NCBI GenBank assembly: GCA_035235625.1
Contig: CP141140.1
Location: 45,193,351 to 45,257,350, forward strand
Length of the DNA stretch: 64,000 nucleotides
DNA from: Saururus chinensis
Taxonomy: Eukaryota > Streptophyta > Magnoliopsida > Piperales > Saururaceae
Direction: 5' to 3'
Under the pieces are notes generated by a model. That model saw nothing but the letters and a program-made list of their open reading frames with translations. It searched no databases and was not told the DNA's origin. A program made the translations under genes and the position numbers. Position 1 is the first letter of the stretch. The number at the start of each line of letters is the position of its first letter. This document shows positions 1-64,000 of this stretch, in pieces.

Positions 1-1380
1 TGTATTTGACAAAAAAAATTATTTCATATTAGTAGTTTTATTTTATTTTATTTAAATAATTTAGTACTTAAAAAAGAGTATTATAAATTTATTTTTCCTC
101 TCTTAGATATATGTAGGTTTTACTATTTAATAAAAAATATTATTTTTTTAAATATAGCTATTAGTATAAGACAGAGGGAATATTTTATTCTCTTTCTCCT
201 AATTGCCCATTTAACATTTCCTACACTTAATCTTCTATCTTCTTTCCTAGCTCAACCTATCCTTCAACTTTCTCCTTTTCTGGTGTCGGCAACCTCTCTC
301 CTTTCACGGTCTCTGCCAACGCCTACCCCTCATCTTCGATCTCCTTCTTCTATGTATCCATCCACAAGGCATTAGCATGTCTTTCTACCAAAGTTGTCTA
401 ACGTAGGACAATTAGCGAAGGCACACTTGGACCATTTGCCTATGTTCAAAATGCATGCAACTATAGACTTAGCTGTCACATGACAAAATTTAAGTTAAGT
501 GTAGTTTACGCCGTACCAAAGTCATGTAGATTCGATACCATACACGCAAATGTTCTAAATACTATGCAACATAGCGTATGGTATCATGTTTCTTCGTAAT
601 GTAACGTAGTGCTTGTTACCATACAAATATGGTAGTGATGTACTACAAAGAGTACTCTACGGTATACCACATACAAAGTGCCCTCTTTATTTATGCACTA
701 GTCTTTGCCATATAAGCCTCCCCTAACTCCCTAAAATCTCTATACGACGGTTTTTGATGCTACGCTCACGTTGATGCGCATGGGCTATACAAAATTTTCC
801 CAAGCCTTTATTGTCACTAAATCTAAACTCAAACAAAACAAGAAAGATATCAATATCTTATTGACACCCAGCTGGCATCCGAAGTTGTGCATCATGAGTT
901 GTTTCAATTGTCTTCTTTCCAACTAAAACAATACACCAACCAGAACACTTCTGATTTTATGAGCTTGGAAATGGAAGTCTCTGGTGCAATAAAATTATTG
1001 CAGATCAGATTAAATAGAGCAAGCCACTTTGGATGGAGAGTGACAGTAACAAGGCAAAACATTTGGCCAAAATAAGCCAACCAGAACGAATGCAATGGAA
1101 AGCCCACAGAGAGGTTAATGGGATTTAATAGCAATTTCCAAAAACTAGTTTCAAAGAAAGTGGAACTTATATGTGTAGACCACTAACAACACATGCAAAC
1201 AGTGCAGCTCAACTGGATAGAAGTTATTAATCCTCCTTTTTACAGCCCAGTTCAACTGGATGGAGATTATTGCTCCGCCAATTTAATGGATATCTAAACT
1301 GGTTACAATGCTGTGAGTAGACCACTAATAACTCTACTGCTGAGTTACTGGAAAAATCTATGGTAAGCACCTTGCAGTTA
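1..1380. other. AT-rich flank, no gene recognised
   Basis: No convincing coding region is seen on either strand. The short open frames here have no recognisable domain and overlap on opposite strands. The tract up to about 180 is a very AT-rich fold-back-like sequence whose right edge (AGACAGAGGGAATATTTTA) resembles the end of a Stowaway-type MITE, but its left end lies outside the window. Around 1200-1290 a short phrase (CAACTGGATRGARRTTATT) occurs twice about 55 bp apart. The rest is unassigned intergenic sequence next to the MULE insertion site. Confidence 0.5.
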
Positions 1381-1486
1381 ATATTTTCTCTGTCCTATTA
1401 ATGTAGTTCTTTTTAATATTTTAAAATAAATTAATAATTTATTTTAAAAAATTAAATAGAGCAATTAATGGAGACAAAGAGAATAT
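1381..1486. mobile_element. Stowaway-like MITE (~105 bp)
   Basis: The two ends are inverted copies of each other: the left begins ATATTTTCTCTGTCC and the right ends GAGACAAAGAGAATATAT. Between them is a near-perfect AT fold-back built of TTTAATATTTTAAAATAAAT and its complement. Size, AT richness, TA-rich flanks and the CTCTGTCC-type end fit Stowaway (Tc1/mariner-derived) MITEs. It has no coding capacity. A clean TA target duplication cannot be proven because the flanks are themselves TA-rich. Confidence 0.55.
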
Positions 1487-1902
1487 ATTCATACCAACAC
1501 ACTATACATTCATGACGAGGTTCTTGAAAGTAGAGACTTCGATACGCATGCTATAACTTGTTAATGCAACTTTTGCTAAGGTTGGAAAAGTACAAAAGAT
1601 ATTGACATATCTGTTCCCTTTCCGTGCTCTTAGTTTTAAATCTAAACAAAGGACATTGCATGCTCTTCTGTATACAATCATAATTCATAAGGGTTTCCTA
1701 AGAAACTTTTCAAATGATTTTTTTAAAGAATCAGATACACTGTTCAAATGAATTTGCAGGCACAATTGCGTGTAAATTATTATTGCACTACACTTTATAT
1801 AGGTGAATGGTTAGTCTGAGAAAATACTATTTCCTTTTGCTTAATTTTGAATATTTTCTCTGACAGAATCAAATTCAAGGACAATTTATTATGAAGTTTT
1901 TT
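1487..1902. other. Flank between MITE and MULE
   Basis: AT-rich sequence without a recognisable gene or repeat. The last nine bases (AAGTTTTTT, 1894-1902) match AACTTTTTT at 31950-31958 in eight of nine positions and are read as the target duplication of the MULE that starts at 1903. Confidence 0.5.
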
Positions 1903-2027
1903 TAGAAATAGACCTCACAATTGGACGAAATACAAATTTAGGCAAGGTAAATTAATTTTGCACAATTAGACTTACGCACGTTTGACTTTCCTACACGCGC
2001 GCTTGAATTGTCAATAATACCCTTAGG
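1903..2027 (+). repeat. MULE left terminal inverted repeat
   Basis: Begins TAGAAATAGACCTCACAATT and ends at the CCCTTAGG around 2020-2027. Its reverse complement aligns along its whole length with 31826-31949, with roughly 17 differences and one small indel. Most differences are C/T or G/A transitions, as expected from decay of methylated cytosines. The outermost ~24 bases are identical in the two copies. Confidence 0.88.
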
Positions 2028-2840
2028 AAATATAAAAAGAGATGAAGCCCAAAGCCCTTATGGTAGACAAAAAGACATGAGGGCGGCTTCCTCTCCGAGA
2101 GTTGCTGTCCTCCTCTCCTCCTCCATCATCTTCTCCTAGATATGGGAGTTGCCGTCCTCTCCTCCTCCCCAGTCTCCTCCATCGTCTTCTTTTAAATATC
2201 TTCCGCCCTCAGCTCCTCCTCATTTCCACATGCTCTTCATCTAGTCGAAGAAGGTCCCTTGTCTGCTTAGGTAGTGCACTGGTATGATCGAACCCAATTC
2301 ATCTATTGTGGCAGGGTGACCGGAAAATGGTTGCAAAGTGAAGACGCATGGTGGGTTTGAGGTATGTATTTTTTGAAATATTGCATTGTTAGAGTCTACA
2401 CATAGGTTATAGAGATATTTCTTGATATTGAGTATATGTAATATGTAGTTTGTGATTGTGCAATGTTTAATTAAAAGCAGGACACTTTGTGTTTGCTTTG
2501 ATTTTTACTAACATAGGGGTGCAGATTTGGGGTCTAGTGACTTGGTTGTGTAATGCTAGTTCGATGACATTTGATGATTTATGGTTATATAGTTTGTGAT
2601 GAAAAATATATGAGAGAAAAAAGGGATTCAATATCTATTTTCTTTGTGTCTGGTTTTTTGCTACAATTTTCCATCAAATGGGCGGTCAGATTGTATCAAT
2701 TGGGTTTGTAATGTATGGTTGTATTTTGATAATATATGATGAATTATGTTCTTCCGGGGTTATATAATAAACAAATTTATGGTAAAAGTAATGGATTATG
2801 TATTTTGCTTGCATGTTTAGTTTAACTAATGATTTGATAT
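2028..2840. other. MULE subterminal spacer, CT-rich then AT-rich
   Basis: No gene supported. At 2095-2210 a CT-rich phrase (GAGTTGCYGTCCTC ... CATCRTCTTCT) occurs twice in tandem at about 55-60 bp spacing. The small Ser/Pro-rich frame over it looks like low-complexity coding noise. The remainder is AT-rich. This lies just inside the left TIR, where MULEs often have a leader or promoter region, but I see no definite TATA box. Confidence 0.45.
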
Positions 2841-3789
2841 GATATCTAGCAAGGAGGAGACAATTGGACTAAGTTTTACATGGGTAGAACATAGTTAACT
2901 GATACATCCTAACTATTGATTGGTAGATGGTAGGAGGGTATTATTTGGTGAAGTACATTGCGTGGTCATTAGATTTGAGCAAGATGGGTTGAAAAGGTAG
3001 GTTTTCATGATGTGATCAGATATCTAGCAAGGAGGGGACCATATGACCTATTTTTTATCGGTAAAACAAAGTAAACTGAGATACAACCTAGCTATTGACT
3101 GGTAGATGGTAGGATACTTAACTTTAGCCTAACATATTTTTAGGTAATTAGATTTAAGGAAGATAGGTTTAGAAGGTAGGTTTAAATGGTGTGATCTAAT
3201 ATCTAGCGAGGAAGAGACCACATGACCTATAATATATGTTAAAACAAAGTTAACTGATCAAATAAACTGTTGACTAGTAGATGGTAGGAGGCTTTTATTT
3301 TTTGAAGTACATTGTGTGATCATTAGATTTGCGCAAGATGGGTTTGCAAGGTAGGTTTGAATGACGTGATCTAATATCTAGCGAGGAGTATACCATATGT
3401 AACGACCCATTTTCCGGTTACGCTTAACCCGGGTGGGTTAAGGGTAATTTGGTAATTTTGTGATTAAGTGTCGGGGGTTTCAAGGGATGAAACCCCTGTA
3501 GTTGGGTAGAGCTCAGAGTAACAAGCGTGACGAATCGAAGAACGCACGAAACGAAGGTCGGGAGCGAAAGCTACGACCTCAGGAAGCTTGCCGCATGGGC
3601 GGGGCCCACTCGAAAAGAGCGGGATAACTTACCCATGTGTGGTCTTGTATCGAAGGGCTCGTCAATACGAGTCCATCGGTATGTAGAACGAACGATTCTG
3701 GCTACAGGGTAGGAAGATATCGCGCGTTGAAGTTTAGATAATTTTGGATTAAAATAATATAGAAAAATGTTATTTTAATCAAATAAGGA

Positions 3790-3960
3790 CAAAATAGCTG
3801 GCGTCAGCCGTGCCACCCGACGCGCGGCGCGGGGCTGGGCCCCGCGCGATGCGGGGCGCGTCCGTGGGACACGAGCGCAGCGCGCGGCCAGCGCGTCATG
3901 CGCAGTGCAGGCGCGCGACGCGTGGCGCTCACATCCCGGGGGCATCTCGTACGCCCTCGG
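3790..3960. other. CpG-rich block in LTR S1
   Basis: A sharply GC- and CpG-rich stretch (repeated GCGCG, GGGGC and ACGCG words) directly upstream of the TATA box at 3970, in an otherwise AT-rich window. The matching position of the sister LTR (about 55010-55140) keeps only scattered GCGTCA/ACGCG words, and the third copy (about 61930-62050) is almost CpG-free. It looks like an LTR promoter region at different stages of CpG decay. Confidence 0.6.
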
Positions 3961-3969
3961 CTCTTCCCC

Positions 3970-3977
3970 TATAAATA
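3970..3977 (+). promoter_or_regulatory. TATA box of LTR S1
   Basis: TATAAATA preceded by CCCC, as in many plant LTR promoters. The sister LTR has the same box at 55155-55162. Confidence 0.6.
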
Positions 3978-4129
3978 CGGATCCCGTTTCTATTTTCGGG
4001 AGGAGTTTTTGGACTCGTTTGGAGTCCGTTTTCTTCCGTTCTTGAGGCGTTCCTAGCTAATTCGAGGGTGATCTATGCAATGACATGGTTCATTTCTCGA
4101 GTTAGCACTCCTATAAGGGAGGAATGACC

Positions 4130-4450
4130 CGGGGCAAGAGGAGGCTCTGTCCGCCGCCCTCCTGCCCCGAGAGTGAGAGAGTGATGGTCCGGAGAGAGAG
4201 GAGGCTCCGTCCTCCGTCACCGGGCCAAATCAAGAGAAGTGGCCCGATGTAGGGGAGGCTATGTTCCCCACCGAAGGGCCACGATGTGTGAGGAACACCC
4301 CGAGTAGGGGAGGTTCTGTCCACCGCCCACAGGCGCAGAAAATGATGTCTCCGGGAAAGGGGAGAGTGGGTCGTGTTGTCTTTCGGTGCAAGGCGATGAA
4401 TGTATGGAGGCTAGGGGAGGCTCTGTCCGCTGTCTCCGGATCTGAAGGGG
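4130..4450 (+). repeat. Degenerate GGAGGCTCTGTCC sub-repeats in LTR S1
   Basis: The phrase GGAGGCTCTGTCC or close variants occurs near 4138, 4200, 4253, 4307 and 4415, each followed by a CCGCC/CCACC-type tail. Spacing is irregular (50-110 bp). The small open frames over it on both strands follow from the GC-rich repeats and are not taken as genes. Confidence 0.55.
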
Positions 4451-4562
4451 AGGACGCCTAGAAACGTGCATCTTGAATACCGCTACCTCGTGTGACATCA
4501 GGGGAGTAAGGGTTTCTTACCTCCTATTTTAATTATAGAATGCATGTGCTAGTTATGTAGTG

Positions 4563-5090
4563 TGCCGTCTCGCTCTGGGTTAGAGAGAGACGGGCTGTGT
4601 GTGTGTTATATTATGATATGTGTTGTTTATATGGCATGTTGTGTGCCGTCTCGCTCTGGGTGAGAGAGAGACGGGTTGTGTGTGTGTGTTTATATATTGT
4701 CTCGCTCTGGGTTAGAGAGAGACGTGTTGTGTGTGTTGGGTCTCGGATCAGTGATAGAGCGAGACCTGTGATTGTGTTCTGTCTTACTCTGTGATAGAGC
4801 AAGACGTGTGATGTGTGTGGTCTCGGCTAAGTGATATAGCGAGACGTGTGGTGTATGTGGTCTCGGCTCAGTGATGGAGCGAGACGGGTGATGTGTGGTC
4901 TTGCTCTAGGATAGAGTGAGGAATGTTGTGATGGTCTTGCTCTGGGGTAGAGTGAGGCATGTTGTGGTGGTTGTGTGGTGCTCGTCTCTATGATAGAGCG
5001 AGATGTGTGTTGCCGATATTTTATCGGGTTTTCGTATTGGTTGTGTGGTGCTTGTTTCTATGATAGAGCGAGACATGTGTTGCCGGTACT
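4563..5090. repeat. Array of about 11 hairpin units in LTR S1
   Basis: About eleven units at 35-75 bp spacing, each carrying an internal inverted repeat of the type GTCTCGCTCT ... AGAGCGAGAC with a 4-6-base loop, followed by a GTGTTGTGTG-type spacer. Units are visible near 4566, 4646, 4697, 4739, 4781, 4820, 4859, 4898, 4937, 4982 and 5050. Arms vary but often change in a way that keeps pairing. The array lies downstream of the TATA box, so it would be transcribed into a chain of small RNA hairpins. Not a CRISPR: the units diverge and the setting is an LTR. Confidence 0.7.
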
Positions 5091-5994
5091 CCGATTAAAT
5101 ATTCGGAGATATGTATTTTATACGTATGTGTTTTTGGTGTGCCGGTTGTATGTAGTAGCCAATAGGCAGAACTACGTCCGGATATGATCGTATCGGAGTA
5201 ACATCGTGGATGTTAGCCGATATGTACGTAGGCAACCAACGGCAATGCAACGTTGGCCCGGTCCGAATTAGTTATATAATTAGGCCAGTTCTTGCCTACG
5301 TGCAACGGAGCGCTAAAGTTCTGTAGCACGTAGAGGAACGTGAAGACTCTCGCACTCAGAGTGTGCTGCTCTTGGTTCTGGGTCTGGTTTTTTTCGTTTT
5401 CCGGACCCTCGGCCTGGGTCAATTTTCGGGTCGGGGCGTCACACCATATGACGTAGTAGAAGGAAGAAAATGAAGTTAACTGATAAATCCTAACTGTTGA
5501 CTCGTAGATGGTAGGAGGCTTACATTTTTTGAAGTACATTGGTTGGTCATTAGATTTGCGCAAGTTATGTTTACATATGGGTGGATAAATAAGTGTTAGT
5601 AAAAATGTCAACTTTATCTTGTGTGTTTGGTGCTTAGTTTGTATGCTTGTAATATATTTTAATAGATGGAAAGTCAGTAAATGAATATATATGTTTTGTT
5701 GTTAGGGTAAGTAAGAAGAATATATGTAATGAGTTTTACTCATGAGTATGATGTGATCTGATATGTAGCGAGGAGGAGACCATATAACCTAGTTAATATA
5801 GTTAAAACAAAGTTAACTAATACATCCTAACTGTTGATTGGAAGATGGTAGGAGGCTTATATTTTTTGAAGTACATTGGATGGTCATTAGATTTGCACAA
5901 TTTAGGTTTACAAGGTTGGTTTCAATGATGTGATCTGATATTTAGTGAGGACGATACTATATGACCTAGTTTATATGGTTAGATGAAAGTTAAC

Positions 5995-6335
5995 TGTTGT
6001 ACACGTGCACTTTATTTATTACTTGTCTTTATTTGAGTACATTAGACTATTATTTATTTCAGTACCTTAGGCTAGTTTCCCTTAAATCAGCTGTAGAGCG
6101 GCATTATTATTGTAATATGAACTGGTTTAGGCGCGCTAGTGGGCCATGAGATAGCTGGGCTCACTAGCGGCACGAGTCCCACTGCTGGAGGGCACGACTC
6201 CCCATAAAGGGTTGTCTTCCTCCTTGGTTCGGTATGAAGAATATCAGTTAGTTCCTTTGTTATTTTATTCCTTCTCCTTTCTCTCTTTCCTGTGTAGAAC
6301 ATCCTATACCGATTGTGCCTTCTTCGGGCACATCA
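5995..6335 (+). repeat. 5' LTR of the Reina-like element
   Basis: Starts TGTTGTACACGTGCAC and ends GGGCACATCA. Directly followed by the PBS. It pairs with 11200-11538 at about 95% identity; nearly all differences are transitions. Confidence 0.88.
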
Positions 6336-6365
6336 TTGGTATCGGAGCTCTATCAATCCCTGGCC

Positions 6366-9300
6366 ATGGCAAGAGGGAAACAGGTGGCTGTCGCCCCTGA
6401 AACTCAGCCTGTGAAGGAAACTGAGGTTTCAGCGGACACCCCTATAACTGCTACCATGGTCGCTCCAGTTGCCACAGAGGATTCCACATTGGCGCAACTC
6501 GTCGCGATGGTGAAGGTATTGTACACAAAGGTTGACCAATTACAAGCCAACTAGGCAGCGCCTTCAGTGACCAACAACGTAAGAACCCAGGAAGTCGTCC
6601 TGGAAGTTGGGGATTCTTCTTAGGGACTGAACGGACACACCCCTGTTCCTCCAGCCACGGCGGATAGGGAGACACGCCAGTCCCATGTTCCTCTGCCCGT
6701 TGGACAAGCAGAACTGCCTGTGGAAGGTGGACGCCAGGCCTGGGTTTCACAAGGCCCGCCAGGTGTTTGGGCAAATGGCCCTATGATGCCATCGTTTACT
6801 ACTAGTCTACCGGCAATGCCAGACAAGGAGGTACGTTAGCCTTACACCCCCCTGTACGCTGGACAGGCCGCCCTACCTGCCGAAGGGGGACGTTCGGCCT
6901 TTCCACCACGGGGTGCGCTAGGTGTTCGGCCGAATGCCCCAATGGTGCATCCTCCTTGGAACTTGCTTCTGGAGATGGACGATGATTGGGATGACCTTCA
7001 TGGCCCTCGCGGTGGTCCTCGGGGAGGAGCGGAACCCCATTTGTCCCGCCTCCAGTTCCCACGCTATAATGGGGACGACGACCTAGTTGAATGGTTGTAC
7101 AAGGCGGAGAAGTTTTTTGCCTACCAGGGAACACATTTAAAGGCTGAACGACTGTGCATAGCGGCCTTCCACCTAGACGGAGATGCTTCGGTATGATTCC
7201 AGAGCTTTGAGAAGGAGGTGCGCTACCCCACTTGGGCCACCTTCTCCAATGAATTATGCATTCAGTTTGGCCCCAATGAGTTCCAAGACTTCAACGAGAT
7301 GCTCTCCTCTCTGCGATAGACATCCACCGTCCGAGCCTATTATACGGAGTTCATGAAGGTGTCCAACCGACTACCTGACTGGCCGGTGGTAGCCTTGGTG
7401 GGCACGTTTAAGAGAGGGCTCAAACCAGAGATTTCTGAGGAGATGCATCACTTCCCTTGTTCTAGCATGTGGGATGTGGTGCGTCACGTACGTATCGAAG
7501 AAGAGAAACTGGCTCGCCAGCGGCGTGGGGGTCGGCTTAGCACTTTTCCATGGCCTACTGTGCTTGCTGCCCCGAACACCGCCCCTGCCAACAGTTCAGC
7601 TGCTGGCCGCTCTGGCCAACAAATCCCTCCGGCTGGCCTGATTGTCTGCCGTCTTACCCCGGCCCAGATGGAGGAATGTCGTGCAAAGGGGCTTTATTTT
7701 TGCTATGATGAGAAGTTCGTTCCGGGGCACTGCTGTTCCGTCAAGGGCAGTCTATTGGTGGAAGAGGTCGATGAAGAGAGGGAGGTGGCAGACGGGTCTG
7801 ACTCAGCGAACTATGATGACACGCTGCCAAAGATTTCCGATCATGCCTTCTCTGGGGCCTTCACTCCGTGCACAATGTGAGTACAGGGTTATCTCAAGCA
7901 GCAGTAGGTGACCATTCTGATTGACAATGGGTCTACTCACAATTTCATCAACGACAAAGTCGCCTAGCGACTCGGCTGCTTCGTATTGGACTCGACGCCC
8001 TTTGATGTATTGATCGGTGATGGCAAGCACCTCCAGAGCTCCGGCATCTATACCCAGGTAGCGCTCTCCATTCAAGGCCATACATTTGTGACAGACCTTT
8101 TTCTGCTCCCTACGAAAGGGGCGGATGTGGTGCTAGGGGTACAGTGGCTCCAAGAACTCGGGGACGTGCTATGGAACTTTAAGGACCTAGTGATGGACTT
8201 TGCGCTAAATGGGCAGCGGGTGCGTCTCCACAGCTCTCAGCCAGGAACTCTCCTCTCTGCTTAGTCAACGGGGTCCTTATTCTAGTTTGCATTACAGGGG
8301 CTACTTCTTCAGCAGCGGGCTTCAGTGGACGTCCTACAAGAGGCGTTGCCGCAAGATCTCCTTAACTTGTTGGTGGAGTATAGTGCAGTGTTCGCTGAAC
8401 CGCATGGCCTTCCTCCGGTGCGCTCGCATGATCACTCCATTCCTATTCTGCCAGGTGCCTCTCCTGCCAATGTTCGTCCTTACCGCTACCCGTACATTCA
8501 GAAAGCTGAAATCGAACGTCTTGTGGCTGACATGCTTCATTCTGGTGTCATTTGCCCGAGCACAAGCCCCTTCTCTTCTCCAATGCTGCTGGTTCGTAAG
8601 AAGGATGGTACGTGGTGCTTCTGTGTTGATTACTGGGCTTTGAATGCGATCACAGTGAAGGACAAATATACTATACCGGTGGTGGAGGAGCTTCTCGATG
8701 AGTTGTCCGGTGCTACTGTATTAAGTAAACTTGACCTTCGCTCAGGTTATCATCAAATTCGGATGCAGCCCACCGATGTGCACAAGACCGCCTTCCGCAC
8801 TCATGACGGCCACTTTGAGTTCCTGGTTATGTTGTTCGGACTAACGAACGCCCCGTCCACATTTCAGAGCCTTATGATTGACCTCTTCCGGCCCTTCCTC
8901 CGCCGCTTCACTTTGGTGTTCTTCGATGATATCCTTGTCTATAGCAAGTCATGGGGCAAACACTTGGAGCATCTAAGGTCGGTCTTTGCTATCCTGACAG
9001 CTAATTCATTGTTTCTTAAACGTTTGAAGTGTTCATTTGGCAGCCCATAGTTGGAATACTTGGGTCATATTCTCTCTCATGACGGCGTTGCTACGGACCC
9101 CTCTAAGGTGACCGCCATGCTGTCCTGGCCATCCCCTACTTTCACCCGGGCGCTGTGAGGCTTCCTCGGCCTCACCGGCTATTATCGGTGCTTTATTCAC
9201 CGCCATGGCGAGATTGTTCGCACTCTTACTCAGCTGTTACAGAAGGGAGCCTTCCATTGGTCTGACATTGCCCAGGCAACCTTTGAGGAATTGAAGCAAG

Positions 9301-11169
9301 CTATGGCGACCGCCCTTGTTTTGATCCTTCCTGATTTCAGCCGACCATTCGTGGTCGAGACAGATGCTTCGGATGCCGGCCTGGGGGCGGTCCTACTTCA
9401 GGAGGAGTGCCCCATCGCCTATTTCACAAGGCGTTGGTTGGCCGCTCCCTATCCCTCTCTGTCTATGAGAAAGAGATGCTGGCCATCATCCTCGCGATTG
9501 ACAAATGGTGCCTGTATTTGCTTGGCGGGTGGTTTCTCATTTGTATAGGCCACCAACCGTTCAAGTATTTTCTCGAACAGCGGGTATCCACTCTAGCGCA
9601 ACAGCGGTGGGTCAGCAAGCTCTTGGGCTACGACTATGAGGTTGTGTACAAGAAGGGATCTGACAACACCGTGGCCGACGCACTATCTCGCCATTCCACT
9701 CCAGGTTCGTGTTTGGCTATTTCCGGTCCGGTTTGTCCATTCCTTGTTGAATGAAAACAGGTGTATTAGGATGATTCTCCAACAACCACATTGATTGCGG
9801 CCCTTCAGTCTGACCCGTCAGTGCGCCCTTGCTTTGCCTAGAAGGATGGACTTCTCTTCTTTAAGGACCGTCTTTGGGTGCCTAAGGTTACAGATCTGTG
9901 ACAGCGTATCATAGCCCACTTCCATACCTCCCCCTTGGCGGGTCATGAGGGTGCCCTTCGCACCTATAAACAGGTCAGTCAGAGCTTTTTGTGGCAAGGA
10001 ATCTGCCGATCTGTGACTGCTTATGTGGCCGCTTGTGATGTCTGTCAGCGTGCTAAGTCCGCCACCACATCTCCTGTCGGGTTGCTACAGCCATTGCCCA
10101 TTCCGGATAAGGTTTGGGAGGACGTTTCTATGGACTTTGTGGAGGCTTTGCCGTTGGTCCAAGGCAAGTCGATGATCATGGTAGTGGTGGATCGACTGTC
10201 CAAGTACGCCTATTTTTGTGCTCTGGGTCATCCCTTCACCACCAAGTTTGTGGTGGAACTCTACGTTCAAGAGGTGGCCAAATTGCACGGTATGCCTCGC
10301 ATTATTGTCTCTGATCGTGACAGGATTTTTATCTCTCAGTTTTAGCAGGAGTTCTTCACTTTACAGGGCACTTCTTTGCACATGAGTACCGCTTATCACC
10401 CACAGACGAATGGGCAGATTGAGGTCGTCAACAGATGTTTGGAACAATACCTGCACTGTTTTACTATGTCTCAGCCCCGTCGACGGCTTCAGCTTCTTCC
10501 ATGGGCCGAGTGGTCTTATAATACTGCTTATCACACTCGTGCCGGCTTTACTCCTTTTGAGGTGCTACATGGGTGGCCACCCCCTACCGTGCTCTCTTAT
10601 GTTCCCCATCGGTCATCAGTGGCGGAGGTTGACTACATGCTCTAGACTCGGGATGAGGTCTTCGCCAGCTTGAGGAGAACTTGTCTGTGGCTCAGAATAG
10701 AATGAAGTAGATCTATGCTATCCATCACACTGAGTGCGAGTTTCCTATGGGAGACTTGGTTTATGTCTCCATTCTTCCTCAACGCCAGACCTCCTTACTT
10801 CACCCTGAGCACAACAAGCTTGCCCCCCGTTTTCATGGCCCCTATGTTGTCGAAGAGCGCATTAGTTCGGTTGCCTACTGCCTAGCTCTACTATCGAGTT
10901 CATTGGTCCACCCTGTTTTTCATGTCACCCGGCTGTGTCGTTGCATCGGTGACCCATCCTTGGCATCGGATGCTTTACCACCTCCATTGATGGGCCTAGT
11001 GGTCACTTCCGACCCCATTCCAGCAGCACTGCTTGATAAGCGTCGTGTTCGCCGTTCTAGACGTATTATCACAGAAGTGTTAGTCTCCTGGCAAGGACAA
11101 TCACTTGAGGATGCTACCTGGCTGCCTGAGGACGAGTTCTTGTCTCGTTACCCTTCTTGGTCGCCTTAA
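6366..11169 (+). pseudogene. gag-pol region of the Reina-like element (fossil)
   Basis: Recognisable parts in order: gag (about 6366-7880), aspartic protease (about 7905-8260, with a DNGSTHNFI-type motif), reverse transcriptase (about 8325-9170, with FFDDILVYS), RNase H (about 9290-9700, with [13 protein letters not shown]), integrase (about 9935-10640, with HPQTNGQ) and a chromodomain tail (about 11040-11165, with SWQGQSLEDATWLP). The reading frame is interrupted about ten times, so no functional polyprotein is expected. Parts follow the normal chromovirus order. Confidence 0.85.
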
Positions 11170-11199
11170 GGACAAGGCGCGTGCAGAAGCGTGGTGGAG

Positions 11200-11538
11200 T
11201 GTTGTGCACGTGCACTTTATTTATTACTTGTCTTTATTTGAGTACACTAGACTATTATTTATTTCAGTACCTTAGGCTAGTTTCCCTTAAATCAACCATA
11301 GAGCGGCATTATTATTGTAATATGAACTGGTTTAGGCGTGCTAGTGGGCCATGAGATAGCTGGGCCCACTAGCAGCATGAGTCCCACTGCTAGAGGGCAC
11401 AACTCCCCATAAAGGGTCGTCTTCCTCCTTGGTTCGGTATGAAGAATATCAGTTAGTTCCTTTGTTATTTTATTCCTTCTCCTTTCTCTCTCCTGTATAG
11501 AACATCCTGTATTGATTGTGCCTGCTTCGGGTACATCA
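11200..11538 (+). repeat. 3' LTR of the Reina-like element
   Basis: Starts TGTTGTGCACGTGCAC and ends GGGTACATCA. It is preceded by a purine-rich tract (about 11185-11199) in the polypurine-tract position and followed by TTAAT, matching the left flank TTAAC at four of five bases. Confidence 0.88.
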
Positions 11539-13824
11539 TTAATTAATTTCGACTAAATGTTAACTAGTAGATCATAGATGGCTTATATTTATCGAATTAC
11601 ATTTTGGCTCATTAATTTTATTATTGATTTCATGGATGTCAACTTGTTGGAAATATTCAGTGGCTTCTTCACTTCACAGTAGTACACTTATATCTCCACC
11701 TCCCCGAGGCATGCAAAGGGCAATGAAGGAGAAGCCGAAGCAAAGAACAAATTGGTGGAGGCCAACGTCGAGGTGCCAGACAGCTTCACAGTGTATAGAG
11801 TGATTATGCTAGATCAAAAGATGGGATGGATTTGGAGAGCAAACATTCTGCACATAATAAAGTTCATTCATTAGGCATTGGTGGTGGCAGGTGGTAGTAT
11901 AAAACAATCATTAATATTGACTTAGACGATGAAGATGTTAAATCTAAGGTGGGAAGCATAGATTGTTTATGATTATTTAGACTTCCTCATGCCACCACCA
12001 TGTCCTAATGATTAAACTTTGTTAAGTGCATGATTGATTGCTCTCCAAATCAATTACATTCTCTGATCCAAAACAATCACTCAGTATAAGCAACAAAAGA
12101 AAATGTCATATCATATTGCCAAATGCCGCACATGATAGAGTTAATGATATTTTGTATCTTCAGCATGTATGGGCACGATGGATAATTTATATGGGATTTG
12201 TTGTAATGGTTAGAAAATGGTGTCATATATAGTTTAGTTGATAATGTACATGAGATTGTTTGTCATGGTTAGAATTGCCTTTGTATATAGTTTTCTTGAT
12301 AATGTACATGGGATTGGTGGAAATAGAAGTTATAGTTTTTATTGCATTCATATGCAATTTTGTGGTTGTTATAATCTTAAAGATATATATTATTTAGAAA
12401 ATAAAAAAATTACAATCAATAGCTATGGCTTCCCATTGACGTCGTTGAAAACACAGATAGAGTTAAATAAAGTCAATATCGATGGTTATAATTCGCCATG
12501 TGAAATAGATATTTTTGATGCAGTGAAGCCTTCGATGTAAAGGCTTCATTGACTGTCAATATACCATTGGTTAAAGTAACCTAAATCACGAGGGAGGAGT
12601 ATCTGTCACCAATAATTCTTACAACAGAAAAATCCAATGATATAAATGTTGAATAGACCATTAGAATGTTATAATGTAAATAACAACTGCCCAACTTAGG
12701 TGTCGCCAATACCTATTACAAATGAAATCAGACATATGTTCTGTTCGTTGACATGAAATAACACATCTATTAGGTCGTGCATTCTCCTTGGGAGCCCTCA
12801 ACTTAAGATGCACATCTTTAGGAGTCTCACATATGTTATTTTCGATGATTGAATATTCTCACTTTATATAGTTTTGGCTATATATTTCCATTGTGTATTG
12901 CGGGAAGCAAGAGATGACACATTGGAGCTGTCCGCATGCACGCTGCATATAAACATAAATAGCCCATCCATCGACATATTGTCATAAAAGTGAAAATCTT
13001 CGTGTTTTCTCAACAATTGAAGGTTTCTTCCCATACAATCTTCCGAACTATTCTCTTACGGCCTCCTCTTCTCGTCCCCCATCTGCTCCCCCATTTGCTC
13101 CCTCATCTCCTCGGTCCTCATCTTGTCGACCTTCGTCTCCTAGGCCACCTCCATCATCTCTCAGCAGGCGGACTATCCCAGCAAAGTAGATCTATGTGTT
13201 GATTGCAAGTAGAACGTTTTAAGAAGATACCGATCATGGGACTGTAGGTTGGTGAAAGGTGGATGTCTAAGAGGCTCCTCTCCACATGTACCCTAACTCC
13301 TGAAGGCAAGACATGGGTCGTTGTGTTTCTATCCAATGGTGGATGTACCGAAACAATGGTGAGGTTGGATATGGAGGATAGGTTAAGGTTTGTACTTGTG
13401 TATAAACAATTTGAAACCTGCTGTGATCTGAAGATGAAACAAGAAAGGCAACACATTTTTGGGTGTGGAGACAGTAGCTGATAGTGTTAACTCATATGGC
13501 TCAACTGATAACTGGTAGTGCCTGAATGAGGTAACATTCGGGTACATTTATTCTTTACTTTTGGAAGCACTTATAGGGTGGGTGTGCCACATGTAGAGTT
13601 CTAAGATAGGAAGGAATGAGTGGGGCTAAGCATCAAATTGAAGAATGTCAATAGAAACGGTCAAAAAATTGAGACCGAAAGCATTGATTGAAATGTCTCA
13701 ATTGATAATTGGTAGTGCCTAACTAACATATCTCTTGGGTATATTTAACGGTTTCCTATTGGATGGACTAACGGGCGTTTGAAGCATGTTCAGATGAGAT
13801 GGATACCGGTGAGCAACCTTTGTT
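11539..13824 (+). other. MULE left interior, leader of the transposase gene
   Basis: No gene is firmly supported. 11539-11640 is the rest of a subterminal repeat unit. At 12181-12325 a 58-59-bp unit (GATAATGTACATGRGATT ... GTTAG) is repeated about two and a half times. A TATA-like ATATAAACATAAATA lies near 12945. A CT/Pro-rich stretch covers 13040-13160. A 55-bp phrase with ATAAYTGGTAGTGCCT occurs at about 13489 and again at about 13699. The 13263-13481 frame has no family I recognise; it could be an upstream exon but I cannot support that. Confidence 0.4.
12181..12325 (+). repeat. Tandem repeat, 58-59 bp x ~2.5
   Basis: Units start at 12181, 12240 and 12298. Each begins GATAATKTAYATGRGATT and the first two contain ATGGTTAGAA and ATATAGTTT. 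The reading frames across it are products of the repeat, and no protein family is recognisable. Confidence 0.65.
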
Positions 13825-16800
13825 ATGTGTGTGGGGGGAGAGTGGGATGCAAGTCAACACAAGTATGATAGCTCCAATGCTAAGTCATATCTCATATTTG
13901 TTAGAAGCTCATTGTCATATGAATCATTGGTGACCATAGTAAATGAAGTAATAGGATGTTGTAGCAAGGAATACTCTTTGAAAATGAGTTTTAAATATCT
14001 TTTGGTGATCCCCCTGGACCTACCTCCAATGAAAATACATGATACTAGGACTTTCCATTGTTTTATGCATTATGCTAAGAACAGGGACGATGGTCTTTCG
14101 TTGATAATAACCAAAGTACAAAATGTACCTGTGTTCCATGAATGTGACCCAAATTTTGATGTATCCGATCGGATGATTAAGTAGTCGATTATGTTGAATG
14201 CTGCCGAAGTCCCTAGTAGTCATGCTGATGAAGTTAACCTAAAGGTGGAAGTGAAGGAAGTAGGAGTGATGGACGCAAAAGAAAGCAATGAGCAATTGTC
14301 AAGTGTTGTGGTGGATGGGGACATTTTGTACAAGAGCACAATGGATTTGAGTGATGACACATAAGTAGATGACTTATTGCATGAGGCCAAGGAGTTTGAT
14401 GCAATGAAAGCTCCTCCTATTTACTTATATTTGCAATCCAATTCGAATAAAGAACTAGTAGAAGTCCCCATTGCAAGGGTTGAAGTTGATGATGTGAACA
14501 TATCAAAAATTGTAGAGATTGTGGCCAACTCAAATGAGAGTAATGATGCTGGAGGAGCTAATGATGAAGAAAGTGTGCCCAACACATTGAATAACATTGA
14601 TGAAGACGATGTCGTCTACGATGGATGGCAAGAACAACATGAGGAAGACATTACATGGGATAAAGTTGAATTGCATAATTATGATGAGGATGTCTACATT
14701 GTAGGACGAGAGGATGACACTTGGTATGGAAATGATACAAATGTGACTGTCGTAAGTATGGAATGTGGAAAAGGACCGCCTCCGAACTTAACTAAAGTGA
14801 TGAACATTCAAATGACTGAAAGAAAGTGGTAAGAAAAACTAAAATCACCATTATAAGCTGTGTGTTTGCTAATTTATCAATCTATAGTAACTTTGTTGTG
14901 GTGATAAATGCAAGGACGATGAAGTTCCAACGAGAGAAAATGCCACTATGAAACTTATAAATGACAGAGATGATTGTGGGCGGAGGAAAGCATCTTCATC
15001 AAGTAGCAATTTTGGGAAAACTTCGGCACTAAAACATATTCTAAGGTCATATCACATCTTACGATGTCAATTAATTGATTAGACCTAACTTATAACTATT
15101 TGTCTCAATCTAATACCGATATAAATATAACTCTTGAGCAGAATAGATGTGGGGGTGTGTGTGAATGAAGAGCACAACATGGTTGTGGAGGTTGATTTGT
15201 ATGACTATGGCAAGGATATGAAGGTAGTTCTACTTGGCCAATAATTTAGGGATAAGGAATCTCTGAAGCTACATGTACACAAGTATGCTATGCATAACAA
15301 CTTTGAGTTTAAGGCAAAATATTCAAATAAATTTCGATTCACAGTTGTGTGCAATGTGTCTAGATGTCCATGGAGGTTACATGCTGAGATAACCAATGGG
15401 TATAGTATCTTCAAAATGAAGGCTATGAATAATGTTCATACATGTGGGAAACCAATCTTTAGAGGAGATCACAAACAAGCAAAAGTGGGTATTATTGCTG
15501 ACTCAGTCGTGGAACGACTTAGGCAACATGTTGCTTATACTCCAAAGGATATTTAAGTTTATGTCGATTTGGAAAATGGAGTGAAGATGAATTATTCGAA
15601 GGCATATAGGTCTAAGGTTTTGGCATTTAACAAGTTAAGAGGATCCTATCAGTCATCATATGCTGAGTTGGCTACCTATTTACATGAGTTGGAGAAGGCA
15701 AATTCGGGCACCTCAACTGCTCTCCAGTACGACTCAACAGATATGACCTTCGAGAGATGCTTTGTTTCCTTTGGAGCAGCCATTGAGAACTTCAAGACGT
15801 ACATGCGAAGAGTTATATGTATAAATGTCACATTCTTGAAAGGAAGGTATAAAGGGACTTTGTTTTTTATATCTACTTTGGATAGTGAGAACCATATATA
15901 CCCAATTGCTTGTGCTATCGGAGAAGGAGAGAATAATGATGCATGGGGCTGAGTACTTGCACATTTGGAAACCCGCCTTGGTTATTTGGAGGGCCTAGTG
16001 ATACTTTTTGATCTGCATAGATCAATCATATCATGAGTAGCTCAAATGTTTCCATATGCCGCACATGGTTATTGTGCATTTAACATATCTCAAAACATGT
16101 TTTCACATTTCAAAGATAGAGGTTTGAACAGTAACTTCTTCAGGGCGGAAAAAGCTTTTAGGCCTGAAATATATATGGAAGAAATGACTATCATTGAGGA
16201 GAAAAACACCAAGGCCTACAAATGGTTAATTGAAATTGATAAGGCATGGTGGGTTAGTGCTTACTTTCCATCGCCCAGGTATAAAATTGTCACATCCAAC
16301 CCATGCAAAGCCTTCAATGGAATGATTAGGGAGCAGTAACATTTCCCCATTGTCATGATCATTGAGGCCATCCATTTGAAGGTTCAAGAGATGTGGTACA
16401 AGCATGGATAGGAGGCACAACATTGGAAGAGATACTTGACTAAATATGCCAAAGGAAAGATTCAAAAGTGCAATGAAGCAGCTAGAGGGATGTTGTGTTA
16501 TCCCATAGGTGGCCATGAGGTCTTAACTAGGTCCGAAAGAGGGGATGATCAAGTTTACCTTATTGCAAAGACCTGTACATGTGGAAAATTTCAGCAAAAT
16601 GAGTTGCCTTGTGAACATAAATTGGCAGCTTGTGGCCACCGAAGACTAAATTATGTTGACTATTGCTCCCCATTCCACACAATGTAAACTTATAGAAAAC
16701 TCTATAGCAAGGGAGTATATCTAGTCTTCAAACATAAAAGATGAGAGACTCCTAAAGATGTGAAGAGCCTTAAGTTGAGGCCTCCCAAGGAGAAGGCACG

Positions 16801-17198
16801 ATCGGGATGGATAAAGAAGAAGTAGATTCTTTGTCGAGGTGAAGAAACAAGGAGAGTATAATGTCGTAAGTGCAAACAATATGGTCACTATCGCAATACT
16901 TCTACTGCAGTAATTGGAGAGAACCCGGTCGGGGGCCCTACTCCTCATCAATCCACAGCTCCACCCCCTCCTCCTAGCCGGCTCCCATCACCAACTCATG
17001 CTAACCAACAGTTGTCAACATCTACACAAGTCCCACATCTAGTCGACAAGGTGGACGTTAAAGAAATTAGGTGGAAGCGTAAGACATGTCCAATCGAGTC
17101 AAAGATCAGCCCTCTAACTCCAAAGGGGAAGAGAAAGAAGAAAATAAGACAAGTGGCTGAGCTCAATGCATGTTTACTTGAAGACAAATTGTGCAGCT
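13825..17198 (+). pseudogene. mudrA-type MULE transposase, decayed
   Basis: Transposase of the surrounding MULE. Visible in order: an N-terminal PB1-like region (13825-14184, CVGGEWD and SYESLVTIVNEVIG); an acidic linker (14377-14832); the MuDR domain (about 15205-15500, with NVSRCPWRLHAE); the MULE DDE catalytic domain (about 15720-16340, with TFLKGRYKGTLFF and CAIGEGENNDAWG); a SWIM zinc finger (Cys codons 16574 and 16580, Cys-x-His at 16610-16618, with PCEHK); and a basic Pro-rich tail to 17198. Several in-frame stops interrupt it (for example after 14184, 15241, 15553 and 15949). The first catalytic Asp of the usual IDGTFLKG motif reads Asn (codon 15824-15826). An intron is likely between about 14835 and 15145. 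No longer able to act as a transposase. Confidence 0.85.
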
Positions 17199-18782
17199 GA
17201 ACATTCTTAGTAGAAAAAGTCTTACCATTATAATATACTAGACCTTTATTTTGGATTAGAGCATAATCTTTTGGCAAATCAACCATAAATTCCAGGTGCA
17301 TATACTTCAATTCTCAACATCTTTTTGTTGTCTAAGTTGTTATCATTTGCTAATTTCGTGAATTAGTGTTTTGTTCTTGAACACGTAATTTAATGCATAG
17401 AGAGGAAGAGTCTAATAGTGAAATGTTGTGTAATTATGCAATCAAGCAGAACACACTTTTGATATGAATAAACTTAACAACCATATGCAAATGGATGATT
17501 TAAGCACAGTTGACGAAATCATTTAGCATATGCAAGGATGTGGATTTCTATGTGAAGCTAGGTATAAAATTATTTTTGAGCTCTTGTAATGGACTTGATG
17601 TGGTGGTGTATGTGTGTTTGAAGTTGCTCATATCTGTGGTGCTTTTTAGTGATATGTCTTGAAGCCGTTAGTGATGAGTTTATATTGTCATGTAGTCTTC
17701 TCTGTATAATGTAGCTATAAGAGGCTTTCAACTTTTTGACATTATCATTTCTATTTGGATTTAAGTATTCCATGCTTCGCCACTAGATTTCAATGTTTCT
17801 ATGTATGTATTACGTACATAGCCTATGTTCGCATCAAATAATTTGGTAATGGAGGCAATGTCAGCACAAAACCACAATATGTAATTCGTTGGGCGCCTGG
17901 GAAGTAGGATTCTTGTCAAATTTGTCAATTACATTTGTGTTTTGTCCCATATCATGAAATTCATTAAACCGATATTTCATTTGGAAGGAATTCTCTACAT
18001 ATGCAAGATGTCCAATTACCATTTTTAATTATTTTATGATTGTTGTCTAAACAAACGGTTCAACAAGTAAATACTTTCTTTCCAGTAAACAAATCTAGTA
18101 ACCAAAAATATTTAATTCTTTCATAAAGCAATACTTCAAGTAGAGGTTTTAAATAACAATCCCATTATTTTTCCCCAAGCAAAGCGCTTTAATCTTTACA
18201 AGCTGTAAAGAATAAGCTAGTCAAGGCATGCTTGAATTGATTTCCTTCCCAAAGGGATTTCATGGGCCAATCAACTATTGCCTGAATTGATTTCCTTTCC
18301 AAAGGGATTTCATGGGCCAGTCAACTGTTATCTGAATGCATTGATTTTTATCAATGACAAATCTTTAATTGCTCAACGTACTTCATTCCTACACATGCTA
18401 AATTTCATCCAAATCTAACCAATGAGGAACAATATCTCAATCCTATTGTATCATCAAATACCCCTAGCCATTACCATCTGCAATTTTTGTCCTTATCAAA
18501 CCAACTTCATTCAAAACCTACAACTACATTCGAATGTTGATATCTCATCATTCAACATCAGCAAAAAAACTTACAAAAACCATTAAATTAATATAATCAA
18601 GTACCAACACAAATATATTCAAAATTCAGTCACCATTAAACAAAATGATATGCCCCTTTAAATTATTCCTATAAACCAACAGTCAAACACACCTCGAATC
18701 ACATAGTTAATGACCAACACCATAAAGTTAAGCCAAATCTACTGACAAGATCTCACTGTCATATTGAATTTTGCAGAATTTG
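17199..18782. other. Spacer between the convergent MULE genes
   Basis: About 1.6 kb of AT-rich sequence between the 3' ends of the transposase and Ulp1 genes. No domain is recognisable on either strand. The one clear structure is the 50-bp tandem duplication at 18234-18333. Convergent genes would have their polyadenylation signals here; AATAAA-like words are too common in AT-rich DNA to assign. Confidence 0.5.
18234..18333 (+). repeat. 50-bp tandem duplication
   Basis: Two head-to-tail copies of a 50-bp unit (18234-18283 and 18284-18333) starting GAATTGATTTCCTT and containing GGGATTTCATGGGCCA. They differ at about four or five positions. No gene overlaps it. Confidence 0.85.
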
Positions 18783-19289
18783 CTATTCAACCCTATGCCT
18801 TATGATGCGCATGTCCTCTCCGATAAAGCTAAATCGGTACCCATGCAACAAGTACCACATATAAATGCATACATAGACACCGCAATCATTGTTATTGATT
18901 TGTTGTGGGTGTATGGTTATCTCTCTCACTAGGAGACGCAAGGTAGCAGTTGCTTCATATCCCAATTTCAACAAAACTATTGGAAAAACATGTCTGAGTA
19001 TCGCCAATTTCTTGTAGTACTGCTCTACCTCAATGCCAGAGTAATATGAGTCCATTATGTATAGGACATCCTTCCTCAACTCAAGAATAATGAGAGTTCA
19101 ATGGTTACCGTTTACATGAAGAGGTAAGTGGTGGACCTCATAATCCCAAAAGTCTTTTTCATTTACCTTCAACAACTTCAACATGTTTGTCGGAACCTCT
19201 AGCCATGCTTCTACAACGGCAGCCCTGGAGACATTTTCTTCCTTTTCCTTCATTAATGTGTATAGGCTGAGGAGTGGAGATACATCCAT
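18783..19289 (-). pseudogene. Ulp1/C48 catalytic domain
   Basis: The last exon of the ULP gene. In one frame it reads DFWDYEVHHLPLHVNGNH, a TGA, then TLIILELRKDVLYIMDSYYSG, and on to HPQQINNNDCGVYVC and a terminal stop at 18783. This gives the complete His-Asp-Gln-Cys set of Ulp1-like proteases in the expected order and spacing. The only visible defect in this exon is TGA in place of the Trp codon after the His, a single G-to-A transition. The protein ends about 30 residues after the Cys, normal for plant ULP-like MULE genes. Confidence 0.82.
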
Positions 19290-19767
19290 CCTTATAAGCT
19301 CCTATTGAATTAGAAACAGACGTCGGTCAAGTAGTTGGCAGTTGTCAGTTAAATATAAATTTAAAAACAAATTACTCCATACCATAAAATAGACAAGATG
19401 GAAGACTTATTAAGTGGGTTACCAAGTGCCTTCTTCCGCAATGCTAGCACATATGCATCAATATGCTAGATCAGAGTAAAAGAAAACTAAATGAGTATTG
19501 TATTTAATATCTATAACAATAAGAATTAACTATTATTATGTACAACACAACCAACTACTAATACAACTAAAATTCACACATACATTATCCCAAAGCTACC
19601 TATGCTGCTGCATAATGGATCGTATAAAGTCAGATGTCAGCTGGATTCCACCAATTGCTGGTCGGCTGATCAATTATGAATGACATGATTGTCAACACAT
19701 ATTTATGTAAATGAAATTGATCAATATAAAATGAAATGTGTATCAAACCTAATACTATAATATGAAC

Positions 19768-20302
19768 TCACTCTGATTTCCAACCCTTCCTGAAGCTCTT
19801 TCGAAGGGTTTTATCTTCTTCCACTGTTAGGGCATGGGGTTTAGGACATGCCAATTCCAGCAAGGCTATTTTTGAGAGTGCAACGAGTCCACATATCTTT
19901 CTTCTATGGACTTCTTGGTCGGCTAGAGTTTGTCCCGTAGGTGGCTTGGCAGTAATTGAATCTCCTCCATCTTCAATTTGATCCATTATATGGTTCACCA
20001 TTTCAATGTCAGCCTACCCATCTTCTTCTCCCTTGCAGTGAATATTGTCGTTGTTTAAGGGCTCGCCAGCAGTATCTTCCTCTTGAACATAACTTGGGCT
20101 CCTCACCAGTCTCCTCTTGCCTCTCCTTGGCGCCGTATAAGGGGTCCTTACATATTTGCTAGCAGTCCTATTCCTACCTTGGACATCGGAGGGCACAACC
20201 TCTTTAACTTTTGGGGCATCACTCCTAATGTCGACCCCTGCCTCCCCAATGTCCACATGTGTTGCACCATCAAATGGGTGAACTTCGTATGCGACGATGC
20301 CC
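19768..20302 (-). pseudogene. Linker exon of the ULP gene
   Basis: Follows an acceptor-like CTTCATAG, begins with GIVAYEVHPFDGATH and continues through SDAPKVKEVVPSDVQGR, KYVRTPYTAPRRGKRR, one in-frame stop near 20010, and PPTGQTLADQEVHRRK to a donor-like GTGAGT near 19767. The basic and Pro-rich RTPYTAPRRGK stretch is typical of the linker between DUF1985 and Ulp1 in this family. Its 5' 147 bases are duplicated at 21832-21976 beyond the inserted LTR. Confidence 0.72.
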
Positions 20303-20324
20303 TATGAAGACATGCACATATGAG
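20156..20324 (+). repeat. Left copy of the ~168-bp direct duplication around the LTR-tRNA cassette
   Basis: From TGCTAGCAGTCC to CATATGAG, ending exactly where the LTR starts. It matches 21832-21999 with about 15 differences in 168 bp (9%), mostly transitions. It contains the 5' end of the ULP linker exon and its splice acceptor. Confidence 0.85.
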
Positions 20325-21760
20325 TGTTGCACTCAAATAATGTTTAATTAAATGTTTTCACATTTCAAATTGCAATCCTATTTTGTATTAATTCATTGCT
20401 TATTTGGGCTATTTATGTTTTGAATAGGTTAGTTGGACCTTAATTGAGTTTACATGTCTAAATAGGCTTCAACAAGATCCAACTGGAAGTGGAAGTGAAA
20501 TCCAACTACCCAAAGCTATTTAAAAGTTAAGAATGAGATCTTAATGGTCTAAACATGCATGGAATGGTTGAACACAACCTTGTGGACCTGTTGGATATGA
20601 GATTTGCATTAAAAGAACTAAATTAAGAAAGAAGCTGATTCCGACAGATTGACACAACCTTAGTATTTTGACCATATCTCTCTCTATATATAACTCGGAT
20701 TGATACTATTCTAGTGGCATTGGAAAGAAGACTTCCGTGGCTGCATTTGTTATTTCAAGAAGAAATTCCATATTCCGAAGCTTTGTAAGTCGAATTTGGC
20801 AAAGGGACAGCTAGTTAACTAACCCGAGACTAGCACATGGAGAATCTTTTTATTAATTATGATTGATACACATAAGGAAAGATAATGAGGCTGGTTAGAT
20901 AACTAAAGGAAGATTCAAAGATACTTATTTGCTAAATAAATCATTAATTTATTTAATTAATTTAGAATCTAATCATTGCCAAAGAAGCAACCAATCAAGC
21001 GATCAATCAAAATGCAATCTAGAGATATGATTTTACTTTCCCCTTTGAAGCAACCCCTTCTATTCCTATAAATAGAGGGGTGGACGTGATAGAGACATCA
21101 TTTCCTCCTCTTTAGAGATCTCTTCCCTTATTTTCTTCTATTTCTTTGTATTTTTTTATTTTTAGTTTTATTGTAATGGCTTTCTAAGCTCTCAAGTTCA
21201 AGCTTGAGTTGATTTATAATAATCTAATAGAGTTCTATTTATGTTTCATCAATTGTTTCAAGTAAGTATTATTTATTTAAAGTAACGTTTATTTAATATT
21301 GTTATTCTTCTTATTTCTTTGTGATTTGCATACATAAGATGCTTGAAAGCTCTTCTTTTTGATCTTTTGTAATTTGGATACATAGAAATATTTAAGAGAC
21401 AATTATTTTTATCCTTCATCTATCCAAAATATTTTCTATCTTTAATTTTAATTTTAATGTTCATATTTTCCAGTTAGATAGAATCTTCATTTGATTCTAA
21501 TTGAGATAACATGATACATGAAGAACATCATTAGATGTTACAATGATCCTTAATGTCTTAGTGTTTTCTCATCTTGATTTCTTAACTCTTTATTGCCTCA
21601 ATATTCTTCTACTCTTTCTTAGTTTTTCTTTCTTCTACTTTTTCGTAACAATTTTCTTTGTTTCACAAGGCTTTCCCTGTGGATCGACCTTATCTATTAC
21701 AATTGGCAAGTAAAACAAATTTGAATTTGATTTCTTCATAGTCTTGTTTCAGATGTAACA
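20325..21760 (+). mobile_element. Single Athila-type LTR (captured cDNA)
   Basis: Starts TGTTGCACTCAAATAATG, matching the Athila LTR end TGATGCACTGAAATAATG seen at 40480, and ends GATGTAACA at 21760. It carries the family's TATA box (21067-21074) and the GTGGATCGACCTT phrase near 21680. It is 1,436 bp, about 240 bp longer than the LTRs at 40480 and 42559, so it is a related subfamily. There is no second LTR and no coding region. Unlike an ordinary solo LTR it continues into a PBS and antisense tRNA, and its flanks are a 168-bp duplication. Confidence 0.85.
21067..21074 (+). promoter_or_regulatory. TATA box of the captured Athila LTR
   Basis: TATAAATA within CCTATAAATAGAGGGGTGG, a phrase shared by all four Athila LTRs of this family in the window (also at 41018 on + and near 43205 and 51480 on -). 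Confidence 0.6.
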
Positions 21761-21766
21761 ACAAAT

Positions 21767-21831
21767 TGGCGCCGTTGCGGAGGATCGAACCCGGGTCACC
21801 CGCGTGACAGGCGGGAATACTCACCACTATA
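21767..21831 (-). other. Antisense tRNA-Asp(GUC) fragment fused to the LTR
   Basis: On the - strand this reads as tRNA-Asp from its D arm to its 3' CCA: TATAGTGGTGAGTATTCCCG, anticodon loop CCTGTCACG (GTC), T arm GGGTTCGATCC, and the CCA end. Only about 10 nt of the 5' end are missing. It lies six bases after the LTR end, exactly at the PBS, which in this Athila family (see 50810) pairs with tRNA-Asp for about 18 nt only. Here the match continues through the whole tRNA body. CCA is not encoded in plant tRNA genes, so the source is a mature tRNA or the PBS, not a tRNA gene. About three differences from the plant tRNA-Asp I recall. Confidence 0.88.
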
Positions 21832-21999
21832 TGCTAGCAATCCTCTTCCTACCCTGGACATCGGAGGGCACAACCTCTTTGACTTTTGGGGCATCACTCC
21901 CAATGTCAATCCCTGCCTCCCCAACGTCTACATCAGTTGCACTATCAAATGGGTGAACTTCGTATGCAATGATGTCCTATGAAGACATGCACATATGAG
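21832..21999 (+). repeat. Right copy of the ~168-bp duplication
   Basis: Starts TGCTAGCAATCC directly after the tRNA sequence and ends CATATGAG, then continues into the unique host intron. It shares a two-to-three-base overlap (TATA/ATAT) with the tRNA end, suggestive of microhomology joining. It contains a second, partial copy of the ULP linker exon with its acceptor site. Confidence 0.85.
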
Positions 22000-22335
22000 T
22001 AGTTGTGTAAATCAAAATATAATAATATTAGGACAATGTGGGACAATTAAGATAGTAAAGTATCAAGCATGTAATTTTTAATTGTATAACATTGGGGCAA
22101 GAAATACATGTCCTTCATATGACAAAGACTTGCATACCCTAACTTGCCGACAACTGGATTCATTGAATATTAGTATGATTTTTGTGGAGTTACAAGAATA
22201 ATAAAACTTAACAGTAGTATGGAGTCATAATCATTAATAGAATGTAGCTAACCTTAAATGGGTTTGTTGACTTCCCACTCATGGACAACAAAGCTAAAAC
22301 ATCTTGAGATAATTTATCTACCTTGGCTTCTAAAA
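22000..22335 (-). other. ULP intron and short ULP exon
   Basis: Mostly intron sequence of the ULP gene. The 22253-22335 part reads on - as IFLEAKVDKLSQDVLALLSM and SGKSTNPFK before a GT donor at 22252. It appears to continue the coding sequence that stops at 28550 on the far side of the retroelement block (DHLEV), so the block split an exon. Confidence 0.6.
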
Positions 22336-24204
22336 AGATATTTTTTTTCCTATTTTTCTTTTAGGATGTTTTAAAGTTTTTTTTCCTATTTTTCTTTTAG
22401 GATGTTTTAAAGTTTTTTTTTTCATTATTTGTTTTATTTTCTTTACTTTTAAGTGGGCTTTATCGTTTATTATCTTTTAAAAGTATATGTCTATTTTTAA
22501 AGAGATCAATTTCATGAAGAAAGTTCAAGTAATTAATTAAGTGATGAAAATGATTAAGTGAGTAATTTCTATTTTATTTTCTTTATCTTGGATAATTGTG
22601 CTTATATTTTGAAATCACATTTAACACACTTGAAACTTGTAGGAATATAATTTTATGATTTATTACTTGTAATCCTAGTGGGATATCTTTAACTAAGCAT
22701 ATTTTTGAAAACTTGGCAATTGAGTAATTTTTAATATTTTATGATAGATCTTTTAGTTTAGCTTTTATTTGAAAAAGAATGGGATAAGTGTGTAAAGAAA
22801 AAAAAGAATGAAAAAAAAGTTAAAAAATTATGAAAAAAAGAAAAAAATAGATTGAATGAAAAAAAAATTGATGAAAAAAATATATATAAAGGTTTGTTTC
22901 TCTTTTTACTGAGTAACCGGACCTTGTGCCTAGGCAAGTATAAGGGATCACGTCAAAAGGTGAAAAGTTGAGATAAATTCTTTTATGACTTACTTGGTTC
23001 TGTAGCCTTTATAGTTCGAGTTATTAAGCCTGAGGGGTGTTTGAACACCTAGTGCATTGAGCCAACTGGATTAGAGACACTGGCCAACTGTAAATGCCAC
23101 CCAATCCTTCCCTAGGGCTGAGAATAATCCATTTTCAAATACATGTAACCCTGGGTGGAGGAATCATCCTAACTTTTCTTGGTAGACACAAAACCAAGGG
23201 GTTATGGGTAACCAACCCCCTTGGCACCCATTCCAAGTCCCACCAGCCCATATCCACCAACCTCAAGTGCAACCCCCATATGTCCAACCCAATAGGAGTC
23301 CAAGTTTGGAAGAAAAGGTTTTGAGTGCCCTGCAAGGCATTCAATCTCAATCCCAACTCCTCCACTCTCACACACAATCTATAGCAAAGTTAGAAGCCTA
23401 AATTGGACAACTAGCTAATGTTATTAACAAGAGAGAAATTGGGACATTGCCAAGTCAACCCCTACCAAACCCTAAAGGTCAATTTCAGGTAGAAGGAGCT
23501 CCTCCATCTAATAAACAAGTTAATTCCATAATGACCGTTAGGAGTGGGAGGATTGTTGACAAGAGTGTTGGGGGGACACCAGTGACAGATGATAGGAGTG
23601 AGGAGTTAGAGAGGGCAGCCCCTAATGAACCTCAAGTAGAAGTTAGTGCACCACATGAGAAGGAGTTTGTATCTCATTCCCCTTCCTCATAGCCATAGTC
23701 TAAGACCACTTCCGATGGATCTTATATCCCTAGGGCACCCTTTCCTCAGTGTCTTGACATGGCCCCACCATTTAGAAAGAGCACAGCTAGGACTGATGAG
23801 ATTCTTGAGATTTTTAAACAAGTCAAAATTAATCTCCCCCTCTTAGATGCCATTAAGTAAGTCCCTGCTTATGCTAAGTTCCTTAAAGACCTATGCACTC
23901 ATAAGCGTAAATCCAAGACCCATGTGTCTAAGAAGGTTTTTCTCACCAAGCAAGTTACTCTCTTTTGAAGTTTGACACCCCACCTAAGTATAAGGACCCT
24001 GGAGTACCTACTATTTCATGTGTCATAGGTGATCACTCCATCCATAGAGCCCTACTTGACCTTGGTGCGAGTGTCAATCTACTCCCTTACTCGGTGTATG
24101 AGAAACTAGGGTTAGGTGAATTGCAGCCTACATCAGTTACCTTGCAGCTAGCCAACCATTCTGTGCGTAAGCCTCGAGGAGTCCACGTATACTTTAAACA
24201 TCGT
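22336..24204 (+). mobile_element. Athila fragment, + orientation (non-coding leader, gag end, protease)
   Basis: Two adjacent 34-35-bp tandem copies (about 22349-22416) are followed by a poly-A/T-rich leader (22490-23085) that matches, inverted, the interior of the element at 25814-27114. Then comes gag C-terminal coding (about 23100-23700, with NPGWRNHPNFSW) and an aspartic protease region to about 24190 (RALLDLGASVNLLPYSVYEK). These are Athila-type sequences close to those of the element at 42559-51697. It is an incomplete, broken fragment with several breaks and no LTR of its own at the left. Confidence 0.7.
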
Positions 24205-24378
24205 AAAAGCATGTGAAGACTATTTTAAATTATTATAAACATCATCCACGTATCTCGATAAGCGTACTTTAACTACAAAACATAAAAACATCATCCTTTA
24301 GACATGTACAATATAATTAAAATTCCAACTTTGTTCAAATACATATCTAAACTACTAATAACTACAAAATTAATTAAC
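24205..24378 (-). repeat. Partial Athila LTR fragment
   Basis: 174 bp closely matching 25520-25695, the distal third of the neighbouring LTR, and placed immediately before that LTR's start. It is a partial extra LTR copy in the same orientation. Confidence 0.75.
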
Positions 24379-24379
24379 T

Positions 24380-25813
24380 TGATCGTTTATAATTAAACCC
24401 TTTGCAAGTGTACAAGGTAATTGTACTAGGATAAGTATTTAAGGGTTGTCGAACCTCAGGGACGGATGAATTATTACTAAATCTAAAGAGGAATTTGCTG
24501 ATTAAAAACTAGAAAGAACTTAAACTTAAATGAAGCAAAATAAGGGAATCAACTAGTTTAAAAACAAGAGATTAATATGATGAAAATTACTTAGGAAATC
24601 GAATCCACTATAGAACCATAACAATTCCTTAACTTTTAATCTAAATCTAGTGTGAATATGAACAAGTATTCTCAGCTACAAGCTAGAATTACTTCAGAAA
24701 GAATCATTAATTAAATTCCATGGCATGAACTATCTTCGACAATAGCACGAATCATCTACACTAAACTAACTATAGGCATGACCCGTATAATCTTAGTATA
24801 ACTCATCCAAGTCATTAATTATATGAACATTAAAACTATTGTATGACCATCTCATCTAAATCACAGAAACTAGAATTGATGCAAATATCAAAACCATATC
24901 AATCTATCATCTACAAGACAATAAATTAACATAGACTTGAATAAACATTAAAAGCTCTTCTATTAAAAAGGAAATCCATATCATAGAATTGTCATCATTC
25001 ACAACTGAGATCTAAATTAAAAAGGAAAAAAATTGAAACTTATCTATAGCTTCATCAACTCCTAAGTAAAAGAAAAGTCTAGCCTTTCATTGTAGAAGAA
25101 AGCACTTGAATCTCCATTGAAAGCTTTGAGTTCTCTTCTATCTTCTTCTTCCTTTTTCTCTTCATAAAATCTACTGGAATCCTCTGGTTTTAAGTCAAAT
25201 ATGTCTTTTTACAGGCATAAGATCCGTAGGAAGAAGTCCAATATGAAAAGGATTGAAATTTGGCTAAAACTAGGAAACTGCACGTTATGCTGTTCGAACG
25301 CTCTGCATGCCCGTTCGAACGCTTGAACTAAGTTTTACTTCAAAATTACGTTATCCCGTTTTAACGCCCTGGATGCCCATTCGAACGGATACAGTGTTTC
25401 AGCAATCTAGATAGTTTTCCTGGACAGTCCATATTCTGTTCACTAAGCTTTTCTTTTTGTCCATATTAATTTCCAACTTGTTTATAACTCCAAAAAGTTG
25501 TCCAAATCACTTTAAAGCATGTCAAGACTATTTTGAATTATTATAAGCATCATCCACATATCTCGATAAGCGCACTTTACCTACAAAACATAAAAACATC
25601 ATCCTTTAGACATGTACAATATAATTAAAATCCCAACTTTGTTCAAATACATATCTAAACTACTAATAACTACAAAATTAATTAATAATTAAACTAAAAT
25701 ATAAATTTCTATCTTAATCTAAATAAATTATAACTAATTCTTAATTAACCTAATATATACTAGCAAATAAGGTAAAAAAACATATAAAATAGAGATATAT
25801 TTCATACTTATCA
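24380..25813 (-). repeat. 3' LTR of the non-autonomous Athila derivative
   Basis: Left LTR in window order, downstream LTR in element order. Its sense strand contains two units of a module with CGTTCGAACGGGCATGCAG (about 25270-25395 on the opposite strand) that also appears in the unrelated 3.4-kb LTR family. Confidence 0.82.
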
Positions 25814-27114
25814 AATACCCTCAAACCTATATTTTGCTAGTCCTCAAGCAAAACAAAAACAAAATAAAACAACTAATCTAGAAAAATAAATAAAAGCCAC
25901 TTTCGTAGGGAATCACGATTGTATTTAGCGTATGCAACAAGCCTTTAAACCCCTAGGTGTCCCTAGTTGGACGAGTTGTGTCTCGTGAGGGTTTGCAGCA
26001 ATGATACCCACAAACATCTAATCATAAGAAATAAAACAAACAAACAAGAAAACAAAAATTTGAAAAATAATATTATCTTAAAAACACAACTATTTTCAAA
26101 AAGAACCAACCACAAATACTTGAAACAAGTAAACAATTAAGATCTGATCACTTTCAAGTAAGGAATAATCCATTCTATAACCCCATCTTAGAAATAATTG
26201 TGCAACTACATATATACATTTCAAAAACATAAAGTGTAGAAACTTTGTAGTCATACAATTTCATTCTTTATTAACAAGCATATCTTATGTGACCCATTAA
26301 CCAAGCTCATTAAAGTTCACTAACTAAAAAAATATAACAATGACAATCTTTCATCCTTAATATTTCATAATAAACCCTAGTGTAATAGCCTTCAAATTCA
26401 ATTAAATGCAGGGAATAAGAGCATACTATACTTCAAAATATGACATGTGCAATACTTAGTTCTAGTAAGCTTTCTAAATAGTTCATGTAACAAGTGTTAG
26501 GCCACTGTCCCTAATCCACTTGGCTCAAGGCACTAGGTGTTGAAACACCCCTTAGGCTTAATAACTCGAACTATAAAGGCTACAGAACCAAGCAAGTCAT
26601 AAAAGAATTTATCTCAACTTTTCACCTTTTGACGCGATCCCTTATACTTGCCTAGGCACAAGGTCCGGTTACTCAGTAAAAAGAGAAACAAACCTTTATA
26701 TATATATTTTTTCATCAATTTTTTTTCATTTAGTCTATTTTTTTTTCATTTTTTTTCATAATTTTTCAACTTTTTTTTTCATTCTTTTTTTTTTACACAC
26801 TTATCCCATTTTTTTTCAAATAAAAGCTAAACTAAAAGATCTATCATAAAACATTAAAAATTACTCAATTGCCAAGTTTTTAAAAATATGCTTAGTTAAA
26901 GATATCCCACTAAGATTACAAGTAATAAATCATAAAATTATATTCCTACAAGTTTCAAGTGTGTGAAATGTGATTTCAAAATATAAGCACAATTATCCAA
27001 GATAAAGAAAATAAAATAGAAATTACTCACTTAATCATTTTCATCACTTAATTAATTACTTGAACTTTCTTCATGAAATTGATCTCTTTAAAAACAGACA
27101 TAGCGCCAAAAACT

Positions 27115-28549
27115 TGATCGTTTATAATTAAACCCTTTGCAAGTGTACAAGGTAATTGTACTAGGATAAGTATTTAAGGGTTGTCGAACCTCAGGGACGG
27201 ATGAATTATTACTAAATCTAAAGAGGAATTTGCTGATTAAAAATTAGAAAGAACTTAAACTTAAATGAAGCAAAATAAAGGAATCAACTAGTTTAAAAGC
27301 AAGAGATTAATATGATGGAAATTACTTAGGAAATCGAATCCACTATAGAACCATAACAATTCCTTAACTTTTAATCTAAATCTAGTGTGAATATGAACAA
27401 ATATTCTCAGCTATAAGCTAGAATTACTTCAGAAAGAATCATTAATTAAATTCCATGGCATGAACTATCTCCGACAATAGCACGAATCATCTACACTAAA
27501 CTAGCTATAGGCATGACCCGTATAATCTTAGTATAACTCATCCAAGTCATTAATTATATGAACATTAAAACTATTGTATGACCATCTCATCTAAATCACA
27601 GAAATTAGAATTGATGCAAATATCAAAACTATATCAATCTATCATCTAGAAGACAATAAATTAACATAGACTTGAATAAACATTAAAAGCTCTTCCATTA
27701 AAAAGGAAATCCATATCATAGAATTGTCATCATTCACAACTGAGATCTAAATTAAAAAGGAAAAAAAATTGAAACTTATCTATAGCTTCATCAATTCCTA
27801 AGTAAAAGAAAAGTCTAGCCTTCCATTATAGAAGAAAGCACTTGAATCTCCATTGAAAGCTTTGAGTTCTCTTCTATCTTCTTCTTCCTTTTTCTTTTAA
27901 TAAAATCTACTGGAATCCTCTGGTTTTAAGTCAAATATGTCTTTTTACAGGCATAAGATCCGTAGGAAGAAGTCTAATATAAAAAGGATTGAAATTTGGC
28001 TAAAACTAGGAAACTGCACGTTATGTCGTTTGAGCGCCCTGCATGCCCGTTCGAACGCTTGAACTGAGTTTTGCTTCAAAATCACGTTATCCCATTCTAA
28101 CGCCCTGGATGCCCGTTCAAACGGATACAATGTTTCAGCAATCTGGACAGTTTTCCTGGACAGTCCATATTCTGTTCACTAAGCTTTTCTTTTTGTCCAT
28201 ATTAATTTCCAACTTGTTTATAACTCCAAAAAGTTGTCCAAATCACTTTAAAGCATGTCAAGACTATTTTGAATTATTATAAGCATCGTCCACGTATCTC
28301 GATAAGTGCACTTTACCTACAAAACATAAAAGCATCATCCTTTAGACATGTACAATATAATTAAAATCCCAACTTTGTTCAAATACATATCTAAACTACT
28401 AATAACTACAAAATTAATTAATAATTAAACTAAAATATGAATTTCTATCTTAATCTAAATAAACTATAACTAACTCTTAATTAACCTAATCTATACTAGT
28501 AAATAAGGTAAAAAGGCATATAAAATAGATATATATTTCATACTTATCA
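27115..28549 (-). repeat. 5' LTR of the non-autonomous Athila derivative
   Basis: Same start and end as the partner at 24380-25813, about 97% identical. It abuts ULP coding sequence at 28550. Confidence 0.82.
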
Positions 28550-29950
28550 ACCTCCAAATGGTCAAATGTAGCCACCTTTACTTGAATGAGATCAATTGTG
28601 CCATGAAGCTTGACTAATGTATCCTTCATCCATTCCAATTGTCTATGCACACTTTATCCCATTGTAGCATTTGGGTGCTCACTTCCCTGTTGCGGCACCT
28701 CATCAACAAATGAAACGACTGTTTCATGAGCTATCTGAGCTTCCTCCTCCGTATCTACTTGTACATGTTCCTCTGCCCCTTGTAGGGCACCACCAAGGGG
28801 GACATCAGATTTATAAAAAATTATCTGGTCCCCCTTAAGAAAATTCCTCAGCCCTTTGACTGATTGCACAATCTCCTCCTCAGACTCAGCTTGGGTCAAC
28901 TCCAAGCACCTGTACACCAACACTAAAAGCCAAAATATTTTTAGCATCAGTCATCATATATGTGGTTTGCAAATTTGAAGTCATAAGAAGACAATATATG
29001 ACAATATATTACCTTCTCCCATCCAAAAATGGCTTTGTCAATTGCATCATAACTAGGCTTCTTATAGTAAGCCCAATTCAACAATCTAGGATAAACATCA
29101 TGTACACGTCTTGCACATAAGTCTCCTAGCGAAAGAATCCTTTCCATAGCCCAAACCTACATTTTTAAATCATTAACTAAGTGTCATAATATCATAGGCA
29201 GCATATTACATTAAATCCATAATCAAACTACCCAAACAACATACCAATAGTGCCGGTACAAATCTGTGCACAATGTAAGTGGTTTTGGTTAGGGTCTTCC
29301 TTGCATCCTCTAAGCCATGGAGGGTATCCCAATATGCAATGTTACCCCAAGGATAGGAATTGAACTCCTCCACATCATTAGCCAACAAAAAAAACCATCG
29401 ATCCACCTTATTCTCTCACCCTTTACCCACAATGAAAGAAGCCAAAATCAGTATGTGAGCCAACTTCACCGCGTCATCATCACTTTTGCTTATGATGATC
29501 TTTTGGTATATTTGCTCCTTTGTTATGTGCAAATTCTCCTTGTCGAACACCCTACAAAGTAGGGAGTCATTTCTCAAAACTTTGGGCACTCTTGGGAGGG
29601 ATGGGAGCACATCTGCCATATGCAGACCTGTTACTTGGGCAAATTAGGTGGGAGACAACTTCATCAAATAGGCTTCCATAACTTGAAACCTATACTCTCC
29701 TTGATGCATTTTGATTATGTGGTGAAAGGCTTGAAGGGGGAACATGAACTTTTCTATATCTAACTGTGTGTATTTGCCGAAACATGATATTTCAAACAGG
29801 GTTGCCTGGTGTCGATGCTTATTGAAATGGTCTTTCAGCCTCATGTAAGCATAAGTTGATTTGGGTTAAGGGTCGCCCTCATGGGCTCTACCCTTATCAG
29901 CCTCTGCTGGCTTACAGATCACTGAGGCATTACTTGGTATCTTTACCCTG
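28550..29950 (-). pseudogene. DUF1985 and acidic region exons of the ULP gene
   Basis: From right to left one frame reads VKIPSNASVICKPAEADKG, MRLKDHFNKHRHQ, CFGKYTQLDIEKFMFPLQAF, SKSDDDAVKLAHILILASF, DRWFFLLANDVEEFNSYPWG, then an 88-bp intron (29244-29157), VWAMERILSLGDL and YPRLLNWAYYKKPSYDAIDK, a second intron, and an acidic segment with LTQAESEEEIVQSVKGL. DUF1985 is the usual N-terminal partner of Ulp1 in plant MULE genes. Several in-frame stops lie in the DUF1985 exon (for example at about 29868, 29643 and 29415), yet the frame itself is kept, so decay has been mostly by point changes. Confidence 0.75.
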
Positions 29951-30194
29951 CAATGTTTGAGAATTCCATTTTGCAAATGTGTTATACTTTATAATAACCA
30001 TCTATTCAAATATATTGTAATATACATAACACGCGCAACATGTTCATACCAATTAGAGGAGGTATTTTTCACATCAAGCTGAGCATTGTCATAATTTGGC
30101 ATGTAACCTTCCAATACCATATACCTATAGGCTAATATTTATGTAACCAGCATGTATTTGCATCACACAATGTACTTTGCATAAAAAAAAACCT

Positions 30195-31000
30195 AAACTC
30201 TACCAGTCAACATTTAGGAACTATCAGTTAACTTGGTCTATAGCATATATACTTGCTTAAATGGGATCCCCCTTGGTATTCATCATATCAAATATTGCAT
30301 AGAATCGTTAAAAGTAAACTAATGACCATTATTTTCCAGGCTTAGCCTACCAACAAAATTTCAATCCTCAAATAATTCCGGTACATGCTTTTGCATTCCT
30401 TAAAAGTTATCTTTGTAAACTAAGCACCAAACACACAATCATTGTTTGACAAGATTATTGACATACACTCCTATTAATCTACCAATATATAGACCTAAAA
30501 ATATCAAGTCTAATGCCCACACAATGTGCTTTGCATAAAAAAGCCCTAAAATCTACCAGTCAACAGTTAGGCCTTATCAGTTAGCTTGGTCTTTAGCATA
30601 TATACTTGAGTAAATGGTCTACCCTTAGTATTCATCATATCACATATCACATAAAATGGTTAAAAAACCCACTAATGAGCATTATTTTCTAAACTTATCC
30701 TACTAACTAAATTTCAATCCTCAAAGAATTATAGCCCATGCTTCTATAGTTCTACAAAGCCATGACTGCAAACTAAGCACCAAACACACAATCTACATTT
30801 GACAAGATCAATCTACCCATATATATACCAAACTATATCAAGTTTACTAACCGCACAATGTACTTTAAGTACTCACGTTAGGCCTTATCATTTAACTTCG
30901 TCTAAAGCATACAAAATTGCTTCTATGGTCTCCCCCTTGGTATTTATCATATCACATATAACAGAGCATGGGTAGCCTACCTACAATATTTATATCATAA
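30195..31000 (-). repeat. Right subterminal repeats of the MULE
   Basis: Three degenerate units near 30200, 30550 and 30870 contain CTACCAGTCAACAGTTAGG, TCAGTTAACTTGGTCT and TTCATCATATCACATA. Reverse-complemented, they give AAGTTAACTGATAAGGCCTA and TTGACTGGTAG, the same words and order as the array at 2841-6000. Spacing here is 320-350 bp, about twice the left period. They flank the upstream side of the ULP gene. Confidence 0.72.
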
Positions 31001-31825
31001 AAAATTTCCTTTTCATCTTTTATAATCAGATCACATCCTTCAAATATTTAAATCACATTAAGATCTACCTAGCATTTCATCACACAATCTTAATAAATTT
31101 CAAAACAAACCATATAATACACCGAAACAAGATATTTGATTCTTCAATTAACCAACCAGTATTGTAGGATCTTACCTTGCTATTTATATCGTCTATTATT
31201 GATCAACTGCTGGGGAGATTGGTCAGATGGCCAAGTGAAGAGGCAAAATGAAGACTAGGGCCAAACACCAAAATTCAGGATGCGGCCAGCTCAATGATAG
31301 GGATGGTGGGAAGATGCCAAGTTAGTATTATTGCTTTCCGGAGGGGGAGAAGGTGGAAGCAATAGATGTCTCCGGTTGGGAAATGACTGCTGGAGTGAGA
31401 GAACACCGGAGTGGAGAGCGAAGGATGAAATAAAATTGGAACTTTCTCTGCGTCAAGAGTTCCACTGGATGACAAATGATGTAGGAGGAGAATGCTGGAC
31501 TGGTATGGTTGTCACCGAGGGGGGAGGAATTCAGCAGGACGAGTGATCGTCGTAGGATAAATAAAAGTTGGGATGGGTTGAGAGTGATGAATGGATAGGA
31601 ACTTTCAAACGTGAAAAATGTGACTGGAGGAGCGATACTAGAGGCGAAGATGGTGACTAAGGGGAAATCTGGGAATGGTCAAGAGCGCTAGAAGAGAAGA
31701 AGGTGATGAGGGGTTGCTTGAAGGGAGTAGAAATCTGGGAACAGTTGAAAGCACCGGAGGGAAAACTAAATCTGAATTTGGGATGCAACTGGTGAAGTAG
31801 GGTCGTAACTTTTCATTTCGATTAC
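31001..31825. other. MULE right subterminal spacer
   Basis: AT-rich to about 31200, then purine-rich (many GGAGRR, GATGGTG and GAGTGAGAG words). Open frames on both strands have no recognisable domain. This mirrors the CT-rich spacer at 2050-2290 inside the left TIR, so it is probably the right-hand counterpart. Confidence 0.45.
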
Positions 31826-31949
31826 CCTAAGGGTATTATCGGTAATTCAAGCATGATGTGGGAAAGTCCAATGTGTGTAAGTCTAATTATACAAAATCAA
31901 TTTACCTGGCCTAAATTTGTATTTTGGCCAATTGTGAGGTCTATTTCTA
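31826..31949 (-). repeat. MULE right terminal inverted repeat
   Basis: Inverted partner of 1903-2027. The outer end reads GAGGTCTATTTCTA on +, complementary to the left terminus, followed by AACTTTTTT (31950-31958), the probable target duplication. Confidence 0.88.
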
Positions 31950-33066
31950 AACTTTTTTTGCTTATTAATGGAATAAATGGACGATAGATAGATAGCTAGA
32001 CAAAATTTAGCACTAAAAGTGTGCAAAAAGGCTTCGACTGATTTAAGATCTAGATCTCATGTATATTTGTGTAATAATATTATTTCTTTTTTACTTTCAA
32101 AATTTTAGGAGTTCAGAAATTCTGTTGCATGGGAAGAGTGAGTCATAATTTGGAAATAAACAAAAAAAAGTGACAACATCCTTCTAATAAAATTTTGTTT
32201 GATAAGGTACAAGTTATACTTGTCACCGACTTCTAATAATACTATTACTAAAGCAAGTACGAAGTATTCTAAAAGATAAAGCATTTAAAGAGAGGACTGA
32301 CAATTCAAACACTTGCTACTCTCACTCATTAAATATAAAGGAGAAAATGCGGGATAATTTATTTTCTGAAATCTAGACACTTATATCCAAATGGTTATGT
32401 CACGTGGAAGTGGCGTGGCCATTTAGTTAGACTTTTCGATGCATGGCTTTTCTGATGGCTTGGGGCTGAGGGTTGGACCGATAGCTGTTGGACCGATAAG
32501 AGAACCAAGTATGGTTATGCTAGCTTTAGTGCCTCTGCTACATGCAAAGCAACAAACTATAGTGTTGTTAAAAACTGAAGATGAACTGGTGTAATTGTGT
32601 GTTTTCAGAACTGTCGCAATATACGAAAGCTATTGGATGAGAAAGAGAGAGGGTGACTGGTTTTCATGACTGGAGCCCCGAGCCCCATGACCAGCCCACG
32701 TGGGGCTCTAGACATGGTATGTAAGTGCCCCCTTATATACCATGTTCGGAGCCTCATGTGGGCTGGTCACGGAGCTAGTCATGGAAAACCAATTAAGAAA
32801 ATATTTTTCGATAGGAGAAAGTATAATAGGCCAGATTTTCTCGTGTTGATGTGTTTCATTTCCATGTACTACATTATTGTTTCTTCTAATCATCTTTATG
32901 AATCTTGATTGATTTGATCCCCTCACAGCCATTTCAAATTATGTCACAAATTCCAAACAAGCAACTGAATCATGAGGTGAATAAATGAACCCTTTCGGAA
33001 AAGAGTTCAAAGTAACATAAAAACAATGTTGTAGCTGCTTTTTGGAGAAGACATAGGAAATCATCA
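31950..33066. other. Flank right of the MULE
   Basis: Apart from the hairpin at 32659-32790 I see no gene, repeat or recognisable mobile element. The opposing open frames near 32666-32932 arise from the hairpin. Confidence 0.45.
32659..32790. repeat. Fold-back hairpin (~130 bp)
   Basis: Arms 32659-32719 and 32738-32790 are inverted copies. Arm 1 contains CATGACCAGCCCACGTGGGG and ACATGGTA, arm 2 contains TACCATG and CATGTGGGCTGGTC. The loop is about 18 bases (GTAAGTGCCCCC inside). The terminal GGTTTTC/GAAAACC pairs close the stem. Pairing is about 85% with a few bulges. It could be a small fold-back MITE or a young small-RNA precursor; sequence alone cannot decide. Confidence 0.7.
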
Positions 33067-33640
33067 TGTCATGCCCCGCCACACCCCCTTGACTTGAACT
33101 TAGTCTAAGGAAATATGACAAAGGCGCGATGAAGTAGAAAGCTAACTCAAAATTAGGCTAGATCAAAGTACAAAATACTTTTCTTTGTGCAAAAGTAATT
33201 TACGGAGGAATAAAGAAACTAATTAAAGTCTCTTGGTCAATTACATACCTACATAATTTTCATTATAGCATACATACTCTCAAGCCTTACATGATGATAA
33301 GAAGTCTAAACCATTAAACTAAGCTATCCTATAATATCTAAAGTGTCAAATTATGCCAAAAGTTATATCAAAGTAAACATAAGTCTTATCTCATCACATG
33401 AGGACTATCCCACGCTCCACATACATCTATTCATCACCTCCATGCTCATAAAAGAGATCATCTTGAGTATTTACATCACAACCATGCAGCCCCAAAATAA
33501 AAAAAACCACAAATGGGATAAGCTTAACTCAGTAAGTCTTTTGAAATATAAAGCTAACATTAACACCCAAATATAATCCTAAAGAATCATAGCATAAACC
33601 TCATGCAAACCAATGTTAATAACACAAGAGCACATCAAAT
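33067..33640 (-). mobile_element. LTR end fragment (gypsy-like), - orientation
   Basis: On the - strand the sequence runs toward a terminus GGGGCATGACA, the ending used by the 3.4-kb LTR family here. It contains a GGGGCTGCATGG phrase preceded by an ACTGAGTT phrase, both also present near the end of those LTRs (about 56790-56840). Only an LTR end is seen; the remainder is missing or too diverged. Confidence 0.45.
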
Positions 33641-34288
33641 TCCTCACGCATAAAGGTATATATTTATGCATATTACTGCATAAAGTTATGTTTTGTGATT
33701 TTTGCATATATTCAATTTATCGAATGTTTATCCGTTGGAGTAGGATATGAATTATAGACTGTATGTTTATGATTCTATTATATATATTTGATTTATCAAA
33801 TGATTATCCTTTAAAGTAAGATATGGAGTATACACTACAATTTTTATGATTGCCTCATGTATTCGTTTTATTGAATGATTATCTTTTGATGTTGTTTATG
33901 AATTATGCATGTGGAATCGTGTGAGATAGAGAAAATCTAGCTTCACCACTATTTTAATTATGAATGAGTAAAATATGTTTGAAAGGCTATTTTATAGAAT
34001 TATTCCTTGTTGAAAGGATGATTCTCTAAAATATTTTCTAAAATACGTGCAAGCATATTGACCGAGTTACTGGAATGGGCTAAAGAAAGGGTAATTGTCT
34101 TGTTGGAAAGAGTGACAAACCCTATCTTTGTAGTCATTCTTAGTGACACTCCCATGGCTTGTAGAGGCGAGGATAGGGTTTTGAAAACAATAAAAATTGG
34201 GTTGGAATGTTTTGAAAGGATAATTGCCCTTTTTGAGTTGGTGAATTTAAGATGGATTTTTTTGTCTGGAACTTTGGTTGGTGGACGT
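33640..34288 (+). mobile_element. LTR fragment of family S
   Basis: Matches the middle of the solo LTR at 54705-56694 (around 55480-55880), sharing GAAAATCTAGCTTC, the GAGTTACTGRRATG phrase, AACCCTATCTTTR and GGCGAGGMTAGG. It ends where the Athila LTR starts at 34289, so it was probably the target of that insertion. Incomplete. Confidence 0.65.
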
Positions 34289-36000
34289 TGATAAATGTGG
34301 ACTTCATTCATTGGAACACCCTTTTATCTTATTTGCTAGCACAAGATTAGGTTAATTTAAGGTTGATTATGGTTTATTAGTGTTTGGATAGAAATTAATA
34401 GTTTTAGTTTAATGATTAGTTAATTTAGGTTATAGTAGTAGTTTAGGTGTGTATATCAATCTGAATTTTTACTATTGCTACATATCTAAAATTTGATTCT
34501 TTTATGTTTTGTAGGTAAGAAATGCTTTTCAAGGCCTTTGGATGATGTGTTAAACTATTCATGACATTTTTGGCACGCTTACAAGTTATTTGGACAACTT
34601 TTCGGAGTCCTGAATACATTGGAAGTGGATATGGACATGAACAAAAGAGCTTAATGAATAGAACAAAAAGCTGGACTGAAATCTACAGTCAGTGAACAAC
34701 AATCATCTTCCCAAACATGACTTTAGACAAGTAATTGGACAAAACTGTCCAAATTATAAAAATGTGAAGCAATTAGGAAAAATGATGAAATCAAAGCCTA
34801 AAGAGTCTGTAATCACAAAAATTGATCAAAGGTTTCGTTCCCAACTCATTTCTAGACAAGAAGGTGGTTTCAAATTTTTATTTTTGGCACCTTGAGAGGT
34901 TAGAGTTTAGAGTTGAGAGTGACAAGGAATTTTGAGCCACCATTAATGGATTCGTTGAAGCTTTTATCTTGCTGGAAAGTGCCGAAGCAGCATAACAACA
35001 GTGGATTCTTTTAGGTTTATTTAGGTTTGTTTGTGTTTATCTAAACTAAAACCAACAAACTGAGGATTTATTAGATAGAGGTGTGATGTTCAAAGAACTC
35101 TAACATGATCAAGAAACACAACATAAAGCAAAACAAACTGAACTAAAAAGAAAGGATTCTCTCTTATTGTCCGGATTATGAGATGAAAATATCCTTATTG
35201 TGGATGGATTAGGAGGCTAATAAGTCTATAAATAGAGTGATTTCATGTCCAAAATAAAGGAGGCAGAGGAAAAAAAACCAGAGAAAAAATTTGGAAGCCA
35301 TGGTTACTATAGCCACAAGAGGAAGAAGGTGGTACTGGAGTACTACTGTTCATAGTTACTGTAGCAACCACGGGCAGGGATTTTTACAACGGGTTTTTGA
35401 AGGAGAATTTGAAAGGGACAATATTAATTTTACTTTATTTGATTTCCATCTCTATGGGTTCAATGCTTAATGTTGTACTTTTCATGGCCATGGGGTTCTA
35501 AACCAGCATAACTAGGAGTGAGGTGAAGTACTAATGAAGTGTATTAAAACTCTAGTTTTAATTTCTATTTAGTGGATTAATCTTTTAATTCTACCTTCTG
35601 AGTTTTATTTTAATGATTGTGTCAAGCACATTAATTCATTAGATTATCATTAGGTGTGAATTATAACTTAAGCATACACGTGTAAAGAATTGATCTTTGA
35701 TTATTCGTTCTCTCCGGGTACATGTAACACTTAGACAATTAATTAAAGTTGAGGTTTCCTTTGTTATTATATGAATTTGGATTAGAGATGGTGATACATG
35801 TGGTTTACAATGGATTTGATGCCTTAGTTTAATCCTCTGTACAATTTTCTTTGAAGTTTTTTAGTTGTATTTTTTTAGATTTTCAATCAAGAATTATTTG
35901 AAATATGATTTTGATAGCTTAGAAGTATCAACTAGTGATTTTAGTTTTTGATTATTTTCCCTAAGAATTAGATTTCCTCATGGGATCGACCTCAAAGACC
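34289..36000 (+). repeat. 5' LTR of the old Athila element
   Basis: Starts TGATAAATGTGGACTTC. It is related to the LTRs at 24380 and 27115: both contain TTTTATGTTTTGTAGGTAA and the TTTGGACAACTTTTY phrase in the same order after a TGATAARTRTG start. The end is not sharply defined; gag-like sequence begins near 36005. Confidence 0.6.
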
Positions 36001-36004
36001 TTGC

Positions 36005-38040
36005 ATAAAAACATCACGAGCTTTTCCCAAAAGGAGGGTGAACATTTTTATTAGTGTTGGGAGAGGTATAAGAACTTGCTCCTTAAATGCCCTTGCCATG
36101 GTTTTGAGGTTTGGAGATTAGTCAACTTTTTCTACTAAGGTTTGACATCTCCCATTCATCAAGTATTGGAACAATGTGCAACAGGGAATTCATGGCCAAG
36201 AGTGCTGAAGATGCTTGGGATTTCTTTGATGCATTGTCAGAGAAAGCTCTTCCTTTAAGAGGTGGAATATATAAAGTAAAAGAGGACGTAAATATGAGGG
36301 CCAATTTAGCTAACTTGACTTGGAAGGTAGAAGCCATTGAACTAGGTAAAGTGACCAATGCCACATGTGACCTATGTGAGAGTGTTTCACACACTACACA
36401 AGAGTGCCGATCCATCCTTGCCTTCCAAGAGCTTATGGTTGAGCAAACTCATGCTTTGAACACTTACAAGAGACCATTTAGCGGCCTGAACTCATAGACC
36501 TACAACCCCAATTGGGGGAACCACCCTAATTTTTTTCTGGAGACAAAGTCTACATCAAGGGGTTCAAGTAGGGCCACCTGTAAGCCCCCCTATGCAACAA
36601 CCATTTCCCCAACAACTACCAAAGAAACCCTCATTGGAGGAGACGCTCCAACAATTCATTCAAGCCCAAACATTAACAAATCAGTCCACCTCCCAGGCTA
36701 TACAAAGACTTGAGTCCACAATGAATGAATTAGCAACTACAATGAGTGAAAGAGAGAAAGGTAAGTTCCCTAGTCAACTTGTGCCTAACCCTAAGGGACA
36801 ATATGAGGTTGGCATTGTTTCACCACCTTTATAACATAAAGACGAAGCCAAATCAATTACTACCCTTAGGACTAGTAAGCTAGTGGACAAAACCCTTAGG
36901 CAACTAGAGAAGGAAATAAAGTCTATTGAGATGCAAAAACACCAAGATCCATTAGTTATTGATCTCAGTAAGGGTAAGGATAACAATGAGGAGCCTGGAC
37001 TTACATCTTCTACACCCTATGCGCCTCCCGCCCCATTTCCTCAAAGGTTGCACGAGGCTAAGAAAGGAAATAATCACAATGAGATAATGAAAGTGTTTAA
37101 ACAAGTAAAAATAAATATTTCATTTTTTGGTGTCATTCAGCAAATCCCTTCTTATGCCAAATTCTTGAAGGACTTATGTACAATCAAGTGCATGTTGAAT
37201 GTACATAAGAAGGCCTTCCTCACCAAGCAAGTAAGCTTAATTTTATGATACAAGTCCCCACCAAAATAAAAAGATCTGGGATGCCCTATCATTTCATGTG
37301 TCATAGGTAATCATAGAATAGAGCAAGCACTGCTAGATTTAGGGGCTAGTATTAATCTATTACCATATTCTATGCATGAGCAGTTGGGGCTTGGTGATCT
37401 TAAACCCAATTATGTGACACTCCAACTTGCCAATCGATCAATTAAGATTCCCCGTGGAGTTGTCAAAAATGTTTTGATTCAGGTTGGCAAGTTCTATTTT
37501 CATGTAGATTTCATTGTTTTAGACACCCACCTTGTTCAAAACAGCTCATTTTGGTGCTGATTTTATTGATGTTGGTTCTCTTAATGAGGTAAATGCTTTG
37601 CTAAATTCTACACCTCTTATGGACACTAACAAATGGAAAGCCAAAGTGGAGCAACTTCCACTTAATGATCCTAAACTAGTTTTATCTTCTAAAAAGCCAC
37701 CCAAGTTTGATCTAAAACCTATACCTGTTGAAGTTAAATATGACTATTTAGGTCTAGATGAAACCCTCCTTGTGATAATTTCCTTTTACTTAGGAATTGA
37801 ATAGGAAGTCCAACTGATCAATGTCCTTAAGACACACAAACCAGCCATAGGGTGGACCATTGCAAATATAAGGGTATAAGTCCTTCTGTTTGCATGCATC
37901 AAATTCATCTTAAGGATAACTCGAAACCATCTAGAGAAATGCAAAAGGAGCCTTGATCCTAATATGAAAGAGGTTGTCTGAGCTGAGGTGTTAAAGTTAC
38001 TCAATGTGCGTATTATTTACCCAACTTCAGATAGCACCTT
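36005..38040 (+). pseudogene. gag, protease and RT start of the old Athila (fossil)
   Basis: Recognisable parts: the middle of gag (about 36005-36230), a gag zinc-knuckle region (about 36360-36420, CDLCESVSHTTQEC), a gag-protease linker (36590-37000), protease (about 37280-37560, with ISCVIGN and INLLPYSMHEQLGLGDL), and the connection to RT ending at 38040. It parallels 50458-47765 of the younger Athila. Multiple breaks; no functional product. Confidence 0.75.
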
Positions 38041-38453
38041 TGTAAGATCCCTAAACATGAACCAGTTTATTTTATTCCATTTAATTGCTATTGCATGGTT
38101 TAATGCTAAATTCTGATTGATTTTAACTATTTTCAAATTTTAAGTGGTTATCAAAGGTTTTCACTAAAACTTTCTTCACATTTACGGTTTTTAAGTTATT
38201 TTAAGTCATTTAGAAGTTTTTTAGAATTTTTGGAATTTTAACTATATTCCCGAAAAGTTAGGGGCGGGACCTCGTGGGCCCCACATGCAAATTTGGGATT
38301 ATTAGTCCCAAATGACCCTAACATAAACCTAAGACATAAAATAATTGTTTCAAAACTTTTAGACATCAATTTGGGTTTAAATAAGTAAATTTACCATTTT
38401 GTGTAAAACCCTATTTATACCCACAAACCTATCAGGTTTACCCCACCCTTTAC

Positions 38454-38460
38454 TATAAAA
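38454..38460 (+). promoter_or_regulatory. TATA box of LTR T1
   Basis: TATAAAA in CTTTACTATAAAAGG, conserved at 52324-52330 in copy T2. A GGGCTGAGACC phrase follows about 40 bp downstream in both, fitting the start of the transcribed region. Confidence 0.55.
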
Positions 38461-40137
38461 GGAAAAGCCCCGCCACTTTTTGAATTGGAAAAGGGCTGAG
38501 ACCAGGAGCTTAGGAGCCTAATCCCCATTTTCCTAAAAGAGAAAGGAGATTAAGGTATGAATTTGTTTAATATTTTATTAATCTATTAGGGTTTTTCTTA
38601 AATCTTTCAAATCCCTTCATTTGCTTAGGATTAATCTCAATATTTACTCAAAAACTACTGATTTGGGTTTCTATTTCAAAACATAATGATGAGAATTTCG
38701 TTTTTGAGTCTCTTGAACCCTAAATCTACTTGTTCTTGAAGGATTTAGATGTTTCAAATCGGATTTATGAAGGTATTAACAAAAGCCCTATGTTGGGTAG
38801 GTTTTGAAGGTGTTTGAGGAGCTATTTTGAGTGAAGAAGCTTGTTAAAGGTAATTGTTTTGGTCTTAAATGTTGCTGTGATTTCAGATTTAAGTTTTGAT
38901 AGAGTTTGAAGTAGATTCCATGGTTATGAGCTTTAATGGTGATTTAAGAAAGGTTTAATCTTTGATGAGATTTCTTAGGATTTTTGTTGAATAATGGCTA
39001 GATTTGATGTTCTCTAAGCATGGATTGGATTATCATGATGTTTGGGAGTATGATTTGGTAGTTTAAGATTTGTATGTGAAGTTTCGGTTTTAATTTCGAA
39101 GTGGGGAAGATGAACCAGAGATTGCCGTTATGGAGATCAAACAACATAACAGCCAATCGAACGGCCCTGTAGGGCATTTGATCGCGAACACTGCAGTTCT
39201 GCTACTTTTGTATATTTTGCTTGTTTTAGTGTTTTACTCTTGAGTATCATTTCTTATGACTTTGATGAGTAATACATGCTATGATAAGCTATTGGAAGGG
39301 TATAAATTGATGTTAAAGGCCATGATGAATGCTTATGTGTTAAGTGGATTTTATGTTATTCGGTTGAGCATGTTATAAATTAGTATATTGAATCCATGAT
39401 TGAGTGATTCATTATATTTTTGTATGATTCCATAAAAGTTTATAGTATGAGAATGGAATTATATGCCTTCATATATCATGATTAAATTATAGGTGAATGA
39501 TGATGTCATGTCTTGGTTCAAGTGTGGTATGAATATACTTATATAAGTTTAACATGAGGTTGCACTTGATTTGAATGGTGCTTTCCAATAGTTTTCACCC
39601 ATGATTAGATGTTAATGTGCAAGTGTGTGGTATGATGATGAGTTATTTACAAGGCATGTTCATATGCTTAGAATTAAATATTTCTACCATGTACACACAT
39701 GTGGGGGACGATTATGATGATGCTTGGTATTATGGTTATAAATTATGCATGAGGGGCTGATAAGGGCACGTATCATGAATTATGATTCATATATGCCTTG
39801 CCCATGTATGTACCATGTTCCATGCATCATGAAATGGATTTCCAAATAAGACTTTAACGAGATTAGCCGTGGTTGATAGATTGGATGCAATGATGTGAGG
39901 TTACGTGCCAAATTAATCGATCATTGGCTTATCAAAAATTGGTTAGTCTGAAAGGACATGATTTTGATTTGAGTTCCTGTGTGAAACATGGATACTCCTC
40001 GGGTTAAGTCAATCTGAGTTGATGTTGAGTTGAGTTGAATGGTGACGAGTTGTATACTCATCTTGCGGTTGAGATTTCTTGAGATAGTCATCTGAACCTT
40101 GAGAATCCATAGTGTTATACCTTCAAACACAGGCTAC

Positions 40138-40400
40138 TACATATTCTAGGTTCCCTATATGGGAATTCAGACTCTTCCTCCCGTTGAGATGTCCAGGGTG
40201 AACACACTGCTCTAGGTTCTCTGTGTGAGATTCGGACATTACTTCGTGGACTGTCCAGGGCGAGCAGAGGAGCTGACTACCCCAAACACTCTAGATTTCC
40301 TTTGTGGAATTCAGACTATGTCCATAACGGGGTAACACCCTAGGTTCCCTATGTAGGATTCAGACCTTTCTTCATGGATTATCAGAACGGGTAGCATGAT
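40138..40400 (+). repeat. Sub-repeats in LTR T1 (~62 bp x 4)
   Basis: Degenerate units with CTAGGTTCCCTRTRTGGGATTC and GTCCAGGGYGARCA. Copy T2 has the same array at about 53960-54260 with about five units in which the first phrase has become CTAGGTTTCCGTAAGGAATT. Confidence 0.65.
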
Positions 40401-40479
40401 TGTATTTTTCTCCATGGTTGAGACATTCACCATTTGTTAATGATGCATGTGGATGAGATGATTTTACGCCTAGGTTACT

Positions 40480-41671
40480 GATGCACTGAAATTATGTTTA
40501 ATAAAATATTTTCAAATTTCTATTTGCAATCCTATTTTGTGTTAATTCATTACTAATTTGGGCTATTTATGTTTTGAATAAGTTAGTTGGACCTTAATTG
40601 AGTTTACATGTCTAAACAGGCTTCAACAAGATACAACTGGAAGAGGAAGTTGAGCCCAACTACCCAAAGCTATTTAAAAGTTAAGAATGGGCTCATAATG
40701 GTCTAACATGCATGGAATGGTCGAACACAACCTTGTGGACCCATTTGATTTGAGATTTGTATGAATAGAACTAAATTATGAAAGAAGTTGATTCGGATAG
40801 ATTGACATAACCTTAGTATTTTGATCATATCTTTTTATGTATAATTCGGATTGATACGATTCTGGTGGCAATGGAAAGAAGACTTCCGTGGTTACAAGTG
40901 TTATTTCAGGAAGAAATTCCAAATTCCGAAGATATAGGGGTCGAATCAGGCAATCAATCAGGATGAAATCTGGAGATATGATTTGATTTTACCCTTTGAA
41001 GCAACCCTTTCTTTTCCTATAAATAGAGGGGTGGACGTGATAGATGGGGCATTCTCTCCTCTTTAGAGCTCTCTTCTCCTATTTCCTTCTCTTATTTTGC
41101 ATCTTTGTTTTTAGTTTTATTGTAATGGCTTTCTAAATCTCTCAAGCTAAGGCTAGGAATGAAGCTTGTACTTGATGTTTAATGGATACTTTGATTCAAG
41201 TAAGTTCTTTATCATTTTAAATTGATGTTTCATATTTAAGGAGTTTATAATCTATACAATTATTTGATTCAGCGTTGACGAAAGGCACGTTGAATGCTTA
41301 TAATTCCCTGTGATTATATACTTAATGCTTTCACGTAGTAAACAATCAATTACTATTGTTTTATTTCAAAGTTCTTTAAAAGATAAATTTTCCGATTAAG
41401 ATAAATTTTCATTTGATCTTGATTGAGTTATCATTTGAATGAAGTAAACATTAGAGATTTATTGCAAGTGGATTTTTGATGCCTTAGCACTTTCTCTTTG
41501 AATTGTCTCTTATCATCTATTTCACTTTTCTTCTCTATTCGATTCTCTTCGTAATAGTTTTCTGTGTCACACAAGGCTTTCCCTGTGGATCGACCTTGTT
41601 TACTATAGTTGACAAGTAAAAAAAAAGAAATCTGAACTAGACTCCTTCATAGTCTTAGTTTGGACGTAACA
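40480..41671 (+). mobile_element. Athila solo LTR
   Basis: 1,192 bp from TGATGCACTGAAATTATG to GGACGTAACA, flanked by a perfect GTTAC duplication (40475-40479 and 41672-41676). Same family as the LTRs of the element at 42559-51697 but in the opposite orientation. TATA box at 41018-41025. It sits in LTR T1, as shown by the continuous match of the flanks to the uninterrupted copy T2 near 54345. Confidence 0.9.
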
Positions 41672-42558
41672 GTTACACAGGTTGTGTAGGGATAATTGAG
41701 ATTATGTGATACTTGTGAATATGATTTATTATCAATGATTTAGTACGTGTGATTGAGACTCTTATCATGCAGGGTGAATGATTTATGGATGAATGATATG
41801 AATATGCATTATACGATTATGTGTTAGAGACACGTGTTATGTAGGTTGAATGTATATGAAGGAGAATGATTTATTATGCATGATCTGAATGTGTGTTAGA
41901 GACACTACTCATGCAGGTTATATATGATGTTTATACATGATGTGATTGAATGAGAATCACTTATTATGCAAGATGGATGTTATGCTATAATGTGATTATT
42001 CATGTCATGATTAGTATGTATGAGATACTTGTATCCAGAATGATTACTTATGGGTAAATAGGGGTATGGTAAGGGAATTAATCAGAAATGAGAAGATTAG
42101 GTGAAATGTAGATCTGAATTACCATATTGATGTGTTGTAGTTGTTTTCTAATTAATTTTATTGTATTTCAAACCTTACTAAGTTTTACTCACCCCACTTT
42201 CTATGTATTATTTTGGGGTTACATGACATAACATGCAGTTAATCAGGATTCCCTATATGAGGGACAACTGTGATATGCATGGAAATAGGCATGGATACCT
42301 CCGGGTGTTATTTTGTCTTCTAATTTATGCTATTATGATCATAAAACACTTTATGTGGATGATTATGTTTCAAACTCGTGTATCTTATACTTTTAGACTT
42401 GTCTAAGATTTTCTGATTTGAGCCTTGGGTTTAGGCTCAAAATATTAAGCATGTGTGTTACATTTGAGGATTTATTTCAGAAATGTTATCCTCTTTTATT
42501 TTTACCTTATTTCTCTCACACAAAGGACTACAGTGCGCGACTCCATGTTAGTTATTGT

Positions 42559-43751
42559 TGTTACGTCCAAACTAAGGCTATGAAGGAGTCTAGTTCAGAT
42601 TTCTTTTTTTTACTTGTCAACTATAGTAAACAAGGGTCGATCCACAGGGAAAGCCTTGTGTGACACAGAAAACTATTACGAAGAGAATAGAATAGAGAAG
42701 AAAAGTAAAATAGATAATAAGAGACAATTCAAAGAGAAAGTGCTAAGGCATCAAAATCCACTTGTAATAAATCTCTAATGTATACTTTATTCAAATGATA
42801 ACTCAATTAAGATCAAATAAAAATTTGTCTCAATCAGAAAATTTATCTTTTAAAGAACTTTGAAATAGAACAATAGTAATTGATTGTTTACTACGTGAAA
42901 GTATTAAGTGTATAATCACAGGGAATTATAAGCATTTAGCGTGCCTTTCGTCAACGTTGAATCAAATAATTATATAGATTATAAACTCCTTAAATATGAA
43001 ACATCAATTGAAAATGATAAAGAACTTACTTGAATCAAAGTATCTATTAAACATCAAGTACAAGTTTCATTCCTAGCCTTAGCTTGAGAGCTTTAGAAAA
43101 CCATTACAATAAAAATAAAAATAAAAATGCAAAATGAGAAAAGGAAATAGGAGAAGAGAGCTCCAAAGAGGAGAGAATGCCCTATCTATCACGTCCACCC
43201 CTCTATTTATAGGAAAAGAAAGGGTTGCTTCAAAGGGGAAAGTTAAATCATATCTCCAGATTTCATCCTGATTGATTGCCTGATTGGACCCATATATCTT
43301 CGGAATTTGGAATTTCTTCCTGAAATAACACTTGTAGCCACAGAAGTCTTCTTTCCATTTCCACCAAAATCGTATCAATCCGAATTATATATAAAACGAT
43401 ATGATCGAAATACTAAGGCTGTGTCAATCTGTCAGAATCAACTTCTTTCATAATTTAGTTCTATTCATACAAATCTCAAATCAAATGGGTCCACAAGGTT
43501 GTGTTCGACCATTCTATGCATGTTTAGACCATTAGGAGCCCATTCTTGACTTTTAAATAGCTTTGGGTAGTTGGGCTTAACTTCCTCTTCCAGTTATATC
43601 TTGTTGAAGCCTGTTTAGACATGTAAACTCAATTAAGGTCCAACTAACTTGTTCAAAACATAAATAGCCCAAATCAGCAATGAATTAACACAAAATAGGA
43701 TTGCAAATAGAAATTTGAAAACATTTTATTAAACATTATTTCAGTGCATCA
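42559..43751 (-). repeat. 3' LTR of the Athila element
   Basis: On + it starts TGTTACGTCCAAACTAAGG and ends CAGTGCATCA. The - strand TATA box (CCTATAAATAGAG) lies at about 43200-43212. Confidence 0.88.
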
Positions 43752-45333
43752 AATACCCCCAAACCTACTTTTTGCTAGTCCTCGAGCAAAACAAAAATTA
43801 AAACAATAGAAAACAAAACTAACTACTCCACTTCCGCAGGAAATCTCGATTGCATTTAGCATATGCAATAAGCCTTTAAACCCCTAGCTTACACTAGTAG
43901 ACGAGTTGTGTCTCGTGAGGGTTTGCAATGAATATACCCACAAAATTCAAAACTAGAATGTTAAAAGAAAATAAAAATTAAAACCACGTCAAATTTACAA
44001 ATCAACTCCTCCTAAACATGTAACTTCATTTAGTAAAATCAATCATGCATAATATAACTTGTCTTTTGAAACAATAATTCATTCTAACAACTTCATATTG
44101 GTAGCATGTACTCATACATACATAATAGTTTTAGAAAAACAGACATTGCCAAGTAATTATACAATCCCATTCTTATGAATCGAACAACTCAATGTGTCTC
44201 ATGTCCACTCAACAATTTCAATTTTAATACTAAATAGGCATTGGCATCCATTCATCTTCAAGAGATCATAATAGAGAATCATGCAAAACCTTCCTTGAAA
44301 AGTAAAACACCCTAGATCACCTGCCAACTCATTCAAGATATAATTGCATAGTGTCCTACTAGAATTTTATGCTCATCTCACATGACATGTGTACGGCTTA
44401 GCCTTTTTAGCTTTCTATAAGATCCATGTAACAAGTGTTAGGCCAGTGACTCCCAATCCAGTTGGCTCAGGGCACTAGGTGTTAAAGCACCCCTCAGGCT
44501 TAATAACTTGAACCAAATAGGCTTCAAGGCTATGCATGTCATAAATTAGTCAACTCTACCTTTTGACTCGAACACCCTATGTTTAGTGAGGCATGCTGAG
44601 TCCCGGTCTACTCAATAGAGTGACTTTAATTTTTTTTCATTCTTTTTTTTCACATTTTTTTGATTTTTTTTTCTTGAGCACATTATACAATCAACTTGAA
44701 TTGTGTTGACAACAAGTCCTCGATTGTTCTACAAACCAAGAATAGTGAAGCTCAAAACTCTATCATGATAACATGAATACTACTAGATCATGCCAAAGTT
44801 TTACTCTCATAAGAAAATAATTACTTAGATTCAATGATATCCACCAAGATGTAAGACCATAATCAAGGGCTTGAATTCTCACTTAGGCAAATGTCTTGCT
44901 TTATTTTATTTTTCAAAATAGGAGCACAAAAAACCAATATGAAGTAATCAGAACTCAAAATCATTAAATCTGTCAAGTCATATTCTAAGTAGTCTGATGT
45001 CATTAATCTAATTAATTTTTTTCAATTTTTCATTTTTTTAAGTAAAACAAAAAAAAATATAAAGAAAAATATCTTTCTACACCCCCAAACCTAAACTAAA
45101 CATTGACCTCAATGTAATTTTTTTTTTTGGTGAAAAATCATGAAAAGAAAATCAAACCTCATAATTTGGATTTTCAAGAGGTGTAGACTCAACTTCAGGG
45201 ACAAAATGGTCTAAAAATGGTTTCAAAGGTTGGCCATTAACTTTGAAAACATCACCATTTTTTGGGTTCTCAATTTCAACAGTTCTATAAGGAAAAATAA
45301 TTTTTACAATGAAAGGACCTGTCCAACGTGATC
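43752..45333 (-). other. 3' non-coding region of the Athila element
   Basis: About 1.5 kb between integrase and the LTR, where some Athila elements carry an env-like gene. Only AT-rich and poly-T/A tracts are seen here, with no env-like frame. The segment around 44430-44640 is the part shared with the fragments at 22900-23085 and 26500-26690. 45150-45330 still encodes the end of the integrase region on -. Confidence 0.65.
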
Positions 45334-48300
45334 TTAATTTTCCTGGAAAGAGATGTACAATAAAACCTTTTGAAATGGCTCAAAAGTTTTTCGTAAAATA
45401 TTTTTATCATGAAAAGCCTTCATTCTCTCTTTGTAAAGTTTTGAACTCTCATAAGCATCACGTCGAATTTCTTCTAACTCATTGATTTGCAATTGTCTAT
45501 TTAAGCCAGCCTTATCAAAGTTAAAATTCAAAGCTTTGATTGCCCAATATGCCCTATGTTCCAACTCCACAGGCAAGTGACAAGCTTTTCCAAAAATCAA
45601 ACCGTAAGGAGACATGCCAATTGGGGTTTTAAAAGCGGTACGGTAAGCCCAAAGAGCATCGGTTAGCCGTAAAGACCAATCTTTACCATTTGGATTTACC
45701 ATTTTTTGCAAAATATATTTAATTTCCCTATTAGAAATCTCAACTTGTCCACTTGTTTGTGGGTGATAGGGGGTAGCTACTTTATGGGTAATCCCATACT
45801 TCCTCATCAAAGCCTCAAAAGGCTTATTGCAAAAATATGACCCCCCGTCACTTATAATGGCTCGAGGTGTTCCAAACCTTGAAAATATATTTTCTTTTAA
45901 AAAGCGCACAACGACTTTGTGGTCATTGGTTTTGCTTGGAACAGCCTCAATCCACTTAGAAACATAATCGACAGCAACTAAAATATAAACATAGCCAAAA
46001 GAAGGAGGAAAAGGTCCCATGAAATCAATGCCCCAACAATCAAAAATCTCAATAACCAATATGGGGTTAAGGGGCATCATATTTCGATGAGAAATGGCTC
46101 CTAACTTTTGACACCTTTCACAAGTTTTGCAAAATTCATGAACATCTTTGAAAAACATCGGCCAGTAAAAACCACATTACAAAATTTTAGCGGTGGTCTT
46201 TTTAGAGAAGTGACCACCGCAAGCTTCAGAATGACAAAAAGAAATGATACTTACTTGTTCAGAATCAGGCACACATCTCTTTATTATTTGATCTGGACAG
46301 TACTTAAAGAGATAGGGGTCGTCCCAAAAGATATGCTTTACCTTAGTGAAGAATCTCTTTTTATCTTAAGGAGACCAATGGTGGGGAACTTTACCTGTCA
46401 CCAAGTAGTTGGTAATGTCGGCATACCATGAAGGATGTGAGACGACAAAAAGTTGTTCATCGGGGAATGTGTGTTGGATTGGAATGTTTTCTGAAGAATC
46501 AGAAAATTCCAATCTGAAAAGATGATCCGCCACCACATTCTCTACTCCCTGCTTGTCTTTGATTGTAAGATCAAACTCTTGGAGTAGGAGTATCCATCGG
46601 AGCAATCTGGGCTTTGTATCTTGTTTGCTCAAAAGGTACTTCAAAGCTGCATGGTCAGTAAAAATGATAATTTGAGAGCCAATCAAGTAGGATCTAAATT
46701 TGTCAAGTGCAAATACTACAACAATAAGTTCTTTTTCATTGGTGGAGTAGTTCATTTGGGCACTATTTAAAGTTTTACTTGCATAATGAATTACGCAAGG
46801 TTTCTTATCTTTCCTTTGCCCTAAAACAGCCCCAACGGCATAATCACTTGCATCACACATAATTTCAAAAGGAAGGTTCCAATCTGGGGGTTGCATGATG
46901 GGTGCGGACACTAACATGTTCTTAAGCTTTGTGAAAGCTTCTTCATATGCATTTGACCACTCAAAAGAATGCTCTTTAGATAGAAGATTACACAACGGTC
47001 TAGATATCACACTAAAATTCTTAATAAATCTTCTATAAAAACCGGCATGCCCTAGAAAGGATCTAACATCTTTTGTGGACTTTGGACTAGGCAAATTAGC
47101 AATCAATTCAATATTTGCCTTGTCCACTTGAATTCCACACGTAAAACAATGTGACCAAGTACTATTCCAGTAGTAACCATAAAATGACACTTTTCCCAAT
47201 TTAAAACTAGATTTTTCTCTTCACATCTCACCAAAACTTTTTCTAAGTTATCAAGACAATCATCAAAAGGATCACCAAAAATAGAAAAATCATCCATAAA
47301 AACTTCCAAAAACCGCTCCACCATGTCACTAAAGATGCTCATCATGCACCTTTGGAATGTGGTAGGAGCATTACATAACCCAAACGGCATCCTTCGATAT
47401 GCAAAGGTACCAAATGGACATGTAAAGGTTGTTTTTTCTTGATCTTCAAGTGCAATCTCAATTTGGTTGTATCCTGAATAACCATCTAAAAAACAATAAA
47501 ATTGATGACCGGCTACCCTCTCTAGGATTTGGTCCATGAATGGCAAGGGGAAGTGGTCTTTCCTAGTGACGGAATTTAATTTCCTATAATCTATGCACAT
47601 CCGCCAACCAGTGGTGACTCTAGTGGGAATTAACTCATCATTACCATTCTTTACCACTGTCACTCCAGACTTTTTGGGGACAACTTGGGTGGGACTCACC
47701 CATGGACTGTCAGAAATGGGGTAAATGATACCCACATCCAATAATTTTAGAACCTCTGCTCTCACTACCTCCGTTGCATTTGTCTCACAGGTTTTGCATT
47801 TTCTTCCATGAAGATCCTATGTGTACAAATCAGGGAACTAATCCCCTTGATATCAGCAATGGTCCACCCAATGGCATTCTTGTGATTTCTAAGGACTTCG
47901 AGCAACTTATGCTCTTGCTCCCTATCCAACATTGAAGAGACAACCACAGGAAATGTCTCTCCCTCACCAAGATAAGCATATTTAAGTTCAGTAGGGAGGG
48001 GTTTCAAGTCTAGCTTGGGTGGTTGGACACTTGAGGGGAGAGGAGCGCTATTAGGAGGTAACTCCTCAAAGCGGGCCTTCCACCTATCAGTATCTAATAA
48101 TGGAGTTGACTCCAACAAGGAATTTACATCATTAATCATAACATCATCATCAAAGTTAAAATAAGAAAGACATGCTTCAAGAGGGTCAGAAAATGAAGAA
48201 ATAGTAGCCATGTCATCAACAAGACTTTCTAAAAGATTCACTTCATGCACATCCACGTCATCATCACCTGGTTGCCTGCAAATATTAAAAATGTTCAGTT

Positions 48301-50458
48301 CCAAAGTCATATTTCCAAAAGAAAGCTTCATAACACTATTTCTACAATTAATAAGAGCATAAGAAGTAGCAAGAAATGGGCGGCCTAATATGACAGGAAT
48401 TTGAGTACAAGCATTCAAAACTGGTTGTGTGTTCAAAACAATAAAATCAACAGGAAAGTAAAACTTTTCTACTTGTACTAACACATCCTCAACAATTCTT
48501 CTTGGTCTTTTAACTGAGCGCTCTGCAAGTTGAAGTGTAATGCTTATGGGCTTCAATTCACCAAGTCCCAATTGTTCATAAACAGAATAAGGTAAGAGAT
48601 TAACACTTGCCCCAAGATCAAGTAAAGCTTTTTCAACTCTATAATTCCCAATTATACAAGATATGGTTGGACAACCAGGATCTTTATATTTGGGTGGGGT
48701 GTTGTGTTGCAAAATTCCACTTACTTGTTCTGTCAAAAATGCCTTCTTTTGTACATTTAGCTTACGCTTAATTGTACAAAGATCTTTCAAAAATTTAGCA
48801 TAAGATGGAATTTGTTTAATGGCATCTAAGAGAGGAATGTTAATCTTCACTTGTTTAAAAATTTCAAGAATGTCACCATTTGGCACCAATTTAGAGGAAG
48901 ATTGTAACCTTTGAGGAAAAGGAGGAGGAATTGGAGCAACACAATCAAAGTTGTCAAGTTCATCACCATGTTTAGAATTCAAAGACTCCTTAGGTTCAAC
49001 AACCTTCATTGGAATGTCTTTGTTAATAACTTTTCCATTTCTCAAAGTGGTGATGGACTTAGCATGCTCTTCTTGTGAACTTGAAGAATTTAAATTTTTA
49101 ATTACAATTTGACCTTTAGGATTTGGTTGAGGTTGAGAAGGAAACTTCCCTTTTTCTTGAGTGCTCAAAGCTGTGGTCAATTGAGTGATAGAAGTCTTCA
49201 AGTCATTGATGGCTTACATTGTTTGGTTGTTGATTGTTGCTTGACTTTGCATGAATGTTTGCAATGTGTCTTCAAAAGTCTTCTTATGTGGTGGAACATA
49301 ATTTGAGGAAGAAGGGGGTACTTGCACATTAGACTCATTTCTCCAACTAAAGTTGTGATGATTTCTCCAATTAGGAATATAAGGAGAAGAAAATGGCTTT
49401 TTGTAAGTATTCATAGCATTTGCTTGAGTATGCAACACCTCTTGAAAAGCAGGGATTGTTGGACAATCCTGTGTTTGGTGTCCATCACTCTCACATATAC
49501 TACAAATATCTTGTGCTTTTTGAGAAGCTTTAGACATGTTTTCCCTATTAATTTCCATAGCCTCAACTTTTCTAGTTAAACTTGTAATTTTTGCTTTTAC
49601 ATCATCCTCTTCTTTAAGAAGGTACAAGCCCCCCTTAGTTGCCCCATTAGATTTGGTTTTATTACTACTTTCAAATTCATTAGAATCTTCCCATGATTGA
49701 GCATTTTCAGCTAACACATCAAAATTGTCCCATGCTTCCTCAGGTTCTTTACTCAAAAACTCTCCATTACACATCATTTCAACAAATTGCCTCATTTGAG
49801 AAGATAAGCCATTATAAAAGAAACTAATTGTACGCCATGTTTCATATCCATGATGTGGGCACAACAACAAAAGTTCTTTAAATCTCTCCCAACATTGAAA
49901 GAAAGTCTCATTTTCTTTTTGTGAAAAATTCATGATATTCTTTCGAAGTGTATTAGTTTTATGGGTAGGGAAAAACTTTTTCAAAAATTCTCTTTACATT
50001 TCTTGCCATGATCCAATGGATCTTGGCTTCAAAGAATTCAACCAATTTTTTGCCTTTTCCTTTAAAGAAAAAGGAAAGAGTTTTAATCTAATAGCATCAT
50101 TTGAAATATTTTGGTTTGGCAAAGTTGCACAAACCTCTTCAAACTCTTTTAAATGCAAATATGAGCTTTCTGAATCTAAGCCATGAAATTTGGGTAGTAA
50201 TTGAATTACACCCAGCTTGAGTTCAAAACCACCCACATTAGTTGGAAAAATCATGCAAGAAGGAGAACTTGATCTAGTTGGTTGCAAATAATCACGCAAG
50301 GTTTTAACTTGAATATTTTGTGCATTATTATCTCCATTATTACTTCTTAGTTCCTCATTAGTTCTTAGATCCTCTATTGTATCAAAATAAAGATAATTTT
50401 CAAAAGATTTGTTCACTTTTTTCAATCGTCCAAAATTATAACGCACCCATATGAACAT
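45334..50458 (-). pseudogene. gag-pol region of the Athila element (fossil)
   Basis: Parts on - in order: gag (50458-49214; TRSSSPSCMIFP, LLPKFHGLDSESSYLHLKEF, a CSICESDGHQTQDC zinc knuckle), protease (about 48660-48380; ALLDLGASVNLLPYSVYEQL), RT (about 47765-47110; FLDGYSGYNQI, FMDDFSIFGDPFDDC, NLVLNWEKCHFMV), RNase H (about 46870-46510; MCDASDYAVGAVLGQ), and integrase with its zinc-binding and DDE parts (46158-45334; [30 protein letters not shown]). RT and gag signatures are of the Athila clade. About five breaks overall. The best-preserved retroelement in the window. Confidence 0.85.
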
Positions 50459-50828
50459 GCAACAACAATTTTTTTTTTAATAACAAACGAAAGTAAAAGT
50501 GCAAAAATTAAATGACAAAATATTAAAAAGTTAGAGGGTTAGAAGTTAATAGACAAAAATTAAAATTGCAAAAATAAGGCCAAAGGCACTATCAAGGACA
50601 CGTTTGATCCCGAAAAATTTTCGGTAGTAACGTGGGTAGTGCCTCCAGTCTAAAAAAAAAGAAAAATTACAGAATTTAAGTACTAAAAGTAAATGACATA
50701 TAGTAAATGACTGAATTTAAAGAGAGTGTGTGCAAGAATAAAAGTTAGAGAATTAGTAAAGTTAGAGTGAGTTTTTCGTAAAGGATTCTTGTCACACGTT
50801 GCAATCCTCGGCAACGGCGCCAATTTGT
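50459..50828 (-). other. Athila 5' leader and tRNA-Asp primer-binding site
   Basis: Non-coding leader between LTR and gag. The PBS on - reads TGGCGCCGTTGCCGAGGAT, starting six bases (ACAAAT) after the LTR end GTAACA. It matches the complement of the tRNA-Asp 3' end with one mismatch over about 19 nt and then diverges. This is the normal arrangement against which the tRNA fusion at 21767-21831 stands out. Confidence 0.75.
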
Positions 50829-51697
50829 TGTTACGTCCAAACTAAGGCTATGAAGGAGTCTAGTTCAGATTTCTTTTTTTTTACTTGTCAACTATAGTAA
50901 ACAAGGTCGATCCACAGGGAAAGCCTTGTGTGACACAGAAAACTATTACGAAGAGAATAAAATAGAGAAGAAAAGTAAAATAGATAATAAGAGACAATTC
51001 AAAGAGAAAGTGCTAAGGCATCAAAAATTCACTTGTAATAAATCTCTAATGTATACTTTATTCAAATGATAACTCAATTAAGATCAAATGAAAATTTGTC
51101 TCAATCGGAAAATTTATCTTTTAAAGAACTTTGAAATAGAACAATAGTAATTGATTGTTTACTACGTGAAAGTATTAAGTGTATAATCACAGGGAATTAT
51201 AAGCATTTAGCGTGCCTTTCGTCAACGTTGAATCAAATAATTATATAGATTATAAACTCCTTAAATATGAAACATCAATTTAAAATGATAAAGAACTTAC
51301 TTGAATCAAAGTATCTATTAAACATCAAGTACAAGTTTCATTCCTAGCCTTAGCTTGAGAGCTTTAGAAAACCATTACATTAAAAATAAAAACAAAAATG
51401 CAAAATGAGAGAAGGAAATAGGAGAAGAGAGCTCCAAAGAGGAGAGAATGCCCCATCTATCACGTCCACCCCTCTATTTATAGGAAAAGAAAGGGTTGCT
51501 TCAAAGGAGAAAGTTAAATCATATCTCTAGATTTTATCCTGATTGATTGCCTGATTAGACCTATATATCTTCGGAATTTGGAATTTCTTCCTGAAATAAT
51601 ACTTGTAGCCACGTAAGTCTTCTTTCCATTGCCACCAGAATCGTATCAATCCGAATTATACATAAAAAGATATGATCGAAATACTAAGACTGTGTCA
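50829..51697 (-). repeat. 5' LTR of the Athila element (partial copy)
   Basis: Begins TGTTACGTCCAAACTAAGG on + like its partner and matches about 867 bp of it at about 97%. - strand TATA box near 51474-51485. Its outer part is not present; LTR T1 sequence resumes at 51698. Confidence 0.85.
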
Positions 51698-51814
51698 GTT
51701 ATTCACCCGCTAGAGGGGTTAAGACTTCTGCAATGCAATTTAGTCGCCCCTTTGTGCTTCGACCAGCCCTTGAACCGGGTTCGGCTCAAGTCGGGTAGGT
51801 GCCGGGGCATACCA

Positions 51815-51910
51815 TCTTGGATTAGCCCTATTCAAGTTGTCCCCAGGAAATTAGGAATCACTGTAGTCAAGAATGAGAGTAATGAATTTGTCCCCACTAG
51901 AATGACCACT
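51815..51910 (+). pseudogene. RT segment of the old Athila between two solo LTRs
   Basis: About 96 bp encoding the SPIQVVPRKLGITVVKNESN part of RT, collinear with the RT sequence that stops at 38040 and with that resuming at 57289. It shows that T1 and T2 are two separate insertions in one older element. It ends with CCACT, the T2 target site. Confidence 0.82.
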
Positions 51911-53959
51911 TGTAAGATCCCTAAAATTAAGCCAATTTATTTAATCTATTTAATTGCTATTGATGTCAATTTTAATTGGTCTTGTCTATTTTTGAAATTA
52001 AAGTGGTTAACAAAAGTTTTAATAGAATTTTTCTTCACATTTATGGTTTTTAAGTTAATTTAAGTCATTTGATATTTTTCTAGAACTTTTGGAATTTTTA
52101 ATATTTTCCTCGAAAAGTTAGGGTTGGAGGGACCCACCGTGGGCCCCACATGTAAAACTCAAATTTCTAGTGAAAAATGACTCTAACATTAACCTAAGAC
52201 CCTGAGTAATTATTTCAAAATTTTCAGACATCAAATTGGATTTCAAATAAGTAAGGTTTACTATTTTTAGTATAAAATTGTATTTGTACCCCACTAGTTA
52301 ATTAGGTCCACCCTACCCTTTACTATAAAAGGAATGACACAATCACTTTCCCAATTGGGAAATGGCTGAGACCTAGAGTTAAGATCCTAATGGATTTTCC
52401 TAAAGGAGAAAGGAGATTAAGGTATGATTTTGCTTAAGATTTCATTAATCCATTAGGGCTTTCCTTAAAATCTTTCAAATTTATTCCTTTGCTTTGGATT
52501 AATCTTGAATTTCACTCAAAAACTACTAATTTGGTTTCTATTTTAAAACCTAATGTTTAAAATTTCGTTTTTGGGTCTCTTGAACCCTAGATTTACTTTT
52601 TCTTGAAGGTTTTAGGTGTTTTAAAAATCGGATTTGTGAGGTATTAATAAAAATCATATTTTGGGTAGGTTTTGAAGGAGTTTGAAGAGCCATTACGAAT
52701 CAAGAACTTGCTAGAAAGTAAGGGTTTTAGTCTCAAACATTGTTGTGATTCAGATTTAAGTTTTGATGTGGTTTTGAATGGGTTCCATGATTATAACTTT
52801 AATGGCGATTTGAGAAAGGTTTGATTTTTAATGAAATTTCTTAGGTTTTATGTTTAGTCATAGCTAGACTTGATGTTCTGGAAGCATGGATTGGATTATA
52901 ATGAAGTTTGGGGATGTTATTTGATGATTTATGAAGTGTATGTGAAGTTTCGGTTTGAAATTCGAAGTGGGGAAGATGAACTAGTATCTGTCATTATGCC
53001 AATAGAACGGCCTAGTAGCCCATCAAACGGCCTTGCAGGCCGATCGAACGACTGTATAGTAGTTTGGGCCATTTGTTTCTTTTGCTTATTTTTACACTTT
53101 TACTCTTAAATACCTTTTCTCATCATTATGTTGAGTAATTTATGCTAGAATGAGCCATTAGAAGGGTATGTTATTGATGTTAGAAATTATGAAGAGTATT
53201 TAATTATTATGTAAAATTGCATATTGATGGCTACACATGTTAGGATCACTTATTTTGAATCTATGGTTGAATGGTTCCTTATATTTTAAGCATGATTCTA
53301 GCAAAATTATAGCATGATAACGAACTGATATGTCTTCATATAATGTGATTAAATTTGGGTGAATGATGGTGTTATGTCTAGGTTCAAGTGTGGTGTGAAT
53401 CTGCTTACATAGGTTTAGCATGATGTTATACTTGACTTGATTGATTGTTTTTTATGGGTTTCACCTATGATTTTAGTTGGGACCATGATTAGATGTTGAT
53501 GTGTATGTCTGATATGAAGATGAGTTATTTACAAGGCATGTTCATATGTTTAGAATCAAATGTTTCTACCATGTACACACACATGTGGGGGAATGATTAT
53601 GATGATTCATGAGGGGCTGATGAGAACACTTATCACGAATTAGGATTCATGTATGCCTTGCCCATGTATGTACCATGTTGCATGCATCATGAAACATATT
53701 TTTGAATGAGTTTTTATTGAGATTTAGCCGTGGTTGATCGATTAGATGTAATTATGTGAGATTGCATGTAGGATTAATCGACCGTTGGCTTAATAAAAAA
53801 TTAGTTGGGCTGAAAGGATATGTTTCTATTTGAGTTCCTGATTGGAGCATGGATCCTCCCCAGGTTGAGTGAGTCATTTTGATGCGGTTGAGATTTTCTT
53901 GAGACAGTCAAACCTGGACCCTGAGAATCTAGGGTGGTATGCCTTTGTGCACTGGCTAC

Positions 53960-54260
53960 CACGTGTTCTTGGTTCCCCGTGTGGGATTTAGACTCTCCTA
54001 CTGCAAAGATGTCTAGGGTGAACACACTGCTCTAGGTTTCAGTAAGGAATTCGAACGTTCCCGGCTAGGACCATCCCTGGCGAGCAGATTGCTCTAGGTT
54101 TCCGTAAGGAATTTAGACCTTCCCTTTTGAATAGTCCAGGGCGAGCAGAGGGGCTGACTACCACAAAAGCCCCAAGTTTATGTAAGGAAATTGGACTAGG
54201 TCCAGAGTAGACAATGCCCTAAGTTTCCAATTAGGAAATCGGACCACTTCCAGAGCGGGT
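53960..54260 (+). repeat. Sub-repeats in LTR T2 (~60 bp x 5)
   Basis: Units with CTAGGTTTCCGTAAGGAATT and GTCCAGGGCGAGCAG, homologous to 40138-40400 in T1 but with an extra unit. The two copies have changed in both unit number and unit sequence. Confidence 0.62.
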
Positions 54261-54704
54261 GATATAATTGTATTTTTCTCCATGACGAAGACATTTACTA
54301 TTTATTGATGATGCATTTGTATAAGATAATATTATGCCCAGGTTATACTGGTTGTGTAGGGATAATTGAGATTATGTGACACATGTGAATATGACTTATT
54401 ATACATGATTTAGTATCGTGTGATTGAGATTCTTATTGTGCATAGTGAATGACCTATGGATGAATAATATGAATATGAATTATGTGATTGCGTGTTGAGT
54501 TTACATGATTTGCAGGTTGAATGCTATGAAGATGACCGGCATGATGTGCATGATTATGGATGTGGTTGTGTGAGAACCACTTATTATGCAGGATGGATGC
54601 TATGCCATGATGTGACTATTCATGCCAAAATTAGTATGTATGAGACACTTGCATGAAGGATGAGTACCTATGTAATTAGGGGTATGGTAAGGGGATTAAT
54701 CATA

Positions 54705-56694
54705 TGTAACATCCGTAAGTTTTTAAGTACTTTTTATAATTTTTATATGTGAAGTATATTAAATAAAGCTTAGTGAGACGAGCGTAACGAACCCAAGAAC
54801 ACGCGAAACGGAGGTCGGGATGAAAGATTATGACCTCGGGAAATGTATCATACGGGTGAGACCCAATTTAAAAATATGAGATAACTTATCCAACTTTGGT
54901 CTAGTATCAAAGGGCTTGTCAATATGAATCCATCGGTATAAAGAATGCAAAATTCCGATATCGGGATAAAAAGATATAAGACTTTTAAGATTTAAAAAAA
55001 AAATTGCGTCAGAAATCTGCGCGCGTCAGAACGCTGACATGCGTCAAGAACGCGCATCAGGACGTGCGTCAGTGGTGCGACTGACACATCTGACATGCGT
55101 TAGTGATGCATCAGATGTGTGACGCATGTATGACACGCGTTACTGCTTTTTCCCTATAAATAGCGGCTAGTTCTTATGCAGTTCATTTCAAAACTTCTTT
55201 TCTTCAATTCTTCTTCGTTTTAAGTCTGATTTTAGTTGTTTAAGAGGCGTTTCTACTAAAATTGAGCGTGTTGAACGTCATGGCAGAGTTATTTTTCTAT
55301 TTTGAGATCTCTATAGCCCTGAAATCTGCTATTTAATTTTGGACTACTCGGAGTATTATTTATTTTCTCACACGAAAATCGAGGTAGGGGCTTTTATCCT
55401 CTTTTATGACTTAAATACTTACATTGGTTGTCTTTAAAAGTTTATATGAATAATTTTAGTTACTTTCCGTGTATGTTTTATAATTGCCTCGTATACTTGA
55501 TTTATTAAGTGTTTATCTTTTGAATTTAATTAGGAATTATGCTTTTTGTTATATGTGATGTAAAGAAAATCTAGCTTCGCCATTATTTTAAAGTACGATA
55601 AGATTGAAAGACGGTTTTCATGAAATTGTTGCTCTATAAAAATGATTTTAGAAAATACGTACAATCATGACCACTGAGTTACTGAGATGAGCTAGAGAAG
55701 GGGTAGTTGTCTCGTTGGAATGAGCAACTAACCCTATCTTTATAATCGTTGTCAGTAACACGACCATGACTTGTAAAGGCGAGGCTAGGATTTTGAAAGA
55801 TTGATCTTCGTAGAAAAAGAAAAAGAGAAGGAAATTCCTGTTTGAGATGGGTATATAAGAGGTTTAATTGTTGGAACTCAAATTGGTAGGCGTACCGATA
55901 GAGTTCTATAATTAAGAGTACACAGGGAAATCCGGTTTGGAATCAGATACACGGTATGCACATTAGCCTGGTGAGCCCCTAACGAAGGGCAAGATCCTTG
56001 ATTCGCCCCTAAAGAAGGGCAACTATCAAGGCTACGCGTGCTAGGGTAGAGAGTATCATGGGAAAACTCTCTGCTCTCTAGATCCCGGCGCCCCATGAGC
56101 ACGGGTGGCTCTTCCCTCTACAAGCACAGAGTGTTTTACGAAAAATCTGTAGAGGAGTAAGAGGCCGCTGCTTTGTACCCGCAGCAAACTATTTAATAGT
56201 AATACAAACCCTAGAAGCATCTTTGATACGTAGGAAGAAGCCCTAGGGAAGTTTTTGGATGAGAGGCACACCCTTACAGTTTTTTTTGAAAAGTATTGTC
56301 TATTTACCTTGTTATTTACAAACTACCAAGTGTTATATTTATGTCTAATAGGATAAGTACCCCTACTGAGTGGTTTAAAATACTCACCACCCCCCAGACC
56401 TTGCAGAGCCCAATGTGGAATAGACAAGTATAGAAGAAAGCAGTAAAAGATACTTTTTGGGAGCTTCAGCTGGTGACCACAAGTCTACGATTACACCAAT
56501 AGTTTTCTAAGTATATTTTTGGCTTGAGAAGACTTGTTTATATCTTTACTTATGTGTTTGTACACAGATAGTATATTTCCTGGGGAATAAAATATCTCAT
56601 GTTACGTTTATGGTTATATGTGTATGGTTGCGACCCGAGCAAACATTTTACTTTTTAATTCTTTATATATTTTATAAAATCTCGGGTCGTGACA
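54705..56694 (+). mobile_element. Solo LTR of family S (copy S2)
   Basis: 1,990 bp from TGTAACATCCGTAAG to GGGTCGTGACA, flanked by perfect TCATA duplications (54700-54704 and 56695-56699). Related to S1 (3398-5443): both contain CGAAACGRAGGTCGGG, GAGATAACTTAYCCA-type and GAATCCATCGGTAT-type phrases near the start and a TATA box (55155-55162). It lacks the hairpin array of S1. Inserted in T2. Confidence 0.88.
55155..55162 (+). promoter_or_regulatory. TATA box of LTR S2
   Basis: TATAAATA in TTCCCTATAAATAGCGGC, at the same relative place as in S1 (3970). Preceded by GCGTCA-rich sequence, the decayed counterpart of the CpG block in S1. Confidence 0.6.
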
Positions 56695-57288
56695 TCATAA
56701 ATGGGGATATTATGTGATATGTTGATCTGAATTACCATGCTGATGTTTCGTGGGGGTTTTCTAATTAATGTTATCGTATTTCAAACCTTACTGAGTTTTA
56801 CTCACCCCTCTTTCTATGTTTTGCTTTGGGGCTGCATGGCATGACATGCAGTTAATCAAGATTCCCTGTATGAGGGACGACTGGGATATGCGTGGGATTA
56901 AGCATGGATGCTACCAGATGTTACTTTGTCTTTTGATTTATGCTATTATGATCATAGAACACCTTGTATGGATGTTTATATTTCAGACTCACGTGTATTT
57001 AATTCTTTTAGACTTGTCTAATATTTCCTTATTATAGTCATGTGTCGGCTTAGGATGATAAGTATGTGGGTTGAGAGTGAGGATTTATTTCAGAAGTGTT
57101 ATCCTCTTTTATTCTTCCTTATTTCTCTTGCTCAAAGGACTAAAAGTGCGCAACTCCGTGTATGTGTTAAATACCTAATTAAGGGGTTAAAGTCTTCCGC
57201 AATGCAATCTTGTCCCCCTCGTGTGCTTCAGTTGGCCCTTGGACTGGGTTCGGCTCAGGTCGGGCGGGCACCGGGGCATGACACCACT

Positions 57289-59692
57289 CATTGGTGAGTT
57301 TGTAGTGACTATAGAAAATTAAACTCGGTCACAAGCAAGGACCACTTTCCCTTTCCTTTCATTGATCAGATGCTTGAGAGGTTAGCTGGACATGTTTTTT
57401 ACTATTATCTAGATGGTTACTCTGGTTATAACCAAATTCCTATTGCACCTGAGGATCAAGAAAAGACAAATTTTACTTGCCCTTTTAAGACATTTGCCTA
57501 TAGGAGAATGCCTTTTGGACTATGTAATGCATCTGCCACTTTCCAGCGATGTATGATGAGCATCTTCTCTGATATGGTAGAACATTTTCTTGCGGTGTTT
57601 ATGGATGATTTCTCAGTTTTTAGAAACTCTTTCGAAGAGTGTTTACACTATCTGACATTAGTGTTAATTAGGTGTAGAGAAAATAATATTGTCTTGAACT
57701 GTGAAATTTTCATTTCATGGTTCATAAGGGAATTGTTGTTGGGCATGTAGTTTCTAAGGATGGCATTAAGGTTGAGAAGGCTAATATTAATTTGATTTCT
57801 AGCCTTCCACGACCATGTTTAGTGAAGGAAGTCAGGTCTTTCTTAGGACATGCATGGTTTTATCATAGGTTCATTAAAGACTTTAACAAGATTACCCAAC
57901 CATTGTTTAATTTACTTGCAAAAGATTCCTCTTTTATCTTTAATGATGTCTATCTACAAGCTTTTGAGAAGCTTAAGAAATCATTGACTTCCACACCTAT
58001 CATTCAACCACCTAACTAGAAGGTGCCATTTGAGATTATGTGTGATGCTTCTAATTATGCGATCATAGCTGTTTTGGAGCAAAGAGTAAACAAATTACCA
58101 CATGTCATTTACTATGCTAGTAGGACCCTAAATGATGCCCAACTTAATTATTCAATCACTGAGAAAGAATTGTTAGTTGTTGTCTTTGCTTTAGAGAATT
58201 TTAGGTCTTACCTTATAGGATCCAAGGTCATCATCTTTTCTAATCATGCAGCATTGAGATATCTTCTTTCCAAGAAAGATGCTAAACCTCGTTTGATTAA
58301 ATGGATCTTGTTGCTATAAGAATTTGATTTGGAAATTAGAGATAAGAAAGGTTTTGAGAATGTGGTAGTAGATCACTTGTCTAGGCTAGTTTTTTAGTCC
58401 ACTGAGGAGTCTTTGTCCCTTAATGAGTTATTCCCTGATGAGCAATTATTTTCAGTTTCCCAGTCCCCTTGGTATGTAGATAATGTTAACTATCTTGTTA
58501 CAAGTCAAATTCCTAGTGAGTGGACAAAGCAAGATAGAACAAAATTTTTAGCTTAGGTTAGACAATTCTTTTGGGATGATCCATATTTATTCAATTATTG
58601 TTCGGATCAAATCATTAGGAGATGGGTTCCTAATAATGAGCAACATAGTGTCCTCTCCTTTTGTCATTCTCGGGCATGTGGTGAACATTTTAGCATTAAG
58701 AAGACAACTGCAAAAAATTTGCAATGTGGTTTCTATTGGCCCACACTTTTTCATGATACCCACCAATTCTGTAAAGCTTGTTAGCATTGTCAAGAGTTAG
58801 GTGGAATCTCTCATAGAAATATGATGCCCCTTAACCCCATTTTGATTGTTGAACTTTTTGATGTGTGGAGCATTGATTTCATGAGCCCATTTCCCCCATC
58901 TTTTGGTAACTTGTTTATCCTTGTCGCTGTAGATTATGTTTCCAAATGGGTTGAAGTTGTACCATGCAAGACAAATGACCATAAAGTTATGGTCAAGTTC
59001 TTGAAAGAATACATTTTTTCTCACTTTGGTACACCTTAAGCCATAATTAGTGATGAAGGTAGTCATTTTTGTAATAGGGCATTTGAGTCTTTGCTAAAAA
59101 AATATTCCATCAATTATAAAATGGCTACACCCTATCATCTCTAGACCAGTGGGCAAGTTGAGGTCTCAAATAGGGAAATTAAGCACATATTAGAGAAAAT
59201 GGTAAAGCCAGACCGCAAAGATTGGTCTCTTAGATTGACAGATGCTTTCTGAGCTTATTGTACTACTTTTAAAACTTCCATTGGGATGTCACCATATAGG
59301 CTTGTCTATGGCAAAGCTTGTCACTTGTTTGTAGAATTGGAACATAGAGTTTACTGGGCTATTAAATCTTTTAATTTTTCCCTTGATGAGGCTAGCTCAC
59401 ATAGAAAACTTCAACTTAATGAGTTAGAATAGATCTAGACTAATGCTTATCAAAGTGCTAAAATTTATAAGGATCGAATGAAGGTGTTACATGATAAAAT
59501 GATTCTTAGATAATCTTTTGAATCCTCTCAAAAGGTCCGTTTGTATAGCTCAAAATTGCATTTATTTCCAGGAAAAATTCAATCTCGTTGGACTAGTCCC
59601 TTCATTGTAAAGACAGTCTATCCTTATGGGACAATTAAAATTGAGGACCCAAGTAATGGAAATGTTTTAAAGTTAATGGTCAAAGATTAAAG
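57289..59692 (+). pseudogene. RT, RNase H and integrase of the old Athila (fossil)
   Basis: RT resumes with YRKLNSVTSKDHFPFPF and continues with LDGYSGYNQI and FMDDFSVF (57370-57750). RNase H is at about 58023-58400 ([30 protein letters not shown]). Integrase is at about 58600-59500 ([37 protein letters not shown]). It parallels the 47600-45300 part of the younger Athila. Around ten breaks in this part. Ends against an oppositely oriented chromovirus fragment. Confidence 0.78.
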
Positions 59693-61600
59693 TCATATTT
59701 CTATTGGAACTATGGATACAAGAACTCCATGTAATTGAGCAATCTCCTTCACATAAAGCGCTGTCAACATATCAAAGGAAGTAGTCATCATTATAACAAT
59801 AAAGTGAGCTGACTTAGTGAGTCTATTAATGATAGCCCACACTGCGTCATTGCCACTTGGCAATCTAGGAAGTCTTAAAACAAATTCAATGGCCACATTC
59901 TCCCACTTCCCCTCTGGAATAAGTAGAGGTTGTAGGACACCTCATGGATGATGATGCTCTACTTTCACCTGTTGATAAATCAAACAGTTGGACACAAATG
60001 AAGCAATGTTCATATTCATTCCTCTCCACCAAAAGGTTTGCTTCACATAATGATACATTTTAGTTCCTCTGGGATGGAGGGAGAACCTAGAGTGATGTGC
60101 CTATGAAAGAATGCGCTTCTTCAACTCTAGACAATTCGACACATATAACTGCCCATGATAACTTAAGCTTCAATTGGCCACTTCCTCAAAGTAAATAACT
60201 GCTTTCTCTTGCAACTTGGCCTTCATCGCTTGAATTTCCTCATCCACCTTTTGTGCTTTAACCACCTTATTCACCAAATTGAAACTTATGGAAAAATTAA
60301 CAAACCACTTTCTTGTATCTTCCAATGCTAACTCTGCTTTGAGCTTGATGGCCTCTTCATACAAAAGCCATTCTTATCCACGAACACGAGGCACCGAAGT
60401 TGCTGATTTTCTACTCAAAGTATTTGCCACCACATTAGCTTTACATGGGTAATAAGAAATGGTGAAGTCATAATCCTTAAGGAATTCCAACCATCTTTGC
60501 ATCATGTTCAAGTCTTTTTGGGTGAAGAGATACTTTAAACTCTTGTGGTTTTGTAACAATTAAAACTTCTCACTATAAAGGTAATGCCTCCAAATCTTCA
60601 ATATAATGACCACTTCCACTAACTCCAAGTCGTGTGTTAGATAGTTTCGCTAATGCACTCTAAGTTAACGAGAAACATAAGCTATCATTTTCCCATGATG
60701 CACCAACACACAACCCAAGCATTTCTTGTGAAACATCACTATAGACAACAAATCCTCCACTACCCAAAGGTATAGCTAGGACCGGCATTGAAGTTAGCCT
60801 CTTCTTCAACTCTTGGAAACATTTATTACATGCATTAATCTATTCAAACTTCTCACTCTTTCTTGTCAACTTAGTCATAGGAATTGCACTGCGAGAGAAG
60901 CATTTGATGAACCTCTGATAGCATCCTGTAAGGCCTAAGAAACTCGAAGCATTCTTGGATTTCTCCCACTTCAAAACTATTTCAACCTTAGATCGGTTCA
61001 CCACTACATTGTCTTTCGAAATGACATGGCCTAGAAATTTCACTTCCTCCAATGAAAATTCACACTTGTCAAACTTTGCATAGAGCTTGTGGTCTCTCTC
61101 TCAAAGTTTACGAGACAATCCTTAAGTGATTTTCATGATCCTCCTTACTAGCTGAATAGATCAATATGTCATCTACATAGATGATGATAAACCAATCCAA
61201 ATAAGTCTGAACACTCTATTCATCAAGTCCATAAAGGGTATTGGTGCATTGGTAAGCCCAAAAAGCATAACCAAGAACTAATGATGCCCATAACGTGTCT
61301 TGAAAGTAGTCTTAGACACATCATTGGGTCAGATATGAAGTTGATGGTAGCTCAACCTCAAATCAATCTTGGAGAACACTTGAGCATGCTACAATTAATC
61401 AAACAAATCATTGATATGTGGCAAAGGATACTTATTCTTGATTGTGATCTGATTCAACATATGGTAATCAATGAAAAGCCTAAAAGACAAAGAGAACCGG
61501 TGTGCCCCCATGGAGATGCACTAGGCCTAATGTATCCCTTGTCCATCAAGTCCTTGTAATGACTATGAATTTTTGGTATGCTTTCTTGCCTATAATAAAA
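59693..61600 (-). mobile_element. Chromovirus pol fragment (Tekay/Del-like), broken
   Basis: On - the order is RT (from about 61560; [11 protein letters not shown], then KFLGHVISKDNVVVNRSKVE near 61050), RNase H (60559-60374; [33 protein letters not shown]) and integrase (to 59693; FVLRLPRLPSGNDAVWAIIN, RLTKSAHFIV, HGVLVSIV). These are chromovirus signatures distinct from Athila; the closest type I recognise is Tekay/Del. No LTR, gag or chromodomain is attached. About ten breaks. Confidence 0.72.
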
Positions 61601-63104
61601 CTATTTTATCAGTTTTTAGGGATTTTAAATTATTTAGAGGCAAATATTTGGTGGGTTTTCATTGGGTGTGGTAGAGCTTAGAGAGACAAGCGTATCGAGC
61701 CTAAGAACACCAAAATTAGACATCGGAGTCGAAAGTTACGGCCTCAAATAGTGTGCCACATGGGTGATACCCACATGAAAAGTGTGGGATAACCTACCCA
61801 TGTGTGGTCTTGTTTTAAAGGGCTCATTGACACAAGTCCATTGGTAACAAGAACATGCGATTTCAACTTCAAGGTTTGAAGTTATCGCGTTTTGAGGTTA
61901 GAATATTATTTGAATAAAGTAATATTGAATCAGATAGTATTGATGATGCAATGGATATGACTGACAATGAAGCGAATAAGACTAGTGATGTAGCGGATAA
62001 GATCGGTAATGTGTCGGATATGATTGACGCATGTCAATCCTATCTGCCTCATGTCAGCCTCACGTTTATCCATTTTTTCTATAAGAACGCATTTTGAACA
62101 TGGGAGAGAATGAAGAAATATGGGAGAGAAAGAAGAACTCAAAATTTCTGGTTGGAGACCTCTAAAACTCCATAAGTGGATGTCCAAGTGTGTGGTGTCT
62201 AGTGTATCATCTTCAAACTTGTGCGGAGAGCGAGGTTGGGGCTTTTATCCTTTCTTAAAGCATGATTATGAACTTTGGTTGTGTTTTTAACTTAATAATT
62301 ATATGACTCTTGCATGTTATGCGTTAGAATTACTTTCAAGTTATGATTTATGATTTTTGCACACATATTCGATTTGTCGAATGATTTATCATTGAGATAG
62401 AATATGACTTATATACCGTATGTTTATAATTTTATTATGTATATTCGATTAGTCAAACAATTAGCTGCTAGAAGTGGATATGTTTTATATATTTCATGCT
62501 TTATGATTTCCACATATATATGACTTTGTTGGAAGCAGATATGTTATATATATTGCATGCTTTGAGATTGCCTTATATATAATAGTTTGATCAAATGTTT
62601 ATCTGTGGATTTTAATATAAATTTTACATGTTGGAGTGTGTGAGATAAAGACAAACTAGCTTCGCCACTGTTTTTATTACGAATGAAGATAGTATGTTTG
62701 AAAGATAGTTTTAGAGGACTCGTCCTTGTTGAAAGGAGGATTCTCAAGATTATTTTTTTGAAAAGACGTATAAGCATGGTGATTGAGTCACTGAAGTGAA
62801 ACAATTCAAAAGGATAAACATTGGGATAGAATGCTTTAAAAGAAAACATCCCTTTTTGGAGTCTGGGAACTCTAGGATATTTTGATTAGAGCCTGGGACT
62901 CAGGATTTTGAGTTTGGGACTTAGGATTATGAGTTTGGCACTCAAGAGTGTTTTGGTTATCCGAAGCTATTGTTGGGTACCCCGATAGAGCTTTGTTGAC
63001 TAGAAGAAGGCACAATTTTAATCCGGTTTGAAATCGGGTGCACGGTACCAATTTTAGCCTAGTGAGCCCCTAATGAAGAGCAAAACCCCTGATTAGCCCC
63101 TAAC
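61600..63104 (+). mobile_element. LTR fragment of family S (copy S3)
   Basis: From GTAGAGCTTAGAGAGACAAG to AGCCCCTAAC it follows S1 and S2: GTGGGATAACCTACCCATGT, the AAGTCCATTGGTA phrase, GACAAACTAGCTTCGCCACT, and the AGTGAGCCCCTAA repeat pair. The left end is indistinct. The right end is where another LTR enters at 63105; any continuation would lie outside the window. Confidence 0.68.
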
Positions 63105-64000
63105 TGTAAGGTCCTTGATTTTTCTACGATTTTTGGGGATTTTCTTGCTACTTTTTTGGTCATTTTCGGCGGGAAAATGTAACGCTTCAGCGTATTCATA
63201 TTTGTGTATTTTACCCTGTATTTATACTCGTAGAGTTGGGTGTGGGGCTTAGTCGTGGGCCGCTGGCCTCGCTGCGCGCTTACAACTCAAATTTTAGAGG
63301 TACAACGTGTAACCAAGAGGTTAACGCGTGTTAGGGACGTAGATGTAAAAATTAGAAAGATTACATATAAGAAATCCGAAGATCGTATTCGAGGAAGTTT
63401 TCGACTTCCAGAAGTTTTATCACGTCCAGTAACATTGTGAGAAACCCGAGCCCATTTTCGGTCACTCTATTCTCCCTCCTCCGTCATCGGATTCCATCGG
63501 TTCTTGTCAGGATCCTCTTTGCCTCACTGCCATGAGTCCGTAGGTACTGGCCATGACCGCCGCCATGGCCTCTTCGCTCCTCCATGAGGTACCGAACTTT
63601 TCTTCGGTTTTTATGTCCTTCAAATCCAGTTTTTGAGCCATGGGGTTGCGATTTTGATGTCGTTTGCGGCCACCCTCAACTAGACTTATATTTAGTTGGC
63701 CGCTAGGAACCCATAGGCACTAGCTACAGCCGCCACTATGCTTTCTTCACTCCGCTATGAGCTACCGGTACTTTGGTCGGGTTTTGGTCACATTTTTCTA
63801 TCACTGTCCGTGGTTTTTTTAGACGCCAATGTGTTTCCGGTCGTCGTTCAGCCACCAAACAGACTCCGTCCAGCCTACCTCAACCTAGTTCAATAGGGGG
63901 TTACCATTTCCAACCTTGCTTCGCCCTATTGACTTGCTCCATCCGATTAGACGCTTTGGGTGCATCTCGGGTCCTTGCCATCGGCAGTCGTATGCCATTT
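63105..64000 (+). mobile_element. Start of a further LTR, cut by the window edge
   Basis: Begins TGTAAGGTCCTTGATTTTTC immediately after CTAAC (63100-63104), the expected target-duplication position, and interrupts the S3 fragment. It contains a direct repeat of about 170 bp: GTAGGTACTGGCCATGACC at about 63541 and ATAGGCACTAGCTACAGCC at about 63712, each followed by a GCCGCC or CCGCCA phrase and CTTCRCTCC. The start motif suggests a gypsy LTR of another family. Its end and duplication are not visible. Confidence 0.5.

Follow-up and report, generated by a model that had tools for sequence, protein, structure and literature searches.

A single Athila-type LTR continued in register by a tRNA-Asp(GUC) complement and flanked by a 168-bp duplication in Saururus chinensis

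Results

A complete LTR between two copies of a duplicated target

The window, by which we mean the whole 64,000-nucleotide stretch of Saururus chinensis contig CP141140.1 that was analyzed, holds a single complete LTR that is followed by a linker, a primer-binding site (PBS) and the body of a tRNA-Asp(GUC) in complement, with a copy of the same target sequence on either side of the whole arrangement (Table 1). When aligned with the related LTRs of the window, this LTR begins (TG, 20325) where both complete relatives begin and ends (CA, 21760) where all three relatives end, the third of these lacking its 5′ part, and its U3 is complete. Identity was about 77% to each of the two complete related LTRs (1173 aligned columns) and 72% to the truncated one (849 columns). 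The LTR, six-base spacer and PBS that had been read from the letters in an earlier note on this DNA were thus confirmed, both by this alignment and by the linker of a full-length relative. A TG...CA LTR together with a PBS for tRNA-Asp or another non-Met tRNA is the pattern expected of Athila, and tRNA-Asp is among the primer types of non-chromoviruses (PMC6317226, in the part available). As to coding content, the Athila branch would be marked by gag, protease, RT, RNase H and integrase in the absence of Tat's extra RNase H; the focus insertion has no coding region, and in a related element one RNase H region was found among the six ORF pieces searched against Pfam.

The two flanks (20153-20325 and 21828-22000) were identical at 157 of 173 positions, that is, 91% with 16 differences, and once the bases that could belong to the tRNA (TATA) and to the LTR (T) were removed, 168 bp with 15 differences remained as the unique duplicated part. 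Both the flanking duplication of about 168 bp that the earlier note had described and its estimate that the arms differ by about 9%, from which it took the event to be old, therefore stand, with the length rising to 173 bp when the ambiguous junction bases are counted. The end of the left copy abuts the LTR exactly, and the start of the right copy falls within TATA. A short overlap at the right junction had also been proposed, with the letters given as TATA/ATAT; the overlap is there, but it is between TATA in the tRNA copy and TATT in the left target copy, and so amounts to 3–4 nt. The 5 nt preceding TG (ATGAG) have no direct repeat either right after the LTR or right after the tRNA. We rejected an ordinary solo LTR as the identity of this insertion, since a linker, PBS and tRNA follow the LTR, the flanks are duplicated over 168 bp and a 5-bp repeat is absent.

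On the minus strand, the duplicated stretch displays a splice-acceptor-like CATAG followed by 48 codons that are open in both copies. Thirteen of these codons differ between the copies, and since 9 of the 13 change the residue, there appears to have been no strong constraint since the duplication. The stretch is presumed to carry the 5′ part of an exon upstream of an Ulp1-like protease domain, and to judge from strand and position this exon presumably belongs to the gene of the Peptidase_C48 (Ulp1) ORF that lies downstream on the same strand, which would then be the gene hit by the insertion. Within 16412-19301, a SWIM zinc finger ORF (plus) is found near the Ulp1 protease ORF (minus), a pairing that we take to resemble Mutator-like elements that carried off Ulp1 genes.

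Table 1. Features of the insertion, its surroundings and the two control elements.
Feature	Positions	Strand	Basis or remark
Ulp1 protease (Peptidase_C48) ORF	18783..19097	-	PF02902, E 2.6e-06
Left target-duplication copy	20157..20324	.	Match to right copy; extends to 20153-20325 with ambiguous junction bases
Single complete LTR, TGTTG...GTAACA, 1436 bp	20325..21760	+	Alignment with related LTRs of the window
Linker ACAAAT, 6 nt, LTR end to PBS	21761..21766	+	Identical in full-length relative (PBS at 50822)
tRNA-Asp primer-binding site, 18 nt	21767..21784	+	Two mismatches to reference tRNA (positions 13, 15)
tRNA-Asp(GUC) body past PBS: A58, variable arm, anticodon arm, D loop, to about U11	21785..21831	-	46/47 match; final four bases TATA shared with target
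Right target-duplication copy	21832..21999	.	Match spans 21828-22000
Ordinary solo LTR of related subfamily (control)	40479..41671	+	5-bp target duplication GTTAC
Full-length relative with gag, protease, RT, RNase H and integrase pieces (control)	42559..51697	-	PBS at 50822, then ordinary leader

The sequence beyond the PBS is a tRNA-Asp(GUC) complement

Compared with plant tRNA-Asp(GUC), for which the reference was a typed-in sequence rather than a database record, positions 21767-21831 matched the complement at 62 of 65 positions, and past the 18-nt PBS the match was 46 of 47. The next-best 47-nt tRNA match on both strands of the window reached 27/47, and when one strand of each of 50 base-shuffled windows was scanned, the highest score was 28/47. 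A permissive search of 451 bases with the Rfam tRNA model, which is independent of that reference, found the minus strand of 21778-21832 (model positions 10-63 of 71). With 23.4 bits and an E value of 0.015, the match does not reach the gathering score of 29, as would be expected for a tRNA without its 5′ strand. At the gathering score, the Rfam search of the whole window did not list the segment, and ARAGORN reported zero tRNA genes in the window. The anticodon loop CTGTCAC (GUC) is directly readable in the letters, and A58 was placed by the standard numbering, in which the TATA where the match stops corresponds to roughly nucleotides 14 to 11 and lies within the D stem. The earlier description of about 65 nt of tRNA-Asp(GUC) complement through T arm, anticodon and D arm thus agrees with the alignment, with the qualification that the complement ends in the D stem and not at the tRNA 5′ end.

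The tRNA complement runs in exact register from the linker and PBS, and this includes the TGG that derives from CCA. CCA is not encoded by nuclear tRNA genes. What we found, U3-R-U5-PBS and then tRNA complement beyond A58, is the composition of an over-extended plus-strand strong-stop DNA, and the segment most plausibly arose when reverse transcription copied the primer tRNA into DNA beyond the usual stop. The register through the PBS and the continuation past that stop support the earlier proposal that plus-strand synthesis read far into the tRNA. Plus-strand synthesis normally ends before m1A58, after 18 nt of tRNA, whereas, in vitro, copying of unmodified tRNA went all the way to the 5′ end, and extension beyond A58 was seen in cells whose m1A58 methyltransferase was mutated (PMC13191261, in part). 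The segment therefore resembles those over-extended products in joining an LTR to primer tRNA complement beyond A58, and differs from them in being fixed in a genome rather than made in vitro or in methyltransferase-mutant cells (same source, in part).

On the minus strand of 21760-21860, GGGTTCGATCC in the T arm has been retained in the tRNA copy, as has the greater part of the D arm, and by the box consensus of RNA polymerase III, transcription by this enzyme antisense to the LTR is conceivable.

The three mismatches divide between the PBS (2/18) and the tRNA body (1/47), a difference that is not significant (Fisher p 0.18); those in the PBS fall in the T stem and the one in the body in the D loop. 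At PBS position 15, A is present in both the focus insertion and the full-length relative and G in the reference tRNA, and G is also found at this position in an Arachis element (PMC5904367, in part). The G at PBS position 13, which would disrupt pairing in the T stem, probably arose by mutation afterwards. For A15, either the primer was an isodecoder with the matching base, giving a tolerable G-U pair in the T stem, or the PBS derives from the element and the body only from the tRNA. If the primer tRNA has C opposite A15, then the PBS part would not be a straight copy of the primer, and a template switch or PBS mismatch repair would fit better. A patchwork made at the DNA level would account both for A15, which would come from the PBS of the element itself, and for a tRNA body that is nearly perfect, and the uneven mismatches lean the same way, their p value notwithstanding: an ordinary insertion would later have been broken, with repair synthesis off the PBS switching to a chromosomal tRNA-Asp gene via PBS homology and then to an empty allele about 170 bp upstream. 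Such a history requires two template switches and an empty allele, places a switch point inside the PBS, and leaves it to be explained that no tRNA-gene flanks are included in the insert. We regard it as improbable.

Related elements in the window

Allowing at most 4 of 18 mismatches, we found two PBS sites in the window, the second being that of the full-length relative (minus, 50822). This relative departs from the tRNA sequence just past its PBS, within about 20 nt of the PBS start, which speaks, within the window, against the possibility raised earlier that the tRNA body might be normal leader sequence of these elements. At the place of the PBS, no more than TGGCGC is present in a third Athila-like element (minus, 28550-24376). 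The focus subfamily has no full-length copy in the window, a circumstance that leaves some room for its normal leader to have been tRNA-like, but an Arachis element with a tRNA-Asp PBS, its clade unnamed, likewise diverges right after 18 nt (PMC5904367, in part). A tRNA-derived SINE or a tRNA gene resident at the site would not run in register from a linker and CCA complement, nor stop at the duplicated target, into which the segment leads directly; a SINE would be marked by a tRNA head with unrelated body and tail and by a short duplication, and we rejected both candidates. Taken together as one explanation, a normal leader of this LTR subfamily or a SINE or tRNA gene at the site is very improbable.

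In both window elements with a recognized 3′ LTR (2/2), the G-run of what is presumably the polypurine tract is separated from the TG of the LTR by TATT, marking a plus-strand start that we infer for these elements, and this TATT is missing at the left junction of the focus insertion.

Several further observations concern the related elements themselves. In the full-length relative (minus, 51697-42559), the 3′ LTR is complete and the 5′ LTR is missing the initial 325 nt of U3; with the right end placed 3 nt inside the linker, this element displays a perfect 5-bp duplication, ATAAC, a reading that consists of a single 5-bp match at a boundary chosen by us. This suggests that the relative may be another insertion with linker kept at its U5 end, combined with an alternative plus-strand start. 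Antisense to its gag ORF piece, a C/D-box snoRNA match was detected at 49845-49951 (+) (Rfam snoR71, RF00097, 45.2 bits). The Athila-like element at 24206-28550 (minus) has 1.44-kb LTRs that are 96.7% alike; directly adjoining the element is a piece of its LTR, 172 nt in length (24206-24377), and a separate inverted copy of its leader lies at 22486-23088.

Ages of the tRNA segment and the duplication

The 16 differences in 173 positions correspond to about 4.6% change per lineage if the arms were identical at insertion, which under that assumption predicts 3.0 changes in 65 nt, and 3 were observed. For the 47-nt tRNA body alone, at most 1 change has a probability of 0.35, which is unremarkable. 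The ages of the tRNA segment and the duplication are therefore compatible. With plant substitution rates of 1.3e-8 and 7e-9 per site and year, the insertion would be roughly 4–7 million years old.

This agreement between arm and tRNA divergence also bears on whether the 168-bp repeat could be an older tandem duplication at whose boundary an LTR-tRNA piece was inserted, and speaks against it. The insert moreover meets the repeat boundary on both sides to within a few ambiguous bases, and we consider there to be very little chance that the duplication came first.

Searches for similar sequences elsewhere

A search with the RT protein against viral contigs gave 6 pattern stretches and 0 relatives, a 36-nt tRNA pattern gave 0 matches in viral contigs, and a 30-nt PBS-tRNA pattern gave 0 in prokaryote genome contigs. 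The PBS pattern was found in 3 stretches of viral contigs, all with 66–70% G+C, and these were taken as chance matches; judged by eye, without a family search, ORFs in two of them (L002 and L003) resemble phage capsid and portal proteins.

Discussion

Integration by one end as the proposed origin of the insertion

We lean towards the view that this locus is the remnant of an Athila-type cDNA that was joined by integrase at one end only, whose tRNA-tagged U5 end was repaired by other means, and which is now a solo LTR. In the course of events that we propose, removal of the tRNA-Asp primer would have been late, and plus-strand synthesis at the U5 end would have run through A58 and the anticodon and stopped near nucleotide 11, or alternatively would have gone further into the tRNA and then been trimmed. 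The complete cDNA would have retained or regained this copy at its right end, and an end made of U5, linker, PBS and tRNA would have been unusable for integrase, which would have joined the intact U3 end precisely at its TG. With its free 3′ terminus (...TATA), the tRNA copy may then have paired by 3–4 nt with the target about 170 bp upstream and primed repair synthesis, by which the stretch of about 170 bp would have been duplicated. Finally, recombination between the LTRs, the usual route to a solo LTR, would have deleted the interior and the second LTR, a step that leaves no mark of its own.

The U3 terminus is intact, and because U3 is complete, the cDNA must have been later than minus-strand strong-stop DNA; we accordingly rejected the latter, which would be without U3, as the captured molecule. 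The left end, at TG without TATT, looks like an integrase-processed end. What is expected of an integration by one end is a clean integrase-type junction on one side, which is found exactly at TG, and a non-substrate end joined at short homology next to a host duplication or deletion on the other, here the tRNA end with 3–4 nt of homology and 168 bp. Against this account, the microhomology is only 3–4 nt and no second case was found in the window. The A at PBS position 15 is a difficulty for it too, as it is for capture at a break.

The earlier note had preferred a different ending, in which the product was joined into a staggered break by end joining and fill-in. In that account, an over-extended plus-strand strong-stop product, consisting of one LTR and the tRNA copy, would have been captured at a chromosomal break with long overhangs, whose filling in would have produced the duplication. 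It predicts the same sequence as the one-ended account. In a plus-strand strong-stop intermediate, the minus strand continues past U3, so that there is no free duplex U3 end, yet the left junction falls exactly at TG and lacks the TATT that both window elements have. A stagger of 168 nt would also be needed, which is unusual for a break. The content of the insert, U3-R-U5-PBS-tRNA, does speak for this account, as it is that of over-extended plus-strand strong-stop DNA such as product P1 (PMC13191261, in part), and the shared A at PBS position 15 could derive from pairing with a PBS copied from genomic RNA. The presence of only one LTR at the locus speaks for it as well, but a single LTR need not mean that a one-LTR intermediate was captured, because solo-LTR recombination yields the same structure, and solo LTRs of this kind do occur locally, as the one with the GTTAC duplication attests. 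We consider capture at a break the main rival, and the weaker and less well supported of the two accounts; it strikes us as rather unlikely, though it has to be taken seriously.

Comparison with known systems

Each step of the integration by one end that we favor has a retroviral counterpart. In one-ended integrations of HIV, one end is normal and the other is usually joined at short homology; duplications of host sequence are the commonest outcome, usually far exceeding 5 bp and reaching hundreds or thousands of bp, and synthesis on nearby DNA is primed from the 3′ end left free (PMC5041404, in part). The focus insertion is like these HIV-1 and ASLV cases in its integrase-type end, its other end at short homology and the adjoining long host duplication (PMC5041404, in part). 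Those cases arose under an integrase inhibitor or with mutations in integrase or in the viral end (PMC5041404, in part), whereas the insertion studied here is natural, old and of plant Ty3/gypsy type, and its bad end apparently came from the retained tRNA copy. Host alternative end joining, which is based on microhomology and involves polymerase theta and others, also serves the second strand transfer and is present in plants (PMC12786077, in part).

A genomic likeness is found in MuERV-L, where a linker, of 5 nt, likewise precedes the PBS and U5 continues into linker and PBS, both in fossils and in new insertions (PMC5930517, in part). Linker/PBS sequence was kept at the 3′ LTR end in 10 of 26 new 3′ junctions and in about 6.5% of complete genomic proviruses, for which its authors suggested inefficient tRNA removal (PMC5930517, in part). 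In MuERV-L, however, the linker is followed by PBS of various lengths, and the one new insertion reported with both flanks had 5 bp (PMC5930517, in part), whereas the focus insertion goes 47 nt deeper into the tRNA and has a 168-bp duplication. The junctions of 2-LTR circles similarly have tRNA-derived or PBS sequence at the U5 end of the cDNA, but these circles are unintegrated (PMC5618025, in part). Helenus and other TRIMs resemble the locus in having an LTR and tRNA-like sequence together; in these, it is the LTRs that contain the tRNA-like sequence, and target duplications measure 4–5 bp (PMC10886601, in part), whereas here the tRNA is outside the LTR, in PBS register and a single instance. 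An LTR of Helenus/TRIMp3 type was rejected, as the tRNA segment starts after the LTR end and not within the LTR.

For a retained copy of the primer tRNA at an LTR end, the only genomic record that we found in the open-licence literature is that of MuERV-L, limited, in the available part of that source, to linker and PBS. No report of Ty1 cDNA captured with its primer tRNA was found in the same literature. As far as the open-licence literature was searched, a tRNA copy that goes beyond A58, through the anticodon and as far as the D arm is new for a plant genome, as is the combination of steps in a plant element, although the kind of event is known.

Implications for plant retrotransposons

A broader proposal, which we put forward tentatively and hold to be possible though on balance doubtful, is that, in plants, cDNAs with U5 joined to tRNA are regularly made by retrotransposons whose PBS is preceded by a linker, the tRNA being copied to near its 5′ end since some of the packaged tRNA lacks the A58 mark. 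Integration of these by one end would give rise to a class of variants consisting of LTR, linker, PBS and tRNA beside duplicated sequence of hundreds of bp, and a genome-wide reading of these could reveal how the primer tRNA was modified in past particles. If such insertions are recurrent, pipelines that require 5-bp duplications would overlook them. LTR-linked tRNA copies would also be a route by which tRNA-like sequence is spread in genomes without a SINE. If deep tRNA copies do recur, plant genomes would constitute a datable archive of failed primer removal, read-through of m1A58, one-ended integration and microhomology repair at transposon ends.
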